From NCBI GenBank assembly GCA_012035135.1, contig JAAUPI010000020.1, positions 1 to 38,290 of the forward strand: a stretch of DNA of 38,290 nt. The letters are read 5' to 3'. A program made the translations under genes and the position numbers. Under the pieces are notes generated by a model, which was given only the letters and a program-made list of their open reading frames with translations, was not told where the DNA came from and did no database searches. This stretch comes from Microcoleus sp. CSU_2_2. Its GTDB lineage: Bacteria; Cyanobacteriota; Cyanobacteriia; Cyanobacteriales; Microcoleaceae. Positions 1 through 38,290 of the stretch are shown piece by piece (positions within the stretch are counted from its first letter, which is position 1; every line of letters begins with the position of its first letter).

Positions 1-263
1 GAACAAAATTAGATGTAACAGCCGAACCATTGCTGACAGAAATTTTAGCAACTTATCCAACTAAAATAGTTAAAGGATTGCCTGTTTTGGACAAGTATTT
101 GCGTTGGCCCGGATGCGAGTTATTTATTATGGGTGGTTTAGCCGCTTTGCAAGTAGGGCCTGTAGGTCGAAATCTTTCCGGTGCAAGGATGGCAAGTTCC
201 CGCATTGTGCCAGCTTTAATTAAGTCTAGGGCTAGGGTTTCATTTGCTCAAATTGCTCGTTGA
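1..263 (+). CDS. C-terminal end of a FAD/NAD(P)-binding oxidoreductase (partial)
   Basis: The frame is open from the window edge (it reads from base 3) to a TGA at 261-263, so only the last ~87 residues are seen. The segment with YLRWPGCELFIMGGLAALQ and VGPVGRNLSGARMASSRIVPAL resembles the end of cyanobacterial flavin-dependent proteins related to the SidA/IucD/PvdA N-hydroxylase fold, where a Gly-rich stretch closes the FAD site. That is recognition from memory of the family, not a domain search. The catalytic part lies outside the window, so substrate and reaction cannot be stated. The next gene, at 540, runs on the opposite strand and converges with this one. Confidence 0.5.
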   Translation, partial: TKLDVTAEPLLTEILATYPTKIVKGLPVLDKYLRWPGCELFIMGGLAALQVGPVGRNLSGARMASSRIVPALIKSRARVSFAQIAR

Positions 264-397
264 TTCTGTCAAATTTAGGCGCGATCGCGACATAAGCATC
301 GAAATCAATTTTACCAGAAATCAGGAGATGACAGTGCCATTTCCCTACAATTAATCTGGGTAGGAAACGGCATTGTCTATAGGTGTTAATTAAACGT

Positions 398-508
398 AAT
401 ACCAAATCCGGGTTATCCATCCCCTTTATTGTTGAGGAGGGGGAGAGGGGGAGGAGGAGAAATTAGTTCACTTTTTCATAAAGGGGGTAACTAACCCGGA
501 TTTAGTAT
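398..508. repeat. MITE-like inverted repeat with ACCAAATCCGGGTTA ends
   Basis: ATACCAAATCCGGGTTA at 399-415 faces TAACCCGGATTTAGTAT at 492-508, with one arm mismatch and a purine-rich (GGGGAGAGGGGGAGG) centre. A third arm of the same family, CACCCGGATTTGGTATTAC, occurs alone at 24372-24390. The element sits between two convergent genes and encodes nothing convincing. Confidence 0.6.
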
Positions 509-539
509 AAAACCTATAATATGCAATGGTTTTAGCTAA

Positions 540-2684
540 TTAAGAATTCAAAAAATCTAAATGTTCTCCAGATTTAGAGAGTAAATCTGCGACAACTCCT
601 TCGATTTTTACCTGTCCATTTTCCATGAAAATAATCCAGTTAGCTCGATTAATCACTCTCGGGCGATGACTAATTAAAATCGTGGTTTTACCTTGGCGGT
701 AAGATAGGAGTCCATCGAGGACTTCCGCTTCACTTATGGGGTCAAGATTGGCAGTAGATTCGTCTAAAATTAAGAGCGGTGGGTCAGTAACAATCCCTAA
801 AGCGATCGCTAATCTTTGTCGCTGACCTCCCGAAAGATTTGCCCCTAATTCCCCTAAAATAGTTTGATATTTACTAGGAAGTTTACTGATAAATTCATCC
901 GCCCTAGCAATTTGACACGCCTTGACAATTTGCTCAAATCCCACGCCAGGATTTCCCAATCGTAGATTATCAATAATTGGGCGAGTCCAAAAGTGCGACT
1001 CTTGGGGAATAATTACAATTTGTTCCCGGATACAATCAAGAGAAAGGTCTGGTAAATTGTAATTGCCAATGCGAATATTACCAGACTGAGGCTGATATAA
1101 ACCAGCAATGATTTTGGCTAAGGTACTTTTCCCACAACCAGACTTGCCAATTAAGGCAATAACTTGACCGCCGGGAAGAGTCAGGGAAAAGTTTTCTAAG
1201 AGTTCATTTCTGCCAGAATGATGAAAGTTGAGATTGCTGCAAATAATGTCAGCATTACTAGGAATTTTTACCGATGGTTTGGTATTTTTATCTTGAATTT
1301 CAGGGGTTGAGTCAATGACTTCAACTACGCGATCGATCGCCGATCGCGTGAAGGTTAATTGATTGACAAAACCAATGACACTGGCAATGAAAATTAGAAA
1401 ATTTCTATTCATGGTACTCAAAGCCAACAATTGCCCAATACTCAATTCTTGACTGAAGACTAAATTGCTGCCAAACCACAGTAAAGTTATCTCACCAGCT
1501 AAGGAGAAAAAGCCCGAAAAAGTGTTATTTACAATTGCCACTTGATTCATATTAAAAGTAATATTTGCTTGTCTCCCATAGCGCACTTGAAATTCCTCCC
1601 AAAATTGAGGTGCAGCATTTTTGGCTTTCAGGACGATCGCACCTTTAAAAGTTTCCACTAGCAAGGCTGTATTTTCGGCAGCGACAATTAATAAACTGCT
1701 GATATTTTGTTTAAGTTTAGGTAGTAAGATTAGAGTTGAAATTGTCATTAATAAGCCAATCACTAAAGCAACTGCTAGTAACTTTGGGCTGTAGGCTAAC
1801 ATTAAAGTCAGGGAAATAGCAGCCACGAAAAATTGACTGGGAAGTAAGATAATTGCTTGAGAAATAATTTGATTAATTTGTTCAATATCTCGCAAGCGGC
1901 TGGCAATTTCACCGCTGCGGTGGCATTCGTAGTATGCCATTGGTAAACCTAAGATAGTTCGGCAAAATTCTAAGATTAAATCTAGCTGCAACCGCTGGGA
2001 AAAATGAGCTACTAAGTTTAATTGTACGAATTTTAAACTGCTGTTAACTAAATTCATTATTAAAACAGCAATAACTACAGCATTGAGTAACTTATTATCT
2101 CCTCTTACTAGCACGTCATCGGTGAGAATTTGTAGCAGAAATGGAGAGGCGAGAGCAAGTAAAGCTGAGACGAGATTCAGTAAGAGTGCTTCGGCAAGAA
2201 TGTGGCGATAATTCCAGACTCGCAGTAAGAAACGCTGAAGGGTGCTAACGCGATCGCGCTCGTCGATTTGTGCTAGAAATTCTGGGTGCGGTTCTAGCAG
2301 TAACATCACGCCATTTGGCCAACTTAATTGCAGTTCTTTTCTGGATAAATACCGGATACCAAAACCGGGATCTGCAATCACATATTTGCTACCTCTGCGA
2401 CCGTATAAAATGACCCAATGAAAGCCTTTCCAGTGAATAATTCCTGGTAGCGTAACTACTTTTTTATCAATTAGTTCTAGGGAGGCTTTTACGCCTCTGG
2501 CGTTGAAGCCAAGGGTTTTAGCGCCTTGTTTGAGATTGAGCAATGTGGTTCCCAAAGCGCCAGTACCGGAGACTTCGCGGGTTTTGCTGAGGGTGAAAAT
2601 TCGACCGTAATATTTGGCAATGGCTGCTAGGCAAGCTGCGCCACAATCTTCTTCGCTATGCTGTAATATAACTGGGTATTTCAT
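540..2684 (-). CDS. Peptidase-containing ABC exporter (C39 domain, LanT/SunT type)
   Basis: This is a bacteriocin/lanthipeptide exporter that cleaves a double-glycine leader and exports the core peptide across the inner membrane. The order is C39 peptidase (about residues 1-130), a membrane domain of about six helices, then an ABC ATPase (about 480-714). The peptidase triad looks intact: Cys in EEDCGAACLA, His in WKGFHWVILYG, Asp in VIADPG. The ATPase has Walker A GKSGCGKST, signature LSGGQRQR, Walker B LLILDEST and H-loop ISHRP. The frame also allows a TTG start at 2720, but the ATG at 2684 (MKYPVILQHSEEDCG) fits the usual start of the C39 domain. It lies downstream of LanM on the same strand, separated by a 160-bp repeat, and probably shares its transcription unit. 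The 714-residue length is normal for the family. Confidence 0.9.
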   Translation of the reverse strand: MKYPVILQHSEEDCGAACLAAIAKYYGRIFTLSKTREVSGTGALGTTLLNLKQGAKTLGFNARGVKASLELIDKKVVTLPGIIHWKGFHWVILYGRRGSKYVIADPGFGIRYLSRKELQLSWPNGVMLLLEPHPEFLAQIDERDRVSTLQRFLLRVWNYRHILAEALLLNLVSALLALASPFLLQILTDDVLVRGDNKLLNAVVIAVLIMNLVNSSLKFVQLNLVAHFSQRLQLDLILEFCRTILGLPMAYYECHRSGEIASRLRDIEQINQIISQAIILLPSQFFVAAISLTLMLAYSPKLLAVALVIGLLMTISTLILLPKLKQNISSLLIVAAENTALLVETFKGAIVLKAKNAAPQFWEEFQVRYGRQANITFNMNQVAIVNNTFSGFFSLAGEITLLWFGSNLVFSQELSIGQLLALSTMNRNFLIFIASVIGFVNQLTFTRSAIDRVVEVIDSTPEIQDKNTKPSVKIPSNADIICSNLNFHHSGRNELLENFSLTLPGGQVIALIGKSGCGKSTLAKIIAGLYQPQSGNIRIGNYNLPDLSLDCIREQIVIIPQESHFWTRPIIDNLRLGNPGVGFEQIVKACQIARADEFISKLPSKYQTILGELGANLSGGQRQRLAIALGIVTDPPLLILDESTANLDPISEAEVLDGLLSYRQGKTTILISHRPRVINRANWIIFMENGQVKIEGVVADLLSKSGEHLDFLNS

Positions 2685-2760
2685 GGAATTTGTCGGGAGA
2701 ATGTGGTAATTATAAATCAATCATGTCTCGTTAATATAGGTTTGCATAATATCAGGTTCA

Positions 2761-2920
2761 GTAGGGGCGGGTTCGCCAAGATATTCAATGGAAAACCATA
2801 GGTTTTAAAAACCCGCCCCGTTCCTAGGGCGAGGGCGGATTTATTATATTTCTGGCGGGGTGGGGGCGGGTTTTTGAGTATTTGGGAATCTTTTTAAGCT
2901 ATTGGCGAACCCGCCCCTAC
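2761..2920. repeat. 160-bp MITE-like element with perfect 19-bp inverted ends
   Basis: GTAGGGGCGGGTTCGCCAA at 2761-2779 is the exact reverse complement of 2902-2920. Nested inside are further complementary arms (AAACCCGCCCCG near 2808 and GGGGGCGGGTTTTT near 2862), so the whole element could fold as one long hairpin. It fills most of the gap between LanM and the exporter and could weaken or shape read-through between them. Confidence 0.75.
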
Positions 2921-2957
2921 AAGTTTTTGACAATGTATTTCATTCAATTATTAAGCG

Positions 2958-5900
2958 CTAATCTTTCATTAATGGCGGTGCGATCGCGAGTACAGAAGGC
3001 ACAATATTGGGGGCGGCTAATCTCAGAAATCCGTAGCCAATGCCAGCAATTCCTGTCATCAAACCTAGATTTTCTACTCGCTGCGGTACGTCGCAAATCC
3101 AACCGTATTGGGCAATACTTTCGATCGCATTAAGAGCAATCTGATTGATTTCCGATCGCCCGGAAGTATTCAATATTTGCCGATCGCAATTCAGGAATTC
3201 CAGATTGCCGAGATCGCCATTACACAGAGAATGATTGTTACCAAAACCGCGCGCGATCGCAGTCTCCCGCGCCGCATCGATCTCAGCCAAAATTTCCCCA
3301 TCCTGAAAATGACGGAGTGAATGCAATCGCCCAAAACCGATACCGGGTGCGCCGTGACTCCATCCCAAGCTGAAAAATTGAGTGCGATCGCGCTCAAATC
3401 GCAAATCAGGCCAGTTTTTTACCTTTTCTGAAAACAAACTGCGCTCGTAAGCGATCGCACCCAGCGCCGCCGAGTGAAAACGTTCCGCACCTGTCAGCGC
3501 TGCCAACTCCAACAACGCCCAAGCAATACCCGCCGCACCGTGAGAAAATCCTGTCAGGGGTTGACATCCGGGAATTGTCCGCCAACCGAGTCCCTGGGGC
3601 ATTTTTTCAGCTTTTTCGAGGATGCGATCGCCACACCGAAGCGCCACTGTTTTAATGCGATCGCCCCCAACACAGCAATGCAGACTTGCTAAAGCCCCAA
3701 TACACCCCGCCGCGCCGCCAATAATATCTAATTGCTCATCCTTGGAAATCAATGCTGGCAAGCGTTCTACCCATTCAACAGCCATGTATAACATCTCTGG
3801 ATGCTGCCACAAACTACCCAAGTGAGTCAAAGTATAAATCAACCCCGCCCAGCCGTTAAAAGCGCCAATTGATGAAATCAGCCTGCCCTCATATTCGACT
3901 TGGTGCAGTACCGATCGCATCCCTGCCTGGGCTAATTCCCGATAGCGATCCTGTTTTGTCACCGCACCCAAATAAGCCAGAAACAACGCTACACCGGGAA
4001 TCCCATCCCACAAATCCCACCCCAAAGGGCTAACTGCCCAGTGGCGAGTACCCGTAAAAACTGGCCCAATCCAGCCCGCCAAATCGCCTGCACGCACCGC
4101 TAAAAACTCCAGTCTGTCGCCGATCGCACTTGCTGCTTGCACATACGCCAACTCAGTCGCCCGATCGTCTGCTGCTGCCACCTTTGGCATCGCGTAACTA
4201 AGTGACTTCCCCGGTTCCACCACCATGCCTAACGTTGTGAGAGAAGTGCGAATAAACCATAGCTGGCGCTCTAAATCGGCTTCATTCATGGCTTGTAGGC
4301 GCTGCTGTACCAACTCTAGCCCCGACTCGTCAAAAAAATCGCGAAAACATTCGCCGTTACTCGCCCACAGATGGCGCGAGTTGGGATACGTTGTGAGTTT
4401 GGGAATATCACCTTGCCACAAAGCCTCTCTCTCAGCCGGGATAACGCGCTCTAGGTATGGCAGCGCGGGGACTTCTACCCAAAGTTTATCGAAAAGGCGA
4501 TCGCGATCGAGAGCATCCCGCAACAAATTTGGGTGAAAGCTTTCTTGCAGCAACAACCCGTAACTCCGGGTTTCCCGCAGGAAAACGCGCACTTCATCTG
4601 TCGCAAAGCGATCTAAAAATTTGCTAAATTCCTCTCTATGCTTGACGATTAGCCGATAAGTCGCAGTAAATCCCGTTGCGATCGCCTCTTGATATGCCAA
4701 CGCATTCACCAACTCCCCCTGCAAGCGCGGTTGATTTTGATTCTCTCCGAGCGCGATCGCTTGCCGATAAACCTTTGCTTCATCAGTGTTTGAGGCTTTC
4801 AATCCAATTGTCCGCCCCATTCCCAACCTTTCGGGATTGCCACCGATCGCGCTCACATCCACCGCATCTGCTGCGATCGCCTGTGGTTGTGGCAGCAAAC
4901 CCACGCGCAATACGGATTTACCCATTTCTCGACGGGCGGGGAGAACTGAATTTGGCGAGTTTGGGGCAACTGGATGGGGGTGAAATAGGGATTCTAAGTC
5001 AATTAACACGGGGTGTTCCCCGGCTGCGATCAGGTTTTCGGCATGGAAATCAGTGCCTTGGATGGCGTGCAGTAGCGCTAGTAACCCGCCGAGGCGCTGG
5101 TAAAAGCGTTCGACGGCGGCGGGAGTTTCGCAACTGCTGGTATGGGCGAATTCTACCCATCCGTAACTGCCGCGATCGAGGATTTGCAAAGTGCGAAATT
5201 TTGGCTCACTTTTGGTATTAAGCCATGTGAGGAGTGTTTGGAAGCGAGCGTCTACAGCGAGGGGTTTGGGCTTATAGGCGATTTGCCAGCCAGAGCTAAA
5301 TGTGACTAGGGTGACGCTGCGGCAGCCGTTGTGAGCGTCACCCGCACCCGCTTTGACTTGTGCTAGAACTCCTGGCTCGATTTTGTGAGAAAAGTGAGAG
5401 ATAATTGTTTCCCAGTCATCGCAGAGGCGCTGGAGGAATTCTAAACTGAGATCGACCCAGATATTTATACAAATGACCAATTGTTGCGCTAATACTGGGT
5501 ATTCTTGCAGGATCGCGATCGCACTTTCGGGAGCTTCTAACCGCTGTAAGAAGCTCTCAAAGCGCTGTTGAGGAGTTTCGCCTGCCAGTAAGCCTTGCAA
5601 TCGCTGGGCATTTAGCTCTAGTGCCATTGTTGGGTTCAGCATCCAGAAGAAGCGATCGGGTAAAAATGCTAACAAAATTGATTCGATGGTAGTGCGATCG
5701 AAGGGTAGGGACGATGTTTTTCTATCCTTTACTAAGGCGGCAATTCCTTGGTGCAAGCGGTTTTTACCTTCAGCAAGCAGGGGCGCGATCGCGATCGTAA
5801 AACCTTCTGCCTCCGCGCGATCGCCCATCGTAAAAGCCATATCTAGTTCCTCCAACCAACTTAGAGGCTTTCCATGTCGCTTAGCCAGTGTTGAGACTGG

Positions 5901-6127
5901 TTCTCCCAACAGATACCGAAATTCTGCCTCAGTAATTCCCTCTAAAGCCAGTTTCTTATCAAAAAAAGTATCTTTGTCAAGGGGTATTGCGATCGCCACC
6001 GCCGCCATCGGCGATCGGCTAATTCCCCATCAAACTCATCTTTGCAGCCAGCGCCCAAAGACGCAATCCTTTCCCTCAGCGCGATCGCCCGATACCAACT
6101 CTCGCTTTGAAATACTTGTCGATCCAT
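2958..6127 (-). CDS. lanM: Type 2 lanthipeptide synthetase LanM (apparent N-terminal frameshift, altered zinc site)
   Basis: LanM enzymes dehydrate Ser/Thr of a precursor peptide and then cyclise them with Cys. The long frame (2958-6008, 1016 residues) lacks the usual N-terminus. That part is in the -1-related frame starting at ATG 6127 (MDRQVFQSESWYRAIALRER ... RRWRRWRSQYP). One extra C in the C4 run at 5981-5984 would join QYP to LDKDTFFDKKLALEGITE and give about 1056 residues, normal for LanM. The kinase-like dehydratase part keeps GTDFHAENLIA and PVLIDLESLFHP. The LanC-like part has GFSHGAAGIAW, but the expected WCHG reads WSHG (codon 3357-3359) and the expected CHG reads CNG (codon 3219-3221), so two of three zinc ligands are changed. 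Dehydration may survive while cyclisation is doubtful; a decaying gene is equally possible. HIP1 sites are dense here. Confidence 0.85.
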
Positions 6128-6233
6128 CGCCTCCACACCCTGACTCCTTGAAAGCCCAACTATCCCGCCATTCATGGCAGAGCCTTGATTGCAGGCAAAA
6201 TTAGCGACCGCGCTTGACTTAGTTGCTCGACTA

Positions 6234-6248
6234 TGATAATCATTATCA
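6234..6248. promoter_or_regulatory. Fur-box-like operator, 7-1-7 palindrome
   Basis: TGATAATCATTATCA matches the classical 7-1-7 Fur half-site arrangement (TGATAAT-N-ATTATCA) without a mismatch. It lies 107 bp upstream of the proposed LanM start and 156 bp upstream of the porin start, in the shared divergent promoter region. Repression of one or both arms by ferric-uptake regulator under iron sufficiency is inferred from the site alone. Confidence 0.7.
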
Positions 6249-6332
6249 TTGCGGTTGTCAAGGCGATCGGTCAAAATCTCAAGCGTAAAAGCTAACAGAT
6301 AAGTGAGTAAACATAGTTTTACATCATGTCTT

Positions 6333-6362
6333 TTGACTAGCTTAACAGCCCAGTACAAATAT
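6333..6362 (+). promoter_or_regulatory. Possible sigma70-type promoter for the porin
   Basis: TTGACT at 6333-6338 is a good -35 box. A -10 box is weak: TACAAA at 6354-6359 (15-bp spacer) or AAATAT at 6357-6362 (18-bp spacer). The ribosome binding site GAGGAG at 6393-6398 is well placed for the ATG at 6404. The promoter is tentative; the ribosome binding site is clear. Confidence 0.3.
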
Positions 6363-6403
6363 TACACAAACCTTGAATCGATCGGGGTATGTGAGGAGTT
6401 TCC

Positions 6404-8578
6404 ATGTTAAAAGTTTTGTCAAATGCTTTGCTATTTAGCCCAGTAACCGTTTGTGCTTTTCTAGCAGTTTGTGGGAGTGCGATCGCCAGCGAAGCCGCAG
6501 ATTTAACCCAAAATGCGCCGATTCAAAACCCCGAAAAAATAGCCGCAATCACCGCAGCAGCAACGCCCGAAAATCAGCTCGAAACAACAAGTATTACCTC
6601 TACAAACTTGTTGTCCGATCCTAGCAGCGAGTCCCTGACAGATGTTGGCACGGTAGAAAAAATAGAATCCTTGCCAGCGCAACAAAATAACCTGAGCATT
6701 CAGGAAAAAATAGCCGCTACAGAGATCGATCGAACATCGGAAAACTTAACAACAGCAACTGAAGCCTTACCAGGCAACGAAATAGCAGATTCAACAGCAA
6801 ATCTAACAGCAGAAAATCCCCCTGCGATCGCCGATCCATTAGAACAGTCTAGCGCCAGTTCAGAGACAATGGAGCAAGTTACATCCGTCTCCCAACTATC
6901 CGATGTAAAGCCCACAGATTGGGCATTTCAAGCCTTACAATCATTAGTCGAACGCTACGGCTGCATCGCAGGATATCCCGACGGCACCTATCGCGGAAAT
7001 CGCGCCATGACTCGTTACGAATTCGCCGCTGGATTAAATGCTTGTCTCGACCAAGTTACCAAATTAATTAGCAGTTCAACAGCTAATTTAGCCACCAAAG
7101 AAGACTTAGCAACCATACAAAAGTTGCAAGAAGAATTTGCTGCCGAACTTGCTACCTTGCGCGGCAGAGTCGATGCTTTAGAAGCTCGAACTGCCGAACT
7201 CGAAGCCAACCAATTTTCGACAACCACAAAATTGAGCGGCGAAGTAGTTTTTGCCCTGACAGACGTATTAGCTGGCGATAACGTTAGAACCCGCCTTCCC
7301 TTATCACCTCTCAACCCAATTACCGGAGCACGGCGAGAACAATCTAGAGAATTTACTACAGACGAGCAAAATACAGTCTTTGCCAACCGGGTCCGCCTGA
7401 ATTTCCTAACAAGTTTTACCGGGAAAGATATGTTAAAAATCCGCCTTACAGCCGGAAATTCAGCGCACCCAGGCCGACGAGCTCCTGACAATATCCGAGG
7501 TTTTGAATATGGGCCAAACCCAGTTACAGCTTATCAATCCGGTGGGAATCAAGCCGAACTAGCCAGAACCTATGAAGGTCAGCAAACTTTTCAAGATATC
7601 AGCACATTATCTGCTAATAATACCTTTGGATTAACAGCCTTGCATTACGAGTTTCCCGTTAGTTCTCGCTTGCAAGCTGTCATCATGGCAAAAGATGGCG
7701 AACACATGGATTATGTGCCTACAACATTCAGTCTTTTTGAAGATGGAAATGGCGGTACTCGTTCTCTATCTATACTCGGTCAACGCAACCCAATTTATAG
7801 CATTGGTGGATTGGGGGCGGGCGCGGGATTTAATTACAGATTCAGCGACAAATTAAATCTCAGTGTTGGATATTTAGCTGGTACGGCAGAAAATCCAAGT
7901 CAAGGAAATGGCTTATTCAATGGTAGATATTCGGCTCTCGCTCAGCTAACATTCAATCCCAGCCGCAATTTATCCTTGGGCTTAATTTACAACAACAACT
8001 ATCAGGTAGGCTCGCCTTTATTTAATAATGATGTCGGGACAACTCTTGCCAATAGTCCAATTTTCTTGACCGATAAATATGCGACAAATTCTTATGGTTT
8101 GTCGGGATTGTGGCGAGTTAATCGCAGATTTGGGATCGGCGGTTGGTTTAGCTATACCGATGTCAAAAGTTTTGGCGGAACATTAGCTCCCGGTACGCCA
8201 TTTGAGACTCGTTTCAGCAGCAGCAATGCTGATATTTTCAGCTACGGTGTTACTTTAGCTTTTCCTGACCTTGGAAAGCCAGGAAATTTAGGAGGAATTG
8301 TAATTGGCGTACCTCCCCATTTGACGAGTGCAAAAACTCCTTCTCCTTTCGATCGACCTCAAAGTGTACCGGAAAATCGAGCGGGTTATGATACGAAGGA
8401 TTTAGTCAGACGAATTCCCGATCGCGCTACTCCTTTTCACATTGAAGCTTTCTACGTTTATCGCCTTACGGATAATATCTTACTCACTCCTGGTTTGATT
8501 TGGTTAACGGCTCCCAATCAAACCAATAAGAATCCTGATGTGGTGATTGGAACTTTGAGAGCTACATTCCTTTTTTAA
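6404..8578 (+). CDS. SLH-domain OprB-type porin (iron uptake porin family)
   Basis: This is a cyanobacterial outer-membrane porin of 724 residues. A signal peptide (residues 1 to about 28, ending CGSAIAS-EA) is followed by an unusually long, low-complexity Ser/Thr/Ala/Glu-rich linker to about residue 160. Next come one SLH motif (DVKPTDWAFQALQSLVERYG ... GYPDGTYRGNRAMTRYEFAAGLN, binds the cell wall), a coiled coil (ATKEDLATIQKLQEEFAAELATLRGR), and a beta-barrel from about residue 275 ending in the outer-membrane signature TLRATFLF. Family members are now called iron uptake porins, and the Fur-like palindrome 156 bp upstream agrees with that. A GAGGAG ribosome binding site supports the ATG start. 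TfuA and YcaO genes follow on the same strand after 107 bp, so the porin may lead that transcript. Confidence 0.9.
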   Translation: MLKVLSNALLFSPVTVCAFLAVCGSAIASEAADLTQNAPIQNPEKIAAITAAATPENQLETTSITSTNLLSDPSSESLTDVGTVEKIESLPAQQNNLSIQEKIAATEIDRTSENLTTATEALPGNEIADSTANLTAENPPAIADPLEQSSASSETMEQVTSVSQLSDVKPTDWAFQALQSLVERYGCIAGYPDGTYRGNRAMTRYEFAAGLNACLDQVTKLISSSTANLATKEDLATIQKLQEEFAAELATLRGRVDALEARTAELEANQFSTTTKLSGEVVFALTDVLAGDNVRTRLPLSPLNPITGARREQSREFTTDEQNTVFANRVRLNFLTSFTGKDMLKIRLTAGNSAHPGRRAPDNIRGFEYGPNPVTAYQSGGNQAELARTYEGQQTFQDISTLSANNTFGLTALHYEFPVSSRLQAVIMAKDGEHMDYVPTTFSLFEDGNGGTRSLSILGQRNPIYSIGGLGAGAGFNYRFSDKLNLSVGYLAGTAENPSQGNGLFNGRYSALAQLTFNPSRNLSLGLIYNNNYQVGSPLFNNDVGTTLANSPIFLTDKYATNSYGLSGLWRVNRRFGIGGWFSYTDVKSFGGTLAPGTPFETRFSSSNADIFSYGVTLAFPDLGKPGNLGGIVIGVPPHLTSAKTPSPFDRPQSVPENRAGYDTKDLVRRIPDRATPFHIEAFYVYRLTDNILLTPGLIWLTAPNQTNKNPDVVIGTLRATFLF

Positions 8579-8586
8579 ATAGTGCC

Positions 8587-8680
8587 AAAAACCTGGTTTC
8601 TTTATCTAGCCTCAGGAACCGGGTTTCTTTCTAAATATCTCGTTCAAAATCGAATTTTATCCATAAACCCGGTTTCTTTA
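8587..8680. repeat. Three direct copies of an AACCCGGTTTCTTT repeat
   Basis: AAAACCTGGTTTCTTT (8587-8602), GAACCGGGTTTCTTT (8616-8630) and AAACCCGGTTTCTTTA (8665-8680) fill the gap between porin and TfuA gene. Another copy lies inside a coding region at 16833-16848, so this is an interspersed family rather than a local regulatory array. Confidence 0.6.
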
Positions 8681-8685
8681 CCTTT

Positions 8686-10125
8686 ATGCAGTCATTTCTA
8701 CCCATTACTGTATTCTTAGGCCCGTCTCTCAAAATAGATGAAGCTAGAAAAATTCTGGATGCAGACTATTACCCTCCCATTTCCAAGGGAGATATTTATC
8801 GAATTATGGCATCTGGTGTCGAAACTATTATTTTAATTGATGGAGTTTTGCACCGAGAAAGATCTGTTTGGCAACGTGAAATTTGCGACGCAATTAATGC
8901 CGGAATTAAGGTTTATGGTGCATCAGGTGTCGGAGCGCTGAGAGCAGCAGAATTGCAAGCATTTGGCATGAAGGGTTGCGGTCAAATTTTTGAATGGTAT
9001 CGAGATGAAATTATTGATGGAGATGACGAAATTTGGCTAACTTACGGTGACGCACCTGATAACTTTCGCCCGATTTCCGAACCGCTAGTTAATATCCGTT
9101 ATACTTTACTGAATGCTGTTAAAGATGGTGTGTTGAGAGCTGAAAAAGCAGAAGAATTAATTAGCTTTGCTAAAAAGTTATACTATCCCGATCGCTCCTA
9201 CCAGCAGCTTCTCAAAAGTCCGGTGTTACAACACCTATCTTCCGTAGCTTTAGCAGATATAACAACTTATTTAATGACAAAGCAAGTTGATTTAAAAAAA
9301 CTCGATGCGATCCAAGTGCTCAATTGGCAAGCTGAGGCTTCCCAAAAACAAGATATTATCTCTAGTAAATTCAATAAATTAGAATTGCCAGTGCCAGAAA
9401 TTCTCAGTAAAATAGTTGAAATGACTGGCTTTATTCGCGGCAATAAAATTTGCACGGGCAGAGAACTTTTATTGGCTGTCAAACAAGATGTTAATTTGCT
9501 AAAAGAGATGCAAATCAATTTATCAAAACACTGTTTTATTCGGGAGTGGGCGCAGCAAAATTGCATTGTTTATCCAGAACAAAAGTTAGAGTCTGACTTG
9601 GTTAAGTGGGAAAAAGTACATGGCATTGTTTGCGATCTAAAATGGTTGCAGTCTAATGGCTTAACTTTGTGTATCTACAGAAAATTAATGCGCGATCGCC
9701 TTGCAATTGATTGGATAACAAACCAAAGTCCAGAATATTTTGGAATTAAGGTAAATTTAGAGCAATCTATTCAGGAAGAATTGCCAATTCTCAACAGTAA
9801 TTTATCCTATATTTCTCAGGCAGAATTAACTGCTTTACGGTACAAATTATCACAACGCTATTTCATTTTAGAATGGGCAACCCAAAACAATATATTTCCC
9901 GATCGACCACAAAAAAGTTACTTAGAAAAGAAAGAGCAAGAAAGTATATCTGCGAATAGCTTGAACCTTGATTTTGACAAATTTATATTAAAAAATAGAG
10001 CATGGGAAGAATGGATTGTCAAGCAAGGCCCAAACTATTTTGGAATTCCTTGGAGTTTTTCTAATGCCTTGTGCAGAGAATTACAAATTACTGGAAAAGC
10101 CGCATATTTACTGAAAAACAACTAA
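8686..10125 (+). CDS. TfuA-like RiPP maturation protein with duplicated C-terminal region
   Basis: Residues 1 to about 210 match the TfuA domain as I know it: VFLGPSL near the start, GVETIILIDGVL, VYGASGVGALRAAEL and WLTYGDAPDNFRPISEPLVNIR. TfuA proteins partner YcaO enzymes, best known for backbone thioamidation (thioviridamide-type peptides, methyl-coenzyme M reductase). The rest, residues 230-479, is extra. It holds two related units, 279-366 and 389-467, each with a REWAQQN/LEWATQN segment followed by SPEYFGI/GPNYFGI. I do not recognise this unit; it could bind a peptide or the YcaO partner. The gene is followed 5 bp later by the YcaO gene, so the two are almost certainly co-translated. 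A/T-rich codons and few HIP1 sites contrast with LanM. Confidence 0.8.
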   Translation: MQSFLPITVFLGPSLKIDEARKILDADYYPPISKGDIYRIMASGVETIILIDGVLHRERSVWQREICDAINAGIKVYGASGVGALRAAELQAFGMKGCGQIFEWYRDEIIDGDDEIWLTYGDAPDNFRPISEPLVNIRYTLLNAVKDGVLRAEKAEELISFAKKLYYPDRSYQQLLKSPVLQHLSSVALADITTYLMTKQVDLKKLDAIQVLNWQAEASQKQDIISSKFNKLELPVPEILSKIVEMTGFIRGNKICTGRELLLAVKQDVNLLKEMQINLSKHCFIREWAQQNCIVYPEQKLESDLVKWEKVHGIVCDLKWLQSNGLTLCIYRKLMRDRLAIDWITNQSPEYFGIKVNLEQSIQEELPILNSNLSYISQAELTALRYKLSQRYFILEWATQNNIFPDRPQKSYLEKKEQESISANSLNLDFDKFILKNRAWEEWIVKQGPNYFGIPWSFSNALCRELQITGKAAYLLKNN

Positions 10126-10130
10126 AAAAT

Positions 10131-11288
10131 ATGGATGCACTTACTAAACGTTACAGTATCGGCACTCACCGTTTAATTTCACCGGAACAGACTTTAGCAA
10201 ATATCCAGCCTTACTTAGCAGCAGCAGGGATTACTCGTTGTGCGGATATCACTGGTTTAGATCGAATTGGTATTCCCGTTTATTGTTCCATAAAACCCGG
10301 TGGACGCTTGGTACAAATCCACAACGGCAAAGGATTATATCCTTTGGCGGCTAAAGTCTCAGCGTTAATGGAAGCGATAGAAGTTTTTCATGCCGAAAAC
10401 CCAGACTGCGATTTCCATCGCGACAGTTTTAAGGGTGTTTGTCAGAGCGATATATCAGTAATCTCACCTAATATTTTACCGCTTTACTTGTCACAAAACT
10501 TCTTTAGCAACGACTGGATAATTGACTGGATTCAAGCCGAAAATTTGCGGAAAAATGAAAGTGTTTTGCTGCCTGCAAGTGCTGTTTATCTGTGTTCGCC
10601 GTCGCTATACAGCTTTTCCTCAAATGGTCTTGCTAGTGGCAATCACATTGTGGAAGCAACGCTACATGGACTTTATGAGTTAATTGAAAGAGATGCGATC
10701 GCCCGCGTCAACATTAACGGTAAAATAAACTTAAAAAACTGTGAAATCATCGATCTCAATACAGTAGATGACGAGTCTATACGCGAACTGATTAATAAAA
10801 TTGAAGCCGCTAATTTTAAACTAGTATTAATCCAGCTAAAAAGTTGTATTTCTATCCATACTTTTTGGGCAATTATCCTTGACAAAAATCCCTTAACTCC
10901 TTCGATTATGGTGAATTTTGGTTGCGGAACACACCTAAGTCTTTCTGTAGCTGCAACACGGGCAATTACTGAGGCTGCTCAATCGAGATTGACATTTATT
11001 TATGGTGTTAGTGAAGAGTTAGCAGAGCCACTTCCTCCCGATCGCAGCCAGACTTATTATAAAATTTATGCTTATTTCGATCGTTTAGAAGGAACAGTGC
11101 CTTGGCAGAATTTTAGCAGTTTAGCTGGCAATAATTTAAGCGAAGATTACGATCGGGTTTTGCGATGTCTTTGGGAAGCTGGATATGAAAATATATTCCG
11201 AGTCGATCTGGCGCGATCGACATTTAATATTCCAGTGGTTAAAGTTATAGTGCCGGAGTTACGATATAACCCTTCAATAACTGGGTAA
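10131..11288 (+). CDS. YcaO-domain protein (RiPP cyclodehydratase/thioamidation type)
   Basis: YcaO enzymes use ATP to activate a peptide backbone amide, making azolines, amidines or thioamides. The three YcaO segments that bind ATP-Mg are visible: ALMEAIEVFHAE, HGLYELIERDAIAR and AATRAITEAAQSR. Pairing with TfuA favours thioamidation, but that is inference from known pairs. The frame allows a TTG at 10071 inside the TfuA gene; the ATG at 10131 (MDALTKRYSIGTHRLISP), 5 bp after the TfuA stop, is the better start and gives 385 residues. The end, VVKVIVPELRYNPSITG, stops soon after the conserved VKVIVPGLE-like strand. It touches a foreign gene remnant at about 11289, so 10-30 native residues may be missing. 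No F-protein (ocin-ThiF) or dehydrogenase is nearby. Confidence 0.85.
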   Translation: MDALTKRYSIGTHRLISPEQTLANIQPYLAAAGITRCADITGLDRIGIPVYCSIKPGGRLVQIHNGKGLYPLAAKVSALMEAIEVFHAENPDCDFHRDSFKGVCQSDISVISPNILPLYLSQNFFSNDWIIDWIQAENLRKNESVLLPASAVYLCSPSLYSFSSNGLASGNHIVEATLHGLYELIERDAIARVNINGKINLKNCEIIDLNTVDDESIRELINKIEAANFKLVLIQLKSCISIHTFWAIILDKNPLTPSIMVNFGCGTHLSLSVAATRAITEAAQSRLTFIYGVSEELAEPLPPDRSQTYYKIYAYFDRLEGTVPWQNFSSLAGNNLSEDYDRVLRCLWEAGYENIFRVDLARSTFNIPVVKVIVPELRYNPSITG

Positions 11289-11413
11289 TTCCTCATTTTA
11301 CCTTCAGCTTTCAGTTCATCAAACACTTCAAATAGTACGGATTCTGTCTTTTTGTCAACTCCCGAAAAAGGCTCGTCAAAGAAAAATAACTCTGCTTCTT
11401 GTGTTGAATGCAA
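11287..11413 (-). pseudogene. Fragment of a metal-type ABC transporter ATPase (Walker B/D-loop segment)
   Basis: About 40 residues on the minus strand, EAELFFFDEPFSGVDKKTES followed by VLFEVFDELKAEGKM, match the Walker B, D-loop and following helix of ATPases from Mn/Zn/Fe ABC transporters (MntB/ZnuC type). No Walker A or signature precedes it: the frame meets a stop just upstream (11417-11419), and homology ends at about 11289 where YcaO begins. It is a relic with both ends lost. Confidence 0.75.
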
Positions 11414-11414
11414 A

Positions 11415-11750
11415 ACTCATGTAGAAATTAGTTATATTCCTCAAAATTTATGCGATCGATCCTTAGATGAAGTTTTCAGACACCTTCAGGAAACTCAAGA
11501 ATTTTTCTGCATTGTGCGCAGCGAATGTCTGCGCGATCGACTGTTGCAACTATTAGCTTGGTTGGCAAAAAAATTTGGTCGGGAAGTGGCGGAAGGAGTG
11601 TTAATAGATCTGAGATTGACTCACCAGGAAATTTCGGAGGCGATGGGAATTACGCGGATTACGGTGACGCGGCTGATGTGCCGGTTGGAGCAAGAGGGAA
11701 TTATCGATCGCACTCGCCCTCAATACATTGTTTTAACTTCGCGTCTATGA
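11415..11750 (+). pseudogene. Truncated Crp/Fnr-family regulator (DNA-binding half only)
   Basis: The frame (open from 11352, stop at 11748-11750) encodes LCDRSLDEVFRHLQETQEFF, LRDRLLQLLAWLAKKFGRE and a winged-helix HTH, LTHQEISEAMGITRITVTRL followed by MCRLEQEGIIDRTRP. This is the C-terminal half of a Crp-family activator; the N-terminal cyclic-nucleotide-like domain is absent. The 5' part of the open frame (11352-11414) reads antisense through the ABC relic, so the original start is gone. The two relics are divergent and both truncated at about 11404-11415, as expected if a deletion fused two divergent neighbours. Expression as a free DNA-binding domain cannot be excluded. Confidence 0.65.
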
Positions 11751-12136
11751 TATTTCTGAAAATTTATTATATTTACATTGACATCAGGTTGCCCAGTAGC
11801 TGTAGGGTGCGTCGCCATCGAAAATTTTCCCAAAAAATTGACAATCTAATAGCGACGCACCTTACAAATAGGGTTCAGAAAACAACCCTCCGTTGCACTA
11901 GGATCGACGCTAATGATTGTTGCAAAACTTGAGAGAAATCATATTACATGAACATACAGACGGCCTGCAATGTTCAACAAACTCAAAGAATAACGAACCG
12001 CAGAGCATACAAAAGACACTGAAGAAGAGAAGACACAAAAATGAACAAAGAGTATTCATATCTCCTGAAATAAAACTCTGTTAAATTCATCCGTGTATTC
12101 GTGTCCAAATCCGTGTCGTTTCCTTCTTCTTCCTTC
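11751..12136. other. Intergenic region, 386 bp, no gene found
   Basis: It contains the GTAGGGTGCGTCGC inverted repeat (listed separately) and a stretch near 11990-12050 (AACCGCAGAGCATACAAAAG) that resembles a degraded interspersed cyanobacterial repeat. The longest ATG frame I see on the plus strand is about 24 codons from 11948. No tRNA, and no clear terminator for thrC, which ends at 12137 on the minus strand. Confidence 0.6.
11801..11866. repeat. GTAGGGTGCGTCGC inverted-repeat element, copy 1
   Basis: TGTAGGGTGCGTCGC at 11801-11815 faces GCGACGCACCTTACA at 11852-11866. The spacer is AT-rich. The same arms and spacing recur at 24288 and 37921. Confidence 0.75.
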
Positions 12137-13261
12137 TTAAAATCCCATCGCCCCAGCTACCGCATCTAAACTCGGAGCAATTCCACTTTTAAACTGATTG
12201 TTGCTGTGATTAATCGCCGTATCCGGATCTTTCAAACCATTACCAGTCAGCACGCAAACCACCGTCGCCCCAGTCGGAACTTGGTCTTTTACTTTCAGCA
12301 AACCGGCCACAGAAGCTGCACTCGCCGGTTCGCAAAAAATCCCTTCCTGAGATGCTAACAAACGGTAAGCATCCAGAATTTCCTCGTCGGTGACAGCACT
12401 AAAACTACCGCGACTGGCCTCGGAAGCAGCAACCGCCTGTTTCCAACTAGCCGGGTTCCCAATCCGAATCGCCGTCGCGAGAGTTTCTGGGCTCGGCACC
12501 GGATGTCCCGTTACCAACGGCGCCGCCCCCGCCGCTTGAAATCCCATCATCCGTGGCAGGCGCGAACATTTTTGGGCTTGATGGTATTGACAAAACCCCA
12601 TCCAGTATGCTGTGATGTTTCCCGCATTTCCCACGGGAATGCACAGCCAGTTGGGGGCATCGCCCAAAGCGTCAACGACTTCAAAAGCTCCGGTTTTCTG
12701 ACCTTCCAAGCGGTAAGGATTCACCGAATTTACCAAAGTCACGGGGTAGTTGACAGCCATTTCTCGGACAATTTCCAAAGCCCGATCGAAATTGCCGACA
12801 ATCGAAATTACTTCCGCACCGTACAGCAAAGCTTGCGCCAACTTGCCCAAAGCCACGTAACCTTCGGGAATCAACACGAAAGCCCGCATCCCCCCGCGTC
12901 GGGCGTAGGCGGCGGCGGCGGCCGAAGTATTGCCCGTACTCGCGCAAATTACCGCTTTGGCACCTTCCTCCTTAGCCTTGGAAATCGCCATTGTCATCCC
13001 CCTGTCTTTGAAGCTGCCCGTGGGGTTGAGGCCGTCGTATTTTACCAGTACGCGCACGTCTCGACCGATGAGAGAAGAAAGCGCGGGTGCTGGAATTAGT
13101 GGAGTATTGCCCTCTTGCAGTGTGACTACCGGCGTGGTTTCCGTCACCGGTAGATAGGGGCGATAAGCTTCGATCAAGCCTGGCCAGCCGTAGCGTCTCG
13201 GCAAGGCTGCGGGGGCAGCAGAGTCATTAACAGAGTCAGTAGCAGGTAGAATCAGGGTCAC
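12137..13261 (-). CDS. thrC: Threonine synthase
   Basis: This PLP enzyme converts O-phospho-L-homoserine to L-threonine, the last step of the threonine branch of the aspartate pathway (cytosol). The PLP lysine is K85 in [11 protein letters not shown]. Other fold-type II marks are [16 protein letters not shown], the phosphate-binding [13 protein letters not shown] loop, and [13 protein letters not shown] near the end. At 374 residues it is a short, bacterial-type ThrC. The start is GTG at 13261 (MTLILPATD), with no strong ribosome binding site; a later start is possible because the first ~20 residues are low-complexity. It is transcribed alone, divergent from the small protein at 13394. Confidence 0.95.
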
Positions 13262-13393
13262 GGTGTCAACAGTTTCTAGGCTATGCCGAAGGAATTTAGA
13301 CCAAATTTACACCAATTTTAACTCGATCGGTTAATTTAATGTCTGATACGATCGGTTCAGGTTAAAGTAACTTAATGGTGTGAGTGAGTAGAA

Positions 13394-13678
13394 ATGTCTA
13401 CCCAATTACTAATGTCAAATAATACATCGACTCTTTCCCGGCCTCAAATCACGACTAGCAATCCCGAAATCGCTAGTCCGTCTATGCCATCGACCAGTTT
13501 TCCCCGCAAAACAGAATCGGTGAAATGCCCGTACAAAGCTGACCAGCAGGTTAAATTCCTGCACCTGCAAGCAGAAGTAGAATCCTTGCTGCTAGAACTG
13601 CAAACTATTAAACAGCAACGTTCTAGCTCTTGCATAGCTGCGATCGACCCAGGTTTTACCAGCAACAGCAATTACTAG
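13394..13678 (+). CDS. Small conserved cyanobacterial protein of unknown function
   Basis: This is a 94-residue protein. The first half is Ser/Thr/Pro-rich and probably disordered. The second half carries a compact amphipathic segment, CPYKADQQVKFLHLQAEVES then LLLELQTIKQQR, of a kind I have seen in short uncharacterised cyanobacterial proteins. It is likely a single helix or a dimeric coiled coil. The start is the ATG at 13394, with another at 13412. There is no signal peptide or membrane segment. Function is unknown. Confidence 0.7.
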   Translation: MSTQLLMSNNTSTLSRPQITTSNPEIASPSMPSTSFPRKTESVKCPYKADQQVKFLHLQAEVESLLLELQTIKQQRSSSCIAAIDPGFTSNSNY

Positions 13679-13921
13679 ACAATCGACCATTTGGGCTAAT
13701 TGTGCAGCCCCTGTGTTATAAAAAGTTAAGTTTTGCTAACCGCAGTGTTTTTTGCCAAAAGCGCTATAAATTTCTACTGCCGATAGCGATGCCTAGCATT
13801 TGCTAAAACGCGCTTGCTTGCTGCTAAACTCGCCTGCCAATTTACCAGCAGCGAGGGGGTTTTTGACTGCGCTAATTTTGTTAAGCCATCCTCATGGCAC
13901 ACGGAGAATCTAAACCAATTT

Positions 13922-14974
13922 ATGACAGCATCGATCGAAAAACCGCTAAATCTGGCATCCGCAAGTGCCACCTCCAACTTGCGCCTCAAAGATATTCTCA
14001 AAACCCTGCCGCGGGAAGTCTTCGTCAAAAACCCCCGCAAAGCTTGGACAAAAGTCATCGTCAACGTTTTGCTAGTTGCTGTCGGTTACTGGGGCCTAGC
14101 AGTATCGCCTTGGTTTCTACTACCCCTAATGTGGATTTTCACAGGTACCGGATTAACCGGTTTTTTTGTGATCGGACACGACTGCGGCCACCGCTCATTT
14201 GCTAACCGCCGCTGGGTAAACGATTTAGTCGGACACTTAGCATTTTTGCCGTTGATTTTCCCGTTTCACGCTTGGCGTCACGGACATAATTACCATCACA
14301 AGCACACCAATAAAATGGGTGAAGATAATGCTTGGCAACCGATGACAGCAGAAGGTTATGCTGCTGCTCCCAAGGCTTTACAAATAGCTTATAGTTTAAT
14401 TTTCGGTCGGATGTGGTGGATTGGATCGATCGCTCATTGGGCAAAAGTACACTTCATGTGGTGGCGCTTCAAAGGCCAACAGAAACAAGAACAAGTCCGG
14501 TTTTCGGTTTTTGTTGTTTTAATCGGTGCTGCGATCGGATTTCCGATTTTAATTGCTACAACCGGTATCTGGGGATTTGTCAAATTTTGGTTAATGCCCT
14601 GGATGGTTTACCATTTCTGGATGAGCACTTTTACGATCGTCCACCATACATCACCAGACATTTCTTTTAAAGAACCTTCAGAATGGAACGAAGCTGAAGT
14701 CCAACTATCGGGAACAGTTCACTGCGATTATCCCCGCTGGGTAGAGTTCCTTTGCCATGACATTAACGTCCACGTTCCCCACCACCTTTCAACTGCTATT
14801 CCTTGGTACAACCTGCGTCTAGCCCACAGCAGTTTAAAGCAAAATTGGCAAGATCATCTCTATGAAACCGAGTTTTCTTGGTCTTTGATGCAGCGGATTG
14901 CTGACAACTGTCACCTGTACGATCCCGCTGGTGGCTATATGACATTGCAGGATTTTGACGATCAAAATAATTAG
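13922..14974 (+). CDS. desA: Acyl-lipid delta-12 desaturase (DesA type)
   Basis: This membrane di-iron desaturase introduces the delta-12 double bond into lipid-bound C18 acyl chains, using ferredoxin in thylakoid and plasma membranes. The His boxes are HDCGH (86-90), HGHNYHHKH (120-128) and HDINVHVPHH near residue 280, plus IVHHT. Several hydrophobic stretches cluster at residues 45-85 and around 200-245. The wording IFTGTGLTGFFVIGHDCGHR and LMPWMVYHFWMSTFTIVHHT is DesA-like rather than DesB or DesC. The frame opens earlier, but the ATG at 13922 (MTASIEKPLN) gives 350 residues, the usual DesA size. A perfect 38-bp palindrome follows the stop and may end transcription. Confidence 0.92.
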   Translation: MTASIEKPLNLASASATSNLRLKDILKTLPREVFVKNPRKAWTKVIVNVLLVAVGYWGLAVSPWFLLPLMWIFTGTGLTGFFVIGHDCGHRSFANRRWVNDLVGHLAFLPLIFPFHAWRHGHNYHHKHTNKMGEDNAWQPMTAEGYAAAPKALQIAYSLIFGRMWWIGSIAHWAKVHFMWWRFKGQQKQEQVRFSVFVVLIGAAIGFPILIATTGIWGFVKFWLMPWMVYHFWMSTFTIVHHTSPDISFKEPSEWNEAEVQLSGTVHCDYPRWVEFLCHDINVHVPHHLSTAIPWYNLRLAHSSLKQNWQDHLYETEFSWSLMQRIADNCHLYDPAGGYMTLQDFDDQNN

Positions 14975-14981
14975 TCATTAT

Positions 14982-15019
14982 AGTGCGAGCTTCTAGCTCG
15001 CGAGCTAGAAGCTCGCACT
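14982..15019. terminator. Perfect 38-bp palindrome after desA
   Basis: AGTGCGAGCTTCTAGCTCG at 14982-15000 is followed directly by its exact reverse complement at 15001-15019. No T-run follows, so it is not a textbook intrinsic terminator. It could be a repeat-family palindrome that also insulates desA from the ParA operon. Confidence 0.5.
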
Positions 15020-15080
15020 GTAGTCGTAATTAATTGACAAGGCATACTATCATCGAAAGCATCCTCAAATCTAAAATCCA

Positions 15081-16439
15081 TTGACTTTTAATCCGAATAA
15101 CTGCCGCAACGAAAGCGAAGTAGAAAGCAAACTCATTGTCAGTTATTTGTTGCCAAAGTTAGGCTATACCCCCGATACTTGGCACCAAGAAATCGCCTTT
15201 GGGAATATTCGTTTAGACTTCCTATCCTTTGCCACCCAAGCTATCCCAATAGTAATCGATGCAGACTCGCCACTGAGCGTAGTCATGGAGGCGAAACATC
15301 CGAAGGAAAATTTAGACCGCCATGTCAGGAGACTGAAGCGTTATTTAACAACTTTAAGCATTCGTTACGGACTGATTACAAATGCTAAAGAAATTAGAAT
15401 TTACGCAAGAGTCGCTTCAGAAATTCAGCTAGTATTTAGTTGTTCTGGACAAGAACTTGAAATCAGAATCGATGAAATTATATATTTAATTGGCAGAGAT
15501 AGTTTAAAATCTATAAAATCTCCGAAAGATCAACCCGAAATTAAATCAGATTTAGTTTTTAAAGCCACAAGTCAAAATACTATGAAAATCATTGCAGTTT
15601 ACCACAATAAAGGCGGCGTCGGCAAAACTACAACAGTCGTCAATTTAGCAGCAGCCCTCAGTAAAAAAGGTAACAGAGTCTTGGTAATAGACTTAGACAG
15701 TCAAGCCAATACAACCTTTGCCACAGGCTTAGTCAAATTTGATGATGAAGAACAAGACGATTTAAAACAAAGCAATATTCTGCACATTTTGCAGTCAGAA
15801 GACTTCTACTCAATATCAGAAGTAGTAAGAAAATCTAATTTTTGCAATCCCGAAATAGACGTAATTCCTTCCCACATTGAATTGATGCAATATGAAAACG
15901 AACTAAATTCACTGGATTACAGTAGAATGATTCTGATTGAAAAGTTAGCCGAAGTCAAAGAAAAATACGATATTGTACTGATTGATACGCCGCCATCATT
16001 AAATTTTTATGCTAGAGTTGCCCTGATTGCAGCCGATTATTTAATTATTCCTTCTGACTTAAAGCCTTTTGCAAATCAAGGATTGATTAATGTCAAAGAT
16101 TTTATTAAAAAAGTCAATGGATTCAAAAAACAAATCGGCAAGCAACCACTAGAAGTTTTAGGCGTACTTGCTTGTAAAATCTCAACCAATGGTAAATTTG
16201 TGCAGTATAGTTTACCCAAGCGGAGGGCAGCAATTCCCAAACGCTACGGGATTGAAATCATGGAAAGCGTAATTTACGAAAGAGATGATTTAGCCAAGTG
16301 TGCAGAACAAATTCAGATGGTGGGAGATATCGAAATCGCCGATCCGATTTCAGTGCTAGACTTTAAGCCAGATTCTGTCGCATCTCAAGAATTTGAAATG
16401 CTAGCAATGGAAGTCTTGGAAAAGATAGGTAGGAAATAA
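15081..16439 (+). CDS. PD-(D/E)XK nuclease-ParA ATPase fusion
   Basis: There are two domains in 452 residues. Residues 1 to about 150 look like the N-terminal nuclease domain of type I restriction HsdR subunits: E15, D46 in IRLDFL, E70-A-K72 in VVMEAKHP, then a RRLKRYL helix and a YGLITNAKEIRIY strand. Residues 168-452 are a ParA/Soj ATPase: deviant Walker A NKGGVGKTT (176-184), VIDLDSQAN, and Walker B IVLIDTPPSL. The start is TTG at 15081, because an in-frame TAA lies at 15072-15074. An internal ATG at 15582 marks the ParA start but has no ribosome binding site. The next gene overlaps the stop by one base. The role is unknown: partitioning, or a defence-type system in which ATPase cycling controls DNA cleavage. 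Confidence 0.85.
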   Translation: MTFNPNNCRNESEVESKLIVSYLLPKLGYTPDTWHQEIAFGNIRLDFLSFATQAIPIVIDADSPLSVVMEAKHPKENLDRHVRRLKRYLTTLSIRYGLITNAKEIRIYARVASEIQLVFSCSGQELEIRIDEIIYLIGRDSLKSIKSPKDQPEIKSDLVFKATSQNTMKIIAVYHNKGGVGKTTTVVNLAAALSKKGNRVLVIDLDSQANTTFATGLVKFDDEEQDDLKQSNILHILQSEDFYSISEVVRKSNFCNPEIDVIPSHIELMQYENELNSLDYSRMILIEKLAEVKEKYDIVLIDTPPSLNFYARVALIAADYLIIPSDLKPFANQGLINVKDFIKKVNGFKKQIGKQPLEVLGVLACKISTNGKFVQYSLPKRRAAIPKRYGIEIMESVIYERDDLAKCAEQIQMVGDIEIADPISVLDFKPDSVASQEFEMLAMEVLEKIGRK

Positions 16440-17368
16440 TGAAAAAATTATCTCCCTCACTAGTGGCAGTGAAAAAGCTGGTATCCACAGTTCCCCGTTC
16501 CAATTTTTGCGATCGCGATTTAGAAAAAGTAGCGCGACTGATTTTAGAATTAGGAGGATTGATTAATCCGATCATTCTCCGTCGCAACGGTATGGATGCC
16601 TACGAGATAGTAGACGGAGACTTTGAATACTATGCTGCTGCAAAAGCCAGGGAAATAAACCCTTTAAAAGGTGAAACAATCGGAGCATTTATTCTTGAAC
16701 CAGAAAATGAAAAACTTTTATTAGAACAAGTTAAAGCACTGAGAAAATCAGTAATAACTGAGAATTTAGTTGAAAACTCAGAAACCGATTTTTTTGAGGA
16801 AAATACTTCGTCGCCACCCGCAGATTCAATCAAAAACCCGGTTTCTTTGGTTGAAGTCGGTAATTCCTGTGAAAATGAAACTCCTCAACCATCATCTAGT
16901 TTAGAACAGCGGCTGACAAATATTGAAGCCCGGTTAGAAAACCAAATTAATGAATTAAAAGCCGATTACACCAGTGAAAAACAGGTGTTACTCCAGAGGA
17001 TACAAGAAGTTGAAAACTCAATTTCACAGCAACTACCTCTGTTAATTGAATCCCAGTTGGCAAACAGAATTAATGAATTAAGATCGGAGTCTCCCTCAGA
17101 AAAACAGGCTTTGGTAGAGGCGAACCAAAAAGTTGAAAGCGTAACTTCCGAACCAATGTCGTTGTTGTCAGCACTCAATACTCTCGATAAATTTAAACTG
17201 TCGGCAAATTTGAAAGATGCTGGGCTGAAGCCTCAAATAATCCAAATAATACTTAAAGAGCGAGATGTGCGGCCATTTGTGTCATTTGCTAATGTGGTAG
17301 AACGCATTAAAGGGTTAACCGACAAAACAATGATTAAAATAATTGACAATTGGCAAAAATACTCATAA
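16439..17368 (+). CDS. ParB-like protein with coiled coil and C-terminal helix-hairpin-helix-like domain
   Basis: The protein has 309 residues. The N-terminal part (about 1-100) resembles a ParB/sulfiredoxin-fold domain (LELGGLINPIILRRNG, YEIVDGDFEYYAAAKAREIN). A variable linker and a coiled coil (LEQRLTNIEARLENQINELK and on) follow. The last ~65 residues (LNTLDKFKLSANLKDAGLKP through FVSFANVVERIKGLTDKTMI) look like a helix-hairpin-helix DNA-binding unit. The ATG overlaps the ParA stop (TAATG), so translation is coupled, and ParA and this protein probably act together. The canonical ParB arginine motif for CTP binding is not evident. The linker contains a copy of the AACCCGGTTTCTTT repeat. 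Confidence 0.75.
   Translation: MKKLSPSLVAVKKLVSTVPRSNFCDRDLEKVARLILELGGLINPIILRRNGMDAYEIVDGDFEYYAAAKAREINPLKGETIGAFILEPENEKLLLEQVKALRKSVITENLVENSETDFFEENTSSPPADSIKNPVSLVEVGNSCENETPQPSSSLEQRLTNIEARLENQINELKADYTSEKQVLLQRIQEVENSISQQLPLLIESQLANRINELRSESPSEKQALVEANQKVESVTSEPMSLLSALNTLDKFKLSANLKDAGLKPQIIQIILKERDVRPFVSFANVVERIKGLTDKTMIKIIDNWQKYS
16833..16848 (+). repeat. Interspersed AAACCCGGTTTCTTT repeat inside a coding region
   Basis: AAAACCCGGTTTCTTT matches the intergenic copies at 8587-8680. Here it is translated as part of KNPVSL in the disordered linker of the ParB-like protein and keeps the frame open. Confidence 0.55.
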
Positions 17369-17562
17369 ATCCCAACTCCCGCCTCCACTCGCAACGTTAA
17401 CCCAGTCAGGCTCGACGTTAAAAAAAGTAAAGATCGGTAAAGCAATGTATAACTTGTGTTCCCCAGCCAGTTAAACTCATCACAGTCGGTTATTTTAGAG
17501 CTTGCCGTAACTTTAATAGCTAAAACACCTGATTTTAATGACAAAAGGGGACTTGTAAGAAG

Positions 17563-18642
17563 ATGGATCGATCGTCCGATCGCAACCGAATAGTTGAATA
17601 TTTGCGGATTAAGCCAATTAGTCACAGTCAAATTTACACTTCCCAAATTGCGGTGCCAGAGGCTCAAGGGGGGGAAATCCCTCATGATCGCCGTGAAGCT
17701 CTCAGGAGAAGTCTGATCGAGCAAGGCAGCAACTTGATTCCTTTAATTGTACGCCGCACAGAAGCTTACAGCAACGAAGAAGAATATGAAGTTGTCTGTG
17801 GCGCTGATTGGTGTATCGTTGCCAAAGAGCTTGGCATCGAGCAAATGTGGGCTTGGGTATTTGAAATGACCGACGAGGAAGTAGCTGTTACTCAAGCAGA
17901 AATGGCACAGTTAGCTCCCCAATCGGCTATAAAAACTGCACAAATTGAAACTCTCCTGCAACAACTTGAGGTATCGTTTCAGCAAAAAGTAGATAGTCTG
18001 ACAAAAAAGATAGAGCAATCTGTTAATAAAAATGAAGACTTTCTCAAAAAACAAGTAAAAGCTATAGCCGATCGCAATCTCGATTCTGACTCCATAGAAC
18101 AGATTAAAAATCTGGTCGAAAATCTAGAAAAAACATTTCACGAAAAGGTAGATAAATTGGCTAAAAAAATTGAACAATCTGGCAAAAATGCTCCCTGTGC
18201 ATCCTCGGTTATTTCTGAGGTAAATATTGAAAGTGCATTAAAACAGTTGGAAGAACTAGATAAACAGTTGTCAAGAAAATTAGAAAGAACTGCGCAAGCA
18301 ATTAATCAATTCGTTTCTGATGCACTCCAAGATGTAGAAGACGATCTAAAAAATCAAATCGGAGTTCTCCGTAGCCAACTTAGAGCGACCGATAATCACA
18401 CAAAAATACAGGCAGAATTACAGCCAAAAGCGCAGCCAAAAGCGCAGCCAAAAGCGCAGCCAAAAGCGCAGCCAAAGGTACAATTGCCACAGTTATCGGA
18501 GGTTGAATCATCGCAGGAAGACTATGATAGTTTTTCACTCAGGAAGCTTAAGGCGATCGGCAAAGAACGGAAAGTGCGCGGTTATGCACGCATGAAAAGA
18601 CCAGAAATTCTGGCAGCCCTCAAGAAAAATGATGATAAATAA
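17563..18642 (+). CDS. Second ParB-like coiled-coil protein with SAP/Rho-N-like C-terminus
   Basis: The protein has 359 residues. Residues 20-110 form another ParB-like domain (REALRRSLIEQGSNLIPLIV, EYEVVCGADWCIVAKELGIE, WAWVFEMTDEEV). A long coiled coil follows, containing an internal duplication (FQQKVDSLTKKIEQS and FHEKVDKLAKKIEQS), then a QPKA tandem tract (287-306). The C-terminal ~40 residues (SLRKLKAIGKERKVRGYARM then KRPEILAAL) have the form of a SAP/Rho-N helix-turn-helix that binds nucleic acids. It lies 194 bp after the first ParB-like gene on the same strand. Same design, different DNA-binding tail: probably a diverged duplicate serving the same ParA. Confidence 0.75.
   Translation: MDRSSDRNRIVEYLRIKPISHSQIYTSQIAVPEAQGGEIPHDRREALRRSLIEQGSNLIPLIVRRTEAYSNEEEYEVVCGADWCIVAKELGIEQMWAWVFEMTDEEVAVTQAEMAQLAPQSAIKTAQIETLLQQLEVSFQQKVDSLTKKIEQSVNKNEDFLKKQVKAIADRNLDSDSIEQIKNLVENLEKTFHEKVDKLAKKIEQSGKNAPCASSVISEVNIESALKQLEELDKQLSRKLERTAQAINQFVSDALQDVEDDLKNQIGVLRSQLRATDNHTKIQAELQPKAQPKAQPKAQPKAQPKVQLPQLSEVESSQEDYDSFSLRKLKAIGKERKVRGYARMKRPEILAALKKNDDK
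18421..18480 (+). repeat. Five tandem 12-bp units encoding (QPKA)n
   Basis: Four exact CAGCCAAAAGCG units and a fifth variant CAGCCAAAGGTA encode QPKA x4 and QPKV. Copy number is likely to vary between strains by slippage. The tract forms a basic Pro-rich hinge between the coiled coil and the C-terminal domain. Confidence 0.9.
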
Positions 18643-18773
18643 AGTCGAGAAAATAACAGATATCTGACTTCTTGAAGAAATTGGGTATCTACAACAATAG
18701 TATTGTACGTTTGGAAATTGAAAAATTGCTTGCTAAAATAGAGATACCACATCTGACACCCAATCAAGCAGCC

Positions 18774-19559
18774 ATGTCCGTTACCGCAGAATTAAATACT
18801 TCCCAAGATATCCCGCAACGTGTTATCTTTCCCACTGGCGATTTATATAGTGATGAACCTCCCTTGGAAACTGAACTGCATCTACGACAAATCATCTTAC
18901 TTCTCCAATGTCTAGATTGGCTGTGGCGAGATAGAAATGACTTCTATGTGGCCGGTAATCTCACGATTTATTACAGTCAGAATCAACGTAAATCAGAAGA
19001 CTTTCGAGGACCAGACTTTTTTGTGGTACTGGGAACCGATCGCAAACGGAGGAAAAGTTGGGTAGTTTGGGAAGAAGAGGGAAAGTATCCGAATGCGATC
19101 GTCGAAATTCTGTCGCCGAAAACGGCTAATACCGATCGCGAATTGAAAAAACAAATCTATCAAGATACATTTCGGACTCATGATTACTTTTGGTTCGATC
19201 CGTATACTTTAGAGTTCGCTGGATTTCATTTGGTGGATGGCGAATATCAGCCACTACCAGAGAATTCTCAAGGGCATTTGTGGAGTCAGCAGCTTAATTT
19301 GTTTCTGGGACTTCATCAGGGACAATTACGATTTTTTACGGCTGCTGGAGAGTTGGTTCCTACTCCAGAAGAATCGGCAGATTCCGAACGTCAGCAAAAA
19401 GAATTAGCTCAACAACGAGCCGATTCCGAACGTCAGCAAAAAGAATTAGCTCAACAACAAGCCGATTCCGAACGTCAGCAAAAAGAATTAGCTCAACAAC
19501 GAGCAGAACTCTTGGCTGCTAAACTACGAGAATTAAATATTGACTCCGATCCAATTTAG
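18774..19559 (+). CDS. Uma2-family (DUF820) PD-(D/E)XK nuclease-like protein with coiled-coil tail
   Basis: Uma2 proteins are very abundant in cyanobacteria, have a restriction-endonuclease fold and no settled role. Visible signs are FRGPDFFVVLG (metal Asp), AIVEILSPKT (Glu and Lys of the E-x-K equivalent), YFWFDPYTLEFAGFHL, and LGLHQGQLRFF at the end of the domain. Three exact-length 14-residue repeats follow (ADSERQQKELAQQR), a short charged coiled coil typical of this family. The frame opens at 18672, but the ATG at 18774 (MSVTAELNTS) gives the normal 261 residues. It lies 131 bp after the ParB-like gene on the same strand; a functional link to the ParA module is possible but unproven. Confidence 0.85.
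   Translation: MSVTAELNTSQDIPQRVIFPTGDLYSDEPPLETELHLRQIILLLQCLDWLWRDRNDFYVAGNLTIYYSQNQRKSEDFRGPDFFVVLGTDRKRRKSWVVWEEEGKYPNAIVEILSPKTANTDRELKKQIYQDTFRTHDYFWFDPYTLEFAGFHLVDGEYQPLPENSQGHLWSQQLNLFLGLHQGQLRFFTAAGELVPTPEESADSERQQKELAQQRADSERQQKELAQQQADSERQQKELAQQRAELLAAKLRELNIDSDPI
19377..19502 (+). repeat. Three tandem 42-bp coding repeats
   Basis: Units at 19377-19418, 19419-19460 and 19461-19502 each encode ADSERQQKELAQQ(R/Q) and differ at only a few bases, which indicates recent tandem duplication in the coiled-coil tail of the Uma2 protein. Confidence 0.9.
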
Positions 19560-19656
19560 CGATCGCCATGATGACGATCCATTCATACCTAGTTTTAGGG
19601 GGTTTTATAAGGGTAATCGACCGGACATGATATAACTAATAACTAACGACTAATAA

Positions 19657-22359
19657 CTACCACTGTGGCCGAGAAGCCATCAAAGCAGTAGCCTCATCGC
19701 TCGGTAAAGGCTTAGCAAAAAAATAACCCTGACCGTATTCACAACCGATCGCCCTTAGCCTAGCCAACTGCGCCGCCGTCTCCACACCCTCGGCAATCAC
19801 ATCCATACCCAAAGCATGAGCCAGCGTCACGATCGTCCGCACGATCGCCACATTTTCTCCCTCACTTTCGAGTTCCATTCGCCCCACAAACGACTTATCA
19901 ACCTTCAAAGTGTCCGTAGGAAACCGGCTCAAATAACTCAACGACGAATAACCAGTGCCAAAATCATCAATTCCTAACTTGACATTCAACGCCTTCATAT
20001 GCTTTAAAACCTCGATCGCTGACTCCACATCATCCATTACCACACTCTCAGTAATCTCCAACTTCAAATTTTGGGCATTCAAACCCGTTGTCTCCAAAAT
20101 CTCTTTAATTCGCGCTACCAAATCCGGCTGAGCAAACTGTTTCCCAGATAGATTTACGCTCATAATCAAAGGCCGATCGAAATCAAACATTTTCTCCCAA
20201 AACCGCAACTGACGGCAAGCCTTCTCTAGCACCCACTCCCCAAGTGGCACAATTGCCCCCGTTTCCTCAGCCACCGGAATAAACTTGATCGGCGACACCA
20301 AACCCCGCAGCGGGTGTTGCCAACGCACCAAAGCCTCAAACCCAATAATTTTCCCAGTTGCCAAACAGACAAAAGGCTGGTAGTGCAACAAAAATTCTCG
20401 ACGTTTCAAGGCCATCCGCAAATCAGTTTCCAACTGCAACCTCTCCACCGCCAAATCGTGCATCGAAGCATTAAACACCTGATACCGTCCCGTTCCCAAA
20501 GCCTTCGCCCGGTACATTGCCGTGTGGGCATCCCGCAGCAAATGTTCCGGCTGTTCCCTGACACTCGCCGTCGCTGGTTCCCCTCCCACCGCAATCCCGA
20601 TGCTAGCGGTGACAAACACTTCCCGTCCTTTCAACTCAAAAGGTACAACTAATGCTTGGTTAATACGATCGGCCAAATCCACCGCACTCCCAACATCAAC
20701 ATTCCTCGCCAAAATCGCAAAATCGTCACCGCCCACCCGCGCCACTGTATCCGCATGGCTAAGACTTACCCTCAACCGCTGCACGATCGACATCAGCAGT
20801 TCATCCCCCGCCAAATGACCCAAAGAATCATTAATTACCTTAAACCTGTCCAAATCCAAAAACAGCACCGCGAACAAATAGCTGCTGTGGTCCTTCCTAT
20901 GGGCGATCGCCCGCCCCACCGAGTCTACAAACGAATCCCGGTTCGGCAAACCTGTCAGAGAGTCGTGAAAAGCATCGTAAAGCTTTCTATAAGCACTGAC
21001 ACCAACACCAGTCACCACCAACCCCAAAGCCGGCGACACCAGTGGCACCCACCCTCCCAAAGTAAAAATGCCAAAACTCATCCCCAACAGCCCAATAAAT
21101 GCAGCACTCACAAACAATCCTGCCCGCCCAGGATGCTGAATTCGCCAAGCTACCGCCCCGCCAAACACTGCCCAAGCAGCATTCCACAAAATGTCCGCCC
21201 ATTCGGGCCACAGCCAAAACAACGATCGCCCTTCCAAAACCGCACTCAAAATTTGGCTGAGCATTTGCGCGTGCAGCAGTACCCCCGGCATTTTCGGACT
21301 TTGGCTTTTCATGGGGCTGTAGGGCGTCAGAAACACATCTCTGGTACTTGGTGCAGTCGTCCCGATCAGTACAATCTTGTCCTTTACCCAGCTTGGGTCA
21401 ATTTCCCCATTTAATACTTGCCTGATACTGACTTGTCGCGCCACCTGTTTAGCAGAACGGTATTTGAGCAGAATTTGGTAGCCTCTGGCATCAATATTTG
21501 CATAGCCACCACTGTTAGACTTTAAGGGCACAAATTCTGTTTTGCCCCAGTTGATTTGGTTGCGATTGACAGAGCTATTTTTTAGTTGCTCCCTGTCTTT
21601 GAGATACAGCTTGGCCAGTTGCAAAGAAAACGAGAAAACAGTAGTCTTGTCCGATTTCCAGACAGAGAGCAAATTGCGACGCACCACACCGTCGGCGTCA
21701 AGCAGGAAATCGTTAAAACCAACCCGATCGGGCGGCATCCCCGGTGGCGCCGGCACTCCCGGACTTTCAGAATCGCTCAATTTGGAGATCGCCACCACAT
21801 TCGGCGCTTTGATCCCGGCCAGCAATTCCTGGTATCCCGGTTCAGTCGGCAAATCCCGGTACAAGTCCAAACCGATCGCCTTTGGCCGATTCTTTTGCAG
21901 TTTTGTCAAGGTTTGAGCAATCGCTTCATCGGAAATCGGAAACCTGCCCAAAGCTTGAATATCTTCCTCGGAAATTCCCACGATCAGCAGTCGCGGATCG
22001 GGGCCGCGATCGGCCTGCCACCGCACTAGCTGGTCAAAACTAGCCAACTCCCAGCTTTGCAGCCCTCCTAACCGCCGAATTCCCATATTCAGCAGCGTTA
22101 CAGTCGATGCCGCCAGCAAGACAGGCAAAACTCTCACAGGTCGGCCTTTGTAGCAAAAAAGGTCGAGGCGAGTTGCGACAGACAGCACAGATCGAAGATT
22201 GTCAGAGAATTTGGCAGTCATTCGCAAAAATAGATCGGTGCAAATTCGCTTGGCGAAGTCTGTTCCCACAGAATTGAGCTTATGATGAGATTTAAGTGTA
22301 ATTCTTTCAGAAGTTGTGCGAAAACCGAGTTTATTAAAGCTAATTGCTTGATTTAACAA
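19657..22359 (-). CDS. CHASE2-GGDEF-EAL cyclic-di-GMP signalling protein
   Basis: This inner-membrane protein senses an extracytoplasmic signal and makes or breaks c-di-GMP. The order is an N-terminal membrane helix (VLPVLLAASTVTLLNMGI), CHASE2 sensor (WELASFDQLVRWQADRGPDP through VKDKIVLIGTTAPSTRD), three membrane helices, GGDEF, EAL. The GGDEF signature reads GGDDF and the product-inhibition RxxD is not present (SHAD), so cyclase activity may be weak. The EAL part looks active: FEALVRWQHP, MSVNLSGKQF, LEITESVV, IDDFGTGYSSLSYL, VDKSFV, IAEGVET, GQGYFFAKPL. Net phosphodiesterase is my guess. The 900-residue frame starts at ATG 22359; a start at 22221 (MTAKFSDNLRS) would remove an unusual basic leader. 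Divergent from dapB. Confidence 0.93.
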   Translation of the reverse strand: MLNQAISFNKLGFRTTSERITLKSHHKLNSVGTDFAKRICTDLFLRMTAKFSDNLRSVLSVATRLDLFCYKGRPVRVLPVLLAASTVTLLNMGIRRLGGLQSWELASFDQLVRWQADRGPDPRLLIVGISEEDIQALGRFPISDEAIAQTLTKLQKNRPKAIGLDLYRDLPTEPGYQELLAGIKAPNVVAISKLSDSESPGVPAPPGMPPDRVGFNDFLLDADGVVRRNLLSVWKSDKTTVFSFSLQLAKLYLKDREQLKNSSVNRNQINWGKTEFVPLKSNSGGYANIDARGYQILLKYRSAKQVARQVSIRQVLNGEIDPSWVKDKIVLIGTTAPSTRDVFLTPYSPMKSQSPKMPGVLLHAQMLSQILSAVLEGRSLFWLWPEWADILWNAAWAVFGGAVAWRIQHPGRAGLFVSAAFIGLLGMSFGIFTLGGWVPLVSPALGLVVTGVGVSAYRKLYDAFHDSLTGLPNRDSFVDSVGRAIAHRKDHSSYLFAVLFLDLDRFKVINDSLGHLAGDELLMSIVQRLRVSLSHADTVARVGGDDFAILARNVDVGSAVDLADRINQALVVPFELKGREVFVTASIGIAVGGEPATASVREQPEHLLRDAHTAMYRAKALGTGRYQVFNASMHDLAVERLQLETDLRMALKRREFLLHYQPFVCLATGKIIGFEALVRWQHPLRGLVSPIKFIPVAEETGAIVPLGEWVLEKACRQLRFWEKMFDFDRPLIMSVNLSGKQFAQPDLVARIKEILETTGLNAQNLKLEITESVVMDDVESAIEVLKHMKALNVKLGIDDFGTGYSSLSYLSRFPTDTLKVDKSFVGRMELESEGENVAIVRTIVTLAHALGMDVIAEGVETAAQLARLRAIGCEYGQGYFFAKPLPSDEATALMASRPQW

Positions 22360-22488
22360 AGTTTTTGCGGAGTCAGAAACCAGATTTACCAGGATTTGCG
22401 GGCAACTACTGTCTTTGATTCCTCTATTCCCGAAATTTCAACGAGCGTTAAAATTTAGTCGATCGAGTTTAAGGATATTTTTCAAATT

Positions 22489-23316
22489 ATGGCAAATCAA
22501 CTTCCAATTCCGGTGATTGTGAACGGTGCTGGTGGCAAAATGGGTCGCGAAGTAATTAAGGCGGTGGCAAATGCTAATGACCTAACCTTATTCGGGGCTG
22601 TAGACCGCTCTCCGGAGTGCCTGAACGCCGATGCGGGAGAATTAGCCGGATGTGGCACTCTGGAAGTTCCAGTTACCGACGATTTGCAGGGGATGCTGGT
22701 GTTGGCCTCTCAAGAAAAGCAGTCCGGCGTGATGGTAGATTTTACGCACCCCAAGTCAGTTTATGAAAACGTGCGATCGGCGATCGCTTACGGCATCCGT
22801 CCCGTAGTCGGCACTACTGGCTTGAGTACCGAACAAATTCAAGACTTAGCTGAATTTGCCGATAAAGCGACTATTGGTTGTCTAATTATACCCAATTTTT
22901 CGATCGGTATGGTTTTGCTCCAGCAGGCGGCGGTAACGGCTTCTCAGTATTTTGAACACGTAGAAATTATCGAGCTGCACCACAATCAAAAAGCCGACGC
23001 TCCCAGTGGCACGGCAATTCAAACTGCTCAAATGCTAGCAGAAATGGGAAAAACCTTCAATCCACCGGAGGTTGAGGAAACCGAAAAGTTACAGGGAGCT
23101 AGAGGCTCTTTGGCCGATGAAGGAATTCGGATTCACAGCATCCGTTTGCCCGGTTTAATTGCTCATCAAGAGGTAATTTTTGGAGGTCCAGGTCAAGTTT
23201 ATACTTTGCGCCACGACACGAGCGATCGCGCTTGTTATATGCCCGGAGTTTTGCTATCTATACGCAAAGTGCTCGAATTGCGATCGCTCGTTTACGGCTT
23301 GGAAAAAATATTGTAG
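22489..23316 (+). CDS. dapB: 4-hydroxy-tetrahydrodipicolinate reductase
   Basis: DapB reduces 4-hydroxy-tetrahydrodipicolinate to tetrahydrodipicolinate with NAD(P)H on the way to diaminopimelate and lysine (cytosol). The N-terminal Rossmann motif is [33 protein letters not shown] and [12 protein letters not shown] bind cofactor; the family signature [15 protein letters not shown] holds the catalytic His and Lys. At 275 residues the length is normal. The ATG at 22489 is preceded by AAGGA. Monocistronic by position; its pathway partners dapA and asd are 9-11 kb away on the other strand. Confidence 0.96.
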
Positions 23317-23521
23317 GTAAGCGGTAATTGGTAAGTGGTAATTGGGCATTGGGCATTGGTAATTGGTAATGGGTAATTGATAATTGGTCATTGGGTATTG
23401 GTCATTATAACTAACTAATAACTCATAACTCATAACTCATAACTCATAACTAATTCCCATTCCCCATTCACCATTCCCCATTCCCCATTCCCCATTCTTC
23501 ATTCCCATTCCCATTCCCATT
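23317..23521. repeat. Low-complexity heptamer-type repeats able to form a long imperfect hairpin
   Basis: Blocks of GGTAATT/GGGCATT units (23326-23404), TAACTCA heptamers (about 23405-23450) and CCATTCC/CCCATTC units (23455-23520) occupy the whole gap. The first and last blocks are roughly complementary (TGGTAATGGG against CCCATTCACC-like units). This resembles the short tandemly repeated sequences of filamentous cyanobacteria. No gene is seen. Confidence 0.75.
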
Positions 23522-24235
23522 ATGCTAATTCCCTTAACTCGCGAAACATTTCAAGAACTCATTCCTGCCGTTGCCACGGGAGCTCAATACAAATATATCT
23601 GGGGAAAACCACCCGATTTTTTGAGAAGAATGTTAATCTCAGCGGTTATCGTAGTTCTCCTGCTTGTAATCTACAACTTCGCTGGCTCTGATGTCGGGCC
23701 ACTAGTTTTAATTACCGGATTAATCGCAGGTTTGTACTGGCTGTGGGGTCCGATTTTGTGGGCGAGTTTGCGGAATGCAGAATGTCGTAAATATCAATAC
23801 TGCGGTTTTTGGCAAGGACGAGTTTTGGATGTTTACATCACAGATGAAGTCACAAGTCAAGAGGAAACTGTCAACCAAAAAGGACAACTCGTAATTGTAG
23901 ATAATTTAGAGCCACGAATTAATTTAGAAGTCGGTGACAAAACGGGGTTTACGACTACACTCCGAGCTCCATTGCAGAAAAATCACCAAGGAATTGCCCC
24001 CGGTCAAGCTGCTTTAATGTTAATCATGTCGAATCAAGAAGATTTGGGCAGAATTGCCAAAGTTTCAGATATTTACATTCCCAGCCGCGACGTGTGGGTG
24101 AGCGACTATCCTTATTTGCGCAGGGATTTGTTTGTCGAGATGAGCCTTCAGATTAAAAAAGGTAGGCAAAAAAAAGGGCGCGATCGAGATCCTGAAAGTA
24201 GAGAACCAAAAAGGCGATCGTCCGCTGATTATTAA
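23522..24235 (+). CDS. Two-helix membrane protein conserved in cyanobacteria, function unknown
   Basis: The protein has 237 residues. Residues about 37-58 (MLISAVIVVLLLVIYNFAG) and 62-84 (GPLVLITGLIAGLYWLWGPIL) form two membrane helices, followed by a soluble domain of mostly beta character (YCGFWQGRVLDVYITDEV, LEPRINLEVGDKTGFTTTLR) and a very basic tail (KKGRQKKGRDRDPESREPKR). I recognise this as a cyanobacterial conserved type but know of no tested function. The ATG at 23522 follows the repeat block directly without an obvious ribosome binding site. Confidence 0.75.
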   Translation: MLIPLTRETFQELIPAVATGAQYKYIWGKPPDFLRRMLISAVIVVLLLVIYNFAGSDVGPLVLITGLIAGLYWLWGPILWASLRNAECRKYQYCGFWQGRVLDVYITDEVTSQEETVNQKGQLVIVDNLEPRINLEVGDKTGFTTTLRAPLQKNHQGIAPGQAALMLIMSNQEDLGRIAKVSDIYIPSRDVWVSDYPYLRRDLFVEMSLQIKKGRQKKGRDRDPESREPKRRSSADY

Positions 24236-24287
24236 TTTTGAAAACTACCAAAAGTATTTATAACGCAATACGGTTCACTTAACGTTC

Positions 24288-24390
24288 GTAGGGTGCGTCG
24301 CTACATACAACTCTCGGTACAGACTGAGATTAAACGAGCGACGCACCATACAATTTATAACGGGAGTGAATCACCCGGATTTGGTATTAC
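24288..24390. repeat. GTAGGGTGCGTCGC inverted repeat, copy 2, plus a lone CCGGATTTGGTATTAC arm
   Basis: CGTAGGGTGCGTCGC (24287-24301) faces GCGACGCACCATAC (24338-24351); compare copies at 11801 and 37921. Next to it CACCCGGATTTGGTATTAC (24372-24390) is one arm of the element at 398-508. The repeats sit between two convergent genes. Confidence 0.7.
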
Positions 24391-24424
24391 GTTGAATTAG
24401 GTCGATCGAACCTCAAAATTTAGC

Positions 24425-25408
24425 TCAATTTTTCAGCCAGCGGGCGGCATCTTTGGCGTGATAAGTTAAAATCAAATCCGTACCAGCACGCTTGAATCCT
24501 GTCAAAGTTTCCATCACTACTCTTTCTTCATCGATCCAACCATTGAGAGCGGCAGCTTTCACCATCGCATACTCTCCAGAAACGTTGTAAGCTGCAACTG
24601 GCAAGTTAGTTGCTTCTTTGACGCGCCAGATGATATCCATATACGCTAAAGCAGGTTTAACCATTAGCATATCAGCACCTTCGGCAATGTCGAGAGCAAT
24701 TTCTTTGAGAGCTTCACGACCGTTTCCGGGGTCCATTTGATAGGTGCGTCGATCGCCAAATTGCGGTGCAGACTCGGCTGCATCGCGGAACGGGCCATAA
24801 TAAGCTGAGGCGTATTTTGCTGCGTATGACATGATGGGAATATCTTCAAATCCAGCAGCGTCCAATCCTTCCCGAATTGCTCCCACAAAACCGTCCATCA
24901 TGCCCGAAGGCGCGATAATATCAGCACCGGCTTTAGCTTGAGCAACGGCAGTTTTTTTCAACAATTCTAACGTCGGATCGTTTAAAACGCGACCGCTTAA
25001 ATCTCCAACTTCCAAATAGCCACAGTGACCGTGATTTGTATATTCGCACAGACAAGTATCGACCATGACAATTAAATCTGGTACAGCTTCTTTGACTGCT
25101 GTAGTTGCTTTTTGGACGATGCCACAATCATGCCAAGCACCTGTCGCGTCTGTGTCTTTATCTGCGGGAATGCCAAATAAAATAATCGCGGGAATGCCGA
25201 GATCGTAGACTTCTTTTGCTTCTTCTACTATTTTGTCGATCGATAGCTGGTAAACTCCTGGCATCGATGTGACTTCTTTCGCAAAAGCTTCCCCCGGTAC
25301 GGCAAATAGGGGGTAAATTAAATCGCTGGTTGTCAAGATGTTTTCACGTACCATCCGGCGGAGTTGGGGGTGGTTGCGGAGGCGGCGGGGGCGGTGAGTT
25401 GGGAACAT
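24425..25408 (-). CDS. hemB: Porphobilinogen synthase (delta-aminolevulinate dehydratase)
   Basis: HemB condenses two 5-aminolevulinate molecules to porphobilinogen, early in haem, chlorophyll and bilin synthesis (cytosol). Schiff-base lysines are K198 ([12 protein letters not shown]) and K251 ([12 protein letters not shown]). The metal site [14 protein letters not shown] has C119, C121 and C129, the zinc type, rather than the Asp-rich magnesium type. At 327 residues the length is normal. The ATG at 25408 starts [11 protein letters not shown]. It stands alone, divergent from the DUF1517 gene. Confidence 0.96.
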
Positions 25409-25547
25409 AATGTTTTGTTAATGGTAAATAACGTCCTGACTTTAAGGACTCGCAGCATTTCTTTAGAAGTTTAAAGCTTATTGAAAGCCGATCGCCCGTC
25501 TGTCAAGTAAAGTTCTGTAAAAGCCGCGATATCTATGGTTTGTAGTG

Positions 25548-25561
25548 AGGACTTTAGTCCT
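25548..25561. repeat. AGGACTTTAGTCCT palindrome
   Basis: A 6-bp stem with a 2-base centre sits in TAGTGAGGACTTTAGTCCTTTC, an intergenic motif common in Oscillatoriales. A related, looser copy (TCCTGACTTTAAGGACT) is at 25434-25450. It lies in the divergent hemB/DUF1517 promoter region, and could be a repeat relic or a small hairpin in the DUF1517 leader. Confidence 0.5.
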
Positions 25562-25706
25562 TTCTTGACTTTCTCATTCCCAGCCCCGGCCCTAACGGTG
25601 AGTCTGATGGTGGTACGGATATCTCTCCGGCATCACACCTGGAACCGGACTGCTCGCGGGCGAGAATAGACTGTAAATTATATATGTATCGAATAGTAAC
25701 GGTCTT

Positions 25707-26681
25707 ATGTACAAGCAACTAATCTCAAGAATCAAACCGCTTTTGAAATCACTATTTGCGATCGGGCTGGTACTCACCTTAGCCCTGGGTAACGCTGACG
25801 GAGCCCTCGCTGCCCGGAGTGGGGGACGCATCGGTGGTGGCTCTTTTAGATCTCCGGGGCGCAGTTACTCGTCTCCTAGTCGCACTTACGCACCGTCGGG
25901 AGGCGGTTACTACCCAGGTGGGGGCTTCGGTTTCCCCTTCTTACTGCCCTTTTTTGGGTTTGGGGGCGGGTTTGGCGGCCTGTTTTCGATTTTGATTTTT
26001 ATTTCGATCGCGAATTTCTTAGTCCAAAGCTTCCGGCGCGCTGGGGGCGAAACTAACGAAGTCGGAGGCGGCTACAACGTCCCCACAACAGTCTCTGTGG
26101 CTCGTTTGCAAGTCGGTTTGCTAGCAGAGGCCCGTGGCTTGCAATCGGAACTCGACTCCTTAGCAAAAACAGCCAATACTGATACAGCGACAGGCCGGGC
26201 TCAAGTGCTGCAAGAATCTACCCTCGCCTTGTTGCGGCATCCAGAATATTGGGTTTACGCCGGTGCTGAATCTCAGCAAACTCGCTTGGAAGCAGCAGAA
26301 GCTAAATTTAATCAATTTTCTCTGGCAGAACGTAGCAAATTTACTGAGGAAACGCTCTCGAATTTTAACAACCAACTTCGCCAAGCAGGTAGCAATCAAG
26401 TTCTGCCAAACGCGCAAGTAAATGGCGAACTGGTTGGTTCTGATTTAAATGGAGCTCCGGGCGAATATATTGTAGTGACAGTTATCGTCGGTACTCAAGG
26501 TAAACTGCAATTACCTACAGTGAAAAATTCCGATGATTTGCGTCAAGCTTTGCGCCAAATAGGGGGAGTATCGAGCGAACAGTTGTTGGCGGTTGAGGTG
26601 CTGTGGACTCCTCAAGCCAATGGCGACACTCTGACTGCTGATGATATGTTGGCTGGCTATCCCGATTTGCGATCGATTTAG
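25707..26681 (+). CDS. DUF1517 membrane protein
   Basis: The protein has 324 residues. A signal peptide (LLKSLFAIGLVLTLALG ... GALAA) is followed by a Gly/Ser/Tyr-rich region (SGGRIGGGSFRSPGRSYSS and GGGYYPGGGFGF), a membrane helix (GGLFSILIFISIANFLVQSF, about 90-110), and the DUF1517 domain (TTVSVARLQVGLLAEARGLQ through LLAVEVLWTPQANGDTL). It is found across cyanobacteria and plant plastids with no agreed function; a thylakoid or plasma membrane location is likely. The ATG at 25707 is well placed. Followed by a palindrome at 26708. Confidence 0.88.
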   Translation: MYKQLISRIKPLLKSLFAIGLVLTLALGNADGALAARSGGRIGGGSFRSPGRSYSSPSRTYAPSGGGYYPGGGFGFPFLLPFFGFGGGFGGLFSILIFISIANFLVQSFRRAGGETNEVGGGYNVPTTVSVARLQVGLLAEARGLQSELDSLAKTANTDTATGRAQVLQESTLALLRHPEYWVYAGAESQQTRLEAAEAKFNQFSLAERSKFTEETLSNFNNQLRQAGSNQVLPNAQVNGELVGSDLNGAPGEYIVVTVIVGTQGKLQLPTVKNSDDLRQALRQIGGVSSEQLLAVEVLWTPQANGDTLTADDMLAGYPDLRSI

Positions 26682-26707
26682 GGAATTACAGCGTATTCCA
26701 GTAGTAG

Positions 26708-26728
26708 GGACACGGCAATGCCGTGTCC
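26708..26728. terminator. 10-1-10 palindrome after the DUF1517 gene
   Basis: GGACACGGCA, one A, TGCCGTGTCC: a perfect odd palindrome flanked by TAG and TTACG. It belongs to a widely spread cyanobacterial intergenic repeat type. A terminator role is plausible from position, but there is no T-run. Confidence 0.5.
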
Positions 26729-26805
26729 TTACGTGGATCTATTGCTCTCTCCCTACGGGGATCTAACGATCGGCGGGTATACTTCATAAACGTGGAATCG
26801 GCTGT

Positions 26806-26913
26806 ATGAGTTTATCCATGCCGATCAAGTTAAAAAAGGTTGTTCCACAAATGCTAGGATTGAGAGATTATTATTCAGGTCGATTCATCTGCTATTGGCA
26901 AGGGATGCGCTAA
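26806..26913 (+). CDS. Possible 35-residue peptide
   Basis: ATG at 26806 to TAA at 26911-26913 reads MSLSMPIKLKKVVPQMLGLR and 15 more residues, basic and with one Cys. There is no good ribosome binding site and no recognised homology. It may be chance or a decayed gene end. Confidence 0.15.
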   Translation: MSLSMPIKLKKVVPQMLGLRDYYSGRFICYWQGMR

Positions 26914-27034
26914 AAGCATTTTCCGAAGAAGTGAGACCGGATCAAAAAATGTACTGAGCGAGGGGTGGCTGCTAGGGGAAAAGTTGCGACCGCGCGTCCT
27001 TTAATTTTTATAAAAACGATCGAGATCTAAATTT

Positions 27035-27586
27035 ATGCCCGACAGTAGAAAAAAAGCACTCTTCATCTTGAGCCAGTTAAATAATGACGACATTGACTGG
27101 ATCGTTCAAAAAGGTAAAAAGGAAATTCTCCCCCCAGGCAAGCTCCTGATCCACGAAGGGAGACAACTCGATGCGCTCTACATTGTCTTGAAGGGGACTT
27201 TGAGCGTTTTGCTCGAAGCCGATCGTACTAAAGAACTTGCTAAAATAGCGAGTGGAGAACTTGTCGGAGAAGTTTCTTTCATTGATGCTCGCCCTCCCTT
27301 GGCAACGGTGAAGGCGATCGAAGAAACTCAATTACTGGCAATTCCGCGGCGGCAGTTAGTCACAAAACTCGAACATGATATGGGCTTTGCTTCCCGATTT
27401 TATCACGGAATTTCTCTGTGTCTGGCAGATAGAATGCGCGGTACGATCAGACATATAGAATACGGTCGCAATATAGAATTGGAACAACCAGAATTAGAAC
27501 GAGAAGATATTAATCCGAACGTGCTGGAAAATTTAGCCCTAGCTCAGGCTAAGTTTAATTGGCTGGTGGAAAATGTGAGAGTGTGA
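27035..27586 (+). CDS. Single-domain cyclic-nucleotide-binding-like protein
   Basis: The protein has 183 residues. A cNMP-binding fold spans about 18-140 (ILPPGKLLIHEGRQLDALYI, VLKGTLSVLLEADRTKELAK, SGELVGEVSFIDARPPLATV) with a helical tail and no HTH, so it is not a complete Crp regulator. In the phosphate-binding cassette the usual PRxATV reads PPLATV: the arginine that pairs with the cyclic phosphate is missing, so cAMP/cGMP binding in the normal way is unlikely. It may act as a protein-protein module. ATG at 27035. Confidence 0.8.
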   Translation: MPDSRKKALFILSQLNNDDIDWIVQKGKKEILPPGKLLIHEGRQLDALYIVLKGTLSVLLEADRTKELAKIASGELVGEVSFIDARPPLATVKAIEETQLLAIPRRQLVTKLEHDMGFASRFYHGISLCLADRMRGTIRHIEYGRNIELEQPELEREDINPNVLENLALAQAKFNWLVENVRV

Positions 27587-27594
27587 AATCTAAA

Positions 27595-27637
27595 CAGTTA
27601 ATAGTTGACAGTTAATAGTTGATAGTTGATAGTTAAC
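27595..27637. repeat. Heptamer repeats of the TAGTTGA/CAGTTAA type
   Basis: About six seven-base units (CAGTTAA, TAGTTGA, CAGTTAA, TAGTTGA, TAGTTGA, TAGTTAA) follow the cNMP-domain gene. Short tandem repeats of this kind recur at 23405 and 31289. Confidence 0.75.
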
Positions 27638-27711
27638 AACGAAAATCCGATCGGGGTTTTTGCTGTGAATTGTCCACTGTGAAATTTTAAACGCTGAAGT
27701 CGAAACACAAT

Positions 27712-29058
27712 ATGGGGCGAATTTTTCTATCAGCCGGTCACGGCGGTTTTGAAAACGGTACGAGAAACCTGGGAACACTTACTCGCTGCACTACCGAAGC
27801 AAGGGAAATTATCCAAATTCGCGACTTGACAATTGCCCAATTACGATCGCGCACTCTGGAAGTCCTTGCTGTCCCAGATGACCTCAGTCAAGTGCAAGCC
27901 ATTGATTGGATAGATACGCGTGCGCGTATTGACGATGTGGCTTTGGAAATTCAAGCTAGCGGCGCTTCTAGTCCGTCGGTTCGCGGTGCAAGCGTTTTTT
28001 ATATTGCCGCCAACAACCAGCGAAAAGCTGATGCCGAAATGCTGATTATGTCCTTGCTGCGCAGGTTCCCGCAATTACCCAGCCGCGGGGCCGCAGCTGA
28101 TACAGCTACAGATTTAGGACGGTTGATTTTTTGCCGCTGGGTTTCTATTCCTTCAATGTTAATAGAACTCGGCTTGTTTAAGAATCCGAACGATCGAACT
28201 TTGATTCAAACTCGGCGGGAGGACATGGCACTGGGAATTGCGGATGGATTGGAAACTTGGATTCGCCCTCGGGTGGAACCTCCCACTCTCACCCCAATTA
28301 CTTATCGGCAGATCGGTATTAACATAAACGGTGGAATTTATGGAGAAAAAGGTGTTTTAATTAATGGTAATGCTTATATTCCGATCGATCTAGTGGATAG
28401 ATTGGGAATAGATTTATCTAATATTCCGGGAGTGCGTCGCGTTAGTTACAAAAATATTGTGTACGTTAAGGCGATCGAACTGCGGGATTTTCAAGTATCA
28501 GTTAATTGGGATAATACTAACCGGGTCGTGGTTTTGCGATCGAACGTCAGACCTCCGGCTCAAATTGACAGGATTATGAGTTCTGGATGCACAACTGAAG
28601 TGCAGTTAATGATGTTTCTGAGATCTAACAATGAGAAAGCTTTAATCTCTTTCCCCGATCTCGCTAAACTCTATAGAGAAGAAGCGACAATTGAAGGAGT
28701 TAACTACGATATTGCTTTCAGTCAAATGTGTTTAGAAACTAATTTTTTGCGGTTTGGCGAGGAGATTAGACCGACTCAAAACAATTTCGGAGGTTTGGCT
28801 GCGCTGGGTGGAGATACTGACAGCCCGTTTTTCACAAGCGCCCGCCTCGGCATCAGGGCTCACATTCAACATTTAAAAGCTTACGCCAGTACGGAGCCTT
28901 TGGTTCAGGAACTCGTCGATCCTCGGTTTAATTGCGTGACGCGGGGAATTGCTAGAGAGGTCGATAGACTCGGCGGGCGCTGGACGGCTGACGTGCAGTA
29001 CGGTTCTAAAATTACTGCTCTAGTCAGGAGACTTTATGAAATAGCGGGGCTGTTGTGA
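27712..29058 (+). CDS. N-acetylmuramoyl-L-alanine amidase-like protein with C-terminal glucosaminidase-like domain
   Basis: The protein has 448 residues and no evident signal peptide. Residues 1-190 are Amidase_3-like: SAGHGG gives the first zinc His, TEAREI the Glu, and PSMLIELGLFKNPNDR the catalytic Glu region. The third ligand, normally His in an EIHA/SIHA motif, reads LEIQAS (codon 27952-27954), i.e. Gln. Residues 200-290 resemble a copper-amine-oxidase-N-like/stalk domain (GININGGIYGEKGVLINGNA). Residues 300-448 resemble a mannosyl-glycoprotein endo-beta-N-acetylglucosaminidase/lysozyme-like domain (YDIAFSQMCLETNFLRFG, QNNFGGLAALGG). Peptidoglycan remodelling is likely, perhaps through the second domain only. 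The ATG at 27712 lacks a strong ribosome binding site. Confidence 0.82.
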   Translation: MGRIFLSAGHGGFENGTRNLGTLTRCTTEAREIIQIRDLTIAQLRSRTLEVLAVPDDLSQVQAIDWIDTRARIDDVALEIQASGASSPSVRGASVFYIAANNQRKADAEMLIMSLLRRFPQLPSRGAAADTATDLGRLIFCRWVSIPSMLIELGLFKNPNDRTLIQTRREDMALGIADGLETWIRPRVEPPTLTPITYRQIGININGGIYGEKGVLINGNAYIPIDLVDRLGIDLSNIPGVRRVSYKNIVYVKAIELRDFQVSVNWDNTNRVVVLRSNVRPPAQIDRIMSSGCTTEVQLMMFLRSNNEKALISFPDLAKLYREEATIEGVNYDIAFSQMCLETNFLRFGEEIRPTQNNFGGLAALGGDTDSPFFTSARLGIRAHIQHLKAYASTEPLVQELVDPRFNCVTRGIAREVDRLGGRWTADVQYGSKITALVRRLYEIAGLL

Positions 29059-29187
29059 ACTACCCACACTGACTCGGAGTAACGAGTACAGTGTTGGCTT
29101 CCAACTTCACCGAAGAACGAGACGGAAGCCCGTGGCTCCCGACACGGGTCGGAAGTCGGCAGCGGTTGAGGTTTATTCACAGCTAAA

Positions 29188-29220
29188 CAACTATTCCCTG
29201 GTTTTCCCAGGGAATTGTTG
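29188..29220 (-). terminator. Stem-loop after RNase J
   Basis: CAACTATTCCCTGG (29188-29201) pairs with CCAGGGAATTGTTG (29207-29220) with one mismatch and a 5-base loop. It starts 2 bases beyond the TAG (29223-29225) that would end a frame-corrected RNase J, and on the minus strand is followed by TTTAGC. It also lies downstream of the convergent amidase gene, so it may serve both. Confidence 0.6.
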
Positions 29221-29320
29221 GGCTAGGAAGCGACGGATGCTACCTTTGACGCAGTCCTCGGACGGCGACGACCTGTCACCTTATTAACAGGGGCTGGTAC
29301 TGGCGCTGGTAATGATGAGG

Positions 29321-31087
29321 CTAGCTTAGGTGCTTCGATCGAAGCTTAGACGATTCAACAACTTCCGATCGTACAGCTTCTTCAGGAATTTGCATCAAGA
29401 AAACCAGCAACGGATTGCTTTGCAGTTCCCGGCGCATCACCCGCTGAATTGCCTTTTCTATTTGCGTTTGAACTCCTACCCAGTCAACATCAACTTGTGA
29501 GTCAGTAGTAGCAGGTTTGACGAATTCCAACCAACGATCGCTCAAAACTGTTTCAATGGTTTGAGTGATTAATTTGATCACAACTGCGCGATCGGCTGAT
29601 GTTACCACACCTTTTAAGTGAACTTCCGGCTTAGCCACTAACTTGCCTTCCCAATTCAAAGCCGCAGCTACAGTGACGACGCCATCTCCAGCCAACTGCT
29701 GGCGTTCCTTGAGGACGCTGGCTTTGACAACACCCGATCGAGAAGAGTCTACTAATTCAATTCCCGAAGGTACTTTACCAGCAATTTCGATCGAATTTTC
29801 CGTCAATTCTACAACATCACCGTTGTCTACAATCACCATGTTGCTAGCGGGAATGCCCATACTTTGAGCAGTTTTGGAGTGCTGAATCAACATCCGGTGT
29901 TCGCCGTGCACTGGCAAGAAGAATTTGGGACGAGTCATGTTAATCATTAACTTTTGGTCTTCTTGACAACCGTGTCCCGAAACGTGAATTCCTTTGTCGC
30001 GCCCGTAAACCACATTTGCGCCCAACATCATCAATTTGTCGATCGTATTTACCACTGCGATCGTATTTCCCGGAATTGGATTAGCTGAGAAGATTACTGT
30101 ATCGCCCTTTCTGATTTTCAGTTCGTGATGTTCGCCGTTCGCAATGCGAGTCATCGCCGCCATTGGTTCGCCTTGGGAACCCGTCGTTAAAATCAGTACC
30201 TTGTCATCTGGTAAATTGCGAATTTCTTTCAGCGGTTTGAAGATATTATCTTCGCATTTGATGTAGCCGAGATTGCGACAGTGAGCGATGACATTCAGCA
30301 TCGATCGACCCACTACTCCTACATACCGATTGTTTTTCTTAGCCAATTCTAAAACAATTTGCAATCGGTGTACCGAAGACGCAAAAGTCGTCAGCATTAC
30401 CCGTCCAGTTGCTTGAGCGATTATTCTGTCTAAATTTGGATAAACAGAACGTTCCGAAGCAGTAAAACCCGGAACTTCGGAGTTAGTAGAATCGCTGATC
30501 AAGCACAACACACCTCTTTCGCCGTACTCCGCCAGCTTTTGGAAGTCAAAATGCTCGCCGTCTACGGGAGTGTGGTCAATTTTAAAGTCTCCGGTATGGA
30601 TCAAAATTCCCACTGGAGTGTGAATTGCTACCGTAAAACTGTCGGCCATTGAGTGAGTGTTGCGAATGTATTCCACTAAGAAATTCTTGCCAATTCTTAC
30701 CGTGTCGCGGGGTCGAACTGTCCTCAATTCTGTGCGGTGAGAAACTCCTGCTTCTTCCAGTTTTCCTGACAGCAAAGCCATCGCCAAACGCGGGCCATAA
30801 ATCACTGGAATTTCAAATTGTTTGAGATGATAAGGGATACCACCGATGTGGTCTTCGTGACCGTGAGTCACGATCATACCTTTAATTTTGTGGCTGTTTT
30901 CCCGCAGGTAAGTCATGTCTGGGAGGACAATATTTACGCCGTGCATTCCATCTGTCGGAAATGCTAAACCTGCATCCAAAAGAATTATTTCGTCGCCGTA
31001 CTCGAACACACAAGTGTTTTTACCGATTTCGTGCAGCCCGCCGAGGGGAATAACTTTTAGAGCCTGTGCAGTTGTATTTCTGGTCAT
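29321..31087 (-). CDS. rnj: Ribonuclease J (C-terminal tail apparently frameshifted)
   Basis: RNase J is a metallo-beta-lactamase/beta-CASP enzyme with 5'-3' exo- and endoribonuclease activity in mRNA turnover (cytosol). Motifs are THGHEDHIGG (74-83), HTGDFKIDHTP, LISDSTNSEVPG, a beta-CASP region (VMLTTFASSVHRLQIVLELA) and VSGHGCQEDQK/PVHGEHRM. The frame gives 588 residues and ends SSKLRSKHLS. From 29338 down to the TAG at 29223-29225, a -1-shifted frame reads SIEAPKLASSLPAPVPAPVN then KVTGRRRPRTASKVASVAS, a Pro/Ala and basic tail like that of cyanobacterial RNase J. A one-base loss near the GCTTCGATCGAAGC palindrome (29331-29344) would explain it; the restored protein would have about 621 residues. 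Last gene of the asd-dapA-rnj series. Confidence 0.93.
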   Translation of the reverse strand: MTRNTTAQALKVIPLGGLHEIGKNTCVFEYGDEIILLDAGLAFPTDGMHGVNIVLPDMTYLRENSHKIKGMIVTHGHEDHIGGIPYHLKQFEIPVIYGPRLAMALLSGKLEEAGVSHRTELRTVRPRDTVRIGKNFLVEYIRNTHSMADSFTVAIHTPVGILIHTGDFKIDHTPVDGEHFDFQKLAEYGERGVLCLISDSTNSEVPGFTASERSVYPNLDRIIAQATGRVMLTTFASSVHRLQIVLELAKKNNRYVGVVGRSMLNVIAHCRNLGYIKCEDNIFKPLKEIRNLPDDKVLILTTGSQGEPMAAMTRIANGEHHELKIRKGDTVIFSANPIPGNTIAVVNTIDKLMMLGANVVYGRDKGIHVSGHGCQEDQKLMINMTRPKFFLPVHGEHRMLIQHSKTAQSMGIPASNMVIVDNGDVVELTENSIEIAGKVPSGIELVDSSRSGVVKASVLKERQQLAGDGVVTVAAALNWEGKLVAKPEVHLKGVVTSADRAVVIKLITQTIETVLSDRWLEFVKPATTDSQVDVDWVGVQTQIEKAIQRVMRRELQSNPLLVFLMQIPEEAVRSEVVESSKLRSKHLS

Positions 31088-31288
31088 GCGTATCCTTTGT
31101 TAGTTCTTTTTGTATGTTGACTGTTGTTTGTTGTCGTCTTCTGTTCGTTGATGGGGGTGTTTTTTTCCAAGATATTTGTCGAAAAATCCCCTACAGGTTT
31201 TACTCTCCCGTACAGTCAGTTGTCTTCTGCCTTCAATCTTTAATTCTCAGTCTTTCATCCTTGACGATTAGCTACTTACTAAAAATTC

Positions 31289-31330
31289 ATGACTAATGAC
31301 TAATGACTAATGACTGATGACTGATGACAA
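31289..31330. repeat. Six tandem heptamers (ATGACTA/ATGACTG)
   Basis: Three ATGACTA, two ATGACTG and one ATGACAA follow each other without gaps between dapA and RNase J genes. Scattered single units recur near 37910 and 37985. No gene is visible in the 31088-31367 gap. Confidence 0.85.
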
Positions 31331-31367
31331 CCAATATTTAGTTGTCTGAAAACTCGTTCTCGCCCCT

Positions 31368-32261
31368 CTAGCTAGCTGATACCGCGGCTAGTTGACTCAG
31401 CACGTCCTTTAACTTTTGAGTCACCTCAAGGGGGGGATCGCACAGGGGCGGACGGGTGGAGCCTACATCCCAGCCTTGAAGTTTCAGAGCTGTCTTGACG
31501 GGAATGGGATTTGTGGTGAGAAAAAGAGCTTTAAACAGGTCAAAAAGTTGCAAGTGAATCTGGGTAGCGACTTGAACTTGACCCGTCTCGAAAGCTTCGA
31601 TCATCTGTTGCAATTGCTCTCCCACCAGATGGCTGGCTACGCTAACTACACCAGATCCTCCTACTGCCAGCATCGGCAAAGTTAGGGAATCATCTCCAGA
31701 ATAGATGGCAAATTCAGGGGATGTCAAGCATCTAATTTGGCTGGCTTGATCTAAGTTGCCACTTGCTTCTTTTACGGCCACAATGTTGGGAATTTCTGCC
31801 AATCGAGCCACCGTTTCCGGCAACATATTTTGACCAGTGCGACCAGGGATGTTATATAACATTATAGGCAATTCCGGAGCAGATTGCGCGATCGCCCGAA
31901 AATGATTGTACAAACCTTCTTGTGGCGGCTTGTTGTAATAAGGAACCACTTGTAAACAGCCGTCTAATTTTAGTTTAGCTGTTTTTTGTGTAGCTTCGAT
32001 CGCCTCGTTGGTAGAATTCGATCCTGCTCCTGCTATTACCTTAGCTTTACCAGCTACTGCCTTTTGTACTACTTGGAATAACTCGTACTCCTCATCCCAA
32101 CTCATAGTGGGAGACTCGCCCGTAGTTCCGCACACTACCAAGCTATCCGTACCGCGATCGGCTAAATGAACTGCCAACTGTTCTGCTACCGCATAGTTAA
32201 CGCTGCCATCTTCCTTAAACGGCGTAATCATTGCCGTCAGAACCCTTCCAAACTTTACCAC
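31368..32261 (-). CDS. dapA: 4-hydroxy-tetrahydrodipicolinate synthase
   Basis: DapA condenses pyruvate with aspartate semialdehyde, the first committed step to diaminopimelate and lysine (cytosol). The Schiff-base lysine is K164 (VAVKEASGN), Tyr136 is in LYNIPGRTG, and CGTTGESPT (44-52) binds the substrate carboxylate; YYNKPPQEG is typical. At 297 residues the length is normal. ATG at 32261. It follows asd on the same strand after a repeat-containing 256-bp gap, which brings substrate producer and consumer together. The gap suggests a separate promoter or attenuated read-through. Confidence 0.97.
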
Positions 32262-32375
32262 ACTTTCTCCGATTTTAGACTTTTGATTTTAGATTTTAAA
32301 TTTGGGATTTTGGATCTAAGCTTAATCTAAAATTTCCAATTCCCAATCTCAAATTGCGATTGTTTTTGTTACTTA

Positions 32376-32468
32376 TATAGCAACCGCCACATCGGCTAGG
32401 ACAGTAATAAACTCATGAATAGAGCCGGCGCCCCCACGATCGAGAAACGGTTTGATTCGGTTGCTATA
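32376..32468. repeat. 93-bp inverted-repeat element with TATAGCAACCG ends
   Basis: TATAGCAACCG at 32376-32386 is the exact reverse complement of CGGTTGCTATA at 32458-32468. A separate A/T-rich block upstream (32280-32350) contains near-repeats of TTTTAGATTTT and CCCAATCTCAAATT. Together they fill the asd-dapA gap. Confidence 0.65.
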
Positions 32469-32517
32469 ACTGTCAACTAAGATGGCCCGCACTCACAGGC
32501 ACCACCCCTACCACAGG

Positions 32518-33564
32518 TCAACTGCTATAAGCAGCCGTCGCCTGGATTTGCAGCCAATTTTTATCTGCCAGCAACTCGGCTATTTGTACCGCATTTAAAG
32601 CTGCCCCTTTGCGAATTTGATCGCCGCTGAGCCACATTTCCAACCCGCAGGGGTGAGAAATATCTTGGCGAATCCTGCCTACCAACACTTCATCCTTACC
32701 GCTAGCCTCCGCAGGCATCGGGAAATAATTAGCTTGCCAGTCTTCTACCAGCTTAACCCCATTCGCCTGATTTAAAATTTCCTTGGCCTCGATCGGACTA
32801 AAAGGCTCTTCAAATTCTAGATTAATCGCTTCGGAATGGGCGCGGAGTACGGGAACCCGCACGCAAGTTGCAGTAATTGCAATCTCGGTAGTACCAAATA
32901 TTTTCCGAGTTTCGTTAACCATTTTCATCTCTTCTTCACAATACCCCAAATCGTTAATCGGAGTGTTGTGCGGAAACAAATTAAATGCTAAGGGGTAGGG
33001 AAATATATCCGTTTTGGGCGTTTCTCCATCCAAAATTGCTCTAGCCTGAGCTTTCACTTCCTCCATTGCCCTCGCGCCTGCCCCGCTGGCAGACTGGTAA
33101 GTCGCTACAACTATCCGCTTGACTGGCTTAACTTTGTGAAGCGGCCAAACCGCCACCGCCATCAAAATCGTCGTGCAGTTGGGATTAGCAATTATACCTT
33201 GGTGAGATGCCGCCGCTTGGGGATTGACTTCGGGAACTACTAATGGTACAGAAGTATCCATGCGGAAAGCGCTGGAATTGTCAATTACCACGGCTCCGGC
33301 TGCCACGGCTTTCGGAGCCCAGAGTTTAGAGATAGAACCGCCCGCTGAGGCAAGTACTAGATCTACATTATCAAACGATCGCTCTCCCACGGCCTCGATC
33401 GGCAGCATCTGGCTACCAAAAGGCAAGGTTGAACCCGCAGAACGCTCCGAAGCCAGAAGCTTCAAGTCAGCCACCGGAAAACTGCGACTGTGCAGGAGCT
33501 CTAACAACTCGGTACCGACGGCACCGGTAGCTCCTAAAATGGCAACTCGATAGGATTGAGACAA
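32518..33564 (-). CDS. asd: Aspartate-semialdehyde dehydrogenase
   Basis: Asd reduces aspartyl phosphate to aspartate semialdehyde with NADPH, the branch-point substrate for lysine, threonine and methionine (cytosol). The N-terminal Rossmann motif is LGATGAVGTELLELL, followed by SAGGSISK; the catalytic Cys is in NPNCTTILMA, and YQSASGAGARAMEE is the usual follow-on segment. At 348 residues the length is normal. ATG at 33564. It is divergent from tig; asd-dapA-rnj facing tig-clpP-clpX is an arrangement I know from other cyanobacteria. Confidence 0.96.
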   Translation of the reverse strand: MSQSYRVAILGATGAVGTELLELLHSRSFPVADLKLLASERSAGSTLPFGSQMLPIEAVGERSFDNVDLVLASAGGSISKLWAPKAVAAGAVVIDNSSAFRMDTSVPLVVPEVNPQAAASHQGIIANPNCTTILMAVAVWPLHKVKPVKRIVVATYQSASGAGARAMEEVKAQARAILDGETPKTDIFPYPLAFNLFPHNTPINDLGYCEEEMKMVNETRKIFGTTEIAITATCVRVPVLRAHSEAINLEFEEPFSPIEAKEILNQANGVKLVEDWQANYFPMPAEASGKDEVLVGRIRQDISHPCGLEMWLSGDQIRKGAALNAVQIAELLADKNWLQIQATAAYSS

Positions 33565-33981
33565 ATTAGTTTCCTCCGTAGACTAGATTTTCAGCGAAAT
33601 CAAAAATAAAAATAACTCCTATAGTCACGATCGAACTTAATTAATGTTGGGCGACATCAGGATCGGTTAGTATGGCAAGGGTGCAGTTAAGTAGGTGCGG
33701 TTAACCGAGCTTGCCGTTTATGCTCGACGGCTGCGACAGGATCGTACCTAACGCTAGTCTAGCAAGGAATGTTCTCGGCTGTGGCGATCGGAGGCGACAG
33801 AAAAACCCCACCACAGATATTATGAAGCAGTTCAGTCTCTGAGTTCACCAGTTCCCTAGCGCTGAAGACTTCCGTAACCCTCCCTGTAGCGACAATCTCA
33901 TACTCGCGGCGCTTAAAACCCCCGTGCTATGTTTCATCCCTGGTCTGAAGAGACAGGTTTTCACATTTACCGCAATTTTTT
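33565..33981. promoter_or_regulatory. 417-bp divergent region between asd and tig
   Basis: No ORF, tRNA or clear palindrome was found. It must hold both promoters. Close to tig the sequence turns T/A-rich (TTTTCACATTTACCGCAATTTTTT before the ATG, 24 bases at 33958-33981), with no purine-rich ribosome binding site. The trigger factor leader may therefore be long or unusual. Confidence 0.4.
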
Positions 33982-35400
33982 ATGAAAGTAACCCAGGAAA
34001 AACTTCCAGCCAGCCAAATCGGTCTGGAAATCGAAATTCCCTCAGAAAAGTCAAAACAAGCCTACGAGCAGGTAATTAAACAATTTGCTCGCGATGCCAA
34101 CATTCCTGGGTTCCGCAAAGGCAAAGTTCCCCGCCAAGTTTTGTTGCAACGCCTCGGGCAGACTCGCTTAAAGGCCGCGGCTTTGGAAGATTTGATCAAT
34201 GACTCGCTCCAGAAAGCTCTCGAACAAGAAAAAATTCAGGCAATTGGTAGTTTTGAACTCCGAACCGAGTTTGAAGAGTTATTGGCTAAGTTTGACCCGG
34301 AACAGCCTCTGACGTTTTCAGCTAAAGTTGACGTAGCACCAGAAGTCAAAATGGGTCAGTACGCGGGCTTGCAGCTTAAAGCAGAGGAAGCTAAGTATGA
34401 CGAGGCTCAAGTAGAAGAGGTACTGGCAAAATATCGATCGGACAAAGCTACTTTAATTCCGGTAGAAGGCAGACCAGCTCAATTGGGAGATATTGCTTTA
34501 GTTGATTTCTCCGGCCGCTTCGCAGAAGCACCAGAAGGCGAAACTCCCGCAGAAATCCCCGGCGGGCAAGCCGAAGACTTTCAAGTAGAATTGTCGGAAA
34601 ATCAGTTTGTACCGGGCTTTATTCAAGGCATGATCGGCATGAATTCGGGAGAAACCAGAGAAGTTCCTGTGGAATTTCCCGAAGAGTACAGCAGTGAAGA
34701 GTTAGCCGGACAGTCGGCAGTTTTTACGATTACTCTGAAAGAACTTAAGGAAAAAGAATTGCCGGAGTTGGACGACGACTTCGCCCAAGAAGTGAGCGAG
34801 TTTGAAACCTTAGCAGAATTGCGCGAATCCCTCGAAACTAGGTTTAAAGCAGACCAAGACAACAAAACGTCAGCTAATAAGGAACGCGCTATATTAGAAG
34901 CACTGGTGCAGCTAGTAGAAGCAGAAATTCCTGAAACAATGCTCGATCGCGAAATCGATTTCTTGCTGAATCAACAAGCCGTCCAGTTGAAAAATTATGG
35001 CATAGATGTCAACCAACTCTTTACCCAAGAAACGATCGGACCGATGCGGGAACGCTTGCGTCCCGAAGCAATTGAGCGGATCAAACACACTTTAGCTCTC
35101 GCAGAAATAGCCAAGCTGGAATCTTTGTCTGTTGAAGAATCAGAAGTTTCAGCAGAAGTAGCAAGAGTCAGAAAGCAGTTTCCGAAAGGAGATTTTGACC
35201 CCCAAAGGTTGCTGGAATTTGTACGCGAAGACTTGCTGAAACAAAAAACCCTTAAATGGTTGGAAGAACATGGGACGATCGAACTCGTACCTGAAGGCTC
35301 TCTGACTCCGACAGTAGACGAATCTGATGCCGACGAAGATGATGAAGAAACATCAGAAGCAGCCACGAGCGTTGAAGTTGAAGTTGTAGGAGAAGATTAG
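33982..35400 (+). CDS. tig: Trigger factor
   Basis: This is a ribosome-bound chaperone with peptidyl-prolyl isomerase activity that meets nascent chains at the exit tunnel. The N-terminal ribosome-binding domain carries the GFRKGKVPR signature (40-48). The FKBP-type domain spans about 160-245 (GDIALVDFSGRF, FVPGFIQGMIGMNSGETREV), followed by the helical chaperone domain. The last ~30 residues are highly acidic (DESDADEDDEETSEAATSVE). At 472 residues the length is typical. First gene of tig-clpP-clpX; a MITE lies between tig and clpP. Confidence 0.97.
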   Translation: MKVTQEKLPASQIGLEIEIPSEKSKQAYEQVIKQFARDANIPGFRKGKVPRQVLLQRLGQTRLKAAALEDLINDSLQKALEQEKIQAIGSFELRTEFEELLAKFDPEQPLTFSAKVDVAPEVKMGQYAGLQLKAEEAKYDEAQVEEVLAKYRSDKATLIPVEGRPAQLGDIALVDFSGRFAEAPEGETPAEIPGGQAEDFQVELSENQFVPGFIQGMIGMNSGETREVPVEFPEEYSSEELAGQSAVFTITLKELKEKELPELDDDFAQEVSEFETLAELRESLETRFKADQDNKTSANKERAILEALVQLVEAEIPETMLDREIDFLLNQQAVQLKNYGIDVNQLFTQETIGPMRERLRPEAIERIKHTLALAEIAKLESLSVEESEVSAEVARVRKQFPKGDFDPQRLLEFVREDLLKQKTLKWLEEHGTIELVPEGSLTPTVDESDADEDDEETSEAATSVEVEVVGED

Positions 35401-35432
35401 TACCCGTATCATTTTCGGTGGCATCTAAACAA

Positions 35433-35503
35433 TAGACATCTCCCAAAAAGTAGGTTTTGAACAGGCATCCTGCCTGTTCCACAAAAATTATAGGAGATGT
35501 CTA
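35433..35503. repeat. 71-bp MITE with TAGACATCTCC ends (copy 1)
   Basis: TAGACATCTCC at 35433-35443 faces GGAGATGTCTA at 35493-35503. Inside is a hairpin, GAACAGGCA-TCC-TGCCTGTTC (35459-35479). The same ends bound a larger copy at 37997-38162. Confidence 0.8.
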
Positions 35504-35520
35504 ATATATTTGGTTGATAT

Positions 35521-35549
35521 ACTCCCCGGCCTAAAAGGCGCGGGGATTA
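35521..35549. repeat. CTCCCCGGCCTAAAAGGCGCGGGGA hairpin
   Basis: A GC-rich stem-loop with one bulged or mismatched position (CCCC-GCC ... GGC-GGGG) lies in the tig-clpP gap. Hairpins of this type occur at ends of IS200/IS605-like elements; no transposase or TnpB is adjacent, so at most it is a relic. It could also act as an attenuator before clpP. Confidence 0.4.
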
Positions 35550-35736
35550 TTGACACTTCATCGAGATGCGCTACAAGTAGTCTTACCTTCTCTCTGTGTC
35601 CGTTTAGAGTCGTGGCGACATCCCATCCCGAATTTTCCCCATCTTCAGTCCTGGTAAGGCATAATAGCTAAAAGCTGGCAGCTTAATTTCAAGCAAAATC
35701 AGCCACAGATTGTTTAGAATCCTTGACTGGTGTCTT

Positions 35737-36426
35737 ATGGTTGAATCTCAATCTTCCAACTACCTAATTGCAAGCTATAACGATTTTGAGGTCAGCTCCG
35801 GCCCCAGCAATGTAGTGCCGATGGTACTCGAACAGTCTGGGATGGGCGAGCGAGCCTTTGATATCTACTCGCGCTTGCTGCGGGAGCGAATCGTGTTTTT
35901 AGGAACTCCCGTAAACGACGAGGTAGCTGACTCGATCGTAGCTCAGTTACTCTATCTAGATGCCGAAGACCCGGAAAAAGACATCCAGATGTACATCAAT
36001 TCTCCAGGTGGCTCGGTGACTGCGGGCATGGCAATTTATGACACGATGCAGCAAATCCGCCCGGATGTGGTAACGATTTGTTACGGTTTGGCTGCGAGTA
36101 TGGGTGCATTTCTACTGACAGCAGGAGCCGCCGGTAAGCGGATGTCTCTTCCCAGTTCGAGAATTATGATTCACCAGCCACTGGGAGGCGCTCAAGGTCA
36201 AGCAGTTGATATTGAGATTCAAGCCAAAGAAATCCTTTATCATAAGCGTAAGCTGAATGAACTGTTAGCGCACCACACAGGTCAACCGCTCGATAAATTA
36301 GAGACCGATACCGATCGCGACTTTTTCATGTCAGCGGCTGAGGCTAAAGATTATGGGTTAGTCGATCGAGTCATCGCTAGGGAAAATCTTCCGGCGGCGG
36401 GAGAGAATGTTACTCCAATGAAATAA
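35737..36426 (+). CDS. clpP: ATP-dependent Clp protease proteolytic subunit
   Basis: ClpP is the serine peptidase of the Clp complex; it degrades substrates unfolded by ClpX or ClpC. The triad with the start at 35737 is S121 ([12 protein letters not shown]), H146 ([10 protein letters not shown]) and D195 (TDRDFFMS). [16 protein letters not shown] lines the substrate strand. The open frame begins at TTG 35710, but the ATG at 35737 ([10 protein letters not shown]) is preferable and gives 229 residues. The first ~28 residues are longer than in E. coli, and [16 protein letters not shown] could also be the true beginning of the mature part. It lies 9 bp before clpX and is surely co-transcribed with it. 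Confidence 0.96.
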
Positions 36427-36435
36427 GAGGCTGTT

Positions 36436-37773
36436 ATGTCTAAATACGACTCCCATCTAAAATGTTCCTTTTGTGGCAAGTCTCAAGAGCAGGTGCGCAA
36501 GTTGATCGCAGGGCCAGGTGTGTATATCTGCGACGAATGTGTTGACTTGTGCAATGAAATTTTAGATGAGGAGTTGTTTGACTCCAGTACAGTACCCGCA
36601 GCGGCACCGAAGCCTGAAACACCTCAAAAACGTCGAGCTACTTCTGGCAAAAGTATGTCGATGAGCCAAATTCCGAAGCCGAGGGAAATTAAAAATTACC
36701 TCGATGAAAACGTGATCGGCCAAAATGAGGCGAAAAAGGTGCTGTCGGTGGCGGTTTACAACCACTACAAGCGCTTGAGTTTTATTCATGCCAAAAATAG
36801 TGGCAAGCACCCACCGGAAGAAGTAGAACTGCAAAAGTCAAATATTCTGTTAATCGGGCCGACTGGCTGCGGGAAAACTCTGCTGGCTCAGACTTTGGCA
36901 GATATGCTGGATGTGCCGTTTGCGGTGGCTGACGCGACGACGCTGACGGAAGCGGGCTACGTCGGGGAAGATGTGGAAAATATTTTGCTGCGACTGCTGC
37001 AAGTGGCAGATATGGATGTGGAAGAGGCGCAGCGGGGCATAATTTATATTGATGAAATTGACAAAATTGCCCGTAAGAGCGAAAATCCTTCGATTACGCG
37101 GGATGTGTCGGGTGAAGGGGTGCAGCAGGCGCTGTTGAAGATGTTGGAGGGGACGATCGCAAATGTACCTCCCCAAGGCGGCCGCAAGCATCCCTATCAA
37201 GATTGCATCCAAATTGATACTAGCAATATCATGTTTATTTGCGGTGGCGCTTTTGTTGGTCTGGACAAGGTGGTAGAGCAGAGAACGGGCAAAAAGTCAA
37301 TGGGTTTTATTCAACCCGGAGAAGCTCAACCAAAGGAAAAGCGGGCAGCCGATGTTCTCAAGCAACTGGAACCAGACGATTTGGTGAAGTTTGGGATGAT
37401 TCCTGAGTTTATTGGGCGGGTACCGGTGGCGGCGGTGGTAGATCCGTTGGATGAGGAGACGCTGATGGCGATTTTGACGGAACCGCGCAATGCTTTGGTT
37501 AAGCAGTATCAAAAGCTGTTGAAGATGGACAGCGTACAGTTAGAGTTTAAGACGGATGCAATTCGGGCGATCGCCCAGGAGGCGTATCGGCGCAAAACAG
37601 GGGCGCGGGCGCTGCGGGGAATTGTGGAAGAATTGATGTTGGATGTGATGTACGAGTTGCCATCGCGCAAGGATGTCGCCCGCTGTATGATTACTAAGGA
37701 AATGGTAGAGAAGCGATCGACTGCTGAGTTATTGGTACTTCCGTCTTCGCTACCAAAACCGGAGTCGGCTTAA
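36436..37773 (+). CDS. clpX: ATP-dependent Clp protease ATP-binding subunit ClpX
   Basis: ClpX is a AAA+ unfoldase that feeds ClpP. The N-terminal zinc domain has C10, C13, C32 and C35 ([19 protein letters not shown]). Walker A is GPTGCGKT (141-148), Walker [10 protein letters not shown] (202-210), the pore loop GYVGED, and sensor II lies in KTGARALRG. The loop that docks on ClpP is usually IGF; here it is MGF (289-291, [11 protein letters not shown]), a conservative change. At 445 residues the length is normal. ATG at 36436, 9 bp after clpP; the spacer AGAGGCTGTT provides a weak ribosome binding site. Confidence 0.97.
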
Positions 37774-37920
37774 AAGTTTTGATAATTGTAAATAAGCCTT
37801 TCAGGGGCGGGCTAGGAGCAACGACCCACAAGCAATAATGTTTATTGTGGAACAAGCAAGAGGCTTGTTGCCCCATGCCAAATGCTTTTCGATAGCTCAG
37901 GACAAAGCTAATGACTAATG

Positions 37921-37983
37921 GTAAGGTGCGTCGCTCATAGATTGTCGATTTTTTGAGGGATTCAAGGTCGCGACGCACCCTAC
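37921..37983. repeat. GTAGGGTGCGTCGC inverted-repeat element, copy 3
   Basis: GTAAGGTGCGTCGC (37921-37934) faces GCGACGCACCCTAC (37970-37983). The spacer is 35 bp. Compare copies at 11801 and 24288. Single ATGACTA units flank it on both sides. Confidence 0.8.
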
Positions 37984-37996
37984 GACTAATGACTAA

Positions 37997-38162
37997 TAGA
38001 CATCTCCTAAAAAGAATCTTAAGCCATTCGATCGATGTAGGGGTGAAGCATTTGGGCGATAGTCTGTGTCCCCAACCCTCTTAGTTTGTTTCCAAATGCT
38101 TCACCCTCCCCCGCAGATCGATCTCGATCGCGATCGCCTAATTTCTTTTTAGGAGATGTCTA
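37997..38162. mobile_element. 166-bp MITE with perfect 20-bp terminal inverted repeats (copy 2)
   Basis: TAGACATCTCCTAAAAAGAA at 37997-38016 is the exact reverse complement of 38143-38162. The inside is non-coding and holds an ATCGATC/HIP1-rich segment. The TA at each outer end may be a target duplication, as for IS630/Tc1-type elements, leaving GACATCTCC as the true tip. The 71-bp copy at 35433 shares the ends but not the interior. Confidence 0.8.
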
Positions 38163-38208
38163 ACCCACATTCCGCAGGTGCGATCGCCCGATCGAGTATT
38201 TTTAAAAG

Positions 38209-38290
38209 ATGAGCAAAATTGAAGCGTCTGATATTAGAGTACAGGATCTTGACCACTGCGGGTTAATTGCTGGCATCTGCGATGATATGG
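38209..38290 (+). CDS. N-terminus of an IS1634-family (DUF4277) transposase, cut by the window edge
   Basis: The ATG at 38209 opens MSKIEASDIRVQDLDHCGLI then AGICDDM. The VQDLDHCGLIAGICDDMG pattern matches the start of DUF4277 transposases of IS1634-type elements (usually V-Q-D-I/L-D-H-L-G-I-V-A-G). Only 27 residues are inside the window, so intactness cannot be judged. AAAAGATG gives a minimal ribosome binding context. Confidence 0.7.
   Translation, partial: MSKIEASDIRVQDLDHCGLIAGICDDM

Follow-up and report, generated by a model that had tools for sequence, protein, structure and literature searches.

Two peptide-modifying chemistries stand back to back around one promoter region in the cyanobacterium Microcoleus sp. 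CSU_2_2, which raises the question of whether they belong together and what their product does. The window, meaning the whole stretch of DNA that was analysed, is a contig of 38,290 nucleotides from a metagenome-assembled genome (G000) that is 84% complete. The reading that is favoured here, with moderate confidence, is that the locus is a zinc-starvation RiPP island whose product is probably a zinc-binding peptide that is secreted after dehydration by LanM and thioamidation by TfuA/YcaO. More tentatively, the island may belong to a cyanobacterial family of ribosomal zincophores that are controlled by Zur, lost their cyclase ligands and then gained a TfuA/YcaO thioamide on a CxCGSxxCS...HH..G[VI] core, which would make them a zinc counterpart of methanobactin; this narrower proposal is a serious possibility and not yet the expectation.

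All five genes that a preliminary description had recognized from motifs (LanM, C39 exporter, porin, TfuA and YcaO) lie where it had placed them, and each has Pfam or NCBIfam matches (Table 1). The exporter and LanM form the minus arm, and the porin, TfuA and YcaO form the plus arm, diverging from a common promoter region. The left contig end cuts the island and truncates an FAD oxidoreductase; a full-length relative of this gene matches Pfam NAD_binding_9, and in relatives such as genome G056 it adjoins a precursor gene and HlyD. By homology, the exporter starts at an ATG near 2684, and it is 97.6% identical to that of G056 over 712 aa. Relatives of the porin are found at 97% in locus L081 and at 94% in genome G092. 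TfuA and YcaO are adjacent, with both reading frames intact, and score below the cut-offs of the McrA-thioamidation equivalogs (226.3 against 235.2; 241.6 against 365). The closest solved relative of YcaO is MJ1094 (6pe3/6peu, 3.9e-51). The solved relative of TfuA, 6xp8, covers residues 8-215 only, and the predicted TfuA structure is poor (mean pLDDT 57); in a Foldseek search with this model, the known TfuA 6xp8 was the sole match at E<=0.001. Matches of the helical part to SurA were weak and non-significant, and no claim is drawn from them. An Rfam search of the window gave zero matches.

Table 1. Features of the island and its promoter region, with positions counted from the first nucleotide of the window.
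Feature	Position	Strand	Evidence
FAD/NAD(P)-binding oxidoreductase, C-terminal tail	3..263	+	92.5% identity, 80 aa, to L051:9504-10721
C39 peptidase/ABC exporter	540..2720	-	Peptidase_C39 107.9 bits; ABC_membrane 106.4; ABC_tran 108.8
LanM, class II lanthipeptide synthetase	2958..6127	-	TIGR03897 909.9 bits (cut-off 304); PF13575 396.4; PF05147 210
Perfect 8-1-8 palindrome ATGATAAT-C-ATTATCAT, putative Zur box	6233..6249		between LanM and porin
Promoter-like TTGACA-17-TATCAT toward LanM	6233..6261	-	11/12 matches; overlaps palindrome
SLH-OprB porin	6404..8578	+	NF033921 'iron uptake porin' 531.4 bits (cut-off 100); OprB; SLH
TfuA, with helical C-terminal extension of ~260 aa	8686..10125	+	PF07812 137.2 bits
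YcaO	10131..11288	+	PF02624 233.9 bits; start 10131 from alignment, not 10071

The LanM of the window is broken: the first ~56 codons (5960-6127) are in a different frame from the remainder (2946-5984), as seen from two tblastn pieces, with the true start near 6127, outside the 2958-6008 frame first assigned, and the break between about 5960 and 5984. Either an assembly error or a small indel accounts for it; the LanM frame is unbroken in G056, L071, L074 and L081. The dehydratase motifs GD.H (D, H), YKP (K), TDFH.EN (D/H/N) and IDLE (D/E) are invariant in five aligned LanMs and match LicM2, and these residues are taken to be the catalytic ones. In the cyclase, the window has WSHG and LCNG where LicM2 and the ligand-retaining forms have WCHG and LCHG, so that two of the three zinc ligands (Cys, Cys, His/Cys) are gone and SCN is left. 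Among 90 LanM rows, 73 retain CCH or CCC, 13 have lost the ligands (11 SCN, 1 SGN, 1 NCS; type A below), and the positions are unscorable or odd in the other four. The initial label 'lanthionine-type' is uncertain, since two of the three cyclase ligands are missing from this clade's LanM. The box-linked LanMs of type B retain their ligands; zinc sparing is therefore no general rule.

The distribution of these traits is nested within one LanM clade. Of 82 LanM relatives, 80 were kept, and 48 of 90 LanM rows (cyanobacterial plus three outgroup) were placed in a tree, with HSPs of <=700 query residues omitted, as well as L085, which shares a contig with L054; the method was quick, and the outgroup does not fall on one side of a branch. 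The palindrome, at <=2 mismatches, precedes LanM and/or the precursor in 19/19 members of one clade, the window included (in L091 it precedes the precursor, no sequence being available before LanM), and in 0/28 other rows with upstream sequence, one of which (L078) has 61 bases only; a 29th row (L096) has no upstream sequence. Box labels were set by hand, and a recount of the tree's loci agrees with them. Within the 19, the zinc ligands are lost in the 13 type-A members, and within these, TfuA/YcaO is present in eight. This pair occurs in 8/8 members of its subclade, the window included, in three gene orders; in one of these, that of G004, a separate box precedes TfuA/YcaO. The two arms thus belong together, as had been proposed, and the earlier worry that LanM/exporter and TfuA/YcaO might never co-occur elsewhere is settled by this recurrence. 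The recurrence is that of one clade, not of repeated events.

Five type-A sister loci are without TfuA/YcaO. Three of these (L076, L091 and L125) are on short contigs, and there the absence rests on an order-wide TfuA search, in which TfuA was absent from four of the five sister assemblies and the fifth (G065) had only a distant TfuA, 1 Mb away. TfuA is rare overall, with 15/291 genomes of the order at E<=1e-10 and 4/388 genomes of the class at E<=1e-60, and it was found in 0/15 other listed genomes of the window's genus. Of the six close TfuAs at E<=1e-90, four (G000, G056, G004 and G043) lie within ~15 kb of a LanM on their contig, and two (G035 and G162) do not. In the same-genus genome G092, box and porin are retained, and what is left of LanM is a remnant joined to a fragment of HlyD. 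G043 (L054/L085) likewise combines LanM with TfuA and YcaO, yet its zinc ligands are intact and it lacks the box; this separate hybrid speaks against calling every LanM/TfuA neighbour zinc-linked.

The palindrome between LanM and the porin contains the exact 15-mer TGATAATCATTATCA at 6234-6248; at <=2 mismatches, the window has one such site against 0.15 expected, and promoter-like sites number three across the stretch against 0.7 in shuffles. A 7-1-7 palindrome is the general form of Fur-family operators, so the motif alone cannot separate Zur from Fur. The regulator would be Zur, as the genes behind the same motif suggest: taken together, these include znuA, CobW/COG0523, ALAD (hemB-type) and an ABC ATPase whose position suggests ZnuC. 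CobW-type and ALAD genes are the ones in the window's own genome, znuA and others being those of relatives; the FAD oxidoreductase of relatives is preceded by a box in L051, L198 and L205. In L081, the order ZnuA-ZnuC-ZnuB-ALAD-YcaO-TfuA-porin-LanM-exporter-FADox-precursor-HlyD spans <20 kb and contains four boxes, at 1816, 4647, 9740 and 17518. Such targets fit the Anabaena Zur regulon as listed in PMC6103462 (znuABC, COG0523, hemB2, folE2 and TonB receptors). Genome-wide, sites at <=1 mismatch are only partly explained by zinc-type or cluster genes: 4/10 in G000, 5/10 in G056 (one being an ALAD remnant), 6/8 in G004 (one site with an intervening gene) and 6/10 in G065, where six of the ten sites were examined. 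A reversed-pattern control gave 3, 10, 1 and 5 sites, respectively. The gene behind the fifth G056 site is 67% identical to L187's CobW_C gene, which also has a box.

A double-glycine precursor had been anticipated nearby. It is present in the relatives, but none was found in the intergenic regions 2600-3100 and 5900-6450 of the window, or in its assembly by a search that was positive in 4/5 other genomes; of HlyD, only a 45-51% paralog was found in that assembly. The window's precursor gene would lie beyond the contig edge. All four relatives' precursors that were scanned match TIGR03898 at 71-77 bits. The seven visible precursors of TfuA/YcaO loci have a common core, CxC[GS][ST]xxCS...HH..G[VI], and those of the five sister loci without TfuA/YcaO are not of this type, which indirectly supports the suggestion that both chemistries act on one precursor. 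In a survey of 107 rows (73 cyanobacterial, counting the genome loci as such; rows with a placeable Gly-Gly-like site, identical ones collapsed, and L121 and L100 with empty or stub cores), a His and at least two Cys are present in 21/21 cyanobacterial cores with a box and in 13/43 without one. The Fisher test on these counts omitted seven rows at three mismatches (four with His and at least two Cys) and two rows without upstream sequence, and as the association is largely one clade, its P value overstates independence. The non-cyanobacterial precursor L145 has a two-mismatch site and a core without His.

From these observations the following route can be proposed. In zinc-replete cells, a Zur-type repressor would occupy the LanM-porin palindrome and, in relatives, also the boxes upstream of the FAD oxidoreductase and the precursor gene, with a further one upstream of TfuA in G004. 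Zinc shortage would lead to production of the mersacidin-family precursor, in which LanM may dehydrate core Ser/Thr, probably without zinc-dependent thioether closure. TfuA/YcaO would add a thioamide, the guessed site being the Gly in the motif HH-x(1,2)-G-[VI]. The C39 exporter would cleave after Gly-Gly and export the peptide together with HlyD, and the Cys/His-rich peptide would bind Zn(II) outside the cell. The complex may re-enter across the outer membrane through this porin or, in sister systems, a TonB-dependent receptor, and pass its zinc to ZnuABC. The window itself contains exporter and porin; a role of the porin as importer of the metal-peptide complex is a guess. Importer parts of the siderophore type were seen only in two box-bearing type-B sister loci. 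L090 and L097 each encode a binding protein of that type (Peripla_BP_2) as well as a TonB-dependent receptor; L090 adds FecCD and an ABC ATPase, and L097 adds TonB.

The same Zur-controlled hybrid RiPP could instead be a bacteriocin induced by zinc starvation, inhibiting or killing competitors, with Cys and His serving for rings or structure. A LanM with a mersacidin-family leader is the usual composition of antimicrobial lanthipeptides, and elsewhere in this wider group of cyanobacterial LanM loci the cores are varied. This is unlikely, given that all 21 cyanobacterial box-bearing cores combine His with two or more Cys, that importers occur in the two sister loci and that the ring-closure ligands are gone from the entire type-A clade. 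Somewhat less probable again is a peptide that is exported without re-import under Zur or related Fur-family control, either buffering or protecting against metal, for which the copper-binding bufferins are a model, or signalling low zinc between cells. The Cys/His-rich core, box, exporter and HlyD would suit it, and the retrieved flanks of type-A loci, whose ORFs were scanned in part, showed no TonB receptor. However, derepression of Zur signals too little zinc, the wrong sign for protection against excess, and Znu genes adjoin the island in L081 (ZnuA, ZnuC and ZnuB), in L062, where they comprise ZnuA with an ABC ATPase, and, by tblastn, at type-B locus L092; the importers of type-B L090 and L097 also speak against it.

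The preliminary description had looked to iron, and the palindrome could be a Fur box of an island for iron acquisition, in line with the breadth of the 7-1-7 form and with the family name of the porin. This is judged very improbable, since the recognizable targets behind the motif are zinc genes, and the box at <=2 mismatches precedes 0/20 IsiA/CP43-family loci against 6/20 ZnuA-family loci. This control is weak, as the 20 include many ordinary CP43 genes or tandem antenna genes, which need not be iron-regulated, and the comparison relied on whichever ORF was longest at a locus, so that for a few loci the matched gene may have been a different one. The IsiA-family loci L232 and L234 have a TGAGAATNATTCTCA-like site at 1-2 mismatches. 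A chance meeting of a decaying lanthipeptide locus and an unrelated thioamidation pair, for which the frame break, the G092 remnant and the rarity of TfuA might speak, is already contradicted by recurrence of the pair throughout one subclade in three gene orders and by unbroken LanMs in relatives and unbroken TfuA and YcaO in the window, and is scarcely credible.

If the zinc-starvation reading holds, zinc acquisition would join the roles of lanthipeptide machinery, LanM would be paired with thioamidation, and an enzyme family would have shed its zinc site within a clade tied to zinc starvation; the island offers a concrete, genetically encoded candidate zinc ligand, for which strains can be named and the modification site predicted. 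It shares LanM and C39 exporter and, in relatives, the leader family (TIGR03898) with class II lanthipeptides of the mersacidin/lichenicidin family, but differs in its lost cyclase ligands, added TfuA/YcaO, Zur-type box and metal-ligand-like core. Pseudopaline, coelibactin and EDDS are made by other enzymes and are small molecules, whereas the island would encode its ligand as a ribosomal peptide. Methanobactin, the subject of a mining study (PMC3621798), serves copper and is made by different enzymes, with neither LanM nor TfuA/YcaO known to take part. The likeness to the former, as described in PMC6103462, lies in the Zur-type control and proposed zinc-ligand export, and in a TonB-dependent receptor in the sister loci; to methanobactin it lies in the idea of a peptide-derived, thioamide-bearing metallophore.

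Dehydrazoles (carnazolamide, CcaM), as described in PMC10676384, likewise combine a LanM-type DUF4135 enzyme and YcaO in a cluster and have a cyclase without zinc ligands, but they use YcaO with a dehydrogenase to form azoles and have a class III-like cyclase and long NH-like leaders. In the island, YcaO stands beside TfuA and no dehydrogenase, the leader is mersacidin-like, a Zur-type box is present and the LanM-like cyclase has point losses, its TIGR03897 match over residues 74-1000 far exceeding those to class III/IV models. Thioamidated RiPP clusters with adjacent TfuA/YcaO and Gly-Gly precursors, 18 of them cyanobacterial, have been described in PMC8120280, some with precursors of a kind linked to lanthionine enzymes; the main text of that paper is without the terms LanM, porin and zinc and draws no zinc link for the cyanobacterial clusters. 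Zur-controlled TonB-dependent receptors are already known in cyanobacteria (PMC10957091, PMC6103462), and PMC10957091, where it treats zinc scavenging by extracellular ZepA protein and by known zincophores, names no zincophore from a cyanobacterium. Literature searches within one PMC collection found no report of a RiPP zincophore. Noursin is a His-containing, metal-binding lanthipeptide, but in the account of PMC10206099 it has a LanKC-type synthetase and binds copper, with no zinc regulation noted there. The lusichelins of Lusitaniella coriacea (PMC12210259) are also cyanobacterial metallophores, differing in that they are reported as isolated natural products.

The preliminary description had placed a LanM, a C39 exporter, a porin, TfuA and YcaO around one promoter region, and domain and family searches of the window bore this arrangement out. 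The nearest solved relatives of YcaO and TfuA are archaeal (MJ1094, 6pe3, and 6xp8, respectively). The window opens at a contig end, within the FAD oxidoreductase gene. Starting from HlyD, the island of the related genome G056 (99% complete, 10 contigs) runs through precursor, FAD oxidoreductase, exporter, LanM (97%), porin and TfuA (80%) to YcaO. Its precursor belongs to the mersacidin family (TIGR03898, 75.4 bits) and has the core CTCGSTQCSMPWHHYSGVAEESSTLLA. The precursor search was positive in four of six genomes (G056, G004, G065 and G258); it found none in the window's own genome (G000) or in G092, of the same genus, and for HlyD, G000 yielded just a 45-51% paralog on another contig. Since the contig breaks there, the precursor missing from the window was probably lost to an assembly gap. 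The window's LanM is also broken, its two parts matching the G056 protein in different frames, which may reflect decay or an error of assembly (357 contigs, 84% complete).

Features of the window and of related loci, with positions, strands and sources where given
Locus	Position	Strand	Feature	Basis or source
Window	3-263		FAD/NAD(P)-binding oxidoreductase, weakly resembling lysine/ornithine-monooxygenase	
Window		minus	C39-peptidase ABC exporter	profile searches
Window	5984-2946	minus	LanM, matching G056 residues 49-1061	profile searches; positions by tblastn
Window	6127-5960	minus	LanM, other frame, matching G056 residues 1-56	tblastn
Window	6233-6249		perfect 8-1-8 palindrome	
Window		plus	SLH-OprB porin	profile searches
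Window		plus	TfuA	profile searches
Window	start 10131	plus	YcaO	profile searches; start by alignment
Window	11352-11750		Crp-type HTH without nucleotide-binding domain, directly 3' of YcaO; possibly truncated gene	
Window	15081-18642		ParA-like gene, then two weak ParB_N-matching proteins, amid housekeeping genes	
L051	9504-10721		oxidoreductase with own box	G056
L198	3001-4221		oxidoreductase with own box	G004
L205	6610-7836		oxidoreductase with own box	G065
L052	985-1951		broken ALAD copy, box retained, just downstream of YcaO; unbroken ALAD in the same place in L081	G056
L060	5678-9033		porin 94% identical, box perfect; LanM N-terminal part only, fused to HlyD fragment; island seems to have been deleted	G092
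L071			order (i)	Oscillatoriales USR001
L074			order (i)	Microcoleus MP8IB2.171
L081			order (i)	Tychonema LEGE 07203
L072			order (iii)	Microcoleus CAN_BIN18
L073			order (iii), several genes in pieces	Richelia CSU_2_1
L090	14183-15055		DUF7676 protein between TonB-dependent receptor and periplasmic binding protein	
L097	3352-4224		DUF7676 protein, same setting	
L145	8485-9484		four precursors by LanM, cores Trp/Gly-repeat or His/Tyr/Cys-rich	Thermosporothrix hazakensis

The interval between LanM and the porin holds, at the settings used, a single inverted repeat, a palindrome that overlaps the -10 element of the best promoter-like site facing LanM. Its 15-mer, TGATAATNATTATCA (the box), has one site in the window at two or fewer mismatches, with 0.15 expected. 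In relatives, the box has been found before LanM/porin in the loci L051, L053, L060, L061 and L062, before the precursor in L051, L053, L061 and L062, before the FAD oxidoreductase in L051 and before TfuA in G004. Genes behind box sites with at most one mismatch were inspected in G000, G056, G004 and G065, and the recognisable targets are ZnuA, CobW/COG0523-type genes with folE-type GTP cyclohydrolase genes nearby, ALAD, an ABC ATPase that is ZnuC-like by position, the FAD oxidoreductase and the island. As read here, zinc-type or island targets lie behind 4 of the 10 sites of G000 and 5 of the 10 of G056, counting the ALAD remnant; in G004 they follow 6 of 8 sites, once with an intervening gene, and in G065 they follow 6 of 10, where six sites were inspected. 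Several other sites lie inside genes. A reversed-pattern control gave 3, 10, 1 and 5 sites, respectively, so the motif lacks specificity by itself, and the argument rests on position and gene content. Fur-family boxes have the general form 7-1-7. Because the motif equals this form, it is the target genes that point to Zur as the probable regulator. These targets agree with the Anabaena Zur regulon as far as it is tabulated in PMC6103462.

The dehydratase residues of GD.H, YKP, TDFH.EN and IDLE are invariant in five aligned LanMs and match LicM2, whose cyclase motifs are WCHG and LCHG. Using this alignment as query, one profile scan of genome contigs gave 80 LanM loci, and a tree of 48 LanM rows from these and earlier loci was built by a quick method, with an outgroup that no single branch separated from the other rows. 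Three nested clades were obtained (SH-aLRT 100 each): 19 LanMs with the box before LanM and/or precursor, within these 13 that have lost the cyclase zinc ligands, and within these 8 whose loci also contain TfuA and YcaO. No box was found before LanM or precursor in the remaining 29 rows (one without upstream sequence and one with only 61 bases). Parsimony on the tree requires one change for the box, one for ligand loss and three for TfuA, the extra ones being due to G043, whose locus has two LanMs and no box. In this genome, Cyanosarcina radialis HA8281-LM2, the two LanMs lie with TfuA and YcaO in 18 kb of contig C53 (L054/L085), together with four mersacidin-type precursors and one more Gly-Gly precursor whose leader is of another type. 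The zinc ligands are intact; this is a separate LanM-TfuA/YcaO hybrid.

Of 90 LanM rows, 66 have the ligand triplet CCH, 7 CCC, 11 SCN, 1 SGN and 1 NCS, and 4 are odd or unscorable. All 13 SCN, SGN and NCS rows belong to one clade. The porin is present in 11 of these 13 loci; the contigs of L091 and L125 stop a short way upstream of LanM. Since zinc-less cyclase domains may remain necessary for activity, as described for the dehydrazoles in parts of PMC10676384, the ligand-lost LanM is called zinc-independent rather than dead. Zur regulons are said, in sections of PMC10957091, to include paralogs of zinc proteins; a LanM free of zinc, within a zinc-starvation clade, would be in keeping with this. 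Freedom from zinc is not a rule, because the remaining six box-linked LanMs retain CCH. In the Chloroflexi loci L113 and L115, the ligand columns of LanM also align to non-ligand residues, and the neighbouring precursors have Ser/Asn/Arg-rich cores without Cys. Another LanM, with CCC ligands, occurs in G000 itself, accompanied by Gly-Gly-leader precursors and exporter-like genes; the genome also encodes a second YcaO, a distant one (contigs C32, locus L058, and C318, locus L059).

Among 107 distinct precursors, 73 are cyanobacterial, and 21 of these carry the box (two or fewer mismatches, about 200 bases upstream). A core His with at least two Cys is found in all 21, in 4 of 7 precursors at three mismatches and in 13 of 43 whose best site has four or more; for two, the upstream sequence was too short to score. 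Fisher P for the association is 2e-8, a value that overstates the independence of the rows, since many of the 21 belong with a single LanM clade. Three conspicuous types can be distinguished among the cores: the seven TfuA/YcaO loci with a visible precursor have CxC[GS][ST]xxCS...HH..G[VI]; ligand-lost loci that lack TfuA/YcaO, and some further genomes, have CTTC-with-THT...C or C..CGNPLHT..C; and cores of the third group are THTKTCKHCC-like. The sole Gly conserved across all seven TfuA/YcaO cores follows HH, the Gly after CxC being Ser in L074; judged from these sequences, the Gly after HH is a candidate thioamide site.

Beyond the observed genes, boxes, clades and precursors of relatives, a mechanism can be proposed in which zinc shortage would lift Zur, LanM would dehydrate and TfuA/YcaO would thioamidate the precursor, and C39/HlyD would cleave and export the peptide. 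The Cys/His peptide would then bind zinc, and the complex would be returned to the cell. The product could instead be a bacteriocin, a reading to be set beside the mersacidin-family precursors on the one hand and the His/Cys cores behind the box on the other. Less probably, it could act as a metal buffer or signal that is not taken up again. Regarding uptake, the porin is the only outer-membrane candidate among the flanking ORFs scanned in window-type loci. In the Nostoc/Calothrix-type loci L090 and L097, which keep the zinc ligands, the genes beside precursor, LanM and exporter encode a TonB-dependent receptor, DUF7676 and a Peripla_BP_2 protein; L090 additionally encodes FecCD and an ABC ATPase, and L097 a TonB protein. 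L092 adjoins ZnuABC-like genes (tblastn). DUF7676 is possibly a metallophore-linked family. An iron system, an unlikely reading, would share the Fur-family form of the box; in a weak control against it, the box, at two or fewer mismatches, lies upstream of 0 of 20 IsiA/CP43-family loci versus 6 of 20 ZnuA-family loci. A chance neighbourhood is the weakest reading beside the recurrence of TfuA/YcaO in three orders: (i) behind the porin and divergent from LanM (window, G056, L071, L074 and L081, where ZnuA, ZnuC, ZnuB and ALAD lie right next to YcaO); (ii) in G004, TfuA-YcaO with its own box, a glyoxalase-like gene, porin, LanM, exporter, precursor and HlyD; and (iii) porin, LanM, exporter, precursor and HlyD, then YcaO-TfuA on the opposite strand behind a second porin.

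For a zincophore that is a RiPP, the preferred reading, no report was found in the portions of the literature searched. Zur-controlled zincophores are already known, but those described in parts of PMC6103462 and PMC10957091 are not ribosomal. LanM/YcaO hybrids, the dehydrazoles (sections of PMC10676384), and cyanobacterial TfuA clusters (PMC8120280, whose main text makes no mention of LanM, porin or zinc) are also known. As for metal-binding products, noursin is a copper-binding lanthipeptide according to parts of PMC10206099, and lusichelins are described as cyanobacterial metallophores in parts of PMC12210259.
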